From a virus: DNA of 64,000 nucleotides. The stretch is taken from positions 62,001 to 126,000 of the IMG/VR virus record IMGVR_UViG_3300022562_000747. The stretch is one strand, 5' to 3'. The notes below the pieces were generated by a model that worked only from the letters and a program-made list of their open reading frames with translations, was not told where the DNA came from and made no database searches. The translations under genes and the position numbers were made by a program. Shown here one piece after another: positions 1 through 64,000 of this stretch (its first letter is position 1; every line of letters begins with the position of its first letter).

Positions 1-2
1 TA

Positions 3-95
3 GGACGAGGCACTATTCAATATATAGATAATATTGAGCCAGTAACTCGACAAGCTGACGTAACTGAAACATTCAAAATTTGTTTGGAGTTTTAA
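3..95 (+). CDS. C-terminal fragment of an upstream structural gene
   Basis: An open frame enters from the left edge and stops with TAA at 93-95, giving about 30 residues that end in ICLEF. The context directly upstream of a large fibre/baseplate protein, and an ending with an acidic-Phe pattern that I associate with T4-like baseplate wedge proteins, suggest a baseplate gene. This is inference from a short tail only, since the start and body lie outside the window. Confidence 0.5.
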   Translation, partial: GRGTIQYIDNIEPVTRQADVTETFKICLEF

Positions 96-109
96 AGGAA
101 TAAAAATAG

Positions 110-3100
110 ATGTCAATTGCAACTGATCTTAATGTTCATCCTTATTATGATGATTATGATTCTTCGAAGGATTATTATAAAATCTTATTTCAACCGGGTG
201 TTGCTGTTCAAACCCGGGAATTGAATCAATTACAGACATTATTTCAGAACCAAATTGAAAAATTTGGAGATAATATATTTCAATCTGGAACCATTGTTTC
301 GGGTTGTAACTTTTTATTCTTGGGTAAAGTTCCTTACATAAAGATTAAAGACCAAACAGTTGAGGGAGGAAGTGTATCTCCATCAGCATATGTATTTTAT
401 CGAGTAACTAATGAAACAACTGGATTATCAGCCCAAGTAACTCAATCATATGATGGTTATGAAAGTGCTGATCCTGATCTAAAAACATTATATCTAAATT
501 ACATTAATACTGGTTATGATGCTAATACATTTACCTTTGCATCAGGTGATGTTTTAACAGTTTATGATGGAACAACCGTAGGTATTGAAAAAGTAAGTAT
601 AGCTAATAATGCAGGAGGTTCAGGATTTTCTAATACCGATCCAGTAATAATAATTCCGGAAATTGCTATTACAGTATTAACAGGTACATTTTCTAATGGT
701 GAATATATTACTAATGGTAGTGGAGCTAATCTCCAAATTATAGCCGTTGATACTGTAACATTAGCTAATAGTAATCAAACAATTCTTAAATTAAAACCAC
801 GCACTGTGGATTTGGCTAATGCTTCGGCAACTGCTAATTCATGGACTATATCAATGAACGAGAGTATTCTTGATATTGATTCATCTGCAACAGCAACAGT
901 CACCAAAATATTTGGTTCGGGTTTTTATGCAACAGCATTAACCGATCCTAATGGAACTATCATCAATATTGATGTTTCTAATAAAGGATTTGGTTTTGAT
1001 GAATTACCATTTATTACAATACAGTCAGCCGATAATGGTTCGGGAATTGATGCTCTTGATTTGGTTCCACAAAATTATGTGACACAAATTTCAGTAGCAA
1101 CAGTAGCTAATACAACAGGACATGGTTGTTTGTTTGGAATAAACGAAGGTGTAATTTATCAAAAAGGATATTTCCTTCGAGTTCTTTCTCAAAGTATTGT
1201 TGTGGACAAATATTCAACAGTTCCCGATGGTGTAGCAGTTGGATTTACTACCCAAGAAAGTATTATCAATTCCAATCTTGATACATCATTAAATGATCCA
1301 GCATATACTAAAAATCAAAATGCTCCGGGTGCCAATCGATTGAAATTGGTTCCTAAACTAACTCTTACAACTATTGATAATGCATTATCTAATACTAATA
1401 TCCTGCCACTTGTCGAATATAGTGAAGGTAAACCCTATATTCAGCGACAAAAAACAGTATATAGCAAAATTGGTGATAAAATTGCCGAAGGAATTGATGA
1501 CACGTCCGGTAATTTCTTTATTAATCCGTTTTTGATCACTACTCAATCCGATACAGCTAATGATACAGCCGCATCATTTGATACAATTATTGATCCGGGA
1601 ACTGCATATATAAGTGGTTATAAAGTTTCAACACAAAAGAATTATACATCTATATATCCAGTATCATTCTTAGAAGCAGTTCAAAATAATTTCTCCTATA
1701 ACTTGAATTATGGAAAGTATATTCGTCTTAATAATGTTGGAGGTTCATTCGAATTTAATACTGGTGATATTGTAACACTATATGATACAGCCAAACAATT
1801 TGGCGCTAATTCGACTCTTGTATATGATCAAAACACTAATCCAGTAGGAGTATCTATTGGAACGGCTCGAATGAGATATTTTGGCATTGAAACATTGACA
1901 CCGGGAAACCCAATCTATGATCTATATATTTTCGATATACAAATGGCTAATGGAAAAAGCTTTTCATCCACTCGTTCAATTCATTATAATGGTACAGCAA
2001 ATGGTGTTGCTGATATTGTAACTGAAACTAATACAACTACCGGATTAGAACAAGCTGTAATTATTGATCCAACACAAAATCAATTGGTTTTCCCAATTTC
2101 TTCAACCACCATTAGAAATATTGCTAATGTAACATATCAATATCGCACCTTTGATGATACATTAACAGTAAACACTTCGGGCTATATTGTAAAAAGTGTT
2201 TCATCCAATACAAATTTATTTTTTCCATTTACTGGAGATTTAACTTCCTCACAACTTACTGATTTGTATGTTGTTCCTACATCAATTGATCTTGTGTATG
2301 CAGCTAATACATCCGGAACGGTTTCGGTTAATACATCGTCAGCTAATCTTACAGGATCATCCACCAATTTCTTGTCGGAATATGTGGTTGGAGATTGGTT
2401 ATACATTTATGATGCAGCATCTCACGATTTGAAACAAGTTCAACGTGTAGTTAATAACACATTGATGACTGTTGATTCAAATATTTCATTTACTAATGCT
2501 ACCTCAAATATGACTCGGGTATTTCCAAAAGATATCCCAATTCCATTTGGTATGCGATCAGGTTTATCAGCCAATGTCGATGTAGGACAAAATATTCTTA
2601 CTATTAATCTTGGAGGAGCATTAACAACAGGATCACCACAACCAATATCTCTCGGGGTAAATATAAATCAAGTTGATATTGGTCAAGGAACTAAAACCCC
2701 TGTTCGTAATGCATATGTATTGTTACAATTATCTAATAATGAAAATGGAGTTATAGGTCCATGGTGTTTGGGTGTTCCGGATGTATTCCGTTTGCGAGGA
2801 GTCTATATTGGTAATTCATCAGTTAATAGTTCTAGCACTGATTATTTCAAAGATTTTTATATCGATAATAATCAAACGTTGGAATATCGAGGATTGAGTT
2901 GGTTCTATAAGAAACCAACCGCTACTGTTAATTTAACATCATCACAATATATTCTTGTAAAATTTGATTATTTTACAAGTTCGGGACCTTCTTATTATAA
3001 TCCAGTATCCTATATAAGTTCAAATGTAGATCAAATTATTGCAGCCGATTCCCTATCTCTAAATGGATTGGATGAAAATGCTGGTTCAATTAATACATGG

Positions 3101-4963
3101 GAAATTCCGGAATTTTTCAACAATGAAAATCGTGTTGATTTATTGAAATGCATCGATTTCAGACCTTCAGTTGCAAATACTTGTGTTCCAAGCACTAACT
3201 ATGCTACAGCACCCACAAATCCGGATTCAACAAAAACTTTTGATAATTCAGAAAAATATTTTCCTGTTCCAGAAACAGTTTTTACAACAAATAACGTAAC
3301 AACTTGTATTGGTAATTTTATTACATTTTTCATTGATAAAGATGGTAATTTTAGTTCGGCTAATTCTACTATTACTGGTAATAAAGTTGTTTCAGCCAAA
3401 ACACCACCGGATAATATTAAAATTGCTGATATTATTGTTCCTGATTATCCAGCTATTCCAATTAATAAATCTATTCGGTTAACTGAACTGTTGAATACAG
3501 GTGTATTGAATCAAAAATATTCATCAACTCGCCAATCGAATCATACAATAGCAGTCAAAAGTGTTATTAATCAAAATGAAGATCAAGTATATACTCAAAA
3601 AGATATTGGTAAAATTGATCGTCGGTTGAAAAATGTTGAATATTATGTTTCTCTAAATCAATTAGAAACAACAATGAATAATTTGATCATTCCAAGCGTA
3701 AATGATCCAGCATTGGCTCGCTATAAATTTGGATTTTTTGCAGTTGATTATTCTCAACCTGAATTATTAGACATGGGCGATCCACAATGGGCAGCAACTA
3801 ATAAAGATGGTTATATGTGGCCAGATCGTCTTGATTGGGATATTTATTTTGGTAATGAAGGTGGAGCATTGCCATATATGAATGAATTGATTATTTCTCA
3901 ACAAAACGCAACAACTGGAACTCTTACTAATCCAGATGCAATTCCCGATTGTGCTATCGATGTTGCTAATACAGTTGCATATCAATTGAAGTTACGTTCC
4001 GGTATAACTTATATAAACAACTTTAATATTATATTAGCTGATGCTGAACATATGGCTAATACAGTTTCGGTTGGTATGGGCGCTAATAGAGACTATTGGA
4101 ATAATGATCCAACAAGTTCCAGCGTCGAAGTTTTCTTTATAACTTATACTGATGCAATTAAAATTGAAATATATCAAGGAAATACTCTAATAGTTGATAC
4201 ATCTTCGGCTGAAAATTTGAGCGCAATTGATATATCTAATCTAACTGGTTCTAATTCAAATAAATGGTTCTATGATCCAACTGGTATATATTTGGTTAAT
4301 TTTACAGCCCAAGGAAATAATTTTGTTACAGGTTCAGGTAAAGTAACGTGGGATTATAACGGAACAGGTGGAACGGCTGTGACTATCAAGACTACTCGAT
4401 TAACTAATCCAGTTTTAGCTCCTACAACTAGTGGAGAAATTAGAGGGGGGCTTGTATGGAAAGAAGCAATAAGCTATCCAGTTAATGGATCAACAGCCGG
4501 TTGTGCGCCACCTCCTCCGACCATTCCATGGCATCCATCTCCAATTCCGGATTTGCCACCAATAGATATTGATTATCATGATTGTGGAAATGGTATGCAA
4601 GATGCTAATATAGAATGGATTCCTTTGGATATGCCATCTATACCAAATTTTACTACATATCCGTCTATTCCGGGTCCAACATATAGTCCCTTTAGTCCAC
4701 ATTATCGAAATATGGACCTTGTAAAAGACTCGCAAGGTCATCTTTATCTAGTTAGTAATGGAATGAATACTTGGGATTTAGCCGCATATAAGCCCGCAAA
4801 TCAACAGACCGTTACGGAAAATCCTATGGATAATACATTATCAACAGGAAGTAGTCAAGGATATAATATTATCCAAAATCAACTAATATGGACACCGTAT
4901 AGTGAAAGTGGTCCAAATTCATCGTTTAATTATGTTTCAGAACTTGTTAATATTCAATGGTAA
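110..4963 (+). CDS. large tail fibre/baseplate-associated protein, DUF4815-type N-terminus
   Basis: A 1617-residue virion protein. The first 60 residues (HPYYDDYD, then TRELNQLQ at 35-42) match the start of DUF4815 proteins, which in T4-like marine phages are large structural proteins attached to the baseplate or fibres. The body is rich in Asn, Thr, Ser and Val, as expected for a long beta-structured fibre. A proline-rich stretch lies near residues 1470-1530. The start is ATG behind AAAGGAATAAA. No catalytic motif was seen. It heads a rightward run of virion genes with small gaps. Its exact place in the particle is not readable from sequence. Confidence 0.85.
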   Translation: MSIATDLNVHPYYDDYDSSKDYYKILFQPGVAVQTRELNQLQTLFQNQIEKFGDNIFQSGTIVSGCNFLFLGKVPYIKIKDQTVEGGSVSPSAYVFYRVTNETTGLSAQVTQSYDGYESADPDLKTLYLNYINTGYDANTFTFASGDVLTVYDGTTVGIEKVSIANNAGGSGFSNTDPVIIIPEIAITVLTGTFSNGEYITNGSGANLQIIAVDTVTLANSNQTILKLKPRTVDLANASATANSWTISMNESILDIDSSATATVTKIFGSGFYATALTDPNGTIINIDVSNKGFGFDELPFITIQSADNGSGIDALDLVPQNYVTQISVATVANTTGHGCLFGINEGVIYQKGYFLRVLSQSIVVDKYSTVPDGVAVGFTTQESIINSNLDTSLNDPAYTKNQNAPGANRLKLVPKLTLTTIDNALSNTNILPLVEYSEGKPYIQRQKTVYSKIGDKIAEGIDDTSGNFFINPFLITTQSDTANDTAASFDTIIDPGTAYISGYKVSTQKNYTSIYPVSFLEAVQNNFSYNLNYGKYIRLNNVGGSFEFNTGDIVTLYDTAKQFGANSTLVYDQNTNPVGVSIGTARMRYFGIETLTPGNPIYDLYIFDIQMANGKSFSSTRSIHYNGTANGVADIVTETNTTTGLEQAVIIDPTQNQLVFPISSTTIRNIANVTYQYRTFDDTLTVNTSGYIVKSVSSNTNLFFPFTGDLTSSQLTDLYVVPTSIDLVYAANTSGTVSVNTSSANLTGSSTNFLSEYVVGDWLYIYDAASHDLKQVQRVVNNTLMTVDSNISFTNATSNMTRVFPKDIPIPFGMRSGLSANVDVGQNILTINLGGALTTGSPQPISLGVNINQVDIGQGTKTPVRNAYVLLQLSNNENGVIGPWCLGVPDVFRLRGVYIGNSSVNSSSTDYFKDFYIDNNQTLEYRGLSWFYKKPTATVNLTSSQYILVKFDYFTSSGPSYYNPVSYISSNVDQIIAADSLSLNGLDENAGSINTWEIPEFFNNENRVDLLKCIDFRPSVANTCVPSTNYATAPTNPDSTKTFDNSEKYFPVPETVFTTNNVTTCIGNFITFFIDKDGNFSSANSTITGNKVVSAKTPPDNIKIADIIVPDYPAIPINKSIRLTELLNTGVLNQKYSSTRQSNHTIAVKSVINQNEDQVYTQKDIGKIDRRLKNVEYYVSLNQLETTMNNLIIPSVNDPALARYKFGFFAVDYSQPELLDMGDPQWAATNKDGYMWPDRLDWDIYFGNEGGALPYMNELIISQQNATTGTLTNPDAIPDCAIDVANTVAYQLKLRSGITYINNFNIILADAEHMANTVSVGMGANRDYWNNDPTSSSVEVFFITYTDAIKIEIYQGNTLIVDTSSAENLSAIDISNLTGSNSNKWFYDPTGIYLVNFTAQGNNFVTGSGKVTWDYNGTGGTAVTIKTTRLTNPVLAPTTSGEIRGGLVWKEAISYPVNGSTAGCAPPPPTIPWHPSPIPDLPPIDIDYHDCGNGMQDANIEWIPLDMPSIPNFTTYPSIPGPTYSPFSPHYRNMDLVKDSQGHLYLVSNGMNTWDLAAYKPANQQTVTENPMDNTLSTGSSQGYNIIQNQLIWTPYSESGPNSSFNYVSELVNIQW

Positions 4964-4976
4964 TATGAGGTTATAA

Positions 4977-5345
4977 ATGACTATTTGGCTTACAGACGTA
5001 TCATCTACATTATCGGCTGATAGTGTATCGATAGGAATACAGAAAACAAAAGCATTTCTAATGCCATTCTCAATAAATGGATTGCTTCCTAATTCAGAAT
5101 ATTTCTTTTTTGTTGATGATACTGATATGACTTGGGCAACAGCACAATCCGGAAAAAATATGGGTGATGGACTTTTATCTGATGAAAATGGAAAATTACA
5201 ATTTAATTTTTATGCAGAATTGATTATTTCAACTTCTGAAACATCTAATGATCTTAAGAAATCTCATTTGTTTCAGATAAAAGATGTAAATGGAATAGTA
5301 AGAGCTACAGGTATTGTTTCACAAAAAATAAAAGTGAAAACCTAA
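4977..5345 (+). CDS. small virion-associated protein of unknown function
   Basis: A 122-residue protein between two large fibre-type genes, with 13 bp to the upstream gene and 15 bp to the downstream gene, so it is probably cotranscribed with them. It begins MTIWLTDVSS and has alternating hydrophobic and polar residues that suggest a beta-sandwich. There is no signal peptide or membrane segment. A structural or adaptor role is inferred from position alone. Confidence 0.65.
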   Translation: MTIWLTDVSSTLSADSVSIGIQKTKAFLMPFSINGLLPNSEYFFFVDDTDMTWATAQSGKNMGDGLLSDENGKLQFNFYAELIISTSETSNDLKKSHLFQIKDVNGIVRATGIVSQKIKVKT

Positions 5346-5360
5346 TAAGGAGTTAGTTAA

Positions 5361-8012
5361 GTGACATTATTTAATACAGCATTTACGTTTTATGTTGATC
5401 CATCGGTGATTGATAACTCACCGTCTATATCTATTTCTTCAATTGGATTATATTTTATGTATCGTCCAAGTCCGACACAAAATATGTCTGGTTTGCAAAA
5501 TCCGGGTGTTACAATGTATCTTGTGGATACTGTGAATGATGTGCCTAATGTCGCAAATACAGTATTATTTCAAAATAATGCAAGATGTGAATGGAATGAA
5601 ATCAATACATCATCAGATGCAAGTGTAGAAACATTGTTTACATTCCGTCGCCCAATATCTGTTGTTACCGGTAAAAAATATGCAATAATTTTGAATTATG
5701 ATGGTAATGAAAATTTCAATCTCTGGACCAATCGTCGGGGATATAATCTAGTTGGAACAACTACTCCATCAACTGGACCATCCTCTCCATATGGAGGAAG
5801 TTTATTTAATGCTTCATCTCTTGTTCAATCATTAGCTGAATTGACTGCTCATGATGTATCAACATTATGGACTCCGGTAGTTGATGTTGATGTAAAATTT
5901 AATGTTTATTGTGCAAGATTTGCCGTTAACGGTGAACCAGTATTTGCGCTTGGTACTGCTCCGGATGAATATATCTATTCCCCATCTATAATTTTTGATT
6001 ATGATGAAGCAAATAATGTAGTTATGGTTGAACATCCATCTCCGCGCATTGAAAATATACAATTTGATCCAATTTTATCATTGAAACAAGCATATGTTGG
6101 ACCTCAAAAATCGTTCCAATACACAATATTTTATCCGGGTGGGGGTGTAACAGCAACCGTTTCTAGTTCAATGTCCAAAGTTATTACTGCGGCTGCAACT
6201 TTATCTAATAGTGCGCCATTTAGTTGGGATGATGTGTTTGGAACCTATACTGGAGACAAATATATTGTTATTTGGGATACCGATAGTTTTAATATTCGAA
6301 AAGTTGTAACTGTTGCTTCTAATACTCAAATTGTTTTGGATGCTAATACTACCTTTATTAATAGTGCATCATATTTCATGATTACTCCTGTTGCTACAAT
6401 TGACTCATTCAATGAATCATATTTGACAGGTAAAAAGAACTCTTTAATGTTTTTGCGGGATTCAAACGCCAATTCATCTGTTAGATTTGTCGGAGATGCA
6501 ATCAATCATGCGAATGTAACTATTTCGAGTGGAGGAACAGGTTATTCAAATGATGAAACAATTTTCATTGTTGGTTATGATTATGTAGCAAATAAGATTG
6601 TAGGTAATTATCCGGCTGAAATAAAATTGCAAACTAATACGTCCGGAGGTGTTAATTCTATCGCTTTTGCTAATATTGGAGCAGGTTTCTCCAATGTGGA
6701 CAATATTCAAATTGTTGTAGCTAATTCAATAACTACCACAGCCAACAATGAATCAACTAATACTGCAAATGGAAGTGGATTGAGTTTGAATATAGTAGTT
6801 GGATCAACAATCCTTACTGAACATGTTGTCAATAAATTCCGGGGTTGTAAAGTTTTGGATGTTGGTATTAGTGATTGTTATGTTTCATCTGATATTCTTC
6901 AAACAAGCAATTCATCTGTTATTAATTATATTACAACTACCTATTATACAGAACAAGATAACACAGTTCCGGGGGGATGGGTCAGTTATGTTGGTCCCCA
7001 AACTGTTGATATAACTTTGAATAAAACTCTTGAATCCATTACTTGGAATAAAACTCCTTCAATAGTCTCACGATCTAATGAGTTTGTGACCAAATATTCG
7101 GGGGGAGCCGATAATGATCAAGTTGATGCTCTAAATCCATATTCTAACTGTGTTGTTATTTCCTATGATATAAAATTTAATAATGATTATGTGGTTCCGG
7201 GTCCATTTGAATCACCAGTAGTTAACTTTGGTCGATATATCATAAATGATGATTGGACTAATGAACAAACTAATAGTGGAAATGCATTAGCTAAAGTTAT
7301 TATGCAATCAATCCAATTCCAAGGACAAGTTGATCCAACTAAACAAAGTGAAGATGTGGTTGTTTATATTACTGGATGGCGACCTCCGGGAACTGATATC
7401 AAAGTATATGCTCGTATCAAAAATAATTATGATTCTGAAGCATTTGATGATGAAGATTGGTCGTTACTAAAAATGTCAGCAAATAATATTTCTCCAATTA
7501 ATCAAGTTGAATTGACCTATGGATTTACAACTGAACCTAATACAACTCCAATGGTTGGAACTATTACAACAACTAATAATTCAGCTAATGTTACAGGTTC
7601 AAACACTGATTTCAGTGGATTGGTTCAGGGTGATTTTGTCAAAATATTTGACCCATTATTTGTGGAATCCGGTCTAAATGGAACCAATGCAAACTTTGTT
7701 ATTGCGATGGTAAATTCAACTCCAACTGATAATACTACATTGATAATTGATACAGTCTTTTCAACTAATACCGAATTGGGTATTGGAGGTCCAGAATTGG
7801 CTGATGTTGATGGTCTAAACATTGCAAAAGTTGATTATCCCCATCAAGCATATACCTATATTCAAAATGATAATATTGTTCAATATTATAATTTGACGAG
7901 TGAAAAATTCATGGATTATGGAACCATTCAATTGAAAATACTATTGTTGTCGGATAATTTTACAATTCTTCCACATATTTCATCAGTTCGTTGTATAGGA
8001 CTTAGTGCATAA
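5361..8012 (+). CDS. large tail fibre-like structural protein
   Basis: An 883-residue protein starting with GTG, placed by the AGGAG 8-12 nt upstream. The early segment around residues 33-50 (PSPTQNMSGLQNPGVTMYL) is a pattern I recognise from large structural proteins of cyanophage-like T4 relatives, where it is paired with DUF4815 proteins. The composition is rich in Asn, Thr, Ser and Val. It overlaps the next gene by one base (TAATG). It is likely a fibre or collar component, but no receptor-binding domain can be named. Confidence 0.8.
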   Translation: MTLFNTAFTFYVDPSVIDNSPSISISSIGLYFMYRPSPTQNMSGLQNPGVTMYLVDTVNDVPNVANTVLFQNNARCEWNEINTSSDASVETLFTFRRPISVVTGKKYAIILNYDGNENFNLWTNRRGYNLVGTTTPSTGPSSPYGGSLFNASSLVQSLAELTAHDVSTLWTPVVDVDVKFNVYCARFAVNGEPVFALGTAPDEYIYSPSIIFDYDEANNVVMVEHPSPRIENIQFDPILSLKQAYVGPQKSFQYTIFYPGGGVTATVSSSMSKVITAAATLSNSAPFSWDDVFGTYTGDKYIVIWDTDSFNIRKVVTVASNTQIVLDANTTFINSASYFMITPVATIDSFNESYLTGKKNSLMFLRDSNANSSVRFVGDAINHANVTISSGGTGYSNDETIFIVGYDYVANKIVGNYPAEIKLQTNTSGGVNSIAFANIGAGFSNVDNIQIVVANSITTTANNESTNTANGSGLSLNIVVGSTILTEHVVNKFRGCKVLDVGISDCYVSSDILQTSNSSVINYITTTYYTEQDNTVPGGWVSYVGPQTVDITLNKTLESITWNKTPSIVSRSNEFVTKYSGGADNDQVDALNPYSNCVVISYDIKFNNDYVVPGPFESPVVNFGRYIINDDWTNEQTNSGNALAKVIMQSIQFQGQVDPTKQSEDVVVYITGWRPPGTDIKVYARIKNNYDSEAFDDEDWSLLKMSANNISPINQVELTYGFTTEPNTTPMVGTITTTNNSANVTGSNTDFSGLVQGDFVKIFDPLFVESGLNGTNANFVIAMVNSTPTDNTTLIIDTVFSTNTELGIGGPELADVDGLNIAKVDYPHQAYTYIQNDNIVQYYNLTSEKFMDYGTIQLKILLLSDNFTILPHISSVRCIGLSA

Positions 8013-8224
8013 TGAAACAATCAAACCTAGTTCCAACTAATGTTCCGGGACTATATAAAAATAGAAGAAATATTGTAATAAATGAAAATATCGGAGATTA
8101 TCAACGATTGGTTGCCCTTCGAAATAGGAAAAAGATCGAAGATAAAATGCAAAAGGATATTGGAATTTTACAGAATGAAGTCAAAGAACTACGAAAGTTA
8201 ATAGAGGAAATTCGAAATGGCTAA
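8012..8224 (+). CDS. small coiled-coil protein
   Basis: A 70-residue protein coupled by TAATG to the upstream fibre gene and overlapping the next gene by 8 bp. The last 35 residues (KIEDKMQKDIGILQNEVKEL and on) have a heptad pattern typical of a trimeric or dimeric coiled coil. It may be an oligomerisation or linker peptide for the neighbouring fibres. Function is unknown. Confidence 0.7.
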   Translation: MKQSNLVPTNVPGLYKNRRNIVINENIGDYQRLVALRNRKKIEDKMQKDIGILQNEVKELRKLIEEIRNG

Positions 8225-8927
8225 AACACTTACGCCTATTGATGTACCGGGGGGTGATACACCGCTTGATTTGGTAACATTAGCCAATGCAATAGTCAAC
8301 ACGATAGCAACCGAAGTAGTAACAGCAAATTCAGATGCTAATGGAGCGTTGACTATTGGCAATAGTTATGTGTCGGGAGTCTTAGGAGCATCGGTTATCG
8401 CGGCAGGTGAATTACGAGGCGGCACCGTTGCAACCCCGGATTATGTTCTTGTATCATCCAATCTTGTTGCTACTAATGCCAGTGTTACTATCAAAATGGG
8501 AACAACAAGCATTAATTCATCGGTAATCAATGCTTCATCGTTAGTTGTAAATGCCGCTGCTATTGAATATTTTACTCTCGATAATATGACCTTGGGTAAC
8601 ACCGAATATACTTCTCTTACTTTCAATGCCAATTCATCACCTGATCAGGTATTTGATTTTTTTGCCAAATCTGCATATCGATCAGCCGAATATCTTCTCC
8701 AAATGACCGATACATCTCCAGCCGCAAATGCCTATCAGGTGATGAAATTCTTAGTTGTTCATGATGGAACGTCAGCCTTTATTACTCAATATGGTATTGT
8801 TACATCCAATGGCGAAATTGCCACAATCAATGCATCGGCAAATAGCACCTCGATTTTGATTACAGTATCGCCAGTTTCCGCGACAAATGTGGAGTTAATA
8901 GCTACTCGGACCATGATGGGAATCTAA
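8217..8927 (+). CDS. predicted virion structural protein
   Basis: A 236-residue protein overlapping the preceding coiled-coil gene. It begins MAKTLTPIDVPGGDTPLDLV and is rich in Ala, Asn, Ser, Thr and Val. The second half (DNMTLGNTEYTSLTF, then YRSAEYLLQMTD) resembles beta-structured tail proteins of T4-like phages. There is no signal peptide or catalytic motif. The gene lies in the fibre cluster, and a structural role is inferred. Confidence 0.7.
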   Translation: MAKTLTPIDVPGGDTPLDLVTLANAIVNTIATEVVTANSDANGALTIGNSYVSGVLGASVIAAGELRGGTVATPDYVLVSSNLVATNASVTIKMGTTSINSSVINASSLVVNAAAIEYFTLDNMTLGNTEYTSLTFNANSSPDQVFDFFAKSAYRSAEYLLQMTDTSPAANAYQVMKFLVVHDGTSAFITQYGIVTSNGEIATINASANSTSILITVSPVSATNVELIATRTMMGI

Positions 8928-8930
8928 ATA
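8923..8930 (+). promoter_or_regulatory. candidate late promoter box (TCTAAATA)
   Basis: TCTAAATA shares the TAAATA core of the T4 late promoter TATAAATA. Its TAA is also the stop codon of the upstream gene. It lies 20 bp before the GTG start of the next structural gene. Confidence 0.45.
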
Positions 8931-8949
8931 CCTTGAAGGGAGAGAAAAA

Positions 8950-9282
8950 GTGGCTATTAAATATAACTTTGTAATAGATCAAGGTTCCGATTTCGACTAT
9001 ACAATTGTATTGAATGACCAAAATGATGAACCATTCAATGTTAGCGGATTTACGGCTAACGCTCAAATGCGATCAAATTACACAGCTTCCAACTCCATTC
9101 CTTTTACCACAACGTTAGCTAATGGTAGTCTGACTCTTGCATTGGCAGGATCAGTTAGTGCCAATATTGAGGCAAAACGTTATGTTTATGATGTTATGCT
9201 TTCTAATGTCAATGATGGTATTGAAGAACGAATCCTAGAAGGTATTGCAACTGTAAGTCCACGAGTAACAAGGGAAGGATAA
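8950..9282 (+). CDS. small beta-rich virion protein adjacent to collagen-like fibre
   Basis: A 110-residue protein starting with GTG behind GAAGGGAGAG. It reads MAIKYNFVIDQGSDFDYTIV with later YVYDVMLSN and SPRVTREG, like small proteins that sit next to fibre genes in T4-like phages, some with an Ig-like or BppU-like fold. It is three bases from the next gene. A fibre-attachment role is inferred from position only. Confidence 0.7.
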   Translation: MAIKYNFVIDQGSDFDYTIVLNDQNDEPFNVSGFTANAQMRSNYTASNSIPFTTTLANGSLTLALAGSVSANIEAKRYVYDVMLSNVNDGIEERILEGIATVSPRVTREG

Positions 9283-9284
9283 TT

Positions 9285-12071
9285 ATGACCGCTAATACCC
9301 TAGTTATCAAGCTTGGAGGCTCGGATGGACGTGGTTCTCTAACATTCTATCGAGGATATACAGGTTCTCAGGGTGTGCCCGGGGAATATGCGGCTCTTGG
9401 TTATACTGGTTCGCAGGGTATTCAAGGTGATCCCGGGGGTTATACTGGTAGTCAAGGAGATACTGGATATACTGGTTCGCAAGGTATTCAAGGACCGGCT
9501 GGTGGATATACCGGTAGTCAGGGTGATGTTGGTTATGTTGGTTCGCAAGGTGATATTGGATATACTGGCTCGGTTGGTTTTGTTGGTTCGCAAGGTGATA
9601 CTGGTTACACCGGTTCGCATGGTGGTATTGGTTGGGTAGGTTCGCAAGGTGATAAAGGTTACACCGGATCGGCATCAACTGTCATTGGATATACAGGTAG
9701 CCAAGGTATTCAAGGTGATTCCGGATATACCGGATCAGCATCTACTGTTGTTGGATATACTGGTAGTTATGGTTATACTGGTTCGGCGGGAGCCGGATAT
9801 ACCGGATCAGCATCGGATGTAATTGGATATACTGGATCGATTGGTTACACTGGTAGTCAAGGCATCAAAGGAAACACCGGTTATACTGGATCAACAGGAA
9901 TTGGATATACCGGTTCGCGGGGTGGTATTGGTTGGGTTGGCTCGCAAGGTGACAAGGGTTATACTGGTTCACGTTCCACTGTAATAGGTTATACTGGTAG
10001 TAAAGGTGACAAGGGTGATCAAGGTGATGTGGGTTATACTGGTAGCGAAGGCTATTCTGGATCAACAGGATCAACTGGTTATCAAGGCTCGGCAGGTTAT
10101 CAAGGCTCGGTAGGTTATCAAGGATCGGTGGGTTATCAAGGATCAGCGGGTGTAACTGGTTATCAAGGATCAGGCGCACAAACTGGATATACTGGTTCAA
10201 TTGGTTATACTGGTAGTGAAGGTGTTGGATATACTGGTAGTCAAGGAACCCAAGGTAATATTGGATATACTGGTTCACAAGGAACCCAAGGTAACATTGG
10301 ATATACTGGTAGTCGAGGTTACACTGGTAGTCAAGGAACGCAAGGTGTAATTGGATATACCGGTAGCCAAGGAACCCAAGGTAACATCGGTTACACTGGT
10401 AGTCAAGGAACGCAAGGTAACATCGGTTACACTGGTAGTCAAGGAACGCAAGGTGTAATTGGATATACCGGTTCACAAGGAACCCAAGGTAATATTGGAT
10501 ATACTGGATCGGCTTCAACTGTAATTGGTTATACCGGTTCACAAGGAACTCAAGGCAACATCGGTTATACCGGTAGTGCATCGGAAGTGATTGGTTACAC
10601 CGGTAGTCAAGGTGATATTGGATATACCGGTAGTGCATCGGAAGTGATTGGTTACACTGGTTCGGCAGGTGTTGGTTATACTGGTAGTGCTTCAACAGTT
10701 ATAGGTTATACCGGTAGTCAAGGTGATATTGGATATACCGGTAGTGAAGGAATTGGTTATACTGGTAGTGCTTCAACTGTTCCCGGATATACTGGTAGTA
10801 AGGGTGATCAAGGTGATATTGGTTATACTGGTAGCGAAGGTTATTCTGGCTCGCAGGGTGAAGTTGGATATCAAGGATCAGCCGGAATTACAGGTTATAC
10901 CGGTAGTCAGGGTGATGTGGGTTATCAAGGTAGCCAAGGTATCACCGGTTATCAAGGATCAGGTGCACAAACTGGATATACTGGTAGTCAAGGATATACT
11001 GGTAGTCAAGGTGTTGGTTATACCGGTAGTGCATCGGAAGTGATTGGTTATACTGGTAGTCAAGGTGATATTGGATATACTGGTAGTGCATCGGAAGTAG
11101 TTGGTTATACTGGTAGCCAAGGTAACATTGGTTATACTGGTTCTGCTTCAACTGTTATTGGTTACACTGGTTCGGCAGGTGTTGGTTACACCGGATCGGC
11201 TGGTAGTGATGGTGCGGCGGGTTACACCGGTAGTCAAGGTTATACCGGTAGTCAAGGTATAGGTTATACTGGTTCAGCAGGAGCAGATGGGGGGCTTGGT
11301 TACACCGGATCGGCTGGTAGTGATGGTGCGGCGGGTTACACCGGTAGTCAAGGTGATATTGGTTATACTGGTAGTGAAGGTATTGGTTATACTGGTTCGG
11401 CGGGGGCTGATGGTGGTTTAGGTTACACTGGATCGCAAGGTTACACCGGATCAGCAGGTGTAGGTTACACTGGATCGGCTGGTAATGATGGAGGACTTGG
11501 TTACACTGGTAGCCAAGGTTACACTGGTAGTGAAGGTATTGGTTATACTGGTAGTGCATCCGAAGTGATTGGTTATACTGGATCGCAAGGTTACACCGGA
11601 TCGGCTGGCGTAGGTTACACTGGATCGGCTGGCGTAGGTTATACTGGATCGGCGGGTGTTGGCTACACCGGATCGGCTGGCGTAGGTTATACTGGATCGG
11701 CTGGATATACCGGTAGCCAAGGAACAACCGGAACAACAGGTCCAACATCACCTAAAGCAATTACTATTCCAGCCCCAGTAGCGGGTGATAGTTTCGCACT
11801 ATTTTGGTCTAATGTTGCAATAACAATTGCTGAAATTCGCACTGTTGTTGTTGGTTCGGCATCTCCATCTGTAAATGCATCATATTTCCATGGAACAGAT
11901 AGATCAGCCGGAACGACTATGCAAGCAAGTATCAATACATCAAGCACAACAACAGGTAATACCCAAACATCATTCTCTAATGCTACCCCGGCAGCAGGTT
12001 CATTCATTTGGGTAAATATCAATCAGGTAAGCGGAACAGTAAATTCCTATCATGCAACAATAAGGTTCTAA
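9285..12071 (+). CDS. collagen-like tail fibre with GYTGS repeats (fibre 1)
   Basis: A 928-residue fibre. Residues 1-23 are a short head. Residues 24 to about 815 are almost entirely Gly-X-Y triplets built on GYTGSQG, GYQGS and related units. The last 110 residues are a non-repetitive domain starting near TSPKAITIPAPVAGDSF, probably the trimeric tip. Collagen-like phage fibres form triple helices and present a C-terminal receptor-binding domain. The Gly-X-Y phase is broken many times by SASTVIG or SASEVIG, which should give bends. The Tyr, Thr and Ser content offers many hydroxyls for glycosylation, relevant to the glycosyltransferase operon downstream. Confidence 0.88.
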   Translation: MTANTLVIKLGGSDGRGSLTFYRGYTGSQGVPGEYAALGYTGSQGIQGDPGGYTGSQGDTGYTGSQGIQGPAGGYTGSQGDVGYVGSQGDIGYTGSVGFVGSQGDTGYTGSHGGIGWVGSQGDKGYTGSASTVIGYTGSQGIQGDSGYTGSASTVVGYTGSYGYTGSAGAGYTGSASDVIGYTGSIGYTGSQGIKGNTGYTGSTGIGYTGSRGGIGWVGSQGDKGYTGSRSTVIGYTGSKGDKGDQGDVGYTGSEGYSGSTGSTGYQGSAGYQGSVGYQGSVGYQGSAGVTGYQGSGAQTGYTGSIGYTGSEGVGYTGSQGTQGNIGYTGSQGTQGNIGYTGSRGYTGSQGTQGVIGYTGSQGTQGNIGYTGSQGTQGNIGYTGSQGTQGVIGYTGSQGTQGNIGYTGSASTVIGYTGSQGTQGNIGYTGSASEVIGYTGSQGDIGYTGSASEVIGYTGSAGVGYTGSASTVIGYTGSQGDIGYTGSEGIGYTGSASTVPGYTGSKGDQGDIGYTGSEGYSGSQGEVGYQGSAGITGYTGSQGDVGYQGSQGITGYQGSGAQTGYTGSQGYTGSQGVGYTGSASEVIGYTGSQGDIGYTGSASEVVGYTGSQGNIGYTGSASTVIGYTGSAGVGYTGSAGSDGAAGYTGSQGYTGSQGIGYTGSAGADGGLGYTGSAGSDGAAGYTGSQGDIGYTGSEGIGYTGSAGADGGLGYTGSQGYTGSAGVGYTGSAGNDGGLGYTGSQGYTGSEGIGYTGSASEVIGYTGSQGYTGSAGVGYTGSAGVGYTGSAGVGYTGSAGVGYTGSAGYTGSQGTTGTTGPTSPKAITIPAPVAGDSFALFWSNVAITIAEIRTVVVGSASPSVNASYFHGTDRSAGTTMQASINTSSTTTGNTQTSFSNATPAAGSFIWVNINQVSGTVNSYHATIRF
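9354..11745 (+). repeat. coding repeat array, collagen-like GYTGS units
   Basis: A tandem coding repeat of 9-, 15- and 18-bp units on the theme GGTTATACTGGTAGTCAAGG. Codons are varied synonymously between copies (GGT/GGA, TAT/TAC, ACT/ACC, AGT/TCG/TCA), so the protein repeats better than the DNA. Confidence 0.9.
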
Positions 12072-12072
12072 T

Positions 12073-12120
12073 ATGGCATATTTCCCGGCAACTCCTGCTT
12101 TAGATGAAACAAATGACTGA
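12073..12120 (+). other. truncated copy of a MAYFPxTP gene start
   Basis: A 15-codon frame, MAYFPATPALDETND then TGA, sits behind AAGG with a good spacing to its ATG. The same leader starts the complete gene at 13050 (MAYFPSTPSVGDE), and the DNA is visibly similar for about 35 bp. It looks like a duplicated leader whose gene body has been lost or frameshifted. The next frame (12113) starts inside it. Confidence 0.5.
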
Positions 12121-12472
12121 TTGGATTATTTGGTATTCAAATGGAATGTCTTTTTCAAGTGATGATGGACCACCCGAAAATGCGCCTCGGGATGATGTGC
12201 AAATAGTTGTGGTTCCAAGCGATCAAGTTGGAAAACTATTATGGCATGATTCAGATTATTATTGCTGGCAGGATAACCAATGGATTTGTCATGATAAAGA
12301 AGGGTTGCGTCAATATTTGAATCTTCCGGGTAAAGAAAAAATCCGGTTGTGTGGATTCTGGATACCGGATGCTCAATTTTATGCATTATATCAGGTAGCA
12401 TTGCACGATCCGCGTATGCCATCAAAAACGGGACAAAAGCCGGGAGAACCCGACGCCCCGCATAGGAGATAA
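12113..12472 (+). CDS. hypothetical protein in fibre cluster
   Basis: A 119-residue protein when started at the second ATG (MTDWIIWYSNGMSF). An upstream ATG at 12104 adds three residues. Neither has its own ribosome site, so translation is probably coupled to the short frame at 12073..12120. The protein is Trp- and Asp-rich (LLWHDSDYYCWQDNQWICHD) with a basic, Pro-rich tail. The family was not identified. Joining it to the 12073 frame would need a +1 shift. Confidence 0.6.
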   Translation: MTDWIIWYSNGMSFSSDDGPPENAPRDDVQIVVVPSDQVGKLLWHDSDYYCWQDNQWICHDKEGLRQYLNLPGKEKIRLCGFWIPDAQFYALYQVALHDPRMPSKTGQKPGEPDAPHRR

Positions 12473-12474
12473 TA

Positions 12475-13029
12475 ATGGGTGGTGGTACTCCTTTTACCAA
12501 TCAGGTACATTTTCGATTTAGAACTGATGCCGAAACAGTTGATGCTACTCCTACATGGGGATCAACCGAAGATCAAGCTACTTATATTCCGGCATTGGAT
12601 ACTGCTTTCCGGGTACGATTTACTGTGGAAAATACCGGAACAACCAATATGCGTTCTTCTCGAAGCTTATATTATAGCTTGAATGGGGGAGCCTATGTAT
12701 CTGTTACAACAACATCGTCAGTTGTGCGGGCAGTTGATGCCGGGGCTAGTGCTGATGGTGATGCAATTGCTACCCAACGTTTGACTTCCGCAACTGGAAC
12801 ATGGGTAAACGGCGAATATGATGAATCAGGTGCAACAAGCAACTTCAACTTGGTGGACGGAAACTTTACTGAATTTGAATACGGTATTCAGGTCATTTCA
12901 GCAGATGTTTCGGAGGGAAGCAACGTAGCCTTGAGGATTTATAATTCTTCAAGTCCTATGGATAACTATGCTAAAACACCTTTGATGACCCGACCTGCTG
13001 CCCGCCGTCGAGTTATAGTTTGTTCCTAA
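12475..13029 (+). CDS. predicted virion structural protein
   Basis: A 184-residue protein with ATG behind AGGAGATAAT. The sequence FRFRTDAETVDATPTWG, then FRVRFTVENTGTT and LYYSLNGGAYVSV, is beta-rich and resembles secreted or phage-displayed beta-sandwich domains. The end, RPAARRRVIVCS, is basic. Placed between fibre modules, it is likely a fibre or adaptor protein. A specific family was not recognised. Confidence 0.65.
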   Translation: MGGGTPFTNQVHFRFRTDAETVDATPTWGSTEDQATYIPALDTAFRVRFTVENTGTTNMRSSRSLYYSLNGGAYVSVTTTSSVVRAVDAGASADGDAIATQRLTSATGTWVNGEYDESGATSNFNLVDGNFTEFEYGIQVISADVSEGSNVALRIYNSSSPMDNYAKTPLMTRPAARRRVIVCS

Positions 13030-13032
13030 ATA
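13025..13032 (+). promoter_or_regulatory. candidate late promoter box (CCTAAATA)
   Basis: CCTAAATA overlaps the stop codon of the upstream gene and lies 17 bp before the ATG at 13050. It shares the TAAATA core of the T4 late promoter. Confidence 0.45.
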
Positions 13033-13049
13033 CCAAAAAGGGTGTATAA

Positions 13050-13640
13050 ATGGCATATTTTCCTTCAACTCCTTCGGTTGGTGACGAATACTCCTTCGGT
13101 AGTGTAACCTATCGATGGGATGGGAGCCGGTGGATCAATGTTGTTAGTCCTCTTTATAATGAAAGCATAAATTTTTATCCTGCTGATAATGAACCTCCAT
13201 CAAGTAACTATGCTACATTAGATACACGCAATGGTCATACTGTTCTGGATTTTGATGATACAACGGCTGAATATGCCATATTTACCGGGGTTTTGCCTAT
13301 TAGCTACAATGGAGCCGGTTTGACCGTCCAAGTTGCCTATTCAATGACTTCCGACATTGCCAATACTTGTGGCTGGACCGTTGAATTTGAGAGAATTGGG
13401 GATCAACAACAGGATATTGATAGTGATAGTTTTGCTACGGCTCAAACCATTACGGCTGTTACTGTTCCGGGAACCAGTGGATATGTTGATTTAGTTAGTG
13501 TGGATGTTGTGAATGGAGCCAATACTGATAATATTGCGGCGGGAGAATTGTTTCGATTACGATTGAAACGTGATGTAGCTAATGATACAGCAGCAGGTGA
13601 TGCCGAAATGCATTGGGTATCAGTCAAGGAAACTGTATAA
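13050..13640 (+). CDS. virion structural protein with MAYFPxTP head and beta-sandwich domain
   Basis: A 196-residue protein. Residues 1-35 (MAYFPSTPSVGDEY, then YRWDGSRWINV) form the short head motif common at the start of tail fibre modules. Residues from about 45 (NYATLDTRNGHTVLDFDD) to the end (GDAEMHWVSVKE) match a small structural domain that I have seen in many marine tailed-phage virion proteins. The stop overlaps the next start (TAATG). The truncated leader at 12073 is a second copy of its beginning. Confidence 0.75.
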   Translation: MAYFPSTPSVGDEYSFGSVTYRWDGSRWINVVSPLYNESINFYPADNEPPSSNYATLDTRNGHTVLDFDDTTAEYAIFTGVLPISYNGAGLTVQVAYSMTSDIANTCGWTVEFERIGDQQQDIDSDSFATAQTITAVTVPGTSGYVDLVSVDVVNGANTDNIAAGELFRLRLKRDVANDTAAGDAEMHWVSVKETV

Positions 13641-14947
13641 TGACAATAAGTTTCGATGGAGTTGATATGGCTTATTCAATCCCGGATATTTCGGGATTAA
13701 CATATTTTAGTATTTTTTTGAATTTTGTTGAAAGATCAGAAATATCCAATGCTGTTCTTTTTTCGTGGAACGATGGTTCCAATACCAATATTATTGGATA
13801 TGCTCCATATTGGCTTTCAGCCTTCGGACTTTTCACTGTAGAATGTAATGGAACGGGAAATTATACAGCAGTTAATAAACCATCTACTGGAACTTTATAT
13901 AATATGGCTATAATTAGGAATGCAACTTCAGCAAGTCTCTATCTAAATGGATCATTAGCAACATCAAATATAACGGGTATTACTAATACATCATCTTTTA
14001 CTGCTCCAAATATTCGAATTGGATGTCACTATGATGGGGCAGCAAATACATCTTTTGCAAATACTTATATTTCAGAAGTCGCTATATATAATTATAATTT
14101 ACCACCTTCCGAAGTTATAGAAATAGCTAAAACTCGTTGTCCTCCCACTGTCCGAAAGGCCAATTTGATTCGATATATACCATTTGTTAACAATGCTGTG
14201 GATTATGCCGGAAAAGTGACCACAACAGCAATTGGTTCCCCAACATTTGTAGGTCATCATCCAATAATTAGAAACCGACATTCGCCTACTAGTTCATATA
14301 AACCTCCCACTCCGGTATTATTGATGCATTTCAATGGAGAAGATGGTTCCAATACATTTATTGATGCTACCAGCAAACATAATATCACTGTATATAATCA
14401 CACACAAATTGATACGGCACAATCACAATTTGGAGGTGCATCTGCACTCTTTGATGGAACAGATGACTATTTAGCATTAGATGGTAGTTCTGATTTTGCT
14501 TTTGGAACAGGTGATTTTACTATCGACTTTTGGTTCCGTTTTAATATAGACGATGCCAACTATATGAATTTTTACACTGGGTCTGGTGCTGGTGGAATTG
14601 ATACATTTCCTATAATACATAAAAATACAACAAAGAAATTGGGATTTTACTCAAATTCAGCAGAACGTATCACTGGAACTACAACACTAACTCCTGCTGG
14701 TGGTTGGTATCATGTAGCGGTAACTAGGAGTAGCGGTCAGACAAGAATGTTTTTGAATGGGGTACAAGAAGGCTCAACATATGCGGATTCTGTCAATTAC
14801 ACAATAGATGCTAATGCCCCACAGATTGGGCGTTGGTCTGGAGCTACTTCATATCTTAATGGTTGGATGGACGAATTAAGAGTTATCAAGGGTTATGCTG
14901 TTTGGACCAAGAATTTTACTCCTCCAACAAAAGCTTATCAAGTATAA
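13640..14947 (+). CDS. LamG-domain tail fibre protein
   Basis: A 435-residue protein. The ATG at 13640 overlaps the previous stop and is preferred to an in-frame ATG at 13613 inside the upstream gene. The second half is a clear laminin-G/concanavalin-like module: LLMHFNGEDG, FTIDFWFRFN, WYHVAVTRSSGQ, then WMDELRVIKGYAVW. The first half carries a weaker copy (SLYLNGSLATSNI, ISEVAIYNYNL). Such domains bind carbohydrates or proteins, so receptor recognition is the likely role. It may be a fibre tip separate from the collagen fibres. Confidence 0.8.
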   Translation: MTISFDGVDMAYSIPDISGLTYFSIFLNFVERSEISNAVLFSWNDGSNTNIIGYAPYWLSAFGLFTVECNGTGNYTAVNKPSTGTLYNMAIIRNATSASLYLNGSLATSNITGITNTSSFTAPNIRIGCHYDGAANTSFANTYISEVAIYNYNLPPSEVIEIAKTRCPPTVRKANLIRYIPFVNNAVDYAGKVTTTAIGSPTFVGHHPIIRNRHSPTSSYKPPTPVLLMHFNGEDGSNTFIDATSKHNITVYNHTQIDTAQSQFGGASALFDGTDDYLALDGSSDFAFGTGDFTIDFWFRFNIDDANYMNFYTGSGAGGIDTFPIIHKNTTKKLGFYSNSAERITGTTTLTPAGGWYHVAVTRSSGQTRMFLNGVQEGSTYADSVNYTIDANAPQIGRWSGATSYLNGWMDELRVIKGYAVWTKNFTPPTKAYQV

Positions 14948-14949
14948 AG

Positions 14950-14957
14950 GATAAATA
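14950..14957 (+). promoter_or_regulatory. candidate late promoter box (GATAAATA)
   Basis: GATAAATA differs from the T4 late box TATAAATA in one base. It lies 5 bp before the ATG at 14963, so a transcript starting from it would have no useful leader for that gene, or else the box is fortuitous. Confidence 0.35.
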
Positions 14958-14962
14958 AAATT

Positions 14963-15331
14963 ATGGCAAATGTACTAAACAGAACCACAAAAGTATATCT
15001 TGAATCGGTCAATACTCCGGATTATCCGGATACTGATTGGATTATCAATCCTGATTTGTCAGCCGTTGCGGGTTGGCCTGCCAAATATTGGATAATTACC
15101 GGTGATGTAGTTACCCTTATGGATGCAAGCGCAAGAGCAACCGTTGATGCTGACGAATTAGCAGCGCAACGAGATGCTCTTGTGGCTCAAATGGATCAAG
15201 TTGAAAGCTACACCCGGGCATTTGCCTTGGTTGTTCTGGACGAAATAAACAACCTACGAGCATTGCATAGTTTGGCTGATCGAACTATTGCTCAATTGAA
15301 AAATTCTGTTCGTAATAAATTAGGTAGCTAA
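14963..15331 (+). CDS. small virion protein (fibre-associated)
   Basis: A 122-residue protein. Residues 10-55 (VYLESVNTPDYP, then WIINPDLSAVAGWPAKYW) match a small structural protein seen beside fibre genes in several marine phages. The second half (LAAQRDALVAQMDQ, then LHSLADRTIAQLKN) is helical. Its 3' end overlaps the convergent methyltransferase gene by 12 bp. Exact function is unknown. Confidence 0.7.
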   Translation: MANVLNRTTKVYLESVNTPDYPDTDWIINPDLSAVAGWPAKYWIITGDVVTLMDASARATVDADELAAQRDALVAQMDQVESYTRAFALVVLDEINNLRALHSLADRTIAQLKNSVRNKLGS

Positions 15332-17524
15332 TTTTTTTCGGAAATGGTAATCGCCATCTACTGACTTGCCGTTCAATATATTCGGACAAAAAGCTCCATT
15401 ACCCATCAATTTGAAACCAATACTGTCAAGATAATTGATAACATCTCCCGCCATGGGCGCACCTTTATTGTAAGATACCGTCTGCAATTCAAGGATCAAA
15501 TCATTGCAATGTTGCAAGGTATAATGTGCCCCCTTGAGAATGTCCATTTCGGCTCCTTGCACATCCATTTTGATCAAATCAGGCATTGGAAAATTTTCAA
15601 CCTTTACAACTGTATCAAGAGTTTTGGTTATACGTTTTTGTTTATGGCTTTCGTTTAGAATATCGTCAATATTGGGAACAAACTCTTTATTGACCTTGAA
15701 ATAACCATTACCCCCGGGATCGAAATCATTCTGCCAGAAGTCTATTTCCTTATCATCCTTGTCGCTTAGAACCCCAATGTAATAAGGGATATTTTGTTCC
15801 TTATACAAAAACTCGGCTTGATCAAATGCATCAAAAGCATAATAATTCGCATCAGCCCAAACAAATTTAGCCATATTGGTCCAATGCAGAACACAGGCTC
15901 CAATATCATAAATGATACGCGGGTTCCAACCCTCGGTATTTTTCAGGTGTAACAGGTAATCATAATGTTTCTTGGGGATAAGTTGCTGGCTTCCAAGGTC
16001 ACGCAAACGCTGTTCAAGAGAGTCGGCAGGCTTGGTAATAGTGAAATTACCTAGAGGTGGCACCACATACTCGGTTGTGCCAAGATGGCGACACTTCACG
16101 GATGTATCAGCATATAACTTGAAGCCCTTTTCCGTTGCTTTGCGACAGAAATAGTTATCTTCGGTTATATCCCCCACATGTTCCAGCGATCCTACCCAAT
16201 AAAACTGAGGATAACCAACCGTAGTAATGACTTCCTTTTTAATCAAAACACATCCAAACCCACATCCCCCAATCTCAATTAGCTTGTTATCCGGAATATT
16301 ATTTCGGCTCATACGTCGCATGGATAGATCATATAGTTCAATGTTTTCAGTTCCCGGAATGCGTTGAATATACACCCCCGAAACCAATGGAACATCATGG
16401 CTCAATAATTTTTTTAATGTATCAGGCGGAAAAGCAATATCGCTATCAACTGCCCATAGATAATCAAACCCCTTGACAACCCAATCGGCAATTAGATTGC
16501 GGACTTGGGATATATTATTACCAAAAAAACATTGAAAAGTTGTTTCATAACCTGCTGGTATTTCCTGATCATAAATCGATTTGAAACATTCGGTATCGAT
16601 ATATTTGAACGTAGGAATGGCGATAAGAATTTTCTTTGCCGGGGGTTTCATAATATTTTTTATACTAGGACTTTGTTGAACAAATGATGATAATCCGAAT
16701 GGTAATTCTGTTTTCTTATCTTGAATTGAAGGCATATCTCCTGCAATTACTTGTTTTATTATTGAATCCACAATAGGGGTATCGCTATTAGCGATAATCT
16801 TATTAGCCGTCATTGTTTGTTCATCCTTGTTTACCTTGTAATCATTCAGAGGATTAGTATCGTTATAATTATAAACTACATCTTGAATAACCTTGATCTT
16901 ATTTGGGTCAGCTTGTTCGAGAATATTATAGAATACCGCAACATCGCCCCCGGCTCGGAACCATTTTTTATTTTCATCTCTAAATTTTTCGAAAGGAACC
17001 TTTTCTGCCAAATAATTTCGAAACACGCGGGGATGGTCGTAAGGTATATTCCAAGCAAATTTATGTGAGCGATATGCTTTGCTTTTTAGAATATTAGGAG
17101 GATATTCTTGGGCAATCAATGGAATTTTATCAACCATTGACCAACAGGACCCATAACAATATTCATAACCCTGATGGAATATTTCATTATACATATTGAA
17201 TATTTCGGGATTGTTTACAAGCGAATCATCGCCGTCCAATAGCATTATAATATCATCCGGCTCGGCATATTTTCGAATGGTGGTTATTTGGTTATAGACG
17301 GCTCCCATGTTTTGAGAACCAACTACAAATTCTATCTTATCTTCACATCCAATATCTTCTATTGCTTTACAAGCAACATCATAACTATTATCGGTGCTGG
17401 CATCGTCAATCAGAATATGTTTATAATTTGTATAGTTTTGAGCGGTAACTGATCGTATGCATTTCTCAATGTATTTCTCCGCATTCCAAAACGGTGAAAT
17501 GATTACAATTCTTTGTTCTTCCAT
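15320..17524 (-). CDS. three-domain glycosyltransferase-FkbM methyltransferase fusion
   Basis: A 734-residue enzyme on the minus strand. Residues 5-235 are a GT2 glycosyltransferase (ISPFWNAEKYIEKCI, LIDDASTDNS at 38-47, LLDGDD at 95-100). Residues about 298-500 are a second GT-A-like domain (ILIAIPTFKYID, then WAVDSDIAF at 357-365). Residues about 530-705 are an FkbM-type SAM methyltransferase (IYDIGACVLHW, then LIKMDVQGAEMDILKGA at 650-666). It should transfer one or two sugars and O-methylate one. It starts one base into the stop of the upstream glycosyltransferase (TAATG coupling). It lacks a signal peptide or membrane helix, so it acts in the cytoplasm. Targets may be the collagen-like fibres that flank it, or host glycans. 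Confidence 0.85.
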   Translation of the reverse strand: MEEQRIVIISPFWNAEKYIEKCIRSVTAQNYTNYKHILIDDASTDNSYDVACKAIEDIGCEDKIEFVVGSQNMGAVYNQITTIRKYAEPDDIIMLLDGDDSLVNNPEIFNMYNEIFHQGYEYCYGSCWSMVDKIPLIAQEYPPNILKSKAYRSHKFAWNIPYDHPRVFRNYLAEKVPFEKFRDENKKWFRAGGDVAVFYNILEQADPNKIKVIQDVVYNYNDTNPLNDYKVNKDEQTMTANKIIANSDTPIVDSIIKQVIAGDMPSIQDKKTELPFGLSSFVQQSPSIKNIMKPPAKKILIAIPTFKYIDTECFKSIYDQEIPAGYETTFQCFFGNNISQVRNLIADWVVKGFDYLWAVDSDIAFPPDTLKKLLSHDVPLVSGVYIQRIPGTENIELYDLSMRRMSRNNIPDNKLIEIGGCGFGCVLIKKEVITTVGYPQFYWVGSLEHVGDITEDNYFCRKATEKGFKLYADTSVKCRHLGTTEYVVPPLGNFTITKPADSLEQRLRDLGSQQLIPKKHYDYLLHLKNTEGWNPRIIYDIGACVLHWTNMAKFVWADANYYAFDAFDQAEFLYKEQNIPYYIGVLSDKDDKEIDFWQNDFDPGGNGYFKVNKEFVPNIDDILNESHKQKRITKTLDTVVKVENFPMPDLIKMDVQGAEMDILKGAHYTLQHCNDLILELQTVSYNKGAPMAGDVINYLDSIGFKLMGNGAFCPNILNGKSVDGDYHFRKKLAT

Positions 17525-18801
17525 TATAGAAAATCCTCGGGATTGGCAAAACGACGCCCAAATATCTGATGAATACGTTTATTGATATATTTGACTTGTA
17601 GATATTCCTCAACCGGTAAATATTCTCCAAGCACATTATAAAAATGCTGCTTCCATTGTAGGGCTATGCTATCCCATTGGGAATATGGCTTGACTATATT
17701 ACAATAATGGGCTTTTTGTTTCCACAGGTATTTGTCAGCATGAGCGCGTAACATCATATCAAGAAATCGATTCACCTGCTCATCCTTGTTGATATTGGGA
17801 AACAAGCCATTTGGTTCAACTGGATAATCAAGCAAATATGATGCTTTATCAATTGCCGTTTCTTCCATGGCTCCAAACCGACAACCGATAATGGGGGTAT
17901 TGTAATTCAATGCTTCAAGGGCTGATATTCCAAATGTTTCGGGAAAGGCTCCGGGAGCAACATAATATGATGCTTTGGTCAATAAATCAGCAATTTCGTC
18001 TTGTTTGATAATACCCGTAAAAGTAATGTTCTTATTGTTAGGTAATGCCTTCAATTCATGCCATCTCTTTTCCTGATCGTCGGGTTGTCTATCCGGAAAA
18101 CGATAAAATCCTCCAATAATAACTAATTTAGCGTGAGGAACCTGTTCAATAAATTTTGGCCAAATATCTTTTACAAGAGGAACCATACCTTTGGTAAGGG
18201 ATGCATTATAGATAAACAAATTGGGGTCTTTGGCAAAAACATTGACCCAATCATGATAACGTCGCATTCCATCTCGGGTCTGAAATATTTTATTCTTGAG
18301 AACTTCAAACATTCGTTTAGCTCCATGATCACAATTAGTCACATAAACAGAATGGAAGTCAGATAAAGTAAAAATCTTGTCAAATCTTTTATTGACAATC
18401 ATATGTTCAACAAATGGATCGGAGCCTTGCACAAATGTATCATGCATCCATAACACTTTATATTTGGCTGTTTTTATAATGTTATTGAATTTAGGATCGC
18501 CGGTATAGGGAGCAATAGAACGAGAAGATATTATGATATCAATATTTGAACAGCTACTTATCCCATTTAGATTTATATAGTTGACCCCATCATAAACACC
18601 GGGATGGGTATCATCTTCGCCACAACGGTTGAAAACAGTTACTTGAAATCCAAGTTTGACCAATTCGGGGGCAATAAGGATTACGGACGATTCACTCCCG
18701 CCCAAGCCACGTTTTTTTAGGGTATCCCCACAATAAGGAAGTCCTAAAACATCAATAAAAGCTATGCTTAAATTCAATTCATTCACCTTATAAATTACCA
18801 T
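17524..18801 (-). CDS. GT-B (GT4-like) glycosyltransferase
   Basis: A 425-residue protein. GT-B features are visible: GGSESSVILIAPELVKLG in the N-terminal Rossmann half, KLVIIGGFYR and NITFTGIIKQDEIADLL in the second half, then the donor-binding FPETFGISALEALNYNTPII with the EX7E-type acid pair. A longer frame begins at 18837 but runs across the -10 box of its own promoter, so the ATG at 18801 is chosen. A TTG at 18777 behind AAGGTGA is an alternative. It is first in the two-gene minus-strand operon with the fusion enzyme. Confidence 0.85.
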   Translation of the reverse strand: MVIYKVNELNLSIAFIDVLGLPYCGDTLKKRGLGGSESSVILIAPELVKLGFQVTVFNRCGEDDTHPGVYDGVNYINLNGISSCSNIDIIISSRSIAPYTGDPKFNNIIKTAKYKVLWMHDTFVQGSDPFVEHMIVNKRFDKIFTLSDFHSVYVTNCDHGAKRMFEVLKNKIFQTRDGMRRYHDWVNVFAKDPNLFIYNASLTKGMVPLVKDIWPKFIEQVPHAKLVIIGGFYRFPDRQPDDQEKRWHELKALPNNKNITFTGIIKQDEIADLLTKASYYVAPGAFPETFGISALEALNYNTPIIGCRFGAMEETAIDKASYLLDYPVEPNGLFPNINKDEQVNRFLDMMLRAHADKYLWKQKAHYCNIVKPYSQWDSIALQWKQHFYNVLGEYLPVEEYLQVKYINKRIHQIFGRRFANPEDFL

Positions 18802-18806
18802 AAATA
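18799..18806 (+). promoter_or_regulatory. candidate late promoter box (CATAAATA)
   Basis: CATAAATA on the plus strand points at the collagen-like fibre at 18888, 81 bp away. It overlaps the start codon of the leftward glycosyltransferase, so late transcription of the fibre would begin within the glycosyltransferase control region. Confidence 0.35.
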
Positions 18807-18825
18807 GATTGAGATGATTAGCTAT

Positions 18826-18854
18826 ATTATATCGCAATTGCTGATCATTGTCAA
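18826..18854 (-). promoter_or_regulatory. perfect-consensus sigma70-type promoter for the glycosyltransferase operon
   Basis: Read on the minus strand: TTGACA (18854-18849), 17 bp, TATAAT (18831-18826), both hexamers perfect. A transcript would start near 18819 and reach the ATG at 18801 with a short leader. This implies early expression by unmodified host RNA polymerase, unlike the flanking late fibre genes. Confidence 0.85.
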
Positions 18855-18887
18855 GTATTTAGCGACATTTTGGGGAAAGGGAACCTT

Positions 18888-20078
18888 ATGTCAAACAAAG
18901 ATTTTCATGTTCGTAATGGTATATGGGTTGATGATGGTCAGACTATTTATGTCGGAAATTCCAGCCAAAATACAACAATTTCTAGTCAAAGCATTGTAGT
19001 TGGAAATTCTGCTTCTAATGCAGTTATAAATTCATCCGGATTTTCTTTCGGAGGACAATCACTTGGTTACGGATATACCGGCTCGCGTGGAACATTAGGA
19101 TATACTGGATCAATTGGATATTCGGGTAGCCAAGGTTATGCTGGATCAATGGGTGTTACTGGTTATCAAGGTTCCGCAGGTGTTACCGGTTATCAAGGAT
19201 CAACAGGATATCGTGGATCAGCCGGTCTTACCGGTTATCAAGGTTCCCAAGGTGTTACTGGCTACCAAGGATCGGGAGCACAAACTGGATATACAGGGTC
19301 GCAAGGTGTTCTTGGATATACTGGTTCAGCTTCGACAGTCATTGGTTATACTGGTAGTAAAGGTTATTCAGGTAGCCAAGGTGATCTTGGTTATACCGGA
19401 TCAGCATCTACTGTTGTTGGATATACTGGTAGTCAAGGTATTACTGGATATAGTGGATCAAAAGGCTATTCAGGTTCAATTGGTTATACCGGTAGTGGAT
19501 TTAAATGGCAAGGTTCTTGGCAAGCTTCAACATGGTATTATGTGCAAGATGTTGTATTGTATAATAATTCCAGTTATACTTGTATTCAAGATTGTTATGA
19601 TATAGCACCATCTAATCCAACTTATTGGACTATAATGGCGGCTCAAGGTTCAACTGGATATGTTGGATCATTTGGATATACCGGTAGTGCTTCAACAGTT
19701 GTTGGATATACTGGGTCAGTAGGATATACAGGATCAGTTTCTAATGCAGCAACACCTGTAACAATTACAGATGGATCAGGACAAACATTTGATGCTCAAA
19801 ATGGTTTAACAACTATAGCTCGTCTTTCAGCAACAAGTAATCGTACATTAGTTGCTCCAACTAATCCAGTTGATGGACAAAAAGTTATTATTGAACATTA
19901 TGCATCGGGAGGAACTAGAACTCTTTCTTTAACTGTTGGATCGGCAGGAGCATTTCGTTATGGAGATGATATAACAGGATTAAGTGCAACATCTTCCGGA
20001 AAGATAGATCGTATTGGAGTAATTTATAGGGAAGGCGTAGATCGTTGGGATGTTGTAGCTGTAGTTAAAGGATTTTAA
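18888..20078 (+). CDS. collagen-like tail fibre with embedded carbohydrate-binding-like insert (fibre 2)
   Basis: A 396-residue fibre. The ATG at 18888 behind GGGGAAAGG is preferred to a TTG at 18870. Residues 1-57 are a head (MSNKDFHVRNGIWV). Then come GYTGS/GYQGS triplets, broken at about residues 204-255 by KWQGSWQASTWYYVQDVVLY, a pattern like small CBM5/12 chitin-binding modules in fibres. A non-repetitive C-terminal domain of about 110 residues follows (TITDGSGQTFDAQNG onward). It is divergent from the glycosyltransferase operon. Confidence 0.85.
   Translation: MSNKDFHVRNGIWVDDGQTIYVGNSSQNTTISSQSIVVGNSASNAVINSSGFSFGGQSLGYGYTGSRGTLGYTGSIGYSGSQGYAGSMGVTGYQGSAGVTGYQGSTGYRGSAGLTGYQGSQGVTGYQGSGAQTGYTGSQGVLGYTGSASTVIGYTGSKGYSGSQGDLGYTGSASTVVGYTGSQGITGYSGSKGYSGSIGYTGSGFKWQGSWQASTWYYVQDVVLYNNSSYTCIQDCYDIAPSNPTYWTIMAAQGSTGYVGSFGYTGSASTVVGYTGSVGYTGSVSNAATPVTITDGSGQTFDAQNGLTTIARLSATSNRTLVAPTNPVDGQKVIIEHYASGGTRTLSLTVGSAGAFRYGDDITGLSATSSGKIDRIGVIYREGVDRWDVVAVVKGF
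19063..19740 (+). repeat. coding repeat array, collagen-like GYTGS/GYQGS units
   Basis: Gly-X-Y coding repeats interrupted by the insert at about 19499-19650. A block reading TGYQGSGAQTGYTGSQG is shared almost unchanged with fibres 1 and 3. Confidence 0.88.
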
Positions 20079-20080
20079 TT

Positions 20081-20746
20081 ATGACATTTTCTATAAGTTA
20101 TACTACCAACTCCCAAAAATCTTCATCATCACCTTGGAATTTTTCAAGCATGAATATTGGGACAGCAGACCCGGAACGCACAGTAATAGTCGGAATAGCT
20201 GCAAGAACAAATAGCAATACGATTACTGGATGTTACATCGGAGGTATCCCTGCTTCAGAAATATATAAGCAAACGGCGGTTGGATATACTATGGGATTTT
20301 ATAGTGCCCCTATAGAATCTGGAACCACTGCTAATATTGCAATATACGCCCCTACTTCTAATCTAGTTTCAATTACAGTTTTTAGAGCAATCGATTTTGG
20401 TTCATCTTCAGGTCCGGATGCTTCTGTTGCTAATGGTGACATAAATTGGACTGGAAATATAGATTGTTTGCAAAATGGAGCATTACTTGGTCTTGAAATG
20501 TATGGACATTATTACCCTGCTAGTAATACTCAAATTTGGCGGGTTTCTTCAGCACTCGAATCTTTACCAAGCGGTGCAAGTGGACGAACTGTTGGAACAA
20601 ATCAGAGTAATACTAATATAGTATGGACCGGTCTTACTGAAGAATTTGATAGTTTATGGACACCATCATTTCAATCTAATATTTCTATAACTTTAGTAAT
20701 TTCAATTCATGGTTCTGATAAAACAAAAATGATGTTAATGTTTTAA
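20081..20746 (+). CDS. predicted virion structural protein between two fibres
   Basis: A 221-residue protein two bases after fibre 2. It begins MTFSISYTTNSQKSSSSPW and is rich in Ser, Thr, Ile and Gly with a beta pattern (RTVIVGIAARTNSNTITGCY, then IGGIPASEIYKQ). Similar small beta proteins accompany fibre genes in other phages. It may form a fibre tip or a chaperone-like partner. The family was not identified. Confidence 0.65.
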   Translation: MTFSISYTTNSQKSSSSPWNFSSMNIGTADPERTVIVGIAARTNSNTITGCYIGGIPASEIYKQTAVGYTMGFYSAPIESGTTANIAIYAPTSNLVSITVFRAIDFGSSSGPDASVANGDINWTGNIDCLQNGALLGLEMYGHYYPASNTQIWRVSSALESLPSGASGRTVGTNQSNTNIVWTGLTEEFDSLWTPSFQSNISITLVISIHGSDKTKMMLMF

Positions 20747-20779
20747 AATATAAACATTATATTTTTAATATAGGTTATA

Positions 20780-23700
20780 ATGTCAAACAACAGCGTTTCA
20801 AAAACTCTTTGGGTAAAATTTGATCAAGATAATTATTCTTCATCGAATATTGTCGAAGAAGCTCGCTGGTTTTCTTCACCCGCTGAATTTAATTTTGAAG
20901 GATCAGGAGGAAATTTTCTTGGAACAGTTGAAGATGTTCCAGCAATTGTCGGTAATACTCAAGCTGGTTTATACGGAGGAAATGGTTATCTTATTGTTTC
21001 ATCCAATGGCATTGAAGTAAGCACTAGTTTATCAGTAAATGGAACACCCGTTGGTTATGGTTATACCGGTAGTCAAGGATATACCGGTTCAATAGGATAT
21101 ACTGGTTCAGCATCGGAAGTTCCGGGATATACAGGATCAGAAGGTCCAGCCGGGGGCTACACCGGATCGGCAGGTTACACTGGTAGTAAAGGTGATCCCG
21201 GGGGTTACACTGGATCAGCAGGATACACTGGTAGTAAAGGTGATATTGGTTATACCGGATCAGGGGGAGGCGGTGGAGGATATACCGGTTCAGCAGGATA
21301 TACCGGATCGGCGGGATATGCCGGTAGTAAAGGTGATCCCGGAGGTTATACTGGATCGGCAGGTTATACCGGTAGTCAAGGAACCCAAGGTAACATCGGT
21401 TATACCGGTAGTCAAGGAACAGGTTATACCGGTAGTCTTGGTTATACTGGTAGTGCAGGTGTCGGATATACCGGTAGTGCTTCAACTGTAATTGGATATA
21501 CGGGTAGTCAAGGTTATACTGGTAGTCAAGGAACTCAAGGTGTAATTGGATATACCGGTAGCCAAGGAACGCAAGGTAATATTGGATATACTGGATCGCA
21601 AGGAACCCAAGGCAATATCGGATATACCGGTAGTCTTGGTTATACTGGCTCGCAAGGAATTGGTTATACCGGATCAGCTTCAACAGTAATAGGTTATACT
21701 GGTAGTAAGGGTGATCAAGGTGATATTGGTTATACTGGTAGTGAAGGTTATTCTGGCTCGCAAGGTGAGGTAGGTTATCAAGGATCGGCGGGATATACCG
21801 GTAGTCAGGGTGATGTTGGATATCAAGGATCAACTGGTTATCAGGGTTCTCAAGGTATCACCGGTTATCAAGGATCAGGAGCGCAAACTGGATATACGGG
21901 TAGTCAAGGTTATACTGGTAGTCAAGGAACTCAAGGTGTAATTGGATATACCGGTAGCCAAGGAACGCAAGGTAATATTGGATATACTGGATCAGCTTCA
22001 ACTGTAATTGGTTATACGGGTAGCCAAGGTAATATTGGTTATACGGGTAGTCAAGGTGTTATTGGATATACCGGTAGTCTTGGTTATACAGGATCGGCAG
22101 GAGTTGGTTATACTGGATCGGCTTCAACTGTAATTGGTTATACGGGTAGTATTGGTTACACTGGTTCAATGGGAACTGGTAGTAGCATTACAGTTTCAAA
22201 TACAGAACCATCAAGTCCATCAAATGGAGATTTGTGGTTTGATCTAAACACTGGTTTATTAGTAGCATATGTTGATGATGGAGATAGTCAACAATGGGTT
22301 GAAATTGGTCCAAGCCCTCAAGGACCGGCTGGTTATACTGGTAGCCAAGGTCCGGGGGGTGGTTATACTGGTTCGGCTTCAACTGAACCGGGATACACTG
22401 GTAGCCAAGGATATACCGGTAGTCAAGGTGATATTGGTTATACTGGTTCAGCTTCAACTGTAATTGGATATACCGGTAGTCAAGGTGATATTGGTTACAC
22501 TGGTAGCCAAGGTGTTGGTTATACTGGTAGTGCATCCGAAGTAATTGGTTACACTGGTAGTCAAGGTAATCTTGGTTATACCGGATCAGCTTCAACAGTT
22601 ATCGGATATACCGGTAGTCAAGGACCAATTGGTTATACTGGTTCTGCATCCGAAGTAATTGGTTACACTGGTAGCCAAGGACCAATTGGTTATACCGGAT
22701 CGGCTTCAACTGTAATTGGTTATACTGGTAGTCAAGGTCCGATAGGATATACTGGTTCGCAAGGAATCCAAGGTGTAATTGGTTATACTGGAAGTCAGGG
22801 AATACAAGGCAATATTGGTTACACTGGTAGCCAAGGAACGCAAGGTGTAATTGGTTATACTGGAAGTCAGGGAATACAAGGTAATATCGGATATACCGGA
22901 TCGGCTTCAACTGTAATTGGTTATACTGGTAGCCAAGGTTACACTGGTAGTCAAGGTATAGGTTATACTGGTTCAGCTTCGACTGTTCCGGGTTATACTG
23001 GTTCTAAAGGCGATCAAGGTGATATTGGTTATACTGGTTCACAAGGAGTTGCGGGTGAAACCGGTTATCAAGGTAGTCAGGGTGATGTTGGATATCAAGG
23101 ATCAACTGGTTATCAAGGTAGTCAAGGTATCACTGGTTATCAAGGATCGGGAGCGCAAACTGGATATACGGGTAGTCAAGGTTATACTGGTAGTCAAGGA
23201 ACTCAAGGTGTTATCGGTTACACTGGTTCACAGGGAACTCAAGGTGTAATTGGTTATACCGGTAGTCAAGGAACGCAAGGTAATATCGGTTACACCGGTA
23301 GTCAAGGTGATCAAGGTGTTATCGGTTACACTGGCTCGCAAGGAACTCAAGGCAACATCGGTTATACCGGTAGCCAAGGAACGCAAGGTAATATTGGATA
23401 TACTGGATCAGCTTCAACTGTAATTGGTTATACGGGTAGCCAAGGTAATATCGGTTATACTGGTTCGGGAGGCGGGGGTGCCAGCGTTACAATTTCCTCC
23501 ACAGAGCCAGCAAGTCCAATAAGTGGAGATTTATGGTATGATCTAAACACTGGTTTGTTGGTAGTATATGTTGATGATGGAGATAGTGAACAATGGGTTG
23601 AAATTGGTCCAAGTCCGCAAGGTCTTACTGGTTATACTGGTTCGGCAGGTCTAGGTTATACAGGTTCGGCAGGTTATACTGGAAGTGCTTCAACCGCAGT

Positions 23701-24385
23701 TGGTTACACTGGTAGTCAAGGTAATATCGGTTATACCGGATCGGCTTCAACTGAACCGGGATATACTGGTAGTCTTGGTTATACTGGATCAGCGGGGGCT
23801 GGTTATACTGGTAGTCAAGGTTATACTGGATCAGGAGGAAGCGGAAGTCTTACTATATATGATGATGGTGTGATAACATCAACTTATGCTCCTGATCCTA
23901 CCAACGGAAATTATCATTTAGTAATATCTAACGGAGCAATAACATTATCAAAACCAACATCAAATTGTTTGTTTTATGTGCAATATGTAAATGGACCAGC
24001 GGCAGGCGGGCTTTCCTATCCAGATTATAGAGTTGGAAGCAGCGTTGGAGATACTTTTTCAGCTAATCCACGATCAAGTGCTTCTGTTACAATAAACCAA
24101 AGCACTGATTATATTACATGGAGTGGTCATGGTTTTGAAGTCTCCGACCCATGTTGGTTTAGAGCAGGTGTAATGATGCCGGGAAACGTTACAGCAAACC
24201 AAATCTATTATATTTCTTATATAACTAATTCTTCTGCCTTCAAAATTGCCAGTAGTCCGGGGGGAGCTAATGTAAATATTACTAGTAACGGTTCATTGGT
24301 TAACTGTTATGCCGCTTCCATTTATAATCTTACTGTATCATGCATAAATGATATAGCCACAATTACTGTAAAATCTTTGACCTAA
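20780..24385 (+). CDS. collagen-like tail fibre with two globular inserts (fibre 3)
   Basis: A 1201-residue fibre, the longest of the three. A head of about 90 residues (KTLWVKFDQDNYSSSNIVEE) leads into GYTGS repeats. Two near-identical globular inserts at about residues 469-515 and 902-948 read SNGDLWFDLNTGLLVAYVDD and SGDLWYDLNTGLLVVYVDD, each followed by QWVEIGPSPQG. A non-repetitive domain of about 180 residues ends the protein. The inserts are a fibre domain often seen in cyanophage-like viruses. There are many Gly-X-Y interruptions of the SASTVIG type. Confidence 0.87.
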   Translation: MSNNSVSKTLWVKFDQDNYSSSNIVEEARWFSSPAEFNFEGSGGNFLGTVEDVPAIVGNTQAGLYGGNGYLIVSSNGIEVSTSLSVNGTPVGYGYTGSQGYTGSIGYTGSASEVPGYTGSEGPAGGYTGSAGYTGSKGDPGGYTGSAGYTGSKGDIGYTGSGGGGGGYTGSAGYTGSAGYAGSKGDPGGYTGSAGYTGSQGTQGNIGYTGSQGTGYTGSLGYTGSAGVGYTGSASTVIGYTGSQGYTGSQGTQGVIGYTGSQGTQGNIGYTGSQGTQGNIGYTGSLGYTGSQGIGYTGSASTVIGYTGSKGDQGDIGYTGSEGYSGSQGEVGYQGSAGYTGSQGDVGYQGSTGYQGSQGITGYQGSGAQTGYTGSQGYTGSQGTQGVIGYTGSQGTQGNIGYTGSASTVIGYTGSQGNIGYTGSQGVIGYTGSLGYTGSAGVGYTGSASTVIGYTGSIGYTGSMGTGSSITVSNTEPSSPSNGDLWFDLNTGLLVAYVDDGDSQQWVEIGPSPQGPAGYTGSQGPGGGYTGSASTEPGYTGSQGYTGSQGDIGYTGSASTVIGYTGSQGDIGYTGSQGVGYTGSASEVIGYTGSQGNLGYTGSASTVIGYTGSQGPIGYTGSASEVIGYTGSQGPIGYTGSASTVIGYTGSQGPIGYTGSQGIQGVIGYTGSQGIQGNIGYTGSQGTQGVIGYTGSQGIQGNIGYTGSASTVIGYTGSQGYTGSQGIGYTGSASTVPGYTGSKGDQGDIGYTGSQGVAGETGYQGSQGDVGYQGSTGYQGSQGITGYQGSGAQTGYTGSQGYTGSQGTQGVIGYTGSQGTQGVIGYTGSQGTQGNIGYTGSQGDQGVIGYTGSQGTQGNIGYTGSQGTQGNIGYTGSASTVIGYTGSQGNIGYTGSGGGGASVTISSTEPASPISGDLWYDLNTGLLVVYVDDGDSEQWVEIGPSPQGLTGYTGSAGLGYTGSAGYTGSASTAVGYTGSQGNIGYTGSASTEPGYTGSLGYTGSAGAGYTGSQGYTGSGGSGSLTIYDDGVITSTYAPDPTNGNYHLVISNGAITLSKPTSNCLFYVQYVNGPAAGGLSYPDYRVGSSVGDTFSANPRSSASVTINQSTDYITWSGHGFEVSDPCWFRAGVMMPGNVTANQIYYISYITNSSAFKIASSPGGANVNITSNGSLVNCYAASIYNLTVSCINDIATITVKSLT
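21053..23840 (+). repeat. coding repeat array, collagen-like GYTGS units
   Basis: A repeat array of the same family as fibres 1 and 2, with two inserts near 22185-22320 and 23485-23625. Repeat order is shuffled relative to fibre 1, but blocks of several units are shared, which fits recombination between the genes. Confidence 0.9.
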
Positions 24386-24400
24386 CGACCTAATAAATCG

Positions 24401-24408
24401 GATAAATA
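24401..24408 (+). promoter_or_regulatory. candidate late promoter box (GATAAATA)
   Basis: GATAAATA lies 22 bp before the ATG of the gp13 gene and starts the neck-tail-head cluster. One base differs from TATAAATA. Confidence 0.55.
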
Positions 24409-24430
24409 CTCATAAAATAAGGAACAAATT

Positions 24431-25186
24431 ATGGCATATCCAGCACTTTCCGCCAAAAATCCGACTGATCGGGCTAGTTTCAAGGAATATTGCCTACGCC
24501 GATTGGGAAAGCCGGTTATCGAAATAAATGTGGATGATGATCAAGTCGAAGATCGAATTGACGATGCTCTCCAATATTGGTTTGAATATCATTATGATGG
24601 AAGTGAAACCCAATATTACAAATATCAAATCACCGACCAAGATCGAATAAACGGTTATATTACTCTACCGGACAATATAATTGGAGCCGTTGAAATCTTC
24701 GATATCAGCGACCAATACGGGGTCCAAAATATGTTCAATATCCGGTATCAGATTGCCTTGAACGATCTATATACCCTGACTTCGGTATCCTTGGTTCCAT
24801 ATTACATGGCTATGCAGCACCTTTCCTTATTAGCTGAAGTTCTTGTGGGCAAGCAACCTATTCGATATAACAAATATAATAACCAATTACATATTGATAC
24901 CGATTGGTCCAATTTTACTGGATCATGGGTTATGGTCAAAGCTTATAGTGTTATCGATCCTGACCAATGGACTGCTGCATGGTCAGACCGTTTTCTAAAG
25001 GAATATGGAACTCAATTAATCAAGCGACAATGGGGCGAACATCTAAAGAAATTTGGCGGAATGAGAATGCCTGATGGAACCATTCTGAACGGTAAGGAAA
25101 TTTGGGATGAAGCTAATCAAGAAATAACTCGTCTTGAACATGAAATGTCGCGAATGACAATGCCAGCAATGGATATGATTGGCTGA
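24431..25186 (+). CDS. 13: gp13 neck protein
   Basis: A 251-residue protein, close in size to cyanophage gp13 and shorter than T4 gp13. It is assigned from synteny (directly before 14-15-16-17) and from its sequence: FKEYCLRRLGKPVIEINVDD, then YHYDGSETQYYKYQIT and GYITLPDNI. gp13 and gp14 close the packaged head and join it to the tail. The gene is separated from gene 14 by a free-standing homing endonuclease. Confidence 0.85.
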   Translation: MAYPALSAKNPTDRASFKEYCLRRLGKPVIEINVDDDQVEDRIDDALQYWFEYHYDGSETQYYKYQITDQDRINGYITLPDNIIGAVEIFDISDQYGVQNMFNIRYQIALNDLYTLTSVSLVPYYMAMQHLSLLAEVLVGKQPIRYNKYNNQLHIDTDWSNFTGSWVMVKAYSVIDPDQWTAAWSDRFLKEYGTQLIKRQWGEHLKKFGGMRMPDGTILNGKEIWDEANQEITRLEHEMSRMTMPAMDMIG

Positions 25187-25212
25187 CCTGCACACTTTTC
25201 CAAAAATCCGAC

Positions 25213-25220
25213 ACTAAATA
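25213..25220 (+). promoter_or_regulatory. candidate late promoter box (ACTAAATA)
   Basis: ACTAAATA lies in the short gap after gene 13 and 25 bp before the endonuclease start. It may drive the endonuclease and gene 14 late. Confidence 0.4.
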
Positions 25221-25244
25221 CTCTATACAACTATGGAGGCTATT

Positions 25245-25820
25245 ATGTCTGGATTTATCTACATTTGGTTTGATCGTAAACATAAACGATATTATATTGG
25301 TTCTCATTGGGGATCGGTAGATGATGGTTATATTTGTTCTTCACGGTGGATGAAAGCATCTTATAAACGTCGCCCTCAAGATTTCAAACGCCGTATTCTC
25401 AAAGTTATTTCAACAACAAAAAAAGACCTTATTATCGAAGAAATTCGATGGTTATCAATGATAAAAGATCATGAACTAAGGCATCGTTATTATAATTTAC
25501 GAAATAAAGAAATAAATCATTGGACCGCTGAACACAACAGTCTTTCAACACAAAAAAAGATTGCCAAAAATACCAAAAAAGCAATGTGGCAACCTGATAT
25601 ACGGGCTAAATATCTCAAAGGACTCAAAAAACGGGTCAATAAATCATCCGATCCAATTGTAAGGGAAAAACGGCGGCAATCTATGCTTCAAACAATGGCA
25701 AAAAAATTTCCCGTAGAAAATCGAAAAGTTGTTCCTAAATTTGGTAGTGAGGAATATAAAAAAAATATGTCTGAAACTATAACCAATTGGTGGGCGCAAA
25801 GAAAGCGAGCATCATGGTAA
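25245..25820 (+). CDS. GIY-YIG free-standing homing endonuclease
   Basis: A 191-residue protein. The ATG at 25245 behind GGAGG is chosen over one at 25233 that overlaps the ribosome site. The N-terminus has a GIY-YIG signature variant (FIYIW at 4-8, YYIGSHWGS at 16-24). The C-terminal half is Lys/Arg-rich with NUMOD-like DNA-binding repeats (KKAMWQPDIRAKYLKGLKKR). It sits between genes 13 and 14, and its last 7 bp overlap the start of gene 14. Confidence 0.85.
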   Translation: MSGFIYIWFDRKHKRYYIGSHWGSVDDGYICSSRWMKASYKRRPQDFKRRILKVISTTKKDLIIEEIRWLSMIKDHELRHRYYNLRNKEINHWTAEHNSLSTQKKIAKNTKKAMWQPDIRAKYLKGLKKRVNKSSDPIVREKRRQSMLQTMAKKFPVENRKVVPKFGSEEYKKNMSETITNWWAQRKRASW

Positions 25821-26554
25821 CCAACTTCTATTTTCAAAACTATCAAAACACAAACGAACAACGTTTGTTGAATGATCTTGTTGCGGAATCCATCCGTATA
25901 TATGGTATTGACTGTTATTATTTGCCTCGGGTCATGACTAATTATGACAATATTTTGACCGAAGATGCACAATCCAGTTATGAAAGTGTATATATGACTG
26001 ATGCTTATTTGAAGAATTTCATGGGGTTTACGGGGGACCGAAACCTTATGACGAAATTTGCTGGATTGGAAATTCGGGATCAAATCATTTTCAATATATC
26101 CAAAACATCATTTCATAATGATGTTGAAATACAAACTGGTATCTCCCGACCCCGGGAAGGTGATATCATGTATTTTCCGTTACCGAAGAAATGTTTCATT
26201 ATTCGGTATGTAGAAGCCTATGAATTTATGTTCTCTCTTGGAGCATTATATACATGGGAAGTCACACTTGAACTATTCGAATATTCTAATGAAAAATTCA
26301 ATACAGGTATTCCAGAAATCGATATTCTTCAAAGCAAGTTCTCAACTAATGCCTTAGATTATGCTCTAAAAACCGAAAATGGAGATTGGTTGACAACTGA
26401 AACTGGAGCTATTATTACCAATGAAAACTTTATAATACCTAAGATTGATCCAATTAGCCAGAATGAAATTTTTGATCAGAAAACTCTTGATCTTGATCTA
26501 ATTGATTGGGCTGAAGTTGATCCATTCTCCGAAGGAAAAATAGGAAATAGATAA
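25814..26554 (+). CDS. 14: gp14 neck protein
   Basis: A 246-residue protein. The ATG at 25814 (MVTNFYFQNYQNTNEQ) is chosen over an upstream TTG. gp14 proteins start with this type of NxYF...EQ segment, and RIYGIDCYYLPR and TKFAGLEIRDQI match the family. It joins gp13 in the head-tail neck. It overlaps the end of the endonuclease and shares one base with gene 15. Confidence 0.88.
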   Translation: MVTNFYFQNYQNTNEQRLLNDLVAESIRIYGIDCYYLPRVMTNYDNILTEDAQSSYESVYMTDAYLKNFMGFTGDRNLMTKFAGLEIRDQIIFNISKTSFHNDVEIQTGISRPREGDIMYFPLPKKCFIIRYVEAYEFMFSLGALYTWEVTLELFEYSNEKFNTGIPEIDILQSKFSTNALDYALKTENGDWLTTETGAIITNENFIIPKIDPISQNEIFDQKTLDLDLIDWAEVDPFSEGKIGNR

Positions 26555-27420
26555 TGTTCAATCAACCGTTTTATCATAGCCTATTCAAAAAATATGTTGT
26601 CCTATTTGGAACATTGTTTACCAATATTTACATTGATCGGGCTGATAGTGAAGATAATGTAATTGCTCGTATCAAGGTGCCAATTCAGTATGCTCCCAAA
26701 GATAAGATGATCACTCGTTTGTTAAGCGATCCGGAATTAGATAAACAAACAGCATTGATATTACCTCGAATGTCCTTTGAATTGGTCAGTCCGGTAGTAA
26801 GATATGATCCTTCTCGCAAACTTCCGTCAATCAATCGATGGGTCAAGAAACACCCGGATGATGCCAATAAAGTGAAATATCAGTATAATCCGGTGCCTTA
26901 TGACCTGTTTTTTTCTCTATATGTCTATGTAAAAAATGTTGAGGATGGTTTGAAAATTGTCGAACAAATCATTCCATTCTTTACTCCTGATTTTACTCCG
27001 TTAGTAAACCTAATTCCGGAACTAAACGATCAACGTGATATTCCTATTGAATTATCTAATGGACCGATAATGACTGATGTTTATACTGATGATTTCAAGA
27101 CCCGCCGTATGGTATATTGGCAGTTTGATTTCACTATGCGAGGATTTTTCTTTGGTCCGGTCAAGACGGCTCCAATTATCAAGTATGCTAATACAACAAT
27201 GTTAGTGCCGATTTCAACAGATCATTCGACCCACATTCATACTGCCAATGCGTCCCCGGCATTCCGTTCAATTTTCACTCCGGGATATACCGGCAGCGGA
27301 CCTACTTCTAATTCAGAACTTAGCATTCCAGTTAGTGAAATTTTCCTTGATGATGATTTTGGATTTGTAAATACTATGGAAGATTTGCAGGGTGGTTATA
27401 CTGGTAGTGTAGGTGTCTAA
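26554..27420 (+). CDS. 15: gp15 tail terminator with GYTGS-bearing C-terminal extension
   Basis: A 288-residue protein. The gp15 core is clear (FYHSLFKKYVVLFGTLFTNI, IKVPIQYAPKDK, RMSFELVSPVVRYD). gp15 caps the tail tube and sheath and binds the neck. The last 50 residues are unusual: GYTGS occurs at 244-248 and again at 281-285, the same motif that builds the collagen-like fibres, and the stop follows almost directly. The extension may dock or bundle with fibre repeats, or be a remnant of recombination. Confidence 0.88.
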   Translation: MFNQPFYHSLFKKYVVLFGTLFTNIYIDRADSEDNVIARIKVPIQYAPKDKMITRLLSDPELDKQTALILPRMSFELVSPVVRYDPSRKLPSINRWVKKHPDDANKVKYQYNPVPYDLFFSLYVYVKNVEDGLKIVEQIIPFFTPDFTPLVNLIPELNDQRDIPIELSNGPIMTDVYTDDFKTRRMVYWQFDFTMRGFFFGPVKTAPIIKYANTTMLVPISTDHSTHIHTANASPAFRSIFTPGYTGSGPTSNSELSIPVSEIFLDDDFGFVNTMEDLQGGYTGSVGV

Positions 27421-28106
27421 TGAAACGATTTATTAGTTTCCTAAAAGAAGATAAATATAAAGTATCCGACAATGATTGGCATGATGTTGATCACCAACAT
27501 CCGAATCATGCCAAAGTCGTTGAAGCTTTCGGAAAACTTGCTGATGCTCAAAGAGGCGCACCTGAACAAGCAATGTTGAAAATCCAACATACATCCGGAG
27601 GGGGGGTTCTTAGTCCAGTAGTTGAACATGTTGGAGATTTAAGCCATCGAATGAGTGAAATGACCAAATATGGAGTGTATGGACGAGAATATGTCCGGGA
27701 AAAAGTAAATCGAGGACTTGGAGCTTTAAACCATCCTTATGGGTTTGAAAAAGAACATAATGAAAATATGGAAGCTAATGCTCGTCTTTATAATACTGAA
27801 AATTCAATTTTCGGAAATAATAGATATCGAGGACCGAATTATACAACCGAAAAACATCATGCTTTAGTTAATACAGCATTGAAAGAATATGCCAATGAAC
27901 ATGCAAAACTTCCAGTTTATAATAAGGCTCAATTTCATGCTAGAGGGGCGGCTATTGCAGTAGGAAACAAGGATTGGAATACCGCAACAAGTCATTTACA
28001 AAAATTGAAAGAAATGTTGGATTCCAAGGAAGGATGGAACCATCATGCTCGTAAATTTAGATGGGGAACGGATGGAAATCCACGCGAATATAAAGGAGAT
28101 GAATAA
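27420..28106 (+). CDS. putative packaged internal head protein with capsid-targeting-like N-terminus
   Basis: A 228-residue protein between genes 15 and 16, sharing one base with each neighbour. It begins MKRFISFLKED, like the T4 capsid targeting sequence (for example MKTYQEFIAE), which gp21 removes after Glu-10. The rest is helical, basic and His-rich (HKLP-type segments, then DNPREYKGDE at the end). It could be injected with DNA. Family not recognised. The assignment rests on the N-terminus and the head-cluster location. Confidence 0.6.
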   Translation: MKRFISFLKEDKYKVSDNDWHDVDHQHPNHAKVVEAFGKLADAQRGAPEQAMLKIQHTSGGGVLSPVVEHVGDLSHRMSEMTKYGVYGREYVREKVNRGLGALNHPYGFEKEHNENMEANARLYNTENSIFGNNRYRGPNYTTEKHHALVNTALKEYANEHAKLPVYNKAQFHARGAAIAVGNKDWNTATSHLQKLKEMLDSKEGWNHHARKFRWGTDGNPREYKGDE

Positions 28107-28543
28107 TGACTGAGAAGGAAAAACTATTCGAGATTAGCCCATTGGTTGAACCCGATACTGTTAAGAATATGGTTGGAACCAAGGATAATCTACCTCAAGT
28201 TCAACCGGAGAAACCAACTCCGACTCAAATAATCAATGATTTCAACGAAGCTCGTCGTAATGTTCTGGAAGTAATGAGAACATCCCGGACGGCAATCGAT
28301 GAAATATCCGACATTGCTCCGCAAGTTCAACATGGCACCGATTGGTATGACTCTCTCAATGGTGCCCTGAAAGTCATGTTGGAAGCTAATCGAGACTTGA
28401 TTGATATGCATGTAAAGATTCAAAAGCTTACCGAAAATATCGGCGGGGCTATTACCAAGGTTCAGAACAACCTGTTTGTTGGAAGCACAACTGAGCTTCA
28501 AAAACTTCTTATTAATATGAATAAGGAACCTAACGGAGAATAA
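28106..28543 (+). CDS. 16: gp16 small terminase subunit
   Basis: A 145-residue protein directly before the large terminase. Its central helical part (FNEARRNVLEVMRTSRTAID, then LNGALKVMLEANRDLIDMHV) matches T4-like small terminases, which form rings on DNA and stimulate gp17. Start ATG overlaps the previous stop (TAATG). Size is close to cyanophage gp16. Confidence 0.88.
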   Translation: MTEKEKLFEISPLVEPDTVKNMVGTKDNLPQVQPEKPTPTQIINDFNEARRNVLEVMRTSRTAIDEISDIAPQVQHGTDWYDSLNGALKVMLEANRDLIDMHVKIQKLTENIGGAITKVQNNLFVGSTTELQKLLINMNKEPNGE

Positions 28544-28544
28544 G

Positions 28545-30230
28545 ATGGTTCAAAAAATACTAAGGGGTGATGATATATATATCGATCAACCTCTTGGTGC
28601 TTATCGGGGTAATACCCTTCTAAAACAAATAGGAGAACAAATCAACTGGACCCCCGAAATGATCGAGGAGTTTCAGCGTTGTTCAACTGACCCCGAATAT
28701 TTTATCGAAAAATTTGTCAAGATTGTGCATCTTGATAAAGGCTTGGTTCCGTTCAAATTACGAGACTATCAAAAGGATATGATCAAAACAGCCCATGAAA
28801 ACCGTTTTACCATTGTAGCAACGGCTCGACAGGTTGGAAAAAGCACTACAATGGTTGCTTATATCCTATGGTATGTCCTGTTTTCTCCCGAAAAGACTGT
28901 TGCTCTTTTGGCAAACAAAGGGGAAACCGCCCGCGAAATTTTGGGACGTGTTCATACTGCCTATCAAAACTTGCCAAAATATATTCAGCAAGGAGTGGTT
29001 GCATGGAATAAAGGATCAATTCATCTTGAAAATGGTAGCCGTATTATTGCAGCCGCAACTTCCTCTGATGCTATCCGTGGTTATTCTATCAACCTCTTAT
29101 TTTTGGATGAAACAGCCTTCATTGAACAATGGGAACATTTTGAAGCTTCCGTTTTGCCGACTATTTCATCATCTGAAACATCTAAAGTTATCATGGTTAG
29201 CACTCCAAACGGTTTGAATTTCTTCTACAAATATTGGGTGGATGCTAATGAGAAACGTAACGATTATCATCCAATATTAGTCAATTGGGATCAGGTTCCG
29301 GGACGTGACAAGAAATGGTATGATACCATCCTTCGTTCAATGAGCGGGAATGTTGACAAATTCAATCGAGAATATGGAGTGGAATTTCAGGGTAGTTCCG
29401 GAACCCTTATCGCTGGTTGGAAGCTAAAGGAACTAGTCCATCTCTCTCCATTGAAATTCCATGAAGGATTGTCAATGTATGTTCCACCCCAAGCTGGTCA
29501 TGTTTATGTATTGGTAGCCGATACATCCCATGGAAAAGGATTGGACTATTCAGCATTTCATTGTATTGATATTACCACAATGCCATTTCAAATTTGCACT
29601 TCCTATCGCAATAATCTTGTTCTACCATCTGATTATGCCGAAATAATAAATCGAACAGCCAAAGCCTACAATAATGCTTATGTTTTGGCTGAAATCAACG
29701 ATATGGGCGAGGTTGTTTCCCGTATTTTGTTGAATGAACTGGAATATGACAATCTATTGTTCACCACTACCGGAGCCGGTAGAGGGGGTAAAAAACTATC
29801 AATGGGAGCCGTTGCAAAGGCTGAATATGGAATAAGAACTACCAAATCAGTTAAAGCTTTGGGTTGTTCCTTGTTGAAATTACTGGTTGAACAGAACCAA
29901 TTACCAATTATCGACTTCCACTCAATTGAAGAATTGTCCCGCTTTGCCAAAAAGGGTAATTCCTACGAAGCTGAATTTGGATGCCATGACGATCTAGTTA
30001 TGTGCCTAGTCCTGTTTGCTTGGCTTTCCGGACAGGATTATTTCAAAGATTTAGTCAATATTAATACCGTAGGACAAATCCGGGACAAAACCGAAGAACA
30101 AATGGAAACGGATATGACCCCATTCGGATTTGTAAACGATGGAAGCGAGCAAGTCCTAGATATAGAGACAATTCATACGAAAAACTGGCTTTTTGCTGAT
30201 GATGAAGTCGAGGATTTGCCCAATTTCTAA
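28545..30230 (+). CDS. 17: gp17 large terminase subunit
   Basis: A 561-residue DNA-packaging motor and nuclease. ATPase: Walker A ATARQVGKS at 92-100, Walker B LLFLDE at 184-189, coupling motif VSTPNG after it. RNase H-like nuclease: VADTSHGKGLDYSAF, then ELAEIND-type acid and GCHDDLVM near the C-terminus. It starts one base after the stop of gene 16, so the two are coupled. Length fits T4-like terminases. Confidence 0.95.
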   Translation: MVQKILRGDDIYIDQPLGAYRGNTLLKQIGEQINWTPEMIEEFQRCSTDPEYFIEKFVKIVHLDKGLVPFKLRDYQKDMIKTAHENRFTIVATARQVGKSTTMVAYILWYVLFSPEKTVALLANKGETAREILGRVHTAYQNLPKYIQQGVVAWNKGSIHLENGSRIIAAATSSDAIRGYSINLLFLDETAFIEQWEHFEASVLPTISSSETSKVIMVSTPNGLNFFYKYWVDANEKRNDYHPILVNWDQVPGRDKKWYDTILRSMSGNVDKFNREYGVEFQGSSGTLIAGWKLKELVHLSPLKFHEGLSMYVPPQAGHVYVLVADTSHGKGLDYSAFHCIDITTMPFQICTSYRNNLVLPSDYAEIINRTAKAYNNAYVLAEINDMGEVVSRILLNELEYDNLLFTTTGAGRGGKKLSMGAVAKAEYGIRTTKSVKALGCSLLKLLVEQNQLPIIDFHSIEELSRFAKKGNSYEAEFGCHDDLVMCLVLFAWLSGQDYFKDLVNINTVGQIRDKTEEQMETDMTPFGFVNDGSEQVLDIETIHTKNWLFADDEVEDLPNF

Positions 30231-30283
30231 GTATAAAGTAGAAAAATCAAGCATTTTTTTCATTCTTATAAAGACGAACATTT

Positions 30284-30291
30284 ACTAAATA
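30284..30291 (+). promoter_or_regulatory. candidate late promoter box (ACTAAATA)
   Basis: ACTAAATA is in the 101-bp gap before the tail sheath gene, 40 bp from its ATG, as expected for a late promoter with a normal leader. Confidence 0.5.
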
Positions 30292-30331
30292 ATCGTGCAA
30301 GATTTTATTTATCAGGCATGGAGAAGAACAA

Positions 30332-32644
30332 ATGGCACAGAGCTTTATGGTTAGCCCGGGAATCAATGTTACTGAATACGATTTGACAAACATTATCCCG
30401 TCAGTCGCAACCACCGATGGTGCAATTTCTGGAGTTTTCAGATGGGGACCAATTGGTGAGCGAGTTATCATTGCTGATGAAGGAGATTTGGGAAGAAGGT
30501 TTGGAACTCCAAGCAACCTAAATCCTGAAACATGGTTTACTTCGGCTGACTTTCTGTCGTATGGTCACCGTTTACATGTTGTTCGAGCAGCACAAGTCAA
30601 CGGAACAATTCTACAAGTATCGGATGCAGCAGCAGGTATCACTAATGCAAGCGCGAACGTTACTCTAGCTAATACTACTGGAATTGAAGTAGGAATGCTT
30701 CTATTCTATTCCAATACTTCGTCATTGGTTGATGATCCGGGTGTTGAAGCTAAAGTTTTGGCCATAAATTCTACTGCAATTGTTTTGGATACTCCTGCCC
30801 GAAGCACCGCAACTGGTGCTAACCTAATTTTCCGTACGGATAGTGTTTTTGCGGCTGTTGCTCAAGAAACCTATGATCCTAATATTTCTTGGGGCGATCA
30901 GCTTGTTACCAGTTCTGATAATTATCCAAGCCATGATGGAAATTTTGATCCGTCTGTTCGTTGGATTGCCCGTTATGGTGGATATAACGGAAACTCGCTT
31001 CGTGTTTCTCAATGTGATTCTCCAACCCAATTTAGTTCAACGCTTGATCTTGGAACAAGCAATGATGATATCAACGCAACCGCAACTTATATTACTGCAA
31101 ACGTTGGATCATCCAATCTAGCTGTTACTGTTACCGCAGCAGATATGGCAAACGGAGTAGCAGCTATTGCTTATGCAAACGCTGTTCACAATGCATTGGC
31201 TATAAATGATCTTGTTCAAGTTGGTAATTCTACAATTGGTTACCAAATCATGAAAGTTGTTTCGGTTAGCAGCCAAGATAATACCGATAACGTTATTACT
31301 TTTAGTGTTACAACCGAAGATGCCTATGGTCTTGCAGCTAATGTTCAAATGCTTTCAACTGAACGTTATTGGGAGTTCTATAATTTGGTTGAACAACCTC
31401 CGACTCAATCCAACTTTGTATTGAATCAAGGAAATACATCAGCTTATGATGAACTCCATGTTGTTGTTATTGATGAAAAAGGTGCATTTACCAATATTCC
31501 GGGGGCTGTTCTTGAAGTCTATAAGAACCTATCCCGCGCAAGTGATGCCGTAAAGGAAGATGGTACAACCATTTACTATAAGAATGTTATCAATAATCAG
31601 TCACCATATATTTGGTTTGGTAGTGACCGTTCCCTTGCTGTTTCCAATACGGCACAGTTTGTTGAAAGTTCGACAGCTACCAGCCCGATTAGTATGCAAT
31701 TATTCGGCGGATCAGATGGTGAAGATGAAGCAACTGTTCCTCTAACCTCAATCATCAATGGATATAACCTATTTGTTGATACTGAAAACGTCGATATTTC
31801 GTTGATCATGCAAGGTAAGGCTCGCGGTATTCCGGTTTCGTCCAATACCGACTTAGGAAATTACCTAATCAATAACATCGCTGAAAAGCGTAAGGATTGT
31901 GTGGTCTTCGTATCTCCTGATTATGGATTGGTTGTAAATAACAAGGGCAATGAAGTAACCGATATGGTTGCGGCTCGCAATAATATGCCATCATCATCTT
32001 ATGGTGTTATGGACTCTGGATATAAGTATCGTTATGACCGCTATAATGACCTATATCGTTGGACTCCATTGAATGGTGATATTGCAGGTCTATGTGCAAG
32101 AACCGATCAAACCAATGCTCCTTGGTGGTCCCCGGCTGGTCTAAATCGTGGTCAAATCAAGAACGTTGTTCGTCTTGCTTTGAACCCAAATCAAACGGAT
32201 CGTGATATTCTTTACAAGAATAGCATCAATCCAGTTGTGACCTTCCCGGGTCAGGGTACGTTGCTATATGGTGATAAGACCTTGCTAACTAAGCCTTCTG
32301 CGTTTGACCGTATCAATGTTCGTCGTCTATTCATCGTTCTTGAAAAGGCTATTTCGACAGCAGCTAAGTATATGTTGTTCGAATTTAACGATGCATTTAC
32401 TCGTTCACAGTTCAAGTCTATGGTTAATCCATACTTGGCAAATATCAAAGGACGCCGTGGTATCTATGACTCCTTGGTTGTTTGTGATACAACAAATAAC
32501 ACCCCGGAAATCATTGATGCAAATCAATTCGTTGGTGATATTTACGTCAAACCAGCACGTTCAATCAACTTTATCCAGTTGAATTTCGTTGCAGTACCGA
32601 CAGGTGTTGCATTCCAAGAAATTCAGGGTAAATTTGGGGGGTAA
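30332..32644 (+). CDS. 18: gp18 tail sheath protein
   Basis: A 770-residue contractile sheath subunit. The start MAQSFMVSPGINVTEYDLT is typical of myovirus sheath proteins. The C-terminal domain is conserved (RINVRRLFIVLEKAI, then NPYLANIKGRRGIYD and the ending VAVPTGVAFQEIQGKFGG). It is longer than T4 gp18 (659), with insertions in the central variable region. ATG is behind GGAGAAG. Confidence 0.94.
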   Translation: MAQSFMVSPGINVTEYDLTNIIPSVATTDGAISGVFRWGPIGERVIIADEGDLGRRFGTPSNLNPETWFTSADFLSYGHRLHVVRAAQVNGTILQVSDAAAGITNASANVTLANTTGIEVGMLLFYSNTSSLVDDPGVEAKVLAINSTAIVLDTPARSTATGANLIFRTDSVFAAVAQETYDPNISWGDQLVTSSDNYPSHDGNFDPSVRWIARYGGYNGNSLRVSQCDSPTQFSSTLDLGTSNDDINATATYITANVGSSNLAVTVTAADMANGVAAIAYANAVHNALAINDLVQVGNSTIGYQIMKVVSVSSQDNTDNVITFSVTTEDAYGLAANVQMLSTERYWEFYNLVEQPPTQSNFVLNQGNTSAYDELHVVVIDEKGAFTNIPGAVLEVYKNLSRASDAVKEDGTTIYYKNVINNQSPYIWFGSDRSLAVSNTAQFVESSTATSPISMQLFGGSDGEDEATVPLTSIINGYNLFVDTENVDISLIMQGKARGIPVSSNTDLGNYLINNIAEKRKDCVVFVSPDYGLVVNNKGNEVTDMVAARNNMPSSSYGVMDSGYKYRYDRYNDLYRWTPLNGDIAGLCARTDQTNAPWWSPAGLNRGQIKNVVRLALNPNQTDRDILYKNSINPVVTFPGQGTLLYGDKTLLTKPSAFDRINVRRLFIVLEKAISTAAKYMLFEFNDAFTRSQFKSMVNPYLANIKGRRGIYDSLVVCDTTNNTPEIIDANQFVGDIYVKPARSINFIQLNFVAVPTGVAFQEIQGKFGG

Positions 32645-32663
32645 AAACACCTAAAAACCCATG

Positions 32664-32671
32664 GATAAATA
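32664..32671 (+). promoter_or_regulatory. candidate late promoter box (GATAAATA)
   Basis: GATAAATA lies 24 bp before the tail tube ATG. The leader contains AGGAGAG. It allows extra tube expression independent of the sheath gene. Confidence 0.6.
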
Positions 32672-32695
32672 TAAGGTAGTAATAGGAGAGAAAAA

Positions 32696-33343
32696 ATGAT
32701 CTTTGATATCGAGACTTTTAAGGCGGCTGGTTTAAAGCAAGGTGGGGCACGACCATCATTGTTCCAAGTTCAAATGAACAATGTTCCGGGAACTAATGGT
32801 GTTATCGAGAACCAACAGCAAATTAGCTTCCTTGCTCAAGCAGCTACCCTACCGGAATCACAAGTTGATCCAATTGAAGTTCCTTATTTCGGTAGAAGAA
32901 TAAAAGTTGCAGGTGAAAGAGTATTCCGTGATTGGACTATTTCTGTTCTTAATGATGAAGACTTTATTGTTCGTGATCTATTCGAACGTTGGTCAAATCT
33001 TATCAATACTATGGAAACCAACGTAACTTTGGCATCATCGGCTGGTTTAGCCGTCAATCCATTGCTAGGTTATAAGTGTGATGGTGTTCGAGTCAACCAA
33101 TACAGTAAAGGCGGTCCAGCCGCAACTGATACTGGTTCCGAAGATGCTATCATTCGAAGCTATCAATTCTTTGGAATGTTTCCAGCCAGAGTTGATGACA
33201 TTCGATTGGATTGGAGCCAAGGACAAGCGATTGAAACATACAATGTAGTCCTTTCATATGATTATTGGTTGCCAGTAAATATTGGACAAAGCACCCCGGG
33301 TTTCACCGGACTAGAACCGGGAAGCGGTCCTCAATTCGGCTAA
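32696..33343 (+). CDS. 19: gp19 tail tube protein
   Basis: A 215-residue protein. FQVQMNNVPGTNGV, VPYFGRRIKVAGERVFRDW and ISVLNDEDF are typical of T4-like tail tubes. Followed by a 103-bp gap before the portal gene. Length is slightly above T4 gp19 (163). Confidence 0.93.
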   Translation: MIFDIETFKAAGLKQGGARPSLFQVQMNNVPGTNGVIENQQQISFLAQAATLPESQVDPIEVPYFGRRIKVAGERVFRDWTISVLNDEDFIVRDLFERWSNLINTMETNVTLASSAGLAVNPLLGYKCDGVRVNQYSKGGPAATDTGSEDAIIRSYQFFGMFPARVDDIRLDWSQGQAIETYNVVLSYDYWLPVNIGQSTPGFTGLEPGSGPQFG

Positions 33344-33446
33344 ACATTTTATTCCTTTATCATGAGGATTATTATGTTTTTTATAACCAAGTCATGTTAT
33401 CCCTATACTTGGGAAAATGAAGGGTCGTGAATAAAAGGATAGCATA

Positions 33447-35087
33447 ATGGTTAGTTTATTTGGTTGGTCATTCGTTCGAAGCAATCCAGAACCGGAACCG
33501 GCATCATTCTCTCCTAAAGAACATGATGATGGAGCAGTTCAGGTTGTTGCAATGGGCGGGGCTTTTGGCACCGTTCTTGACCTTGATGGAACTGTTCGAT
33601 CCGAAGCAGAATTAATTACCCGATATCGCGATATGTCCCTTCATCCGGAGGTAGATTCGGCTATTGATGAAATAGTCAATGAAGCTATCTCTACGGAAGA
33701 AGATGATATGATTCGATTGAAGCTAGATAAGCTGGATAAACAACTTCCTCCAAAAGTTATGGAAGCTATTCAAGAATGTTTCACTGATGTTCTAAATCTG
33801 CTTGATTTCGAAAATAGAGCCTATGATATATTCCGTCGCTGGTATATCGATGGACGATTGTATTTTCACGTTATCCTACCCGAAGATAAAAATTTCCTTT
33901 CTCTAGGAGTAAAAGAGGTTCGTTATATCGATCCTCGTAAGATTCGAAAAGTTCGAGAAGTCATAAAGAAAAGAGTTAGAGGGGGCGACGTAACATCAGG
34001 TGATAGCGTCATCACCCAAACCCAAAATGAATACTTCATCTATAATGATAAAGGATTCAATGTTGGGAATAAGGTAATTTCTGGATCACCCACAACTGGT
34101 CTAAAAATTGCTAAGGATGCTATCATCTATGTTACCTCTGGAGCTACCGATTCGGCAGGTAGCATGGTCCTTTCCTTCCTGCATAAAGCAATCAAGGCTC
34201 TCAATCAACTTAGGACTCTTGAAGATGCGGTTGTCATTTATCGTCTAGTTCGTTCGCCTGAACGCCGATTGTGGTATATTGACGTTGGAAATATGCCTAA
34301 GATGAAAGCTGAACAATATGTTCGCGATTTGATGCAACGCCACAAGAATAAGATCAATTATGATGCATCTACCGGTCAAATGCGGGATGATCGCAAATTC
34401 ATGACCATGTTGGAAGACTATTGGCTACCGCGACGTGAAGGCGGAAGGGGAACCGAAGTCACTACCCTACCAGCCGGTCAAAGTCTTGGAGAAATGGACG
34501 ATGTTCTATATTTCCAGAAAAAACTATACACATCCTTGCATGTTCCGGTCAATCGTCTTGATCCCCAAGACCAATATAACCCGGGAATTGCAACCGAAGT
34601 TACCCGCGACGAATTGAAATTCGGCAAGTTTATTATGCGTATGCGCCGCCGATTCTCTCAACTATTCATTCGAATGCTTGAAAAACAAGTTGTTTTGAAA
34701 GGAATTATGACGGTTGAGGATTTCCAAAAAATTGTTCCTTATTTGCAGTTTGAATTTGCTCGCGATAACTATTTCACAGAACAGAAAAACCAATTCCTAA
34801 TGACAGGTCGCTTGAATATCATGGCTCTAATTATGCCGTTTGTTGGTAGGTATTACAGCAATACTTGGGTTCGAAAGAATATTCTGCGTCAAGATGATGC
34901 AGATATCATGGAAAACGATGAACAAATTATTACTGAATTGGCGAACCCAATATTCAATCCAACCCCAATGGCACCCCCGGAGGAAGAAGAAGAAGGGTCA
35001 GCAGGCGTTCTTGTTGATCCATCCCAAGCACCCCCAAATGCTCAAGATAATCCGGCTAATGCCAATGGCTCAAAAAAAAAGACCTAG
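33447..35087 (+). CDS. 20: gp20 portal protein
   Basis: A 546-residue portal. YRDMSLHPEVDSAIDEIVNE, RRWYIDGRLYFHV and VEVRYIDPRKIRKVRE-like segments, then RRFSQLFIRMLEKQ, are diagnostic of T4-like portals. It forms the dodecameric vertex through which gp17 packages DNA. The 3' end contains nine A residues then G (35072-35081), including the slippery heptamer A AAA AAG. A -1 shift there would replace the last Thr by 37 residues. Confidence 0.94.
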   Translation: MVSLFGWSFVRSNPEPEPASFSPKEHDDGAVQVVAMGGAFGTVLDLDGTVRSEAELITRYRDMSLHPEVDSAIDEIVNEAISTEEDDMIRLKLDKLDKQLPPKVMEAIQECFTDVLNLLDFENRAYDIFRRWYIDGRLYFHVILPEDKNFLSLGVKEVRYIDPRKIRKVREVIKKRVRGGDVTSGDSVITQTQNEYFIYNDKGFNVGNKVISGSPTTGLKIAKDAIIYVTSGATDSAGSMVLSFLHKAIKALNQLRTLEDAVVIYRLVRSPERRLWYIDVGNMPKMKAEQYVRDLMQRHKNKINYDASTGQMRDDRKFMTMLEDYWLPRREGGRGTEVTTLPAGQSLGEMDDVLYFQKKLYTSLHVPVNRLDPQDQYNPGIATEVTRDELKFGKFIMRMRRRFSQLFIRMLEKQVVLKGIMTVEDFQKIVPYLQFEFARDNYFTEQKNQFLMTGRLNIMALIMPFVGRYYSNTWVRKNILRQDDADIMENDEQIITELANPIFNPTPMAPPEEEEEGSAGVLVDPSQAPPNAQDNPANANGSKKKT

Positions 35088-35113
35088 TAACGGCTAGAAA
35101 GAAATATGACCGC

Positions 35114-35194
35114 ATGAAACAAGAAGGAAGAAAGGGACCAAAAGACGTTCACGATTTTCGAAGTTTAGCGCAAATATTAGCGAAAAACACTTGA
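35114..35194 (+). CDS. short charged reading frame after the portal, or portal -1 extension
   Basis: This frame is open from 35060 to the TGA at 35192-35194 and reads DLVTARKKYDRMKQEGRKG, then KDVHDFRSLAQILAKNT. It looks coding, being basic and helical with no run of rare residues. The only ATG is at 35114 with a weak ribosome site (26 residues). The alternative is translation by -1 frameshift from the portal at the A-run. In T4, a small core gene lies in this place. Confidence 0.45.
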   Translation: MKQEGRKGPKDVHDFRSLAQILAKNT

Positions 35195-35197
35195 TAA

Positions 35198-35205
35198 CCT
35201 AAATA
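35198..35205 (+). promoter_or_regulatory. candidate late promoter box (CCTAAATA)
   Basis: CCTAAATA is 18 bp before the ATG of the gp67-like gene, with AAGGAG in the leader. It would start a head-core transcription unit. Confidence 0.5.
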
Positions 35206-35223
35206 ATATAAAGGAGAAAGTCT

Positions 35224-35511
35224 ATGCCTCTATCCAGTGCTGATTTGTTACAAAATGTATTAGAAAAGAAACCCTCTGAATTTGCGGGGAATTTTTCCTC
35301 AATGGTTCAAGATCGTGTCCGGGATTTGATTGCCGGAAAACGAGTGGAAGTAGCCCAAAATCTGTTCGGAACCCCTCCGATAGAGATGGCATCTACTGTT
35401 GATACAACTGATACGGGTGAGGCGGAAACAGGCGAAGGGGAAGCTCCCGAAGCTGGAACCGAAGATCAACCCGAAACTGAGGAAATACCCGATGATCAAG
35501 AAACTGCGTGA
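35224..35511 (+). CDS. 67: gp67-like prohead core protein
   Basis: A 95-residue protein right after the portal, where T4 has gene 67. The N-terminal half is helical (SADLLQNVLEKKPSEFAGNF, then RVRDLIAGKRVEVAQNLFG) and the C-terminal third is very acidic (Glu/Asp/Thr-rich), the same layout as T4 gp67, a core protein that gp21 cuts to peptides. The 3' end overlaps the next gene by 20 bp. Confidence 0.7.
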   Translation: MPLSSADLLQNVLEKKPSEFAGNFSSMVQDRVRDLIAGKRVEVAQNLFGTPPIEMASTVDTTDTGEAETGEGEAPEAGTEDQPETEEIPDDQETA

Positions 35512-36667
35512 TATTGTCGAAAAATATCCAGACAATTACGAACAAAAAACTGAAGTTGCACGATCCTTTGTAGCAATGCATAAGGGCGGCAAGATCGATA
35601 AGCTTGGATCAAAAGGTGCAACCGAAAACCAATTCAATGCTGATAACGTAAAAGTAGCCGATCATCCACGTCAGAGTGACGATGCAGGATTTCCGGGGGA
35701 AGGAGAATACAATGATTATAATCTTCGTACCTATTATGATAAGTCTGATGCTGGAGGAAGCGATGAATATGATGATGATGATTTTGAATATGACGACAAC
35801 GATGTGGACAATGACGAAACCCGTTCGCGTATAGCTAATGATGAAGAATATATTGAAGAAGATAAGGATGAAGATGAAGACAAAGAAAAAGAATATGTAA
35901 AACTTCCACCAAAAAAGCGTCATAAATATGATCCCGAGTTGGAACGAAATAGAAAAAGAGCTTCAAAAATTGATAATGAAGAATATGAAATTCAGCGCAT
36001 GACTTTTCCTCAACTGATGGAAAAGTGGATCATCGATGAAGCCATGATCGAATTTGCTCCAATTGAGGAAGCAAAGAAACATAAGAAACGAGATGAATAC
36101 GAAAAGGCTCTTGATGCCAAGTATGCCAAGATTGCTACTCCCGGCAAGCGTGGTCCAACCGATCCGGAATTTTTGAATATTCTCAAAACATTTGCCATGA
36201 GGCGTTATGACTTGATGAATAAACTCAACAAGGAAGAAACTGAACAGCTTGATGAAATTTCGGCTAGAAAACTTCGAGCTTATGCAAAGGGAGCAAGACG
36301 AGATATTGAGTTAACCGCTGAACCTCTTTATACGGATAAAGATGCTGGTCCCGGAACAGAAAAAGAAAATAGAATTTTCAACCGTATGGAAAAACGTGAA
36401 AAAGGTATTGATTTAGCTAATAAAAAATTGAGAACCAAACGTAATGAAGAAATTGAACAACTTGATGAAATGATGACTCGCAAACATTTCCGATCAGTTG
36501 CCAACACTGTTCGAGCAATTGAGGACCCCAAGAAACGATGGGAATATGCCAGCCATCATGCTGAAATTTTTGCAAAGGATAATCCACGATTTGACCGTCA
36601 AAAATTTTTCGATGCGGCAGGAACACGTAATCCATTAGATATTTCAACTTCTAAAAAGGGAAAATAA
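35492..36667 (+). CDS. prohead core-region protein with acidic tract and QLDE protease-like sites
   Basis: A 391-residue protein in the gene 68 position. The ATG at 35492 follows GAGGAAA inside the gp67-like gene. Residues 90-134 are extremely acidic (Asp/Glu runs). QLDE occurs at 252-255 and 323-326, each in a Glu-rich setting (EETEQLDEIS, EEIEQLDEMM), and IDE at 181-183. T4 gp21 cuts after Leu/Ile-X-Glu, so these are candidate cleavage sites. The C-terminal part (YASHHAEIFAKDNPRFDR) is a motif I have seen in other T4-like head-region proteins. Likely a scaffold or internal protein. Confidence 0.65.
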   Translation: MIKKLRDIVEKYPDNYEQKTEVARSFVAMHKGGKIDKLGSKGATENQFNADNVKVADHPRQSDDAGFPGEGEYNDYNLRTYYDKSDAGGSDEYDDDDFEYDDNDVDNDETRSRIANDEEYIEEDKDEDEDKEKEYVKLPPKKRHKYDPELERNRKRASKIDNEEYEIQRMTFPQLMEKWIIDEAMIEFAPIEEAKKHKKRDEYEKALDAKYAKIATPGKRGPTDPEFLNILKTFAMRRYDLMNKLNKEETEQLDEISARKLRAYAKGARRDIELTAEPLYTDKDAGPGTEKENRIFNRMEKREKGIDLANKKLRTKRNEEIEQLDEMMTRKHFRSVANTVRAIEDPKKRWEYASHHAEIFAKDNPRFDRQKFFDAAGTRNPLDISTSKKGK

Positions 36668-36668
36668 T

Positions 36669-37322
36669 ATGGTAACCCCTCCCGGCGTTCCCGATGAAAC
36701 TGTAAAGGATATGAAGCCATCGTTCAAGTCCCGTTATGGAAAACGATGGAAGGAAGTTCTTTATGCTACCCTATGGAAGCACAAGGGAAGCTATGCGGAA
36801 GAAACACAATTAGACGAAACCCGGGGTTGGCTTGAAAAATGCCCATGTGGATCAGGTGAACCAGCCGATTTGCGCTATGATGCGCGAGGTATTCCGCTTG
36901 GTTACATGTGTTCCAAATGTGAAAAAAAGAAACTATCCGGATATCGTCCTGATGTATTGACCGATCCGAATTATTGGCATGATGAACCAATCGACAATGA
37001 AGAAACCGGATTACATAGACAAGATATGATCTTCGATGAAATACGCGAACATATTGTGAAACATGGTAGCGGTTATCGCCTATTATCCCACAAGGGCAAG
37101 AACCTTGGAACATTCAAGACCCGGGCAGCAGCAGCGAAACACGAAGGCGAAGTTGAATATTTCAAACATCATGAAGAAACACAATTAGATGAAGCAAAGA
37201 AAAAACCAGTATCTTGGAATCCTCCGGAAGTTCAAGCCAAAGCTGCCAAATTCAAAAAAGAACAGCGTATGTTCGACAAGGCTAAAAGAGAAATCAATCG
37301 TTTGAAAAGACAGGGAAAGTAA
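36669..37322 (+). CDS. zinc-ribbon protein with QLDE sites in the head cluster
   Basis: A 217-residue protein one base after the previous stop. A zinc-ribbon-like module has Cys pairs at 58/60 and 81/84 followed by GYRPDVLTDPNYWHDEP, a segment common in marine phage proteins. A second module (GYRLLSHKGKNLGTFKTRAA) is also recurrent in phages. EETQLDE occurs twice (residues 44-50 and 169-175), bracketing both modules, as if gp21 could release them. Function is unknown. Confidence 0.65.
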   Translation: MVTPPGVPDETVKDMKPSFKSRYGKRWKEVLYATLWKHKGSYAEETQLDETRGWLEKCPCGSGEPADLRYDARGIPLGYMCSKCEKKKLSGYRPDVLTDPNYWHDEPIDNEETGLHRQDMIFDEIREHIVKHGSGYRLLSHKGKNLGTFKTRAAAAKHEGEVEYFKHHEETQLDEAKKKPVSWNPPEVQAKAAKFKKEQRMFDKAKREINRLKRQGK

Positions 37323-37577
37323 ATGTCGCTTCGTATAATAAAACCAAAGTCAACTGAAATTACAGCATCGTCTGCTAATACCATCAATTCGGCTACATTG
37401 GTCCGGGTATTCAATAACAATGCGGCGGTGCATTTGGTTACTCTGGCATATGCCAATACTACAACCTATGCTACTCTAACGGTAGCTGGTTATGGAGAAG
37501 TCTTTATTGCCAAAGACCCAACCGACACAATTCAAGGAACCAACATTCAAGCAACTAAGATAGCGTTTACGAGTTAA
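37323..37577 (+). CDS. small structural protein, tandem paralogue A
   Basis: An 84-residue protein starting directly after the previous stop. It has the compact beta-sheet pattern of small virion proteins (SLRIIKPKSTEITASSANTI, then KDPTDTIQGTN, then ATKIAFTS). It is paralogous to the next gene. Possibly a head-decoration or collar protein; not proven. Confidence 0.65.
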   Translation: MSLRIIKPKSTEITASSANTINSATLVRVFNNNAAVHLVTLAYANTTTYATLTVAGYGEVFIAKDPTDTIQGTNIQATKIAFTS

Positions 37578-37579
37578 AC

Positions 37580-37831
37580 ATGGGAAATGGTATTATAAAA
37601 CCAAAATCTATCGAAATAAGTATAGGTTCCGCCAATACGGTTGGAAACAACGTTCTAATTCGTTGCTTCAATAATACAGCAGCGGCGGCAGTTTTATTAT
37701 TAGCAAACAGTAGCGGAACGATAAGTAATACTACAATAGCATCATTTGGCGATGTTATTATTCGAAAGAAACCAACCGATACTTTAACCGGTACAGGATT
37801 TGTAGCAACAGCAATTGCTTTTGCTGATTAA
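37580..37831 (+). CDS. small structural protein, tandem paralogue B
   Basis: An 83-residue protein two bases after paralogue A. The two align end to end (IIKPKS near the start, RxFNN in the middle, KPTDTLTGTGF versus DPTDTIQGTNI, then ATAIAF). The pair arose by duplication. Likely a virion component made in quantity. Confidence 0.65.
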   Translation: MGNGIIKPKSIEISIGSANTVGNNVLIRCFNNTAAAAVLLLANSSGTISNTTIASFGDVIIRKKPTDTLTGTGFVATAIAFAD

Positions 37832-37840
37832 GAGGGAAAC

Positions 37841-38350
37841 ATGGGAATAATGACTTATATTATTTACAAAACTACAAATCTTATAAACGGAAAATATTAT
37901 ATTGGAAAACATAAAACTAATAATATCCATGATGGTTATATGGGGTCTGGATTAAGGTTGCAACGAGCTATTCAAAAATATGGTATTGATAATTTTTCAT
38001 CTGAGATTATAATAGAAGTTAAAAATGAAAAAGAACTAAATTTGGCTGAACGGATTTTTGTAATTCCTGATAAGGAAATAAATTATAATCTTACTAAAGG
38101 GGGTCATGGTAGTTGGAGTCATAATCATAATCAAGAAATATATAAAAAAATTTCTGAATCCCATAGAAAAAATCCATTATTTATTGAAAAAGGCAGAATA
38201 TTAGGAAATTCAAATAAAGGTAGAAAACATTCTGAAGAAATAAATAAAAAAAAGGGTAGAACTGGAGCAGCGAATGGTATGTATGGAAAAAAACATAAAC
38301 CTGAAACTATAGAAAAGATACGAGTTGCTGCATACAATAGGAGTTTATAA
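37841..38350 (+). CDS. GIY-YIG homing endonuclease with NUMOD3 repeats
   Basis: A 169-residue protein with ATG 4 nt after GAGGG. GIY-YIG signature: YIIYKTTNLINGKYYIGKH, catalytic-type RAIQKYG and Glu in NLAERIF. The tail has two NUMOD3-type DNA-binding repeats (GNSNKGRKHSEE, GMYGKKHKPET). It is AT-richer than its neighbours and inserted before gene 21. I-TevI/Seg-like. Confidence 0.9.
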   Translation: MGIMTYIIYKTTNLINGKYYIGKHKTNNIHDGYMGSGLRLQRAIQKYGIDNFSSEIIIEVKNEKELNLAERIFVIPDKEINYNLTKGGHGSWSHNHNQEIYKKISESHRKNPLFIEKGRILGNSNKGRKHSEEINKKKGRTGAANGMYGKKHKPETIEKIRVAAYNRSL

Positions 38351-38352
38351 TA

Positions 38353-39018
38353 ATGTCGTTAAAACTAATAACAGAACTTAACGAGGACGTTGAATATATC
38401 TTCGAAGAAAAGGAAGGTATGCGTCGATACTACATCAAAGGTGTTTTTGCCGAAGCTGATGTAGATAACCGTAACAAGCGTCGTTATCCTCTCCCAATTT
38501 TGGAAAAGGAAGTCAATCGTTACGTCAAGGAAAACGTTCAAAAGAATGCCGCTTTTGGAGAACTAGGTCACCCGACAGGCTCCAATATCAATCTTGACAG
38601 AGCATGTATCCTGATTAAAGAATTGAACAAAAATAACAATGCATTCATGGGTAAAGCTTTAGTCACTAATACTCCGGTTGGGCGCATTGTCGAAGGTTTG
38701 ATATCCGATGGCGCAAGATTGGGAGTTTCAACTCGATCATTGGGTTCCCTTAAGCCAATTTCGGGGGGTATCAATGAAGTTCAAGACGATTTGAGACTAT
38801 TGGCAGTTGATGTGGTTGCTGATCCTTCGGCTCCCAATGCATTTGTCAATGGAATCATGGAAAACGTCGAATATATCTATGATGCTGCTAAAGATGCTTA
38901 TATCGAGCAACATATTGACGATACTAAGAAAGCTTTGAGAGGTATGTCAATAAAGCAGATAAATGCAGCTAAATTAGCACTTTTTGAGGACTTTATTAAC
39001 AAATTATCTAGCCGATAA
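38353..39018 (+). CDS. 21: gp21 prohead protease
   Basis: A 221-residue serine protease that matures the prohead. IKGVFAEADVDNRNKRRYP, then GELGHP with His-73, and GVSTRSLGSL with Ser-126 match T4 gp21 (GELNHP, GVSSRGLGSL). It cuts core and capsid proteins after Leu/Ile-X-Glu. Its own first residues, KLITELNE, contain such a site. It lies between the endonuclease and gene 22. Confidence 0.93.
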   Translation: MSLKLITELNEDVEYIFEEKEGMRRYYIKGVFAEADVDNRNKRRYPLPILEKEVNRYVKENVQKNAAFGELGHPTGSNINLDRACILIKELNKNNNAFMGKALVTNTPVGRIVEGLISDGARLGVSTRSLGSLKPISGGINEVQDDLRLLAVDVVADPSAPNAFVNGIMENVEYIYDAAKDAYIEQHIDDTKKALRGMSIKQINAAKLALFEDFINKLSSR

Positions 39019-39020
39019 AA

Positions 39021-39028
39021 TATAAATA
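39021..39028 (+). promoter_or_regulatory. late promoter, perfect TATAAATA
   Basis: TATAAATA is identical to the T4 late promoter consensus, 37 bp before the ATG of gene 22. The gene for gp55, the late sigma factor that reads this box, is in the same window. Confidence 0.8.
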
Positions 39029-39065
39029 CGAATAAATAGATTAGAGATTCAAGGAGAAACATAAC

Positions 39066-40106
39066 ATGGCACCGAAAAAGAAGCAAGAAACCATTAATGA
39101 ACTTGATAATGCCGGAAACTCTACGGCGGCTCTGGATACATTGCAACCAAATTCTCGTCCGGTTGATGATCCAAAGACCAAGTTTCAAGTCATTGCCAAT
39201 GTAATCGGAGCGTTGGCTCAAATTGACACGGCTGATCTGAATAAGTTTGGAGCAAGTCTTGCTCAAATCGGACAGGAAGCAACCACCATTCCGGATGGGG
39301 CTGCTGCTCATAATGCATCAACAATTGCAATGAAACCATCTGATGCTTCGGCTTCTGTCAAGGAAGCTATTCGGGCTGATGTTGAAACTCTATTAGCAAG
39401 TGGCGAAGGTCTATCCGAAGAATTTAAAACTCAAGCAGCTACCCTATTCGAAGCAGCACTCAATGCTCAAGTTCAGTTGAAAGAAATTGAACTACAAGAA
39501 CAATTCGACAAAGAACTTGATGAAGCAATTACCGAAGTTACTCAAGCCCTAGCCGAAGAAGTCGATACTTACATTTCTTACACGGCGGCTGAATGGCTTA
39601 AGGAAAATGAAGTAGCTGTTGAATCGGCTCTACGAAATGAAATTTATGACGATTTCATTCAAGGTTTGAAGTCGTTGTTTGAAGAACACTATATCACCAT
39701 TCCCGAAGAAAAGGTTGATGTAGTCGAGACATTGGCTGAAAAAGTCGATGAACTTGAAAATCGTCTAAACGAAATGCTTTCCGAAAACGCCGAGCTTCAA
39801 AAGGTTGTTGCTGCTTATACTCGCGACGAAGCAATCAACAAGGTTTGTGAAGGTTTGACGATGAATGAAGCTGAAAAGTTGAAAGAATTAGCTGATGGTA
39901 TCGAAGAAACTGACTCCGAAGCCTTTACCAAAAAGCTGGAAATCATCAAAGAATCCAACTTTGTGAAGGGTAAGAGCGGAGCCAAGGTTCTTGCTGAAAC
40001 TATGGAGGAAGTTGATCCAAACAACGCTCCCCCAGCAGAAAAAGAATACGGTTCCCCTGAAATGAAAAAATATGCCGAAGCTATTTCAAGAACTGTGCGT
40101 AAATAA
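39066..40106 (+). CDS. 22: gp22 prohead scaffold protein
   Basis: A 346-residue, highly helical, Glu-rich protein between 21 and 23. Long heptad stretches (QVQLKEIELQEQFDKELDEA, then VETLAEKVDELENRLNEM) form coiled coils. The C-terminal end (YGSPEMKKYAEAISRTVR) matches gp22 of T4-like phages. It forms the core removed by gp21. Several L-X-E and I-X-E sites are present. Confidence 0.88.
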   Translation: MAPKKKQETINELDNAGNSTAALDTLQPNSRPVDDPKTKFQVIANVIGALAQIDTADLNKFGASLAQIGQEATTIPDGAAAHNASTIAMKPSDASASVKEAIRADVETLLASGEGLSEEFKTQAATLFEAALNAQVQLKEIELQEQFDKELDEAITEVTQALAEEVDTYISYTAAEWLKENEVAVESALRNEIYDDFIQGLKSLFEEHYITIPEEKVDVVETLAEKVDELENRLNEMLSENAELQKVVAAYTRDEAINKVCEGLTMNEAEKLKELADGIEETDSEAFTKKLEIIKESNFVKGKSGAKVLAETMEEVDPNNAPPAEKEYGSPEMKKYAEAISRTVRK

Positions 40107-40114
40107 ACGATTTA

Positions 40115-40122
40115 TATAAATA
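40115..40122 (+). promoter_or_regulatory. late promoter, perfect TATAAATA
   Basis: TATAAATA lies 34 bp before the major capsid ATG, with AGGGAG in the leader. Identical to the T4 late consensus, as expected for the most expressed late gene. Confidence 0.82.
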
Positions 40123-40156
40123 TATAACCTAAAGAATATAATAGGGAGAAAAACAA

Positions 40157-41596
40157 ATGCGTGATATGTTGGCGGAAGAAGTCCAAAAAAAGTGGAAGGC
40201 TATCCTTGAACATGAGGACCTTCCGGCAATTAAGGATGCTAATCGACGTTGGGTAGTTGCCCAATTGTTGGAAAATAGCGAACGAGAGCTTGGTCAATAC
40301 ACCGACAAAAGCCAGTTCCTTACTGAATCACAACCAACCAACTCCATGGGTCTATCGTCTTCAACCCCGGGAACTGGTAACATCGATACATTCGATCCGG
40401 TTTTGATTTCTCTAATTCGACGTGCAATGCCAAATTTGATCGCTTATGATCTTTGTGGTGTTCAACCTATGACCGGTCCAACCGGACTTATTTTTGCTAT
40501 GCGTTCACGCTATGCTCCTGTTGAATCCGGTGTTGCTAACGCGGGTGGTCCAGAAGCCTTCTTCTATGAAGCTAATACTGGTTTCTCTGCTCGTGGTGGT
40601 GCTAATGCTGCTTCAAATACCCAGTTTGGTCAGACTGATCAGCCGTATGCTAACAACACGGTTCCGGGTGGTGGTGCCAACAACGTTGGAGCTAATACAA
40701 CTTATAGCCTTCCGGGTGTAAGTAACAACGCTGGTAACAGCACATATAACTACGCTGGAACCCTATTGACGGCAACAGCCGAAGGTCTTGGTAGCAATAG
40801 CATTCAGCAATTCCCTGAAATGTCATTCTCTATCGAAAGCGTTGCGGTCAAGGCTGGTACTCGTGCTTTGAAAGCTGAATATTCGATGGAACTTGCTCAA
40901 GACCTTAAGGCTATTCATGGTCTTGATGCTGAAAGCGAATTGTCTAACATTCTGTCCACTGAAATCTTGGCAGAAATCAATCGTGAAATTGTCCGCGCTT
41001 TGAACGTGGTTGCAGTTTCCGGCGCTCAAGAAGATGTTACCTCTCCGGGTATATTTGACCTTGACGTTGATGCGAATGGTCGTTGGATGATTGAAAAGTT
41101 CAAGGGACTTCACTTCCAGCTTGAACGTGAAGCAAACCAAATCGCCAAGCAGACTCGTCGCGGTAAGGGTAACTTCGTTCTTTGCTCGTCAGATGTGGCG
41201 TCGGCTCTACAAGCAACCGGCTTCCTATCTAATACCCCGGCATTGAACGCAAACAACCTACAGGTTGACGATATGGGTAACACTTTTGCAGGTATATTGA
41301 ACAACCGTATGAAAGTTTATGTTGATCCGTATGCTCTTGGTGGTCAGTATATGACTGTCGGTTATAAGGGTAACAACCCATTTGACGCTGGTTTCTTCTA
41401 CTGTCCATATGTTCCGCTACAAATGGTTCGGGCAGTTGATCCGAATACCTTCCAACCAAAGATTGGTTTCAAGACCCGATATGGTATTGTCGCTAATCCG
41501 TTCGCAGTTGGTATGCCAGCGGCTCATGTTGCAGGAACAATGGTTCAGGACAGCAACCAATACTACCGCCGCATTATAGTTACCAACCTACAGTAA
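40157..41596 (+). CDS. 23: gp23 major capsid protein
   Basis: A 479-residue capsid precursor. SLIRRAMPNLIAYDLCGVQP and MTGPTGLIFAMRSRY are signatures of T4-like capsids. A gp21 site is visible at residues 55-58 (LTE then Ser), the same place as in T4 gp23 (mature N-terminus at residue 66). Mature protein would be about 422 residues. Followed by a strong terminator. Confidence 0.96.
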   Translation: MRDMLAEEVQKKWKAILEHEDLPAIKDANRRWVVAQLLENSERELGQYTDKSQFLTESQPTNSMGLSSSTPGTGNIDTFDPVLISLIRRAMPNLIAYDLCGVQPMTGPTGLIFAMRSRYAPVESGVANAGGPEAFFYEANTGFSARGGANAASNTQFGQTDQPYANNTVPGGGANNVGANTTYSLPGVSNNAGNSTYNYAGTLLTATAEGLGSNSIQQFPEMSFSIESVAVKAGTRALKAEYSMELAQDLKAIHGLDAESELSNILSTEILAEINREIVRALNVVAVSGAQEDVTSPGIFDLDVDANGRWMIEKFKGLHFQLEREANQIAKQTRRGKGNFVLCSSDVASALQATGFLSNTPALNANNLQVDDMGNTFAGILNNRMKVYVDPYALGGQYMTVGYKGNNPFDAGFFYCPYVPLQMVRAVDPNTFQPKIGFKTRYGIVANPFAVGMPAAHVAGTMVQDSNQYYRRIIVTNLQ

Positions 41597-41619
41597 TAGT
41601 AGGGTAACTACCAAACTTA

Positions 41620-41651
41620 GAAGGGGGCTTAATTGCCCCCTTCCTTTTTTT
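41620..41651 (+). terminator. rho-independent terminator after gene 23
   Basis: GAAGGGGGC, a 6-nt loop, then GCCCCCTTC forms a 9-bp perfect stem, followed by a T-rich run (CTTTTTTTG). It ends the head cluster. The leftward hydrolase stop codon lies in its loop, so the hairpin lies within the 3' end of both genes. Confidence 0.9.
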
Positions 41652-42246
41652 GTAATAATCTTCCAAGCTCTACTATAGTAGATGTATGTTGTAGGCTTTC
41701 ATGGTGGGATGAATTAATAGTCTTTATTTGAGCTATTTTCGGTTTCCATTTGATTTGGGAAGAAACAGTAACCACTCCGTCATTTGGTTCAAAAATAACC
41801 GGATTGAAACCACTTGTTGAAACAATCATGGTCATTGGTTTGGAATATACATTCGAATGTATCTTTTGAATAATCGGCGCATTCTCCATGATATCCTCAA
41901 GAACCGGGGATCGATGATTAAGATAAAACATCAATAATCGGTTATACTTCAAACCCGATAAAGGGGAGGAAATAGTCAACAGACTTTTAACGTTTCGATT
42001 TTTTGAAATACCTGCCGAAATAATACCCCCCAAAGAATGACCAACAAGAATAACATCATTATCAATTTTCTTGACTTGCTCGTTGGCTTTCTCTATAATA
42101 TTTGAGACATTTTCGGTTGAATTATAACTAAAGGCATGAATTTGATTTACTTCCGGATGTTTTGAAAATACGGAGATTAAATAATTAAAAGATGTTGGGG
42201 AAGACCATGCCCCATGGATAAGAAATAAATCAGTTTTTTCAGCCAT
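41629..42246 (-). CDS. alpha/beta hydrolase (lipase/esterase-like)
   Basis: A 205-residue minus-strand protein. Oxyanion-hole region LFLIHGAW near the start, nucleophile elbow GHSLGG with Ser-71, candidate acid Asp-156 (EPNDGVVT) and His-181/182 (SSHHESL) complete the triad. No signal peptide, so cytosolic unless released by lysis. ATG at 42246 is preferred to one at 42291, which lies upstream of the late-type box. Located between genes 23 and the gp3-like gene. The substrate is unknown. Confidence 0.8.
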   Translation of the reverse strand: MAEKTDLFLIHGAWSSPTSFNYLISVFSKHPEVNQIHAFSYNSTENVSNIIEKANEQVKKIDNDVILVGHSLGGIISAGISKNRNVKSLLTISSPLSGLKYNRLLMFYLNHRSPVLEDIMENAPIIQKIHSNVYSKPMTMIVSTSGFNPVIFEPNDGVVTVSSQIKWKPKIAQIKTINSSHHESLQHTSTIVELGRLLQKKEGGN

Positions 42247-42253
42247 TATATGA

Positions 42254-42261
42254 TATTTATC
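42254..42261 (-). promoter_or_regulatory. candidate late promoter box (GATAAATA, minus strand)
   Basis: Minus-strand GATAAATA ends 7 nt before the hydrolase ATG. If used, the hydrolase mRNA would have almost no leader. The box overlaps the region just upstream of the divergent BA14K promoter. Confidence 0.4.
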
Positions 42262-42263
42262 TC

Positions 42264-42292
42264 TTGACAAACACACTGTTTTATGATACAAT
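42264..42292 (+). promoter_or_regulatory. sigma70-type promoter for the BA14K gene
   Basis: TTGACA (42264-42269), 17 bp, TACAAT (42287-42292), with an extended-minus-10 TGA just before the -10. Start near 42299, then AGGAGA and the ATG at 42313. Confidence 0.8.
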
Positions 42293-42312
42293 TTACAAAA
42301 ATAGGAGACAAA

Positions 42313-42618
42313 ATGTATAAATTTCTATCAGCTTTTATTATAGCAATAACTCTAATCGCAACCCCGGCTCTGGCTCGCCCATATCATGGCGGCGGTCATT
42401 GGGGTGGGGGTCACTATCGAGGCGGTCATTATAATTATCATAACAATTTTTGGGTTGCTCCTGCTATCATTGGGGGAGCCATTCTTGGTTCAGCTTTGAT
42501 CTATAATGGCACTCGATATAACGATGCTGTTGAATATTGTCGAGCAAGATATCGTTCATATGATCCTTATTCCCAAACCTATCTAGGAAAGGATGGTTGG
42601 CGGCATCCTTGTCCCTAA
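42313..42618 (+). CDS. BA14K-family secreted protein
   Basis: A 101-residue exported protein. Residues 1-21 are a signal peptide (MYKFLSAFIIAITLIATPALA, cleaved after ALA). A Gly/His-rich region follows (GGGHWGGGHYRGGHYNYH), then a hydrophobic stretch, then the BA14K signature CRARYRSYDPYSQTYLG with KDGWRHPCP at the end. BA14K proteins are known from Brucella and other alphaproteobacteria as immunoreactive, lectin-like envelope proteins. The gene has its own host-type promoter and ribosome site (AGGAGA). ATG at 42313 is chosen because 42283 lies in the promoter. Probably acquired from a host. Confidence 0.85.
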   Translation: MYKFLSAFIIAITLIATPALARPYHGGGHWGGGHYRGGHYNYHNNFWVAPAIIGGAILGSALIYNGTRYNDAVEYCRARYRSYDPYSQTYLGKDGWRHPCP

Positions 42619-42621
42619 ATA
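42614..42621 (+). promoter_or_regulatory. candidate late promoter box (CCTAAATA)
   Basis: CCTAAATA overlaps the BA14K stop codon and lies 24 bp before the gp3-like ATG. Confidence 0.5.
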
Positions 42622-42645
42622 TTAGGGGTAACAAGGAAAGCGAGC

Positions 42646-43221
42646 ATGAATTGGACAAATTCAACATCAAATTATTGGACAGAATCGACTGAAAAACATA
42701 CAGCGGTCAGTAACGATCCGGAAAATAACCAATTTTTATCACCCGTAAATTTCAAGTTCATCTTGAAACGTGCCCCCAACTTGAATTTTTTTCTACAAAA
42801 GGTGAATCTTCCTCGAATAAACATACCCCCGGCTAAAGAACCAACTCCATTTGCAGATCGTTGGTTACCGGGGGTTGATGTTGTATTTGATCCTTTGAAT
42901 ATTACTTTCCGGGTTGATGAAGATTTGAAAAATTGGAAAGAAATTTATAACTGGTCAATGGCTCTTGGTGAAGCAAAAAGCCTACATCCTTATAGACATT
43001 TGGAATTAAAACCAACATGGACAGGGGAAGGTGTTTTTTCGGATATAACCGTAACAATTCTTGATTCTCTAAAAAATCCTAACATTACTTTCTATTACCA
43101 TGATTGTTTTCCAATCTCTATAAGTCAGGTAATGTTTGATGCTACTCCTAACGCAATAAATCATGCTATGTGTGAAGTATCTTTTCGATATATCAATTTT
43201 GATATTGAAACAGTAGTATAA
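42646..43221 (+). CDS. gp3-like tail completion / tail-tube-fold protein
   Basis: A 191-residue protein between gene 23 and uvsY, where cyanophage-like T4 relatives carry gene 3. NFKFILKRAPNLNFFLQKVN, then VDVVFDPLNITFRVDEDLKN and the ending DCFPISISQVMFDA, have the layout of tail-tube-fold proteins (compare the C-terminal part of T4 gp54 and gp19). Likely a tail completion or tube-end protein. The number gp3 comes from position only. Confidence 0.6.
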   Translation: MNWTNSTSNYWTESTEKHTAVSNDPENNQFLSPVNFKFILKRAPNLNFFLQKVNLPRINIPPAKEPTPFADRWLPGVDVVFDPLNITFRVDEDLKNWKEIYNWSMALGEAKSLHPYRHLELKPTWTGEGVFSDITVTILDSLKNPNITFYYHDCFPISISQVMFDATPNAINHAMCEVSFRYINFDIETVV

Positions 43222-43315
43222 CCGATATATCGGGTCAATAGGCGGTATAAACCTGTTTTATCAGGTCAGACCTGTTACTATATAGTAAATATAGCATATA
43301 TATGTAACATTTGAT

Positions 43316-43344
43316 AGTATATACTATAATTTTGGATACGTCAA
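43316..43344 (-). promoter_or_regulatory. sigma70-type promoter, minus strand, no gene downstream
   Basis: Minus-strand TTGACG (43344-43339), 17 bp, TATACT (43321-43316). It points left, into the 3' side of the gp3-like gene, where no minus-strand gene was found. It could give an antisense or small RNA. Confidence 0.5.
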
Positions 43345-43358
43345 GTCTTTTTTTCATC

Positions 43359-43387
43359 TTGACTTATCCCTATAAACATGGTATTAT
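43359..43387 (+). promoter_or_regulatory. sigma70-type promoter for the uvsY-uvsW region
   Basis: TTGACT (43359-43364), 17 bp, TATTAT (43382-43387), with extended-minus-10 TGG. Start near 43394, 32 bp before the first ATG of the recombination-gene unit. Confidence 0.78.
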
Positions 43388-43425
43388 TGTTACAATTCCC
43401 CTCTTATATGGAAAATTTATAAATT

Positions 43426-43632
43426 ATGAATAAAAATGTCTGGATAGCTACCGGTATCGGTATTGCTATTTATTGTACGTTTTTTTTATTTGGTGTTTGG
43501 TATCTTGCTATTGATCCAGAAAAAGTAAATGGTTTTGTTATAATTTTTATAACATTGATGAATTATGCTTTATTCAATATGATTTTAGGAATATCGATGC
43601 TTATTTTTGGAGATAAAGAAAATGCAGCTTGA
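43426..43632 (+). CDS. small two-helix membrane protein
   Basis: A 68-residue protein with two membrane helices (ATGIGIAIYCTFFLFGVWYL and FVIIFITLMNYALFNMILGI) and a short charged tail. First gene after the sigma70-type promoter, so probably early. It overlaps uvsY by 11 bp. Function unknown. Confidence 0.7.
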   Translation: MNKNVWIATGIGIAIYCTFFLFGVWYLAIDPEKVNGFVIIFITLMNYALFNMILGISMLIFGDKENAA

Positions 43633-44077
43633 GGAAATACTTGCCGAATGGGATAAGGATGTAGAAATCAACTACACCGAATTGGGTGAAGAAGCTCGCA
43701 AGATACCCCGGCTTCATGCCAAATATCTGCGAATGTTGACCATGGAAAAACTGACCTTGAAACAATTGGAATCCAAGTTCAAGAAATTCAAGTTTACCAA
43801 ACAGCAATATTATCTGGATGGTCCGTCCAATATGGCGGAATTTGAACAAAAGAAAAAGGAATGGAAAACTGTTCCGGAAATCCAGCGCACCATTCCCCGT
43901 ACCCTTGTTGATGGTTATCTGGAAGTTGATGAAGATATTGATACTATGAAGCTTAGATTGGAATTGGCTCAAACCAAAATCGATGCTTTGGATTTTATCA
44001 TGAAATCGATCATGCAAAGATCATATTTGATAAACAATATGATCACATGGCAGCAATGGAACGGAGGCGGTAAGTGA
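43622..44077 (+). CDS. uvsY: UvsY recombination mediator
   Basis: A 151-residue helical protein, near T4 UvsY (137). The start MQLEEILAEWDKDVEINYTE and the pattern ALDFIMKSIMQRSYLINNMI at the end match the family. UvsY loads UvsX recombinase on gp32-coated single strands. ATG at 43622 is chosen over an upstream TTG. Overlaps the next gene by GTGA. Confidence 0.85.
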   Translation: MQLEEILAEWDKDVEINYTELGEEARKIPRLHAKYLRMLTMEKLTLKQLESKFKKFKFTKQQYYLDGPSNMAEFEQKKKEWKTVPEIQRTIPRTLVDGYLEVDEDIDTMKLRLELAQTKIDALDFIMKSIMQRSYLINNMITWQQWNGGGK

Positions 44078-44682
44078 TTGATATTTTATATACCGGGGGA
44101 GCCAAGGGAGCCGATACAATATTCAGTGATTGTGCGGATCAGGTTGGTCATAAGGTATATCAAATGACCTTTCCCAATCATAAGATTTCGGAAAATGTTC
44201 ATGGGGAATTTGTGACCCTGACGGAACATGAATTGAAAGCTGCTGATCCGTTTCTCAAACAAGCCAATAAAACCCTGAAACGGGGATTGGGACGTAGCCT
44301 TTATGTCCGCAATCTTTTGCGTCGTAATTACTATCAAATCAAGGATACGGAACGGGTTTATGCGATTGCTCCAATAGATTCCGATACCCAATTAGTTGAG
44401 GGGGGGACTGCATGGGCAGTCACAATGGCTATTGATAAAAAGGTTCCAGAAATTTATGTGTTTGATTTGAATGAAAGCAAATGGTTCAAATATATGCATG
44501 AACGGAATTTTTTGCAAGCTTTATGGGCGGCTCCCCAAGGTGGATGGCAACCCCCATACCCCCATGGAAAATATACCGGTATTGGTTCGTGTGAATTGAC
44601 TGATGCTGGAAAAGATGCTATCTATAATCTCTATATTGGTAAACATTTTTGGGAATATATGTCTGATGATTTCAAATGGTAG
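44074..44682 (+). CDS. SLOG-superfamily nucleotide-binding-like protein
   Basis: A 202-residue protein starting with GTG in the uvsY stop overlap, behind GGAGGCGG. ILYTGGAKGADTIFSDCA and LVEGGTAWAVTMA are typical of SLOG/YpsA-like folds, which bind nucleotides or nucleotide-derived ligands. In other systems SLOG proteins act in DNA uptake or nucleotide signalling. Here it is coupled to uvsY, so a recombination-linked role is possible but unproven. Confidence 0.65.
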   Translation: MIDILYTGGAKGADTIFSDCADQVGHKVYQMTFPNHKISENVHGEFVTLTEHELKAADPFLKQANKTLKRGLGRSLYVRNLLRRNYYQIKDTERVYAIAPIDSDTQLVEGGTAWAVTMAIDKKVPEIYVFDLNESKWFKYMHERNFLQALWAAPQGGWQPPYPHGKYTGIGSCELTDAGKDAIYNLYIGKHFWEYMSDDFKW

Positions 44683-44690
44683 GAATAAAT

Positions 44691-44867
44691 ATGTCTAAAT
44701 GGCGAAAAGTTGTTTGTTCAAAATGTGGAAGCGATCAATGCTTTCCAACATTTTTCCGTAATGATGCTCAATGTTTCAAATGTGAAACCGAGTTCAATAT
44801 GCGTGGGTATGATAGTTGGTGGGATAAGATCATGCGCCGCTTTATTTATCCTCATATTACGATATGA
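44691..44867 (+). CDS. small zinc-ribbon protein
   Basis: A 58-residue protein with Cys pairs CSKC and CFKC about 20 residues apart (9-12 and 29-32), a minimal zinc ribbon. ATG at 44691 follows AGGAA. ATGA overlap links it to uvsW. Possibly a DNA- or protein-binding accessory. Confidence 0.65.
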   Translation: MSKWRKVVCSKCGSDQCFPTFFRNDAQCFKCETEFNMRGYDSWWDKIMRRFIYPHITI

Positions 44868-46363
44868 CCGATATAATAGTTCATGCTCTCAATGCAGTTC
44901 ATAATGTTATTGAATCTGATGCCGGGATCGCAGCGGATTTGCATGACTATTTTTCATTCGATGTTCCCGGCGCTCATTACATAATCAATAGAGCCAAATA
45001 TCGCGCTAACCTAACTGGACAACCGGTAAAGTTTTCAGGCTGGAACGGCAAGATCAATCTTTTCAATAAAAGAAACCATAAGCTATATGCTGGTCTAAAC
45101 CAAAAACTGGCAAATTTTGCCGAAGCCAACCAGCTAACCATTGAATTTGATTATAATCCTTTGGTAGAATTTTCCGTGGATGATGCCCGAAAATTCATCC
45201 AGACCTTGAACATCCCCGACAAATATGATGAACGTTATTATCAGCTAAATTCTTTTGTTCATTGTGTCCAAAATCGGCGTAATATTATCCTAGCCCCAAC
45301 CGGTAGTGGAAAATCGATTATCATCTATCAATTGATCAAGTATTTCATGAATCAACCCAAGGTTTTGTTCATTGTTCCGACTATTGGTTTGCTTCATCAA
45401 ATTGTGAAAGATGTTAGGGATTATGGGTGGGAATTTCCCGAAGAATTTATCCATCAAATATCGGCTGGTATTGATAAAGATTCCAACCATGGTATCTATG
45501 TTTCAACATGGCAATCCATCTACGAACTACCCAAGGATTATTTCAAACAATTCCGGACAGTAATGATTGATGAAGTCCATGGAGCCGATGCTAAGTCTCT
45601 CAAGGGTATCATGGAAAAACTGACCCTATGTCCGAATCGATTCGGGTTTACCGGCACCTTGAAGGATACCCTATGTCATAAGCTGGTTCTGGAAGGGTTA
45701 TTTGGACCGCCATATATAGCAGCGACAACTACCGAATTGATTGAAGCTAAATATTTGTCTGATTTGACAATAAAATGCCTTATTTTGCAGTATAATCAGG
45801 ATATTTGCCAAAAAATATTTGGTAAAAGCTATGCTGACGAGATAGATTTCCTTGTAAACCATGAACCAAGAAATAATTTCATAAAAAACTTGACATTATC
45901 CCTAAATGGGAATATACTCTTATTGTTCCGAAAGATTGATCACGGTAAGATTTTATTCGATAAAATTAAAAAAGAGGCGAAAAATAAGTCAGTTCATTTG
46001 ATTTATGGGGGAGTTCCGGGGGAAGAACGAGAAATGATCCGGCAAATCCTAAATACGGAGAAAAATGCTATTTTGGTTGGGTCTTACGGAACAGTTTCAA
46101 CCGGGATAGATATTCCAAGCCTTCAACATGTTATTTTGGGAAGTCCGTATAAGAGCCGAATCAAGGTGCTGCAATCAATTGGGCGAGGATTACGACCACA
46201 TGCCGACAAGGAAAAGCTTACGGTTTATGATGTTGTAGATGATATGACCCGTCGAACCAAACGTGTGGCTAGACAGAATTATACCTTGAAGCATTTCATA
46301 AATAGGATAAGTATATATAATGAAGAAGGGTTTGATTATAAGACTTATAGGATAGGAATATGA
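44864..46363 (+). CDS. uvsW: UvsW recombination helicase
   Basis: A 499-residue SF2 helicase. Walker A APTGSGKS at 144-151, DEVH at 236-239, FTGTL motif III region, motif VI QSIGRGLRP at 437-445. UvsW remodels branched DNA and ends origin-dependent replication in T4. Coupled to the zinc-ribbon gene (ATGA). A promoter-like sequence facing forward lies inside its coding region at 45890..45918. Confidence 0.92.
   Translation: MTDIIVHALNAVHNVIESDAGIAADLHDYFSFDVPGAHYIINRAKYRANLTGQPVKFSGWNGKINLFNKRNHKLYAGLNQKLANFAEANQLTIEFDYNPLVEFSVDDARKFIQTLNIPDKYDERYYQLNSFVHCVQNRRNIILAPTGSGKSIIIYQLIKYFMNQPKVLFIVPTIGLLHQIVKDVRDYGWEFPEEFIHQISAGIDKDSNHGIYVSTWQSIYELPKDYFKQFRTVMIDEVHGADAKSLKGIMEKLTLCPNRFGFTGTLKDTLCHKLVLEGLFGPPYIAATTTELIEAKYLSDLTIKCLILQYNQDICQKIFGKSYADEIDFLVNHEPRNNFIKNLTLSLNGNILLLFRKIDHGKILFDKIKKEAKNKSVHLIYGGVPGEEREMIRQILNTEKNAILVGSYGTVSTGIDIPSLQHVILGSPYKSRIKVLQSIGRGLRPHADKEKLTVYDVVDDMTRRTKRVARQNYTLKHFINRISIYNEEGFDYKTYRIGI
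45890..45918 (+). promoter_or_regulatory. internal sigma70-type promoter inside uvsW
   Basis: TTGACA (45890-45895), 17 bp, TATACT (45913-45918), within the uvsW coding sequence. It could provide extra transcription of the endonuclease and the late sigma gene 55 downstream. Confidence 0.55.
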
Positions 46364-46364
46364 A

Positions 46365-46892
46365 ATGGAAATTATTTCTCAGAAAGAAGCCAAAAAACAA
46401 AACTTACGATTTTATTTTACTGGAAAATCTTGCAAACGTGGTCATATAGTTCCAAGATATGTTGCTAGTGGGGATTGTGAAATTTGTAGTAAAAATCGTC
46501 GTGCAATTTATCGAACATTAAATGAAGATAAACTTAAATTATGGTTTAAAGATCATCATAAAAAAACATATACAACAGAAAAACGCCGTATTCAACATCA
46601 TAAACATATAGTTACTGAACTTTATCATCGTGCTAAATGTAGAGCAAAAAAACTTAATTTAAAATTTACAATAAGTAAAGAAGATATAATTATTCCTAAA
46701 AAATGTCCAGTGTTAGGTATCTCTTTAGATTATCGTGATAAAAAACATGTTCCAAGTTTAGATAGAAGAATACCATCAAAAGGATATATTAAAAACAATA
46801 TTAATGTTATTAGTATGAAAGCAAATAGATTAAAAAATAATGGAACAGTAGAAGATTTTACAAAAATAATTTCATATATGAAAGGAGAATGA
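46365..46892 (+). CDS. HNH/endonuclease VII-like homing endonuclease
   Basis: A 175-residue protein. An N-terminal zinc region (CKRGHIVPRY, then DCEICSKNRR) and an HNH-like core CPVLGISLDY, then PSLDRRIPSKGYIKNNINV, match free-standing phage endonucleases of the endonuclease VII/HNH type. It is more AT-rich than uvsW. It sits two bases after uvsW with AGGA before its ATG. Confidence 0.82.
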   Translation: MEIISQKEAKKQNLRFYFTGKSCKRGHIVPRYVASGDCEICSKNRRAIYRTLNEDKLKLWFKDHHKKTYTTEKRRIQHHKHIVTELYHRAKCRAKKLNLKFTISKEDIIIPKKCPVLGISLDYRDKKHVPSLDRRIPSKGYIKNNINVISMKANRLKNNGTVEDFTKIISYMKGE

Positions 46893-46893
46893 A

Positions 46894-47214
46894 ATGAATA
46901 ATGGTTCGGTTAGTGATAGATGGACAGTAAAAATGTCGGACGCAATTGCAAAGGATACACTTTGTTCTATATTACAAGATATAAACATTGATTTTCAAAG
47001 GTTAATCAAGGTAATTGAACATTTGAATATAATTGGGGATCGTTTGCAAGGGCAACGTCCTACTGCGGAAAAAAGTCCGAGTAAACTTGATACTCCTCCA
47101 TATTCGGTTTATGATGAATTAAAACAAAAAAGATTAACATTGCAACGTTATACATCTCAACTTGAGGAAGCAACCGCAAGAATAGATAACGTTATTGGAG
47201 GATTGGCGCAATGA
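46894..47214 (+). CDS. hypothetical protein with C-terminal coiled coil
   Basis: A 106-residue protein. The end (YDELKQKRLTLQRYTSQLEE) is a likely coiled coil. Two bases after the endonuclease and overlapping the next gene by 4 bp. Not recognised. Confidence 0.6.
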   Translation: MNNGSVSDRWTVKMSDAIAKDTLCSILQDINIDFQRLIKVIEHLNIIGDRLQGQRPTAEKSPSKLDTPPYSVYDELKQKRLTLQRYTSQLEEATARIDNVIGGLAQ

Positions 47215-47582
47215 GCCTTATAAATCAAGCTAAAGTAGAATTGGACCTTATCAATTTTGGCGAGGAAGATACCCGAGTTATGATTGAAATTCTTGAAAAA
47301 TTCTTTGATCAATGGGATAGTGGGGGAGCCGTAGCAACGGTTCAACCAATTCTAAATCGTTGTATTGCGGGTAAGCCACTTTCTCCCCTCATGGGAACCG
47401 ATGATGAATTTGTCGAAGTTGGAACTGGAGTATTTCAAAACAAGCGATGTTCAACGGTATTCAAGGAAGATGGGCGAGCTTATGATATTGATACACCGGG
47501 ACGCCCAACAATTACTTTCCCCTATAATCCGAGAAAATCAACTGTAGATTTTCCAATTTACGAAATAAAAACAAAGGAATGA
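47211..47582 (+). CDS. conserved T4-like hypothetical protein
   Basis: A 123-residue protein between the uvsW region and gene 55. The segment PLMGTDDEFVEVG, then FQNKRCSTVFKEDG, recurs in T4-like phages in the same region. Coupled on both sides by 4-bp overlaps (ATGA-type). No catalytic motif seen. Confidence 0.65.
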   Translation: MSLINQAKVELDLINFGEEDTRVMIEILEKFFDQWDSGGAVATVQPILNRCIAGKPLSPLMGTDDEFVEVGTGVFQNKRCSTVFKEDGRAYDIDTPGRPTITFPYNPRKSTVDFPIYEIKTKE

Positions 47583-48151
47583 CAATTATAATTACTGAAA
47601 TAAGAAAACCAATAAATTATGTAAATAATGACGAATTGTATAGAGAGTTAAAAAAATACCGAAAAATACGAAAACAAGATGACGGAATTTCCCGCACATC
47701 TGAGTATGTCGGTAAATGTATTATGCTAATATGTAACGGATTGGCTCAACGTCCCAATTTTAATGGCTATACTTTTAAAGCTGATATGATATCGGATGGT
47801 ATCGAAGATTGTATTGCAGCCGTCAAGAATTTTGACCCCAAGAAATCCAAAAATCCGTTTGGTTATTTCACACAAATAGCCTATTGGGCGTTTGTCCAAC
47901 GAATCATGATTGAAAAAAAGCAACAATATTTAAAACATAAGAATTATCAGAACAATTTCATGTTAGCAGACCTATCGAATACTGAAAATGATATTATAGA
48001 GAAAATGGCATGGTCGAAATTATCAGATCAAGTTATTTCGTCGTTTGAAGAAAATTTAAACAAAAATAAAAAAGGAACCAAATGCTTAACGAAAAAGAAT
48101 ATAAAAAAGAATGGTATATTAAAAACAAAGAACGAATACTCGAAAAAATGA
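47579..48151 (+). CDS. 55: gp55 late-transcription sigma factor
   Basis: A 190-residue minimal sigma factor. FDPKKSKNPFGYFTQIAYWA and FVQRIMIEKKQQYLKHKNYQ match the conserved core of T4 gp55, which binds RNA polymerase and reads TATAAATA. The last 24 residues (GTKCLTKKNIKK, then LKTKNEYSKK) are Lys/Asn-rich and are encoded by DNA that in another frame reads as the start of an HNH endonuclease, so the true C-terminus may have been replaced. Confidence 0.87.
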   Translation: MTIIITEIRKPINYVNNDELYRELKKYRKIRKQDDGISRTSEYVGKCIMLICNGLAQRPNFNGYTFKADMISDGIEDCIAAVKNFDPKKSKNPFGYFTQIAYWAFVQRIMIEKKQQYLKHKNYQNNFMLADLSNTENDIIEKMAWSKLSDQVISSFEENLNKNKKGTKCLTKKNIKKNGILKTKNEYSKK

Positions 48152-48180
48152 TAGTGTCGAATTACTACAGGAAACGATAA
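48082..48180 (+). pseudogene. remnant of a homing endonuclease start
   Basis: A 32-codon frame overlapping the 3' end of gene 55 reads MLNEKEYKKEWYIKNKERIL, then EKMIVSNYYRKR, with AAAGGA before the ATG. This is the usual basic helical N-terminus of HNH/endonuclease VII homing enzymes. The rest is missing, so it looks like a decayed insertion. Confidence 0.55.
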
Positions 48181-48185
48181 ATTAC

Positions 48186-48214
48186 TTGACAAAGAACAAG
48201 AAAAATGATAAGAT
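48186..48214 (+). promoter_or_regulatory. sigma70-type promoter upstream of the 47-46 unit
   Basis: TTGACA (48186-48191), 17 bp, TAAGAT (48209-48214), with extended-minus-10 TGA. Start near 48221, 29 bp before the ATG at 48250. Confidence 0.75.
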
Positions 48215-48249
48215 TAAGTCTGCTAAGAAAAGTAAAAAGGTAAATTATA

Positions 48250-48453
48250 ATGTTCAACCAAAAACAATTACACCTAGTCCCCGAAGTAATCAAAAATCGG
48301 GCAGCATCGCTATTAAGTGAGAGTAGCGGAAAAAATATCCAAGCTGAAAAGGAAGTTCATGCGGCAACATTGGAGGCGGTGATTTCCTATTGTCAATCAG
48401 CTTTGGAATCGTATCGGAAAAAATCTTCTTTTAATTATAAAAAACGAGCATGA
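48250..48453 (+). CDS. hypothetical protein
   Basis: A 67-residue helical protein (PEVIKNRAASLLSESSGKNI). First gene after a sigma70-type promoter, with AAAAGG in the leader. Not recognised. Confidence 0.6.
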   Translation: MFNQKQLHLVPEVIKNRAASLLSESSGKNIQAEKEVHAATLEAVISYCQSALESYRKKSSFNYKKRA

Positions 48454-48464
48454 AAGGATAAACT

Positions 48465-48866
48465 ATGGCTCTTGGTATGATATCAAATATGGCTTCGATA
48501 AAAGCCAATTATTTTAAATCTCAACTTATTGAATCATTGGTTAAGTTTCGAGAACAGCATAGAAAAGAATATTCTGATGCGGTTGAGGTTTATCAAAAAG
48601 ATGTTGTTGATGCATTGAAAAAATTGATAGCTCGAACTGAAGGCGATCCTAATTTTAAGGAATTTTCAGTTTCGGCTAATCTTGGTTTGACTACTCCGGT
48701 TAATTGTGAAAAAGAATATGATCAATTGATTACAGTCTTTAAGGCAATGAATACTGATGTAATTGAATTAAACCTTGAGGAAGCCAACCGTATTTTGAAT
48801 AATGATTGGGCGTGGATAGTATCTGCTTCAGCATCAAACACATTTTATTCATCCCGGAAAAGATAA
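48465..48866 (+). CDS. hypothetical helical protein before gene 47
   Basis: A 133-residue protein, mostly helical (YFKSQLIESLVKFREQHRKE), ATG behind AAAGGA. Stop is directly followed by the TTG start of gene 47. Similar small proteins occur in other phages, but no function is known to me. Confidence 0.6.
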   Translation: MALGMISNMASIKANYFKSQLIESLVKFREQHRKEYSDAVEVYQKDVVDALKKLIARTEGDPNFKEFSVSANLGLTTPVNCEKEYDQLITVFKAMNTDVIELNLEEANRILNNDWAWIVSASASNTFYSSRKR

Positions 48867-49922
48867 TTGAGAATAGCTCTTATAACAGACCTCCATTATG
48901 GTGTAAGAGGGGATCATCAAGCATTTCTGGACAACAACAAGAAATTCTTTGATGAAACCTTCTTCCCATATCTGCAAAATAACAAAATACAGACAATTGT
49001 TTGTTTGGGGGATTTGCTGGATCGTCGCAAATATATCAATTACTATACTGCGTCCCGGCTCCGGAAAGATTTCATTGAGCCGATGAACAATATGGATTTG
49101 GAGTTCCATTGGATATTGGGAAACCATGATCTATATTATCGTCAGGTCAATACGGTATCGGCAGCTTCCGAGCTACCATTTGAATTGTTGAAATTCAAAT
49201 ATTATGCTGATGCAGAGGAAGTCACCTTTGACGGCACCCCGATCCTATTCGTTCCATGGATATGTGAATCCAATAAAGACCAAGTTTCCGAAAAGCTAAA
49301 AACAACCAAGGCTGAAGTAGTCTTTGGTCATTTGGCTTTGATTGGTTTTGAAATGTATAAGGGTCAGGTGAATCATGCCGATGGAGAAAGCAAGGATAAT
49401 TATGACCGTTTCAAGCTTGTTGCTTCCGGACACTTTCACCACAAGTCAAATGTAGGAAACATCCATTATCTAGGCGCTCATGCCGAATTTATTTGGTCGG
49501 ATTGGAACGATCCCCGAGGCTTCCATATTTTCGATACCAAGACCTATGAAATGGAGTTTGTTCCCAACCCATTCAATATGTTTGAAAAGGTCTATTATGA
49601 CGATGTAAGTGGCAAATATCCAAAAGTAAATTTCGATAATTTGAAGGGTAAGATCGTCAAACTTATCATCAAGAGCCAAACCAATAGTGATCAATATAAT
49701 TGGTTTGTCAATCAAATTGAAGCTGCTGGACCATTGGAATTGGTGCCGGTGCAGGATCATCTGAATTTCGAAAATATTTCGGATGAAACCATTGTATCGG
49801 AAACGAAGGATACTTTGACCTTGATGAAAGAATACATTTCTCAATCCAATAATGTAGTCAATTCATCCAAGCTGGACAAGCTTATAACTGAATTATATCA
49901 TGAAGCAATGAGTGTGGAATGA
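48867..49922 (+). CDS. 47: gp47 recombination nuclease subunit (Mre11/SbcD-like)
   Basis: A 351-residue nuclease. Metal motifs: DLH at 8-10, GDLLDRRK at 48-55, GNHD at 85-88, then SGHFHH further on. With gp46 it resects DNA ends for recombination-dependent replication. Start is TTG directly after the previous stop; it is accepted because the first beta strand (RIALITDLH) begins there. Confidence 0.9.
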   Translation: MRIALITDLHYGVRGDHQAFLDNNKKFFDETFFPYLQNNKIQTIVCLGDLLDRRKYINYYTASRLRKDFIEPMNNMDLEFHWILGNHDLYYRQVNTVSAASELPFELLKFKYYADAEEVTFDGTPILFVPWICESNKDQVSEKLKTTKAEVVFGHLALIGFEMYKGQVNHADGESKDNYDRFKLVASGHFHHKSNVGNIHYLGAHAEFIWSDWNDPRGFHIFDTKTYEMEFVPNPFNMFEKVYYDDVSGKYPKVNFDNLKGKIVKLIIKSQTNSDQYNWFVNQIEAAGPLELVPVQDHLNFENISDETIVSETKDTLTLMKEYISQSNNVVNSSKLDKLITELYHEAMSVE

Positions 49923-50371
49923 TTAAGCAAAAATTTGGTAAATGGATTATAATAGATAAAGCTCCCGATAGGAGAGGAGAAAAATATTGGCTATGTCAAT
50001 GTGAATGTGGTAATACATCAGAAGTTTATGCATTTTCTTTGAAATATGGATCATCTACTCAATGTAAATCGTGTGCGAAAAAAGGCAAAGCTCCCCGCCT
50101 TACACATAATATGACACATAGTAGAGAATATGATAGTTGGCAAAGTATGAAAACTCGTTGTTATAATTCTAATCATAAGTTTTATAATTATTATGGAGGT
50201 CGTGGAATACGAGTTTGTAGAAGATGGAAAAATAGTTTTGAGAATTTCTATGCTGATATGGGAAAACGTCCATTAGGTAGATCATTAGATCGAATTAATA
50301 CCAATGGTAACTATGAACCTTCTAATTGTAAATGGGCTACTCCAAAAGAGCAAATGAGAAATAGACGATGA
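49919..50371 (+). CDS. HNH-type homing endonuclease between genes 47 and 46
   Basis: A 150-residue protein. N-terminal zinc ribbon (CQCECGNTSEV, then CKSCAKK). C-terminal core MKTRCYNSNHKFYNYYGGRG, then SLDRINTNGNYEPSNCKWA, a well-known phage HNH/AP2-associated family. It joins both neighbours by ATGA overlaps, so it is inserted with no loss of coupling. Confidence 0.85.
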   Translation: MIKQKFGKWIIIDKAPDRRGEKYWLCQCECGNTSEVYAFSLKYGSSTQCKSCAKKGKAPRLTHNMTHSREYDSWQSMKTRCYNSNHKFYNYYGGRGIRVCRRWKNSFENFYADMGKRPLGRSLDRINTNGNYEPSNCKWATPKEQMRNRR

Positions 50372-52080
50372 AATTAATTCTGAAAAAGGTGAGATTTGCT
50401 AACTTTATGTCATTTGGCAATATGTGGACTGAAATTGACCTGAATACCCATCCTACTACTTTGATTGTCGGTAAGAACGGTAGCGGAAAATCGTCGGCTA
50501 TTCTGGATACTATTTCTTTTGCTTTGTTCAATAAGCCATTCCGTAACATCCGGAAGCCGCAATTGACCAATTCAATAAACAACAAGAACTGCCTTGTCGA
50601 GTTATATTTCTCCGTCAACAACAACAATTTCAAGGTTGTTCGGGGTATTAAACCTGCCGTTTTCGAAATCTATAAGAATGAAGAATTGATCACGCAATCC
50701 GCCGATAACAGGGATTATCAGGATGCATTTGAGAAATATATCCTACGGGTCAATCATAAGACATTTTGCCAGATTGTTATGCTTGGATCAGCTATATTCA
50801 CCCCTTTTATGGGATTGCCTGCCCAAGCGCGACGTGATGTTATCGAGGATTTGCTTGACCTGAAAATCTTCTCGACAATGAATGTATTGTTGAAAACCCG
50901 CCTTTCTTCGAATGAAGCTACTTTATCATCTATCCAGACCGAAAAGCGCATTCTTACCGAAAAGATAGAAATTACCCGGAAACATATTGCCGAAGCTTTG
51001 GAAGCAAAGCGAGTATCGATCCATGAAAAGGAAGAACAAATTAGTTCTCTTGAAATGGAGCGACAGACACATAGTATCGATATTGCAGGCATTCAAAAAC
51101 TAATCAGCGATCTTATCACTAATCTTGGGGATATAAAACACGTCAAAAAAACCAGCGACGAAATCAACAAATTGTATCATCAGTTGATACATAAGAGCGA
51201 ATCGATCAAGAAAGAGATTGATTTTCTGACCAATGAAAAAAACTGTCCAACCTGCGAACAAGTTATCGATAATGACTTTCGAGAACGGAAAGTTGTGGAA
51301 AAAACCAAGACCTATGAAGAATTAAATAATGGTATTGCTCAATTGCTCAAGAAACAAGAGAATTTGAATAATAAGCTGACCCATATTGCCGAAATTCAGG
51401 CAAAAATTCAGGAATGGAATGATGTTATCAAGGAACACCGTTCCAAAATGGATGTTATTGATATGCAAATCAAACATATCGAAACAGATATTGAGAATAT
51501 AAGCAAGTCCAAGCGAGAGATTGATCTATCAGGTCTGGAAGGGATGATAAATCAGCTTGGGGATGTAAAGACCCATCTTGTTCAATTGGAAGATGATCAG
51601 AATATCATGGGATTTGCTGCCAATATGCTAAAGGATACCGGAATCAAGGCACGTATTATCAAGATGTATATTTCGGTGATCAATACCCTTATTGCCAAAT
51701 ATCTAGCTGCTTTGGATTTCTTCGTTTCCTTTGAATTGGACGAGAATTTCAATGAAACTATCAAGAGCCGGTTCCGGGACGAGTTTTCCTATATGTCTTT
51801 TTCGGAAGGGGAAAAGTGCCGCCTAAATATTGCTATATTGTTCGCATGGCGGGCAATAGCCAAAATGAGGGGGTCAATCGACTGTAATTTGATCGTTTTG
51901 GACGAATTGTTCGATTCTTCCTTGGATTTGACCGGTATTGATGATATGATGAAGCTCTTAAATAACTTGACAAATAACGAGAATGTGTTTATAATAAGTC
52001 ATCGTGAGGATCAGATTTCGGAAAAATTTGCCCGAGTAATTCGGTTCCAGAAAACCAAGAACTTTTCGGAGATAGGATGA
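50368..52080 (+). CDS. 46: gp46 recombination ATPase subunit (Rad50/SbcC-like)
   Basis: A 570-residue ABC ATPase. Walker A GKNGSGKSS at 35-43, zinc hook CPTC at 293-296 in the middle of a long coiled coil, signature FSEGEKCRL at 478-486, Walker B LIVLDELFD at 508-516. Partner of gp47. A perfect-consensus promoter lies in its 3' end. Confidence 0.93.
   Translation: MKLILKKVRFANFMSFGNMWTEIDLNTHPTTLIVGKNGSGKSSAILDTISFALFNKPFRNIRKPQLTNSINNKNCLVELYFSVNNNNFKVVRGIKPAVFEIYKNEELITQSADNRDYQDAFEKYILRVNHKTFCQIVMLGSAIFTPFMGLPAQARRDVIEDLLDLKIFSTMNVLLKTRLSSNEATLSSIQTEKRILTEKIEITRKHIAEALEAKRVSIHEKEEQISSLEMERQTHSIDIAGIQKLISDLITNLGDIKHVKKTSDEINKLYHQLIHKSESIKKEIDFLTNEKNCPTCEQVIDNDFRERKVVEKTKTYEELNNGIAQLLKKQENLNNKLTHIAEIQAKIQEWNDVIKEHRSKMDVIDMQIKHIETDIENISKSKREIDLSGLEGMINQLGDVKTHLVQLEDDQNIMGFAANMLKDTGIKARIIKMYISVINTLIAKYLAALDFFVSFELDENFNETIKSRFRDEFSYMSFSEGEKCRLNIAILFAWRAIAKMRGSIDCNLIVLDELFDSSLDLTGIDDMMKLLNNLTNNENVFIISHREDQISEKFARVIRFQKTKNFSEIG
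51967..51995 (+). promoter_or_regulatory. internal perfect-consensus sigma70-type promoter in gene 46
   Basis: TTGACA (51967-51972), 17 bp, TATAAT (51990-51995), both hexamers perfect. It lies 82 bp before the next ATG and would transcribe the small genes and peptide deformylase downstream. Confidence 0.7.
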
Positions 52081-52253
52081 TAAAAACGCATGAAATCAGG
52101 GTCACCCTGTCTATCGATGGTAATAAGACAAGTATGAATCGGCTTGTAGATGATTTGGAAGTGAAAAACTCCTTAGTTGACGTAATAAAAGAACATACTA
52201 AACAAATGTTTGATGAAATAATCAAACATTGGGATGAAATAAAACATAACTGA
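52077..52253 (+). CDS. small hypothetical protein after gene 46
   Basis: A 58-residue protein coupled by ATGA to gene 46, with TAGGA before it. Reads MIKTHEIRVTLSIDGNKTSM, then LVDVIKEHTKQMFDEIIKHW. Acidic and helical. Not recognised. Confidence 0.6.
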   Translation: MIKTHEIRVTLSIDGNKTSMNRLVDDLEVKNSLVDVIKEHTKQMFDEIIKHWDEIKHN

Positions 52254-52254
52254 T

Positions 52255-52506
52255 ATGATATATACCATGACCCCCGATCCTCAACCAATATATTCCCGAA
52301 AAGCAATCAAAATCTTGCTCCGGAAAGGAGCTATTGGTTCACCCGAGGAATGGAATAAGGCTTGTATTCTGGCATTACAGCATGATTGGAGAAAGGAAGA
52401 AATCCTCCGTATTCTTTGGTGGTGGAACCCATTCATGATTTTTCTTTATGCTGTAATTTTCCTTCTTGTTGGAGCCGGATTAGTAAAATATTTTATAGGA
52501 TGGTAA
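52255..52506 (+). CDS. small single-pass membrane protein
   Basis: An 83-residue protein (or 79 from the ATG at 52267). One C-terminal membrane helix (NPFMIFLYAVIFLLVGAGLV) follows a soluble helical part. Weak ribosome site. Function unknown. Confidence 0.55.
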   Translation: MIYTMTPDPQPIYSRKAIKILLRKGAIGSPEEWNKACILALQHDWRKEEILRILWWWNPFMIFLYAVIFLLVGAGLVKYFIGW

Positions 52507-52604
52507 AGATGAAGTTATACGTGAAACTCATGGATATATCTATCCAGTATTTTTTGATAATTCATTCCTTTTCGAAGCAACCCTAAAATTAATAAAGGCA
52601 GTAA

Positions 52605-53144
52605 ATGACTATACTACCAATTTTAACCAACGACATACTAAAGTTGACGAAACCCTCACAAGAATGGGATTTCAACAATCCACCTATGGATGCGGTTGAA
52701 TTAGCTCGAAATCTAGCCGACACCATGCTCGATTCTAAGGGTCTTGGATTAGCAGCTATTCAAGTCGATATTCCCTATCGAGTTTTCGTAATGCGAGGAT
52801 TAGTCAACGAAAAAGGGGCGTTGGAAATTTTTTGTTTTTTCAACCCCCGGATCGTCATGCCATCAACCGAGCAAGTAAAGCTGGAAGAAGGGTGTCTTTC
52901 TTTTCCCGGTCTTGTTGTTGAAATAAAACGCCCCCGCGATGTTAGGTTCCGATTTACCTTACCTAATGGGGAAACAGATACTAAATTATTCACCGGTATG
53001 ACCGCCCGAGTGATTCAGCATGAAATGGATCATCTGGATGGTCTTTTGTTTTATAACAGAGCCAACAAATACAAGCGCAACAAAGCCTTCAAAGAACAGG
53101 CTAAATTCATGAAATTTCAAGCTTCAAGAAAGGAACTTGTATAA
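52605..53144 (+). CDS. def: peptide deformylase
   Basis: A 179-residue metalloenzyme that removes formyl groups from N-terminal Met. Motif 1 GLGLAAIQ at 46-53 (Ile in place of the usual Pro), motif 2 EGCLSFPG with Cys-97, motif 3 QHEMDH with HExxH at 139-143. Phage deformylases are known from cyanophages and others. Probably helps maturation of phage or host proteins during infection. Overlaps the next gene by one base. Confidence 0.92.
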   Translation: MTILPILTNDILKLTKPSQEWDFNNPPMDAVELARNLADTMLDSKGLGLAAIQVDIPYRVFVMRGLVNEKGALEIFCFFNPRIVMPSTEQVKLEEGCLSFPGLVVEIKRPRDVRFRFTLPNGETDTKLFTGMTARVIQHEMDHLDGLLFYNRANKYKRNKAFKEQAKFMKFQASRKELV

Positions 53145-53401
53145 TGAAGAAAAATGATTTGAGGGAAGTAAATAATCTAATTTCTCAATTAGCAATGGCT
53201 GAAAATGATTTACGAATGGTGAACGAAGGAATGTCTAAAAAAGGCGATGAATTTTTATTATCCGATTCGTTTGGTATTCCTTCATCTATGGTGCATTATG
53301 CGCCCCATAATGAATTTGGGGAATTTATTATCCCTTATATTAAAAAAAATATTAATAAATTGAAGGAAGAATTACACAAATTTGGTATAGAGGATGCCTA
53401 A
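53144..53401 (+). CDS. hypothetical protein
   Basis: An 85-residue protein coupled to the deformylase by TAATG. Helical ends flank a central segment (SFGIPSSMVHYAPHNEFGEF). Not recognised. Confidence 0.6.
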   Translation: MKKNDLREVNNLISQLAMAENDLRMVNEGMSKKGDEFLLSDSFGIPSSMVHYAPHNEFGEFIIPYIKKNINKLKEELHKFGIEDA

Positions 53402-53408
53402 ATAGAGT

Positions 53409-53531
53409 TTGATATACTATGATAATCGTGAAGGTCTAACTAAAAGAGGTATTCAAGTGCAATATGTCAAAAAGACACCTGTTAGACCTAATGCCTTTCC
53501 TACAAAAGTCGCATGTCCACCTCCGAGATAA
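53409..53531 (+). CDS. possible 40-residue protein with TTG start
   Basis: A frame of 40 codons from TTG at 53409: LIYYDNREGLTKRGIQVQYV, then KKTPVRPNAFPTKVACPPPR. Weak AGAG ribosome site. It fills the gap between two genes and has a coding-like composition, but evidence is thin. Confidence 0.35.
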   Translation: MIYYDNREGLTKRGIQVQYVKKTPVRPNAFPTKVACPPPR

Positions 53532-53542
53532 AGGAATATAAA

Positions 53543-53740
53543 ATGATATTACATGATCCAAATTATGATCTTGTGGAATATCATCCTTTACCTAAAAAAA
53601 GGGGACAACAATGTGGCAAATGTGGAATGAAATTTGAGTATGATAAAAGTTATGGTTATTGGTGTGCTGAAATTGATTGTCCAATGGGTTATGGATCATC
53701 CCCTGTTTTTTCGGAGGAAAATAATCCATCTGGATGTTAA
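53543..53740 (+). CDS. small zinc-ribbon protein
   Basis: A 65-residue protein with CGKCGMKFEYD and CAEIDCPMGYG Cys pairs. ATG at 53543 follows AAGGA and is preferred over 53513. Followed by a long hairpin. Confidence 0.6.
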   Translation: MILHDPNYDLVEYHPLPKKRGQQCGKCGMKFEYDKSYGYWCAEIDCPMGYGSSPVFSEENNPSGC

Positions 53741-53744
53741 CATG

Positions 53745-53783
53745 AAACTGCACACTAACTCTATCAATGTTAGTGTGCAGTTT
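53745..53783. other. 15-bp perfect hairpin
   Basis: AAACTGCACACTAAC, a 9-nt loop, then GTTAGTGTGCAGTTT. No T-run follows, so it is unlikely to be a simple terminator. It lies 22 bp before the ATG of the glycosyltransferase-like gene and may act on mRNA processing or translation. Confidence 0.8.
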
Positions 53784-53805
53784 AATAATAAGAATGGAGT
53801 AAATT

Positions 53806-54675
53806 ATGCCACAAATCAAAGTCCCTATGTCAGAGTTACAAAAAGACAAAATATTTCTAGCTACCCCTTGTTATGGTGGAATGTGTGGAGGAATGTTTGC
53901 TAAATCTGTTGCTGATTTATCTTCATTATGCACTCGATTTCAAATTCCCCTTCAAATTTATTTTCTATTCAATGAAAGTTTGATTACTCGCGCTCGAAAT
54001 TATGCATGTGATGAATTTATGCGTTCGGGAGCTTCTCATTTGGTTTTTATTGATGCTGATATTGGATTTGATGCTAATGATGTTATTGGAATGGTTGCTC
54101 TCCAGCGTCAAAATTCTTCCTATGATATTATGGGTGGACCATATCCCAAGAAAACTATTTCATGGGAAAAAATAAAAATAGCTGTTGATAAAGGAAAAGC
54201 TGATAATAATCCCAATGATCTTGAAAAATATGTTGGAGATTATGTTTTCAATCCCAAAAGCGGACAAAATCAAATTTCTATTGTTGATCCTGTTGAAGTG
54301 TTAGAAGTTGGAACTGGATTTATGTCGATTCAAAGATCAGCTATGCAAAAATTTGTCGAACAGTATCCACAATATATGTATCGTCCTGATCATGTTCGAA
54401 CTCAACATTTTGATGGTAGTCGAGAAATCATGCAATTTTTTCAAGCTGAAATCGACTCAAAATCCAAACGATATTTATCAGAAGATTATTGGTTTTGTCA
54501 AAAAGCACAGGCAATAAATCTCCGCACATGGTTATGTCCATGGATAAAATTAAACCATACTGGAACCTATGTGTTTGGGGGATCATTATTTGATTTGGCT
54601 CAAATTCAGGCTCCCGCTACGGCTGATGCTGCGTTATTGAAGAAAAATAATGAAAATATAAAACCTACCAATTAA
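53806..54675 (+). CDS. glycosyltransferase-like protein (GT-A)
   Basis: A 289-residue protein. KIFLATPCYGGMCG, then ITRARNYACDEFMRSGASHL and FIDADIGFDA (metal-binding DAD at 83-85) mark a GT-A fold. A late CP(W) region (SEDYWFCQKAQAINLRTWLC) completes it. It resembles the second domain of the 15320..17524 fusion. Related proteins occur in T4-like marine phages. No membrane helix. Substrate unknown. Confidence 0.75.
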   Translation: MPQIKVPMSELQKDKIFLATPCYGGMCGGMFAKSVADLSSLCTRFQIPLQIYFLFNESLITRARNYACDEFMRSGASHLVFIDADIGFDANDVIGMVALQRQNSSYDIMGGPYPKKTISWEKIKIAVDKGKADNNPNDLEKYVGDYVFNPKSGQNQISIVDPVEVLEVGTGFMSIQRSAMQKFVEQYPQYMYRPDHVRTQHFDGSREIMQFFQAEIDSKSKRYLSEDYWFCQKAQAINLRTWLCPWIKLNHTGTYVFGGSLFDLAQIQAPATADAALLKKNNENIKPTN

Positions 54676-54682
54676 AGAACGC

Positions 54683-54711
54683 TTGACTTAGGTAGGATAG
54701 TGTGATATTAT
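54683..54711 (+). promoter_or_regulatory. sigma70-type promoter for gene 45
   Basis: TTGACT (54683-54688), 17 bp, TATTAT (54706-54711), with extended-minus-10 TGA. Start near 54718, then GGAG and the gene 45 ATG at 54744. GATATCATTAT (54716-54726) lies just after the -10 and recurs at 62731. Confidence 0.8.
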
Positions 54712-54743
54712 AGACGATATCATTATAGATTATGGAGATGTGA

Positions 54744-55412
54744 ATGCAATTAACGCCGCGAACGTTGGCTATCCTGAAAAATTTTGTATATTTAAATCCC
54801 GGGATTGTTTTTAAACCCGGGATAGAAATCAGTACAGGAACGGTAACCATGGATGTGGTTGCCTTGGCGCAGTCAGAAAACAAATTTATAAAACAATTTG
54901 CTATTTCTGACCTTTCCCAATTTTTACAAGTAATGTCCTCATTTTCTAATCCTGAGTTGGAATTTGATGAAAAGGTCCTTTTTATTCGGGAAGGGGAAAA
55001 AGAAATTCGTTATACTTATGGGGATGAACAAAGCATCAAAACTCCCCCCGGCAAATCCATCAATATGCCGAAAATTCTTGCATCATTTTCCTTGACGGAA
55101 TCCGAGCTAACAGGATTGACCCGGATAGCAGGTGTTATGCATTTTACTGAAATTGCTATTGTTAGTGATAAGAAAAAATTGACCCTGCAAGCATTGGATA
55201 TGAAAAATCCCACCGGGAACATCTATAAACAAAAATGCACTAATGGGGAAGGAACAAGCAAATTCATTAGTGCCTTTGCGGCTGAGAAAATCAATCTTCT
55301 AATGTCAATGGATTATAATGTAACAATAGGCAAGGGAGTTGCCGAGTTCAAGGGTAAGGATGTTACCTATTGGATTGCTCCGCAAGCAAAGTTTTCAACA
55401 TATGAAGATTAA
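54744..55412 (+). CDS. 45: gp45 sliding clamp
   Basis: A 222-residue processivity clamp. MQLTPRTLAILKNFVYLNPG, then VALAQSENKFIKQFAISDLS and VKDVTYWIAPQ-type ending match T4-like clamps. It encircles DNA for polymerase and for gp55-driven late transcription. Followed by three bases then the MazG-like gene. Confidence 0.92.
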   Translation: MQLTPRTLAILKNFVYLNPGIVFKPGIEISTGTVTMDVVALAQSENKFIKQFAISDLSQFLQVMSSFSNPELEFDEKVLFIREGEKEIRYTYGDEQSIKTPPGKSINMPKILASFSLTESELTGLTRIAGVMHFTEIAIVSDKKKLTLQALDMKNPTGNIYKQKCTNGEGTSKFISAFAAEKINLLMSMDYNVTIGKGVAEFKGKDVTYWIAPQAKFSTYED

Positions 55413-55415
55413 AAA

Positions 55416-55799
55416 ATGAAAAAAATTGAAATTGGTTTGAATACAGCGGTTGATTTTTTCCACACTTTGAATCAAAAGGCTGGATGGTGGGATGATCCGG
55501 AAACGGGTGAAAGTCTTCGAACAAATCCATATGTTATCGGAACCAAATTAGGTCTAATTCATTCGGAAATATCCGAAGCATTGGAAGCGTATCGCAAGGA
55601 TACTATGGATGATCATTTACCGAATCGAAGGGGGGTCGCTGTTGAATTAGCCGATGCCTTTATTCGATTGTTTGATATTTGCGGAGTATTGGGTATCGAT
55701 AATATCGGAACTGTTATTATAGAAAAACACAATTACAACCAAAAGAGAGCCGATCACAAGGTAGATAATCGTCGCAAAAAGGGTGGAAAGAAATTCTAA
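55416..55799 (+). CDS. MazG-like nucleotide pyrophosphohydrolase
   Basis: A 127-residue all-alpha NTP-PPase. LGLIHSEISEALEAYRKD gives the ExxE pair and VELADAFIRLFDICG the second acidic motif (ExxD). Such phage enzymes hydrolyse NTPs or alarmone-like nucleotides. Located between 45 and 44, coupled to the next gene by TAATG. Confidence 0.8.
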   Translation: MKKIEIGLNTAVDFFHTLNQKAGWWDDPETGESLRTNPYVIGTKLGLIHSEISEALEAYRKDTMDDHLPNRRGVAVELADAFIRLFDICGVLGIDNIGTVIIEKHNYNQKRADHKVDNRRKKGGKKF

Positions 55800-56041
55800 T
55801 GATTTCTATATGTAAAAATTGCAGGTTTCATGAAAAAGTTTCAAGCTATGTCGGAGTACCATTTCACCATTGTTTACATCCATTTTTACGAAAAACAGAT
55901 ATAGTAACAGGTGAAAAAGTTGCAACTGGATCACTTAATTGTTATGATGTAAGAGCTAACAAAGATAAGTGTGGTCTAACAGGTAAATGGTATGAATCAA
56001 AAAGTGGGTTTAAATTTGGGGGTACGATACTACATGAATAA
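55799..56041 (+). CDS. small Cys-rich protein
   Basis: An 80-residue protein with CKNCRFH, HHCLHP, NCYDVR and KCGLTGKWYE, suggesting a zinc site of four or more Cys/His. Its end overlaps gene 44. Similar small Cys-rich proteins are common in phages. Function unknown. Confidence 0.65.
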   Translation: MISICKNCRFHEKVSSYVGVPFHHCLHPFLRKTDIVTGEKVATGSLNCYDVRANKDKCGLTGKWYESKSGFKFGGTILHE

Positions 56042-56969
56042 AGATTTTGTATGGGCTGAAAAATATCGTCCTGCTACAATAGATGAATGTATTCTTCCCA
56101 AAGAATTGAAAGAAACCTTTCATTCTTTTGTAAAAAACGGCGATATTCCCAATCTATTGTTGATTGGTCCCCCGGGTTGTGGAAAAACCACCATTGCCAT
56201 TGCCATGCTCAAAGAACTTGAGTGTGATTATATGGTTATTGACGGATCGCTTAAGGGGGATATGGATACCCTTCGAAATGAGATTGCTAATTTTGCTTCG
56301 ACTGTCTCGTTTGTCGGCAAGCGCAAGTATATTATTCTGGATGAAGCGGATTATATCAATTGGCGCACCCAACCAGCATTGCGAAATTTTACCGAGACTT
56401 ATAGCTCGAATTGTGGGTTTATCCTGACGTGTAATTACGCTAACCGCATTCTAAAGGAACTACGTTCGCGTTGTGCTAATATTGAGTTTACCATTGCCAA
56501 GGATGAACGTCCAGTTCTGGCTAAACAATTCCTGAAACGTTTGACCCAAATCCTTGATGCCGAGGGGGTAAAATACGATAAGACTACATTGGTTGAAGTG
56601 ATCACCAAGTATTTCCCCGATTGGCGGCGAATGCTCAATGAAATTCAGCGTTATGCCGTTAACGGTAAAATTGATTATGGTATTCTTACTAGCCTATCAT
56701 CTATTTCAATCAAGGAATTGGTTGGATATATGAAGAATAAGGATTTTACCAAAGTAAGGCAATGGGCGGCAGAAAATTTGGCTAATGATTCTCAATCTAT
56801 TTTCCGAGAGTTTTACAATGAAGCTTCAGTTTATTTTGAACCTTCCTATATTCCGGAATTAGTTGTTACCCTTGCCAAGTATCAACATCAGGCTTTGTTT
56901 AGTGCCGATCAGGAAATCAACCTTGCAGCCTTTTTGGTTGAAGTTATGGTAGAGGCGATCTGGAAATGA
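56034..56969 (+). CDS. 44: gp44 clamp loader large subunit
   Basis: A 311-residue AAA+ protein. Walker A GPPGCGKTT at 45-53, DEAD at 103-106, SRC arginine finger at 145-147. Loads gp45 with gp62. ATG at 56034 (MNKDFVWAEKYRP) chosen over 55992. ATGA overlap with gene 62. Confidence 0.93.
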   Translation: MNKDFVWAEKYRPATIDECILPKELKETFHSFVKNGDIPNLLLIGPPGCGKTTIAIAMLKELECDYMVIDGSLKGDMDTLRNEIANFASTVSFVGKRKYIILDEADYINWRTQPALRNFTETYSSNCGFILTCNYANRILKELRSRCANIEFTIAKDERPVLAKQFLKRLTQILDAEGVKYDKTTLVEVITKYFPDWRRMLNEIQRYAVNGKIDYGILTSLSSISIKELVGYMKNKDFTKVRQWAAENLANDSQSIFREFYNEASVYFEPSYIPELVVTLAKYQHQALFSADQEINLAAFLVEVMVEAIWK

Positions 56970-57343
56970 CAGAACCATTTGACTATTTGAACAGTATAAT
57001 GTTCAAGAAAGAATACTTGATGGATGATGAAGATAACGAAAAAAAGTATCCTCCATTCATGGTCAATCGTGGTTTGTCTCAACATATTGATTGTTTACTT
57101 TTTTCCAATGAAATGAATATTCATTATGATTTGGATAATAAATTGCAATATGATTACCTGTATCATTCTATTCGCAAGATGCATCGTAAGCTTGGAAAAT
57201 GGGCAAAACGTCCGGATGATGATATTGTAGGAGTAATATCGAAATATTTCAAGGTCAATATCCGTCGAGCAAGAGAATTTGCATCTCTAATGACAGAGAA
57301 ACAAAAACGTGAAGTCATGATGAAGGGAGAAACAAATGGCTGA
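56966..57343 (+). CDS. 62: gp62 clamp loader small subunit
   Basis: A 125-residue protein coupled by ATGA to gene 44. LSQHIDCLLFSNEMNIHYDL and YLYHSIRKMHRKLGKWAKR match the short gp62 of cyanophage-like T4 relatives (T4 gp62 is 187). Overlaps the next gene by 8 bp. Confidence 0.85.
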   Translation: MTEPFDYLNSIMFKKEYLMDDEDNEKKYPPFMVNRGLSQHIDCLLFSNEMNIHYDLDNKLQYDYLYHSIRKMHRKLGKWAKRPDDDIVGVISKYFKVNIRRAREFASLMTEKQKREVMMKGETNG

Positions 57344-57602
57344 AAATGAAACTGATAAACTTTTGGCAGCATTCGCAGGCTTGTTTTTGCTTCCATTTAT
57401 ATTGTTCTTTGCTACGATAATTGGAACCGTAGCAGGAGCAATTGGAGGATGGGCTGTTGGTTTATTCTATGGGGATACTATTCTTTTTATTCTGAACCAA
57501 TTGGGTGTCCATGGAGTAACCATGGGACAATTCGGAGCCTTTTTGGGATTTGTGGGGGGATTTTTCAAATCAGTATATATGTTTAGAAATCCTAAAAAAT
57601 AA
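57336..57602 (+). CDS. small membrane protein
   Basis: An 88-residue protein with two glycine-rich hydrophobic helices (LFLLPFILFFATIIGTVAGA and then GQFGAFLGFVGGFFKSVYMF). Starts inside the end of gene 62. Opens an accessory block between 62 and regA. Function unknown. Confidence 0.65.
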   Translation: MAENETDKLLAAFAGLFLLPFILFFATIIGTVAGAIGGWAVGLFYGDTILFILNQLGVHGVTMGQFGAFLGFVGGFFKSVYMFRNPKK

Positions 57603-58111
57603 TGAATTTTCGAAAAGCTAATCTGGACGATATTGACGATATCCTTCGTTTGGAAAGACTTGGTTTTGGAGAGCATCGATTTTCTCGTAATGCCCTTCGA
57701 AACCAGTTGAAATCCAAGAGCGTTGATGTTTTGGTAGCCGAAGATTTCAAAACAATAGGATTTACTAAACAATATAGTAATTCTAAATTTAGTATTGTTC
57801 CATCCAAGGTTTTTAGAAGTGAAAAATGTATTGGATATGTAAGTGTTTTCTATAGGTCCAATAGTTCCAAGGCTCTAATAGCCTCAATTACGGTTGATCC
57901 AGCTTATAGACATAAAGGAATAGCCACAAAATTGATGGAAAAAGCTATAATATATGCTTATGACCGGGATATTACCCAAATCAAGCTACAGGTAGCCAAA
58001 ACCAATACCAATGCTATAAAGATAAATACTAAGTTCGATTTCAAAATTGAAAAAACATTATCGAATTATTATGGTAAAGGAAAATCTGCTTACCTGATGG
58101 TCAAGAATTAG
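57602..58111 (+). CDS. GNAT-family N-acetyltransferase
   Basis: A 169-residue protein. ASITVDPAYRHKGIATKLME is the acetyl-CoA-binding motif A (R/QxxGxG/A variant HKGIA). The start MNFRKANLDDIDDILRLERL is RimI-like. It transfers acetyl from acetyl-CoA to an amine; target unknown (protein N-terminus or small molecule). Directly follows the membrane protein. Confidence 0.85.
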   Translation: MNFRKANLDDIDDILRLERLGFGEHRFSRNALRNQLKSKSVDVLVAEDFKTIGFTKQYSNSKFSIVPSKVFRSEKCIGYVSVFYRSNSSKALIASITVDPAYRHKGIATKLMEKAIIYAYDRDITQIKLQVAKTNTNAIKINTKFDFKIEKTLSNYYGKGKSAYLMVKN

Positions 58112-58120
58112 GAGAGAAAA

Positions 58121-58279
58121 ATGGAACCACTTGTTGGATTAATAGTAGCAGTTGCTTGGCTAATTGGAACCATTTGGTTATTCAAGGAACAACATTGGGG
58201 ATGGGGAATTGCCGGAATATTTATTCCTATCATTTCTATTATCTATCTAGTATATCGGTATTTACCAAAGGGAACCTAA
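58121..58279 (+). CDS. small two-helix membrane protein
   Basis: A 52-residue protein with ATG behind GGAGAG. Two hydrophobic helices (PLVGLIVAVAWLIGTIWLF and GIAGIFIPIISIIYLVYRYL). One base before the next gene. Function unknown. Confidence 0.65.
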   Translation: MEPLVGLIVAVAWLIGTIWLFKEQHWGWGIAGIFIPIISIIYLVYRYLPKGT

Positions 58280-58280
58280 G

Positions 58281-58691
58281 ATGAAATTTTTAGTATATGG
58301 AATACTCGCTCTATTTTTAGGAACTGGTTTAGTTTATGCGGCTCCGACTTCTGAAAAAGAAAAACCAATAACCCAAGAATTGAAACCCGGGGAAAAACCT
58401 TTAGAAGATCAAGGAAAAGATGGAATTATCATTTATTCTGTTCCGACTAAGGTTACCTGTATGACTAAAGAGGATGGGGATAATTTTGTAAAATACAGTA
58501 TGTTGCAACCATATTTTGTTGCTAAGTCAAATAATCAAGCGTTTTTAGTAATGGTAAATCCTGTTAATAAAACATGGGCAATAATGATTGTTCCTGAGCC
58601 GGGAAAACAAACTATGATTTGTATAGCAGGAGGGGGTACTGGTTTTGCAATCAATCCTGATGGAGCAAAAGAAACTAATGAAACAAAATAA
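58281..58691 (+). CDS. exported protein with signal peptide
   Basis: A 136-residue protein. Residues 1-20 form a signal peptide (LVYGILALFLGTGLVYA, cleaved at YA-AP). The mature part is acidic, with Cys at two places (VTCMTKED, MICIAGG) that may form a disulphide. Periplasmic location inferred. Overlaps the next gene by 14 bp. Not recognised. Confidence 0.65.
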   Translation: MKFLVYGILALFLGTGLVYAAPTSEKEKPITQELKPGEKPLEDQGKDGIIIYSVPTKVTCMTKEDGDNFVKYSMLQPYFVAKSNNQAFLVMVNPVNKTWAIMIVPEPGKQTMICIAGGGTGFAINPDGAKETNETK

Positions 58692-58878
58692 TTGGCGACC
58701 TCTTGATATCAAGAATTTTCTCCCCGGAATGTATTATGATTTCAAAATGAAGGATAATACAATAATTGAGGGGGGTATGTTCAAAGGTGGGAAATTCGGC
58801 AATCGATATGGTCTTCCAATCGGTAAACCCCGATTTTTCCGATATCAAAAATTCGTCGTTCAGGAACTTAAGATATGA
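58678..58878 (+). CDS. hypothetical protein
   Basis: A 66-residue protein. ATG at 58678 (MKQNNWRPLDIKNFLPGMYY) is chosen over 58645. Beta-hairpin-rich with Gly (GGMFKGGKFGNRYG). Overlaps both neighbours. Not recognised. Confidence 0.55.
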   Translation: MKQNNWRPLDIKNFLPGMYYDFKMKDNTIIEGGMFKGGKFGNRYGLPIGKPRFFRYQKFVVQELKI

Positions 58879-59033
58879 TCGATAAAAGGGTCTTAAAACT
58901 ATTAGAGGAATATCTTCAAAATCCTGACCTTTCGGATGATATTCGGGAACATTATCAAAAATTCGTAAAAATGGTGCAGGAAAACAAGCCTCTACCTACG
59001 GGGAAACGCCTAAAGGTTAGAAATAAGCTGTAG
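58875..59033 (+). CDS. small hypothetical protein
   Basis: A 52-residue protein coupled by ATGA. Helical, basic end (MIDKRVLKLLEEYLQNPDLS, then PTGKRLKVRNKL). Function unknown. Confidence 0.55.
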   Translation: MIDKRVLKLLEEYLQNPDLSDDIREHYQKFVKMVQENKPLPTGKRLKVRNKL

Positions 59034-59041
59034 AATAAATA
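59034..59041 (+). promoter_or_regulatory. candidate late-type box (AATAAATA)
   Basis: AATAAATA follows the stop at 59033 and lies 49 bp before regA. One base from TATAAATA. A TATAAT also lies at 59070-59075. Unclear which, if either, drives regA. Confidence 0.3.
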
Positions 59042-59090
59042 CTATACTGGCTATGTCGCTCATATAATAATAAAAAGAATGGAGTGAAAA

Positions 59091-59501
59091 ATGAATGAAA
59101 CTGACAGTTTATTTCGAGGTTATGGAATTGAAGTTATCCTACCTGACGATCAAGCATTTCTAAAAATCCGAGAAACATTACAACGTATTGGCGTTGCTTC
59201 CCGTAAAGATAAGACTTTGTATCAATCTGCTCATATTCTACATAAACAGGGACAATATGCGATTCTACATTTTAAGGAATTGTTTGCTCTGGATGGAAAG
59301 AAAACCGATTTTTCGGAAGATGATCGCCAACGTCGAAACGCGATTGCGTCACTTTTGGAAGAATGGAATTTGGTCAAGATTAAAAACCCTGACCTAGTAA
59401 TTGACAAGGCTCCGATGAGTCATATCAAGGTAGTCCGTTACAAGGAAAAAAACGATTGGGTTTTAAAGTGTAAATATTCCGTAGGAAGGAAAAAAGTCTG
59501 A
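59091..59501 (+). CDS. regA: RegA translational repressor
   Basis: A 136-residue RNA-binding protein (T4 RegA is 122). IRETLQRIGVASRKDKTLYQ, then SAHILHKQGQYAILHFKELF match T4 RegA (KDKVLYQSCHILQKQGKY). It represses early mRNAs by binding near ribosome sites. ATG behind GGAG. Its last two codons overlap the tRNA. Confidence 0.93.
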   Translation: MNETDSLFRGYGIEVILPDDQAFLKIRETLQRIGVASRKDKTLYQSAHILHKQGQYAILHFKELFALDGKKTDFSEDDRQRRNAIASLLEEWNLVKIKNPDLVIDKAPMSHIKVVRYKEKNDWVLKCKYSVGRKKV

Positions 59502-59568
59502 TGGTCTTGGGATCGCCACGGCTTCTAATCTGTATGGCAGACGGGTTCGAATCCCGTATCAGACGCCA
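59496..59568 (+). tRNA. unusual tRNA, probably Arg-UCU with 8-nt anticodon loop
   Basis: Acceptor GTCTGAT/ATCAGAC pairs perfectly with encoded CCA at 59566-59568. T-arm ACGGG-TTCGAAT-CCCGT is standard. The D-arm is reduced (GGTC, TTGG, GATC). The anticodon stem has 4 bp (ACGG/CTGT with one G-T) closing an 8-nt loop CTTCTAAT, which contains UCU. It may be a degenerate tRNA or a four-base decoder. It starts 6 nt before the end of regA, overlapping its stop. Confidence 0.7.
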
Positions 59569-59616
59569 ATTTAAGAGGACAATAAGATGATCAGATAGAT
59601 GCATTAGGGCACCACC

Positions 59617-59669
59617 TTTTACTCTCCAAAATAAATTCAACCAAATTTATAACAAAGGAGAGTAAAATG
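59617..59669 (+). promoter_or_regulatory. hairpin that sequesters the ribosome site of the next gene
   Basis: TTTTACTCTCC (59617-59627) is the exact reverse complement of GGAGAGTAAAA (59657-59667), which contains the Shine-Dalgarno and the A of the ATG. The 29-nt loop is AT-rich. When folded, translation should be blocked. Confidence 0.75.
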
Positions 59670-60056
59670 AAAGATTATCTTAAAACAAAATGTTGTTCAC
59701 TGGCAGAAGAAGCCAAAATTATTCGCAGACTTGAACGTTCCCGTATCAAAAAGGGACGGCGAGCCGCGTCATTAGGTAAAACCGAGGCGGCAAATTATCA
59801 CTATTCAGTCTTATTCGGATTGCGCGACCATCGCACTAGAGATGTGCGACAGGAATCTCGTCATTCGAATTTGGCGTATGGTTTTATAAAAGGTCGCGAA
59901 TATAATGAAATTGAACAGTCGGCTTTCAAACAACCAAATTGGAAACGTGTTCAAACATTAGTGGAAAAATATGGCGAGGGGGATAAAACAATCCTACTCG
60001 AAAATTTTGCTACGTGGAAAAACAAGGCTATCGTTTCATTCGAAAAGAAAGCCTAA
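59667..60056 (+). CDS. conserved phage hypothetical protein
   Basis: A 129-residue basic protein. EEAKIIRRLERSRIKKGRRA, then VRQESRHSNLAYGFIKGREY recur in unrelated tailed phages. Strong GGAG ribosome site, sequestered in the hairpin above. Function unknown. Confidence 0.7.
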   Translation: MKDYLKTKCCSLAEEAKIIRRLERSRIKKGRRAASLGKTEAANYHYSVLFGLRDHRTRDVRQESRHSNLAYGFIKGREYNEIEQSAFKQPNWKRVQTLVEKYGEGDKTILLENFATWKNKAIVSFEKKA

Positions 60057-60063
60057 AATAAAA

Positions 60064-60091
60064 ACAGGTCCGGGGTTTATTCCGGACCTGT
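60064..60091 (-). terminator. terminator for leftward transcription
   Basis: ACAGGTCCGG and CCGGACCTGT form a 10-bp stem with an 8-nt loop. Read leftward it is followed by TTTTTATTTT, so it ends the minus-strand unit, and it may also stop rightward transcription of 59667..60056. Confidence 0.8.
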
Positions 60092-60115
60092 ACTTTCACC
60101 CGCATTTAGACAATC

Positions 60116-60125
60116 AGGAGGTGAT
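60116..60125 (+). other. orphan perfect Shine-Dalgarno
   Basis: AGGAGGTGAT is complementary to the 16S 3' end over ten bases, but no good start follows. A GTG at 60138 opens 50 codons antisense to the HTH gene. On the minus strand it is an anti-Shine-Dalgarno in a 3' untranslated region. Confidence 0.4.
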
Positions 60126-60150
60126 ACAAAAACGCAGGTGAGGGGCGAGC

Positions 60151-60354
60151 TTAGGAAGCCATTCGGTAATAATTTACCCGATTGCCGTTCGAACCCCGCG
60201 TATTCAGGTAAATGGTATTACCCTCATTACGAAGATCACGAACTGCCGCCGAAACGCTATTCAAGCCGGTCTTACGCTGGCATTGCGTAACCGGATGGTT
60301 CTTACTATCGCTTAGAAGCCTGAATAGCTTGTCGATCTTAGTCAGCTTAGTCAT
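60151..60354 (-). CDS. small helix-turn-helix protein
   Basis: A 67-residue minus-strand protein. PVTQCQRKTGLNSVSAAVRD is a winged-helix or HTH recognition segment, followed by a hairpin (GNTIYLNTRGSNGNRVNYYR). AAGGAGAAA precedes its ATG. Driven by the promoter at 60413..60441. Probably a phage regulator. Confidence 0.7.
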   Translation of the reverse strand: MTKLTKIDKLFRLLSDSKNHPVTQCQRKTGLNSVSAAVRDLRNEGNTIYLNTRGSNGNRVNYYRMAS

Positions 60355-60412
60355 TATTAATTTCTCCTTGTTTTAAATTCGCCGCGAATAAAGATTCACA
60401 AGCCTATTGTCT

Positions 60413-60441
60413 ATAGTATCACACCTTGGGATCAGAGTCAA
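60413..60441 (-). promoter_or_regulatory. sigma70-type promoter for the HTH gene
   Basis: Minus-strand TTGACT (60441-60436), 17 bp, TACTAT (60418-60413), with extended-minus-10 TGA. It overlaps the 3' end of the upstream minus-strand gene. Confidence 0.75.
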
Positions 60442-60595
60442 GCGTTTTTTTCACGTCCCTTACATATATTTTCCACAAATTTTTATGGACATATTTATAA
60501 GGTCCCAATAATTGTTTTACGTTGACTAGGCGATAAGCTTCATCATCCGGACGGCGTAATATTTCACCGGTTTTTATATTTTGAATTGTTTTCAT
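60419..60595 (-). CDS. small hypothetical protein
   Basis: A 58-residue minus-strand protein starting directly after the stop of the upstream gene (60596). Reads MKTIQNIKTGEILRRPDDEA, then LLGPYKYVHKNLWKIYV. Its last codons lie in the promoter of the HTH gene. Not recognised. Confidence 0.55.
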   Translation of the reverse strand: MKTIQNIKTGEILRRPDDEAYRLVNVKQLLGPYKYVHKNLWKIYVRDVKKTLDSDPKV

Positions 60596-61045
60596 TTAGT
60601 TATCAAACCAAAATACAATGCGATAATTATCGAAAAATTTATCATCATTTTCATCATATTTTTCTACCCCGAAATAATAACTTTCGGGATATTTTTCTCT
60701 ATATCCATTTTCTTCGGCAAGTTGATATTCAGTTTCCAAGAATATTTTAGAAGCCTCTTTCAATGGCAACCATGAATGAGAATGACCATCCCCACCCCAT
60801 TGAGCAACCATTTCTTGGGTAGTTTCGGAAATATCAAGGGGAAGTCCACGCGCCGCAGGTCCGTTTCCTCTTACTCCTGCCAATGCAGCAAAACGTTCAT
60901 AATTCCGCCCTCTGGCTACGGGAGAATCCCAATCAAATTCGCCTTTTTTGGCATATAACCGATGATGACCAAGGAAGGTATCAATCCCCACCCATTTGCC
61001 GTCTTTTCGGCGTTTTTCTAAAACTAGATGAATATCGCAACTCAT
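60596..61045 (-). CDS. conserved phage hypothetical protein
   Basis: A 149-residue protein starting MSCDIHLVLEKRR, a start found in several unrelated phages. Later GNGPAARGLPLDISETTQEM and WGGDGHSHSWLPL. Gap of one base to the upstream minus-strand gene. Function unknown. Confidence 0.65.
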   Translation of the reverse strand: MSCDIHLVLEKRRKDGKWVGIDTFLGHHRLYAKKGEFDWDSPVARGRNYERFAALAGVRGNGPAARGLPLDISETTQEMVAQWGGDGHSHSWLPLKEASKIFLETEYQLAEENGYREKYPESYYFGVEKYDENDDKFFDNYRIVFWFDN

Positions 61046-61046
61046 T

Positions 61047-61235
61047 TTATCCCTCTACTGTCTCTATTGGTTGCCATGTAATCTCTCCCGTAGAACGATT
61101 CCAATATGCCTGTTCGAGAACTTTTTCATCAGGTATATAATTACCCGTAAGAGGATCAGTTGTCCAATGCCTAATAATTCGCCAACGCAAGGCAGTTGTT
61201 CTTTCTATAATAGCACTTTCTTCCGGTTTATTCAT
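61047..61235 (-). CDS. small hypothetical protein
   Basis: A 62-residue protein from ATG at 61235 (MNKPEESAIIERTTALRWRI). An ATG at 61247 adds four residues; neither has a clear ribosome site, so coupling to the overlapping upstream gene is likely. Ends EITWQPIETVEG. Not recognised. Confidence 0.5.
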   Translation of the reverse strand: MNKPEESAIIERTTALRWRIIRHWTTDPLTGNYIPDEKVLEQAYWNRSTGEITWQPIETVEG

Positions 61236-61821
61236 TACGATTTTCATATTCTTTTGCCCGTTCTTCAAGATCATCAATAGAACAATCGAAGATCATTTCT
61301 TCATTTTCAGGATTAGCGTTATCCCAAAAATTGGTAGAAAATGCTTTCACCCGCAATTCATTTTGATTGCCTTTATAAATTTCATAGCGATATTCGATAT
61401 CGCCCGGGGCTACATCATAAACCTCTTGACCCCTTCCGGAATGAAGCAAACGAACACCCCCACCCGATAAATCGGAATCCGGATAAGGATTTTCTAATTT
61501 TACAATTGCTTCACCAATATTTCCTCCGAAACGATTAGCGTTCGATTTTTTTAAATTTTCGGGTTTTCTTGTTTTCTCTATTCCCTCAATAAATTGATCA
61601 TCACACCACCAAGGTAATTTATTGGCAGTTATAAATGCAGCCGCAAATTCGTCCGCTTCATAACGGGGCAAATGCCATGCAAAGATTAGAGCTTGTTTTA
61701 TTGATTTTGCGGCTCTGGTGGGATAATTATCCGAATGTTTATAAACGTGGTAAGTGCGACCATCGCCCATACCCCATTCAGGATCGTTATCGATAAATGA
61801 ATAAACTCCGCGTGTGGACAT
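61228..61821 (-). CDS. conserved phage hypothetical protein
   Basis: A 197-residue protein from the ATG at 61821 behind AGGGG. MSTRGVYSFIDNDPEWG, then HVYKHSDNYPTRAAKSI, is a family seen in various phages. No catalytic motif. Acidic, with Trp and Tyr. Overlaps the next gene. Confidence 0.65.
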   Translation of the reverse strand: MSTRGVYSFIDNDPEWGMGDGRTYHVYKHSDNYPTRAAKSIKQALIFAWHLPRYEADEFAAAFITANKLPWWCDDQFIEGIEKTRKPENLKKSNANRFGGNIGEAIVKLENPYPDSDLSGGGVRLLHSGRGQEVYDVAPGDIEYRYEIYKGNQNELRVKAFSTNFWDNANPENEEMIFDCSIDDLEERAKEYENRNE

Positions 61822-61822
61822 T

Positions 61823-61897
61823 TCAACCCCTATACATATTGATTGCTGTTCCAATTAGAAAGCACAATGATCCAGCAATATAAAACCAATTTGCCAT
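61823..61897 (-). CDS. 24-residue small membrane protein
   Basis: MANWFYIAGSLCFLIGTAIN, then MYRG: one membrane helix. A good AGGAAG lies 6 nt before the ATG. It ends one base before the next minus-strand start, whose ribosome site lies within this frame. Confidence 0.5.
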   Translation of the reverse strand: MANWFYIAGSLCFLIGTAINMYRG

Positions 61898-61971
61898 AAT
61901 TCTTCCTGTGCCGAATCCAGTTTGTTATATCGGCTTTAGTGCACGGATTTACCCCACACCGCTGGAAATAA

Positions 61972-61999
61972 CGTCAGGTGTTTAGGAGGCGACCTGACG
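61972..61999. other. hairpin with AGGAGG in its loop
   Basis: CGTCAGGT and ACCTGACG form an 8-bp stem with a 12-nt loop that reads GTTTAGGAGGCG on the plus strand (CCTCCT on the minus strand). Leftward transcripts from 62045..62524 would carry it in their 3' region. It could be a weak terminator. Confidence 0.5.
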
Positions 62000-62044
62000 C
62001 GCCTATTTCGCGGACTGAGCTTAAGTGCCGACCACGCCTAACTT

Positions 62045-62524
62045 TTACGCTACTCCTGCCAGCTTTTGCTTCGCTGCCCGTAACTGGGCGCGAATATCAT
62101 CCATTGCCTTTTTCTTTTCAACAACCGGGGCGGTAGCCTTGACCGGCTTTACCTTTGGCTTGATTTCAACAATGACTTGCTTGACCGGCTTTTCTACCGT
62201 TTTCTTGGCTTTGTTCTTGCTGCCCTTGGGACGACCACGCTTCCTCGGAACCTTATTCAATTCCGCTTCAGCTTGGGCGATCTTGCCACGCAAAAACTCC
62301 ACCATTCCCGCTTGCGTAATGTGCTGCACCAAATGCTTCATGGCATCCAGCTTAGACATTACATGGGGAAGGTGGACAAACCGAAATTCGGTATGACCTT
62401 TGGTTGCAACTTGGAATAGCTGCAACTTTTCTGTCCGACCCGACACGTTCAACTTATACGTGCCATTGATGCAGGACACACCCGCGACCTTTATCTGTCG
62501 GGGCTTCTTTGTTTTATCGCTCAT
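62045..62524 (-). CDS. AT-hook DNA-binding protein
   Basis: A 159-residue basic protein. The AT-hook core RKRGRPKGSKNK lies near residues 94-105, followed by a Lys/Pro/Val-rich flexible tail and a helical end (DDIRAQLRAAKQKLAGV). The N-terminal half is a beta-rich domain (VSCINGTYKLNVSGRTEKLQ). It probably binds AT-rich DNA minor grooves and may act as a nucleoid or expression modulator. More GC-rich than its neighbours. Confidence 0.75.
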   Translation of the reverse strand: MSDKTKKPRQIKVAGVSCINGTYKLNVSGRTEKLQLFQVATKGHTEFRFVHLPHVMSKLDAMKHLVQHITQAGMVEFLRGKIAQAEAELNKVPRKRGRPKGSKNKAKKTVEKPVKQVIVEIKPKVKPVKATAPVVEKKKAMDDIRAQLRAAKQKLAGVA

Positions 62525-62566
62525 TATATAAAGTTTTCCTCATAGGTTGTAGTCACCATGGTTCTA

Positions 62567-62595
62567 AGTATGCCTGAAAACTGGTTCAAAGTCAA
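62567..62595 (-). promoter_or_regulatory. sigma70-type promoter for the AT-hook gene
   Basis: Minus-strand TTGACT (62595-62590), 17 bp, CATACT (62572-62567). Start near 62560, 36 bp before the ATG. Confidence 0.6.
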
Positions 62596-62753
62596 GTTTT
62601 TTATTTTTCAATGATATCAATGGGTTATAGAGCCATGCTTTTTTTGTAATAGAGCTATGCGTTTAGGACATACCAATCAGGGTTGTATTTGAAATAATTA
62701 TAAAATTTCTGATTATCCGGCTAACTCATTGATATCATTATGAAACAAAATTG

Positions 62754-62782
62754 TTGACTTAGGGGTGGGGCTATGGTAGGCT
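62754..62782 (+). promoter_or_regulatory. sigma70-type promoter, start codon 8 nt downstream
   Basis: TTGACT (62754-62759), 17 bp, TAGGCT (62777-62782), extended-minus-10 TGG. The ATG at 62791 follows the -10 by 8 nt, so the mRNA would be leaderless. The -10 is a weak match. Confidence 0.5.
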
Positions 62783-62790
62783 TTATTCAC

Positions 62791-62964
62791 ATGAAAATAA
62801 TGTCCTTCAATGAACGATTCACCCGCGCCTTTCTTACGGCGATTTTATATATGTTAGCTATACATTATATAGCTCCAAATAATGGATCATTCAATGCTGT
62901 AGTGCTTTATATAACTTTTATGTTTTTGAGCGCAATGCAATATTTCGAAGGGAAAGTGTCTTGA
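62791..62964 (+). CDS. small two-helix membrane protein
   Basis: A 57-residue protein from ATG 62791 (62773 lies in the promoter; 62800 is an alternative). Two membrane helices (RAFLTAILYMLAIHYIA and AVVLYITFMFLSAMQYF). No ribosome site, consistent with a leaderless mRNA. Coupled to the next gene. Confidence 0.6.
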   Translation: MKIMSFNERFTRAFLTAILYMLAIHYIAPNNGSFNAVVLYITFMFLSAMQYFEGKVS

Positions 62965-63167
62965 CTGAAACGCCAAAATTATGCACTACCTATGTCCGTC
63001 CCGCGCAAGCGAACAATTCATGGGAATATGGAATCGTCGCGCCGCTAGGTGATGGCAGGGAGCGATTTATTCCGCGCGGTTGGGCGAGCAAGGATATTGC
63101 TGATGCCCGCGCCGCCGATCTTGCGGCTACCGGCGATGAATATTTAGAAAGTCTAAAGAGGCTATAA
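62961..63167 (+). CDS. hypothetical protein
   Basis: A 68-residue protein starting with TTG in a TTGA overlap, behind GAAGGGAAAG. VRPAQANNSWEYGIVAPLGD, then RGWASKDIADARAADLA. Small soluble protein; not recognised. Confidence 0.55.
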   Translation: MTETPKLCTTYVRPAQANNSWEYGIVAPLGDGRERFIPRGWASKDIADARAADLAATGDEYLESLKRL

Positions 63168-63421
63168 TGACTCAAAAACCTGAATTGTTAGGATACATTG
63201 TGTCCGATACCCCGTATAACCGGGAATTTTTTCCATATCTAATTGGGCGCGGCTTTGCGGCTCCCCCGGGATATGAACAAATTTTGCCCTATCGGTCCAT
63301 CAAAACCGAAGGGTTTTATGCTATCCCCAAGGCGGTGGAACCGGAGAAATCCGATCCAATTTTAGAAACCATTGACCCATCTTGGGCTGACGATGGTTCC
63401 GATCCGGGAAAATCCGAATAA
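63167..63421 (+). CDS. hypothetical acidic protein
   Basis: An 84-residue protein coupled by TAATG. Residues 1-50 look folded (PELLGYIVSDTPYNREFFPY), the end is acidic and Pro/Ser-rich. Not recognised. Confidence 0.55.
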   Translation: MTQKPELLGYIVSDTPYNREFFPYLIGRGFAAPPGYEQILPYRSIKTEGFYAIPKAVEPEKSDPILETIDPSWADDGSDPGKSE

Positions 63422-63449
63422 CCCCTTGATTTTCCATCGTTCTTAGTTC

Positions 63450-63478
63450 TTGACTCGAACCCGAATCTATGGTAAAAT
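63450..63478 (+). promoter_or_regulatory. sigma70-type promoter, start codon 8 nt downstream
   Basis: TTGACT (63450-63455), 17 bp, TAAAAT (63473-63478), extended-minus-10 TGG. The ATG at 63487 follows the -10 by 8 nt, the same geometry as at 62782/62791. Confidence 0.72.
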
Positions 63479-63486
63479 TATAAACA

Positions 63487-63690
63487 ATGTCGAGATATTC
63501 TGACCGCTTCGAAGAAATCTATATGCCGATCCCGGCAGGCACAAAAGTCCGGGACCATCATGGCGACCTTGGCATTATTGTTCGCTGTCTTTCCCCTAAA
63601 AACACAAAATACACTGTTCGCTTCGAAGATGGCGATGCTATTCGATTTGTGGGCGATCTAACCGTTATATATGATAACGACAAATACTGA
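63487..63690 (+). CDS. small SH3-like or KOW-like protein
   Basis: A 67-residue protein. IPAGTKVRDHHGDLGIIVRC, then YTVRFEDGDAIRFVGDL, is a small beta-barrel pattern (SH3/KOW type). No ribosome site; likely translated from a leaderless mRNA. Overlaps the next gene by one base. Confidence 0.55.
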   Translation: MSRYSDRFEEIYMPIPAGTKVRDHHGDLGIIVRCLSPKNTKYTVRFEDGDAIRFVGDLTVIYDNDKY

Positions 63691-63935
63691 TGGAAACATT
63701 TATTTTCAAACGTTATCGAATTGTCCGCATTGATACAATGAACGGTAAACGGACATTTTTATGGTCATATGACCATGAAGATGATGCCAAAGCTTGTCTA
63801 AATGACTACCAAAACGATCCGGATAAATTATCGTTTCATAGCTATGAAATGGTAGATTCGGGGGTTCCATACGTTGAGATTGAATTGCTCGATATACCCC
63901 GATCCATCTTAGCTAAATTTGAGGAAAAGAAATGA
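63690..63935 (+). CDS. hypothetical protein
   Basis: An 81-residue protein coupled by one-base overlap. METFIFKRYRIVRIDTMNGK, then SYDHEDDAKACLNDYQNDPD. Small alpha/beta protein, not recognised. Confidence 0.55.
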   Translation: METFIFKRYRIVRIDTMNGKRTFLWSYDHEDDAKACLNDYQNDPDKLSFHSYEMVDSGVPYVEIELLDIPRSILAKFEEKK

Positions 63936-64000
63936 ACGTCGAACCTGTTGAAACAAAAACCGTTGGACTTTTTACCGTAAAGATATTTCCCGATTATGGA
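63932..64000 (+). CDS. partial gene at right edge
   Basis: ATG at 63932 overlaps the previous stop (ATGA). It reads MNVEPVETKTVGLFTVKIFP and continues past the window. No assignment possible. Confidence 0.55.
   Translation, partial: MNVEPVETKTVGLFTVKIFPDYG

Follow-up and report, generated by a model that had tools for sequence, protein, structure and literature searches.

We identified, in the 64,000-nucleotide stretch of viral DNA analysed here (the window), a predicted four-module glycan-assembly enzyme composed of a GT4-like GT-B glycosyltransferase (GT), a GT2 domain, a second GT-A domain and a terminal FkbM O-methyltransferase. It is encoded by an operon of two minus-strand genes (15320-17524 and 17524-18786) with intact motifs, located among genes for collagen-like fibres with GYTGS repeats (Table 1). 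Judging from these genes, this T4-like aquatic phage probably adds a short sugar chain to its own fibres (or to the host surface), since relatives in many uncultured phages retain the order of the domains, and frequently also the neighbour and a host-type promoter of their own. Glycosylation of the collagen-like fibres by the operon is the reading that we favour, with about even confidence.

Table 1. Features of the fibre island and the enzyme operon (window coordinates)
Feature	Position	Strand	Details and evidence
VrlC homologue, left border of variable fibre island	110..4963	+	tblastn to annotated VrlC proteins
Collagen-like GYTGS fibre gene	9285..12071	+	928 aa, 72 GYTGS
Laminin-G protein	13613-14947		
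Predicted FkbM-type methyltransferase domain, plus stop	15320..16024	-	residues 501-734 of 734-aa protein; Pfam Methyltransf_21
Second GT-A domain, DSD motif	16061..16639	-	residues 296-488 of 734-aa protein; PHROG glycosyltransferase matches and alignment
GT2 (GT-A) domain, DGDD motif	16790..17524	-	residues 1-245 of 734-aa protein; Pfam Glycos_transf_2
TAATG stop/start overlap of the two enzyme genes	17522..17526	-	
GT-B (GT4-like) glycosyltransferase gene	17524..18786	-	Pfam Glycos_transf_1; start and motifs kept in relatives; structural matches
Late-box-like site CATAAATA facing fibre gene 18888	18799..18806	+	inside the enzyme's leader
Sigma70-type promoter TTGACA-17-TATAAT of enzyme operon	18826..18854	-	12/12 match, 17-nt spacer
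Collagen-like GYTGS fibre gene, divergent from enzyme operon	18888..20078	+	Pfam Collagen, PHROG tail fiber
Collagen-like GYTGS fibre gene	20780..24385	+	1201 aa, 82 GYTGS
Neck protein, right border of island	24431..25186	+	PHROG head-tail adaptor; tblastn to neck proteins

Enzyme Operon and Fibre Island

A reading made from the sequence only had described a two-gene minus-strand operon with GT-B, GT2, GT-A and FkbM domains, and ORF, Pfam, PHROG and motif analyses bore this out. The GT-B protein matched Glycos_transf_1 (E=8e-15, 55.1 bits against a Pfam cut-off of 26.4), which assigns it to the GT4-like family, and contained an E-x7-E motif whose E288 and E296 were invariant in the alignment of relatives; its predicted model (pTM 0.86) had a GT-B fold with GT4 enzymes as structural matches. 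Its ORF is open upstream to TTG 18837, the ORF-finder's start and a codon within the promoter; the conserved N-termini of relatives align at GTG 18786 or TTG 18777, one of which is more likely the true start. In the 734-aa protein, the GT2 domain matched Glycos_transf_2 (E=1e-19, 71.4 bits, cut-off 23.3) and had an invariant acidic metal-binding motif, DGDD 97-100; a GtrB-like PHROG match spanned this domain only. The second GT-A domain was under the Pfam cut-off, matched PHROG glycosyltransferases and had an invariant DSD motif. The C-terminal domain is a predicted FkbM methyltransferase, matching Methyltransf_21 over profile positions 1-173 of 173 (E=1e-12, 48.5 bits, cut-off 22.7) with an invariant MDVQGAE motif.

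The TAATG overlap suggests coupled translation of the two genes. The window has the split form of a multi-module enzyme, two overlapping genes that are probably co-translated; in many relatives the enzyme is one polypeptide. The hydropathy of the two proteins (KD19 maxima 1.34 and 1.59) showed no strongly hydrophobic segment, and hence neither has a membrane anchor of the kind found in Gtr systems. The epimerase family PF01370 was not detected in the 181-kb record, so the host, or genes that escaped recognition, would have to supply the donor sugars. No near-identical DNA was found in sequenced phages, and no RNA families or tRNAs were found in the window.

The VrlC homologue and the neck gene flank both fibres and GTs, which identifies the region as a host recognition cluster, defined in PMC7029224 as a variable fibre island with GTs that extends from VrlC to the neck gene gp14. 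GTs within this island are not new, being known from pelagimyophages and cyanomyophages (PMC7029224). What is new here is the fixed GT-B/GT2/GT-A order, the GYTGS neighbour, the recurrent own promoter, the fibre-linked occurrence and a bacterial match limited to a phage contig. As the sequence-only reading had stated, the operon is opposite in strand to the GYTGS fibre genes on both flanks, and the fibres are rich in Ser, Thr and Tyr (together 33-35% of the three GYTGS proteins); Lys accounted for only 1-2%.

Promoter and Late Boxes

The perfect TTGACA-17-TATAAT reported before the operon was confirmed. Only two perfect sites with 16-18-nt spacers were present in the 181-kb record, and the one at 18854-18826(-) alone sits close before an ORF. 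Because weak promoter-like sites were not enriched in the region around the operon (54 found versus 58.8 expected), the case for this promoter depends on its full 12/12 match and on the fact that relatives have one too: a sigma70-type promoter with at most one mismatch preceded 16/30 non-redundant enzymes versus 6/211 other genes at the same loci. Some GYTGS-linked enzymes had a late-box-like sequence only and no sigma70 site. With its own promoter of the host sigma70 type, the enzyme could be made ahead of late-gene onset.

The further claim that the fibres have late boxes held in part. Fibre gene 20780 had TATAAACA 31 nt upstream and fibre gene 18888 had CATAAATA about 90 nt upstream, but no late box preceded fibre gene 9285, and the exact TATAAATA on the plus strand preceded only scaffold and capsid genes. 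Among relatives, exact xATAAATA was present on the fibre strand in 13 of 15 divergent regions.

Relatives and Their Neighbours

In uncultured relatives the order was always GT-B, GT2, GT-A, usually within one ORF (such as the fused ORF of L004, 1144 aa long), and methyltransferases were optional. No full-length relative was found in sequenced phages, and the sole match in bacterial genomes was a phage contig inside a MAG, which argues against a borrowed host O-antigen enzyme.

Co-occurrence of GYTGS fibres with these enzymes in relatives, a check proposed in the sequence-only reading, was examined next. A divergent GYTGS fibre was the upstream neighbour in 13/37 non-redundant tree rows from several lineages, and gene by gene the GYTGS collagen-like type was the commonest fibre-type neighbour of the enzyme. 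The enzyme was present in 10/15 fibre-selected versus 0/13 neutrally (capsid-) selected long contigs, and collagen in 10/13 enzyme-selected versus 4/13 capsid-selected ones, these contigs being fragments and not independent. On the other hand, the virion proteins beside one enzyme clade were Gly/Ser/Thr-rich or laminin-like and had no GYTGS repeats, and non-fibre neighbours were frequent in the double-GT-B clade. The opposite orientation of enzyme and fibre was frequent, not universal; at loci L037 and L038 the GYTGS fibre lay next to the enzyme on the same strand.

Collagen fibres were found with the PF01391 profile, for which there was a positive record; the GYTGS repeat as a tblastn query, used without a positive control, gave no match. 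In nine contigs with a minimum length of 50 kb, the distance from the selecting fibre to the enzyme did not differ significantly from random placement (combined p=0.19); adjacency was then judged gene by gene. A pattern scan for relatives via the neck-closure gene gave nothing usable.

Acceptor of the Predicted Glycan

The sequence-only reading had offered two models, in which enzymes made early either glycosylate the fibres or alter host glycans. The enzyme-fibre link, seen in both neighbourhood and co-occurrence, and the recurrent sigma70-type promoter bear on them; the two were not separated, because nothing in the sequence reveals the acceptor. In the fibre model, we infer an enzyme that is made early, acts in the cytoplasm and would build a short, methyl-capped, O-linked oligosaccharide on the neighbouring fibres during their synthesis, at their Ser/Thr/Tyr-rich repeats; the phage may benefit from a sugar coat that would shield, stiffen or diversify them. 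More tentatively, and somewhat below even confidence, we propose that this undescribed, apparently phage-restricted modular GT-B/GT2/GT-A(/methyltransferase) family is a dedicated collagen-fibre glycosylation system, in many lineages arranged as a divergent switch: a sigma70 promoter would face the enzyme gene and a late promoter the substrate gene, which would have the enzyme ready by the time the fibre is made. The linkage may partly reflect a hotspot, given that enzyme and fibres occupy a common variable island. Collagen-like phage fibres also occur without such enzymes (4/13 neutral contigs, as well as sequenced phages), and collagen-like proteins of E. coli prophages carried no glycosylation when produced recombinantly in the absence of such an enzyme (PMC3368898); glycosylation is thus no general need of such fibres.

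The main alternative, though a less likely one, is that early in infection the enzyme lengthens and methylates a glycan of the host surface (O-chain, capsule or lipid-linked unit), which would block superinfection or prevent new virions from sticking to debris; its place among the fibres would then reflect a common role in host recognition. An own sigma70-type promoter fits host take-over, the structural matches include polysaccharide polymerases and teichoic-acid and LPS GTs, the neighbours in some relatives are non-fibre genes or other glycan modifiers, and host O-chain modification is what the authors favour for same-island GTs of related phages (PMC7029224). Against it stand the specific association with collagen-like fibre genes, an enzyme family found in bacteria only on a phage contig, and proteins lacking strongly hydrophobic segments. 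The operon also has no flippase-like or membrane-anchored partner; a Gtr-type O-antigen conversion module was considered and set aside, as the two genes include neither a GtrA flippase nor a membrane-anchored GtrB.

It is quite improbable that the fibre is merely adjacent and the acceptor a different protein of the virion (capsid, baseplate or the nearby laminin-G-like protein). The laminin-G gene in the window, the clade beside non-GYTGS virion proteins and the reported capsid and tail-tube glycosylation of mycobacteriophages (as cited in PMC12619734) would agree with such a target; however, GYTGS collagen-like fibres are the commonest fibre-type neighbours.

In T4-like phages the classic GTs are those that glucosylate DNA, yet glucosylation of phage DNA in the T4 fashion is most improbable and was rejected, since the thymidylate synthase/dCMP-hydroxymethylase family PF00303 was missing from the (possibly incomplete) 181-kb record, in which positive controls were found; moreover, the modules are GT4, GT2 and FkbM and the operon sits in a structural island.

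To our knowledge, few cases of phage virion glycosylation have been described, and most phage GTs are assumed to target DNA or the host O-chain. If the operon does glycosylate the fibres, the recurrence of such a multi-module, apparently phage-restricted enzyme and its association with collagen-like fibres would suggest that aquatic phages widely glycosylate their fibres. The question of the acceptor is directly testable, since the modules follow a set order in a single chain.

Comparison with Known Systems

The top fold and profile matches of the 734-aa protein were Pasteurella heparosan synthase 2 and E. coli K4 chondroitin polymerase, which likewise have tandem GT-A domains, and GalT1 (5hea), likewise a GT-A enzyme. 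However, TM-scores were 0.22-0.34 over two domains with identity of at most 22%, and the former two are capsule polymerases and GalT1 is bacterial; none is from a phage. Known enzymes that put sugar on collagen-like proteins include Mimivirus L230 and human COLGALT1; a Foldseek comparison of the 734-aa protein had COLGALT1 as one of its matches (E=6e-10). L230 and COLGALT1 act on hydroxylysine, in contrast to the low Lys content of the GYTGS fibres, and their TM-scores of 0.22-0.30 reflect common GT-A folds, not membership.

Mycobacteriophages, likened here by description and not by sequence, encode GTs that put sugar on structural proteins (as cited in PMC12619734), but their hosts are actinobacteria and the targets are capsid and tail tube instead of collagen-like fibres. 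The closest setting is that of pelagimyophages and cyanomyophages, likewise T4-like aquatic phages with fibres and GTs in a VrlC-to-neck island; their GTs are mostly described as GT8-type O-chain modifiers, and the fixed GT-B/GT2/GT-A/FkbM chain, recurrent promoter and collagen-fibre partner are not described for them in the available text of PMC7029224.

Virus-encoded multi-domain GT chains are also found in the chlorovirus PBCV-1, in A064R (two rhamnosyltransferases and a methyltransferase) and A111/114R (three GTs). A064R finishes the virus's own capsid glycan, and early expression is described for the GT genes of PBCV-1 (PMC9614988). PBCV-1 differs in being a eukaryotic algal virus that modifies a capsid N-glycan, not fibres, with other GT families, so that the likeness is one of function and no homology is claimed. 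As in A064R, several GT modules and a methyltransferase are combined in one chain or operon; with its methyltransferase likewise last and its action on the virus's own structural protein, A064R provides a precedent for glycosylation of the fibres.

Domain composition and genomic location

The virus record is 181,157 bases long (the window being its bases 62001–126000) and encodes a T4-like core, including terminase, sheath, portal, scaffold and a major capsid protein that was at most 59% identical to those of sequenced phages (best match, Stenotrophomonas phage DLP_6). The sequence-only reading had described a divergent glycosyltransferase (GT)/methyltransferase operon amid collagen-like fibres, and its genes, domains, perfect promoter and orientation opposing the fibres on both sides were all confirmed. 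The two genes share a TAATG overlap, and the catalytic motifs E-x7-E, DGDD, DSD and MDVQGAE showed no variation when the proteins were aligned with 14 and 17 relatives. The GT-B protein gave a good AlphaFold model (pTM 0.86) and was grouped by Foldseek with GT4 enzymes; the 734-aa protein, whose model was good per domain and loose overall (pTM 0.39), was grouped with tandem GT-A enzymes.

Features of the operon and other loci in the window
Feature	Position	Strand	Remark
VrlC homologue	110–4963		left of operon
GT4-like GT-B enzyme and 734-aa protein (GT2, second GT-A, FkbM methyltransferase domain)	15320–18786	−	two genes
Perfect TTGACA-17-TATAAT	18854–18826		ahead of operon
Neck gene	24431		right of operon
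195-aa ORF	25233–25820	+	between two neck genes
289-aa protein	53806–54672	+	free-standing, early region

The 289-aa protein matched PHROG 1574 ("unknown function", E=5e-53), as did the enzyme's second GT-A domain; since the two have this family in common and are 22% identical, it is probably another GT-A enzyme. The start of the 195-aa ORF (FIYIWFDRKHKRYYIGSHWGS) resembles GIY-YIG homing endonucleases, and this ORF had no Pfam match at E≤0.01.

Distribution of the enzyme family

Dozens of relatives (approximately 45–60% identity per module) were detected in IMG/VR, always in the order GT-B, GT2, GT-A and then, when present, FkbM. Most were single ORFs and several were split after GT2; a split after GT-B was observed in the window alone. 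One clade had a second GT-B domain, some members lacked FkbM, and others had additional methyltransferases. None of 50,697 sequenced-phage records matched the protein over its full length. A scan of 84,980 bacterial and archaeal species genomes relied on two short peptide patterns, so that absence from bacteria holds at that sensitivity only, and gave one match, a 12-kb contig that had been assigned to a gammaproteobacterial bin (L130, NZZP01000034.1). This contig is a T4-like phage with two neck genes, several GYTGS fibres and a divergent enzyme.

The neighbouring divergent gene in one relative (L104:6051–7874) encodes a Nol-like carbamoyltransferase (PHROG 1601, E=9e-162), a hint that the sugars may be carbamoylated. 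In one clade, the enzyme is directly followed by a gene for a DNA/RNA non-specific endonuclease (PF01223; L005:11897–12709, L111:15958–16791, L003:4097–4713).

Association with collagen-like fibres

A divergent GYTGS fibre was the direct upstream neighbour in 13/37 non-redundant tree rows from several separate lineages, and in L037/L038 that position is taken by a GYTGS fibre on the enzyme's own strand. Of 15 fibre-selected contigs with a length of 36 kb or more, 10 contained the enzyme (6/6 of those of at least 100 kb), compared with 0/13 neutral contigs picked by a capsid gene (p=0.0003), and collagen repeats occurred in 10/13 enzyme-picked versus 4/13 capsid-picked contigs (p=0.047), all these contigs being fragments and not independent. 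One clade adjoins Gly/Ser/Thr-rich or laminin-like virion proteins instead of GYTGS fibres. Neighbours of the double-GT-B clade were mixed.

Promoters and timing

The record contains two perfect TTGACA/TATAAT sites, and only that of the operon stands directly before an ORF. Within 120 bases ahead of the enzyme, a sigma70-type site with no more than one mismatch was present in 16/30 non-redundant relatives versus 6/211 other genes of the same loci (Fisher p=2e-12, a rough value because the cases have common ancestry). Such sites were found both with enzymes pointing away from a fibre and with those downstream of a same-strand virion gene, showing that the family has a recurrent promoter of its own. 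We infer that the enzyme is expressed early. On the fibre strand, exact xATAAATA was present in 13/15 divergent regions (own-strand occurrence in control leaders, 69/211), its counterpart in the window being CATAAATA at 18799.

The earlier interpretation, in which enzymes made early glycosylate fibres later or alter host glycans early, was partly supported, through the fibre association and the recurrent promoter. Timing probably differs within the family, because some GYTGS-linked enzymes (L067, L082, L097) are preceded by late-box-like sequence but lack a good sigma70 site. In L064, L069, L101 and L130, the region upstream of the enzyme, between it and the fibre, contains a palindrome, TATTTATAAATA, which places a TATAAATA-like late box on each strand immediately 3′ to the sigma70-type −10.

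Possible function and comparison with known systems

The best reading is a fibre-decorating assembly line, which would add a few sugars, often with a methyl cap, to the repeats of the phage's own fibres, 33–35% of whose residues are Ser, Thr or Tyr. Recombinant E. coli prophage collagen-like proteins, produced without such an enzyme, were unglycosylated (PMC3368898), so phage collagen-like fibres can manage without sugar. The main rival is modification of the host surface. The operon's site between the VrlC homologue and the neck gene corresponds to what is called the host recognition cluster in pelagimyophages and cyanomyophages; GTs have already been reported amid the fibre genes there and were interpreted as host O-chain modifiers (PMC7029224). 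DNA glucosylation is unlikely.

GTs among fibres at this genomic place are already known. In the isolates Cr30 and Melnitz-3, the annotated genes of the corresponding stretch are all on one strand. In the window, the operon opposes its flanking fibre genes. What is new is the multi-module architecture, apparently restricted to phages, together with its recurrent promoter and its link to collagen-like fibres. In function, PBCV-1 A064R comes closest to the proposed fibre-decorating assembly line: it is a GT-GT-methyltransferase chain which finishes the virus's own capsid glycan. The same source describes early expression of the PBCV-1 GT genes (PMC9614988).

Follow-up and report, generated by a model that had tools for sequence, protein, structure and literature searches.

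A T4-like phage encodes a small protein of the BA14K family, in a genomic position of a known type. The gene (42313-42618, plus strand) is thus a phage-borne addition to a known bacterial family, and its unusual side is that a phage carries such a gene, as do, in rare cases, a few others unrelated to it. The window analysed here is a 64,000-nucleotide stretch that covers positions 62001-126000 of a 181,157-bp virus record (IMG/VR IMGVR_UViG_3300022562_000747), which is probably complete because its two ends share a 144-bp direct repeat. The record codes for a portal, prohead protease, scaffold, gp23, tail sheath, tail tube, terminase, UvsY, UvsW and gp46/47-like proteins, and this gene set identifies the phage as T4-like.

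The translated product, MYKFLSAFIIAITLIATPALARPYHGGGHWGGGHYRGGHYNYHNNFWVAPAIIGGAILGSALIYNGTRYNDAVEYCRARYRSYDPYSQTYLGKDGWRHPCP, consists of 101 residues. Residues 73-101 (42529-42615) match positions 2-30 of the 30-position PF07886 (BA14K-like) profile with a score of 48 bits (E 1.2e-12), against a gathering cut-off of 26 bits. In this protein (P0001), all 11 invariant columns of an alignment of 35-37 members are kept; these comprise C, R, S, D, T, G, DG, RH and C, the two cysteines being Cys76 and Cys100. A first-pass annotation, made from the sequence alone, had assigned the ORF to this family; the motif it quoted, RYRSYDPYSQTYLGKDGWRHPC, is present in the translation, and the profile search that it proposed bears the assignment out. 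The signal peptide and the Gly/His-rich region that it described are likewise recovered by translation and hydropathy. No PHROGs family matches the protein, and no Rfam family was found in the region.

Upstream of the domain, sequence, hydropathy and alignment predict a signal peptide and a membrane segment. The signal-peptide-like N-terminus, MYKFLSAFIIAITLIATPALA (42313-42375), has an ALA cleavage motif and is followed by a Gly/His-rich stretch, RPYHGGGHWGGGHYRGGHYNYHNN (42376-42447), and by a hydrophobic glycine-zipper segment, WVAPAIIGGAILGSALIY (approximate limits 42451-42504), that aligns with AGAIIGGAI of bacterial BA14K proteins. The mature part of 80 residues contains 14 Gly and 6 His. 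The BA14K proteins of the Hyphomicrobiales, such as those of Brucella and Bradyrhizobium, have in common with it a signal peptide, a Gly/basic-rich stretch, an AGAIIGGAI-like glycine zipper and the C-terminal pattern C..R[FY]RSYDP.S.TYLG.DG.RHPCP, with every invariant residue. In contrast to these, the window protein is phage-encoded and His- instead of Arg-rich, and it is shorter than nearly all homologues among the matches listed. An in-frame ATG further upstream, at 42283, is an unlikely start because it overlaps the promoter. The AlphaFold2 model includes a confident C-terminal helix (residues 67-79) and hairpin (residues 89-99), with pLDDT of 86-91 across this block, and there is little confidence outside the C-terminal part (overall pLDDT 61.5). 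With this low-scoring model as the query, Foldseek searches of PDB and BFVD yielded no significant structural neighbours and thus no structural match suggestive of a lectin. A Cys76-Cys100 disulphide probably closes the domain.

The family had been described in the annotation as alphaproteobacterial, and its distribution supports a concentration in the Hyphomicrobiales. PF07886 is represented in 104 of the 150 genomes of the order around a Bradyrhizobium centre (Hyphomicrobiales), often in several copies, and in 6 of 289 genomes drawn from the class and 35 of 299 drawn from the phylum, ratios that are only indicative given the unstated stratification of these draws; it was not detected in any of the 14 control genomes. 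Of the best 80 bacterial homologues that the genome collection yielded, all but one come from records named as Hyphomicrobiales or placed no more precisely than in the Alphaproteobacteria; the exception is a record named Frankia sp. RB7, which is probably mislabelled. Neither of the two outcomes that the annotation had named as contrary, the lack of a significant PF07886 match and an even spread of homologues outside the alphaproteobacteria, was encountered. The third-position GC content (GC3) of the gene is 0.26, as is that of the adjoining tail-tube gene, compared to 0.51-0.81 in the bacterial copies. This composition fits the phage and not the bacteria, so if the gene was captured from such bacteria, the transfer is old, and the gene has resided in phages long enough to adapt.

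The gene is preceded by a sigma-70-type promoter, TTGACA-17-TACAAT with an extended -10 element (TGATACAAT, 42264-42292, plus strand), which matches the consensus in 11 of 12 positions. A TG precedes the -10 hexamer, the promoter ends 20 bases upstream of the start codon, and an AGGAG ribosome-binding site (42303-42307, plus strand) lies 5 bases before the ATG; both signals agree with the first-pass description. Sites with at least 11 of 12 matches occur six times on the plus strand and once on the minus strand of the window, with a chance expectation under a Markov model of about 1.9 per strand. Given how few such sites there are, chance alone would rarely place one correctly ahead of a given start. 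On the plus strand there are two copies of the T4 late motif TATAAATA, one immediately before the scaffold gene (39021) and one immediately before gp23 (40115). Judging by these consensus matches, the BA14K gene seems to be transcribed on its own, by the host polymerase, whereas the scaffold and capsid genes appear to use late promoters.

The gene lies in an interval bordered on the left by gp23, the major capsid protein gene (40157-41596, plus strand), and on the right by a tail-tube-like gene (42646-43221, plus strand; 47% identical to its counterpart in the close relative L012). A terminator-like hairpin (41620-41643, plus strand) would end the gp23 transcript upstream of the interval. The space between is filled by the BA14K gene and a divergent gene (41629-42246, minus strand) for an alpha/beta hydrolase with a GHSLGG motif and no apparent signal peptide, which matches PF02089, PF07819 and PF12697 just above cut-off. 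No relative of this hydrolase was found in the viral contigs searched or in four related records, and its phage matches are weak ones, in large Vibrio and Acinetobacter phages. In L012, whose gp23 is 79% identical, the interval holds an ORF that we read as GIY-YIG-like along with small minus-strand ORFs; that of Stenotrophomonas phage DLP_6 contains an exonuclease, and the genes after it, for tail tube, UvsY and UvsW, come in the same succession as in the window. Assorted extra ORFs follow gp23 in further related loci as well (L014, L016, L017 and L019, for example). The occupation of the same interval by an exonuclease, a GIY-YIG-like ORF, or a hydrolase and BA14K identifies it as a variable cargo slot. 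Among the 18 virus records to which a gp23 relative or a small protein of similar type had led, no BA14K match exceeds the cut-off. The likeness to a moron that had been suggested for this gene holds in part: judging by consensus, the gene has a promoter of its own, apart from those of the neighbouring phage genes, and L012 and DLP_6 carry other genes at the same position. However, no terminator-like site was found between the end of the gene (42618) and the start of the tail-tube gene (42646), the only one being that before the slot, so one classical moron feature is missing.

Scanning IMG/VR with the BA14K domain alone, in a profile-like manner, yielded seven loci; a further viral scan added none, and no INPHARED record matches the window protein or the L117 or L121 copies. 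Three of the loci, L116, L117 and L121, are phage-encoded copies with PF07886 scores above cut-off (49.1, 48.7 and 55.2 bits, respectively). The BA14K gene of L116 comes after a CHAP lysin and small membrane proteins, that of L117 after a lipoprotein and a small holin-like membrane protein (PF16083 at 17.1 bits, below cut-off) on a contig that also has Sak4-like and exonuclease genes, and that of L121 adjoins an SU10-type portal and tail genes. Like the window gene, these copies lie in phage neighbourhoods but, unlike it, they belong to other phage backgrounds and sit inside larger operons, lysis-like or structural, with no comparable promoter upstream, so that early expression is not common to the phage copies. 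Because the three backgrounds differ from the T4-like one, either the gene has passed from one phage lineage to another or its capture has happened more than once. In the tree of the domain, which is poorly resolved, L116 and L117 group together (98/90) and P0001 is not placed with them; the AU test does not reject one clade of all virus copies (p-AU 0.13). The occurrence of copies in three unrelated phage contigs argues for usefulness to phages. It may be, although we consider this doubtful, that BA14K genes have been captured time and again by unrelated phages of Hyphomicrobiales-type hosts, which employ them in infection as a factor that acts on the envelope.

The wider pattern, that is, rare BA14K copies in several phage backgrounds, is the most interesting part of these observations. 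The domain is present in most of the Hyphomicrobiales genomes sampled and is tied to envelope stress and Brucella virulence, yet its molecular role is unsettled; its presence in unrelated phages suggests that it is useful at the envelope of the infected cell and provides a simple genetic handle. If repeated capture as an envelope-acting factor is true, phage genetics could reveal the function of a widespread bacterial envelope domain.

Two other sets of candidates were not accepted as phage copies. L118-L120 and L122 are rich in GC and carry the BA14K gene close to a contig end; they probably represent prophage edges or host sequence. L002-L011 encode small exported His/Gly-rich W-xxPAIIGGAI proteins that resemble the window protein in the signal peptide, the His/Gly stretch and PAIIGGAI, this 8-mer being the very search pattern by which they were selected; unlike the window protein, they have no BA14K domain, and their genes usually adjoin IscU/IscA-like (Fe-S assembly-type) genes. 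This set includes a 347-kb contig, and the L004 gene has a late-type TATAAATA upstream.

As to function, we tentatively prefer early remodelling of the envelope by an exported phage protein, which would hinder superinfection. The first-pass annotation had likewise suggested that the envelope may be modified, for example by receptor masking, a suggestion prompted by the signal peptide and the Brucella literature. Under this scenario, BA14K would be an accessory, moron-like cargo gene that the host sigma-70 RNA polymerase transcribes from its own promoter, apart from the late promoters of the phage. The product would be exported by Sec, as its signal peptide suggests, and held at the membrane by the glycine zipper, with the small helix-plus-hairpin domain exposed to the periplasm or the surface. 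There the domain might bind envelope glycans, by analogy with the lectin-like activity reported for Brucella BA14K, and the altered or shielded envelope would, most simply, keep a second phage from adsorbing or its DNA from entering. Cor, Llp and SieA are superinfection-exclusion envelope proteins of phages, and morons are classically prophage genes. The window gene shares with these its small size, its accessory nature, a promoter of its own within a late region, and an exported envelope protein as the expected product, but it has no sequence relation to them, its carrier is T4-like rather than a prophage, and exclusion by BA14K is our proposal. The family assignment, the domain, the bacterial-type architecture, the promoter match and the variable slot are observed and, together with the signal-peptide-like N-terminus and the three further phage copies, underlie this reading; so do the reports from Brucella, where BA14K is described as secreted and regulated by envelope stress (PMC10592609), is linked to virulence, and is credited with a lectin-like activity through a citation of Vemulapalli et al. 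2006 (PMC6304850). Immunoreactivity is also reported for Brucella copies. Against this reading, what BA14K does at the molecular level is itself unsettled, being called 'poorly characterized' or 'unknown' (PMC12548446), the L116, L117 and L121 genes lie in other types of operons and have no such promoter, and no structural match points to a lectin. In the 12 listed publications that mention BA14K, no link to phages appears in titles or abstract openings.

Only slightly less probable is that the phage copy adds to the BA14K pool of the host and keeps the envelope intact during a long infection; as the bacterial genes are stress-induced, the phage gene would then be an auxiliary host-type gene instead of an exclusion factor. 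Indeed, ba14K belongs to the sigma-EcfG targets with the strongest activation in B. abortus (PMC12354254), its expression in B. ovis falls upon deletion of the envelope regulators cenR/essRS (PMC10592609), and in Mesorhizobium loti a BA14K gene ranks with those most induced by heat; the copies, often several, in most Hyphomicrobiales genomes also fit. However, stabilisation of the envelope by BA14K is a conjecture, and hosts already have several copies of their own. The gene contexts in L116 and L117, behind a CHAP lysin or a holin-like protein, raise the prospect that the exported glycine-zipper protein contributes, as infection ends, to disrupting the outer membrane or exposing it, but this is unlikely for the window gene, which is apparently not near lysis genes and has an early-type promoter, and the L121 copy lies among structural genes. 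Slightly more unlikely still is a neutral passenger, acquired from a host but under no selection in the phage: the rarity of the gene, its absence from INPHARED and from the 18 related records, would agree with this, but the ORF is intact, with all invariant residues, a promoter and a ribosome site, its composition is adapted to the phage, and copies exist in unrelated phages. A minor virion protein of the head-tail cluster, as the location between gp23 and the tail-tube gene and the structural operon of L121 might suggest, is highly improbable in view of the signal peptide, the sigma-70-type promoter and the absence of the gene from relatives with the same structural genes.

The suggestion in the first-pass annotation that BA14K points to the host group stands only weakly, because the composition of the gene is phage-like and the marker genes point in different directions. 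The nearest named relatives differ by gene: the terminase is closest to those of Sinorhizobium phages phiN3, phiM7, phiM12 and phiM19, Rhizobium phage RHph_I1_18 and Methylophilales phage Melnitz (about 51-52%), whereas gp23 and the portal are closest to those of DLP_6 and cyanophages. An alphaproteobacterial host is plausible.

Several other features of this genome were observed. About 25 tRNA genes cluster around the record ends (L109, L115), outside the window. A second phrog_45 gene, also tail-tube-like, is located at 32696-33343, in addition to that at 42646-43221, and a gene for a DprA-like recombination-mediator protein (44074-44682) is placed between the UvsY and UvsW genes. A perfect consensus site, TTGACA-17-TATAAT, near the end of an SbcC-like gene (51967-51995, plus strand) is possibly an early promoter for the genes downstream. 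Another perfect TTGACA-17-TATAAT site, at 18854 on the minus strand, accompanies a two-gene operon (15320-18837, minus strand) that adjoins collagen-repeat tail fibre genes on the opposite strand; this operon encodes a 734-aa GT2 glycosyltransferase with an FkbM methyltransferase domain and a GT1 glycosyltransferase, which could glycosylate the fibres or the host surface.
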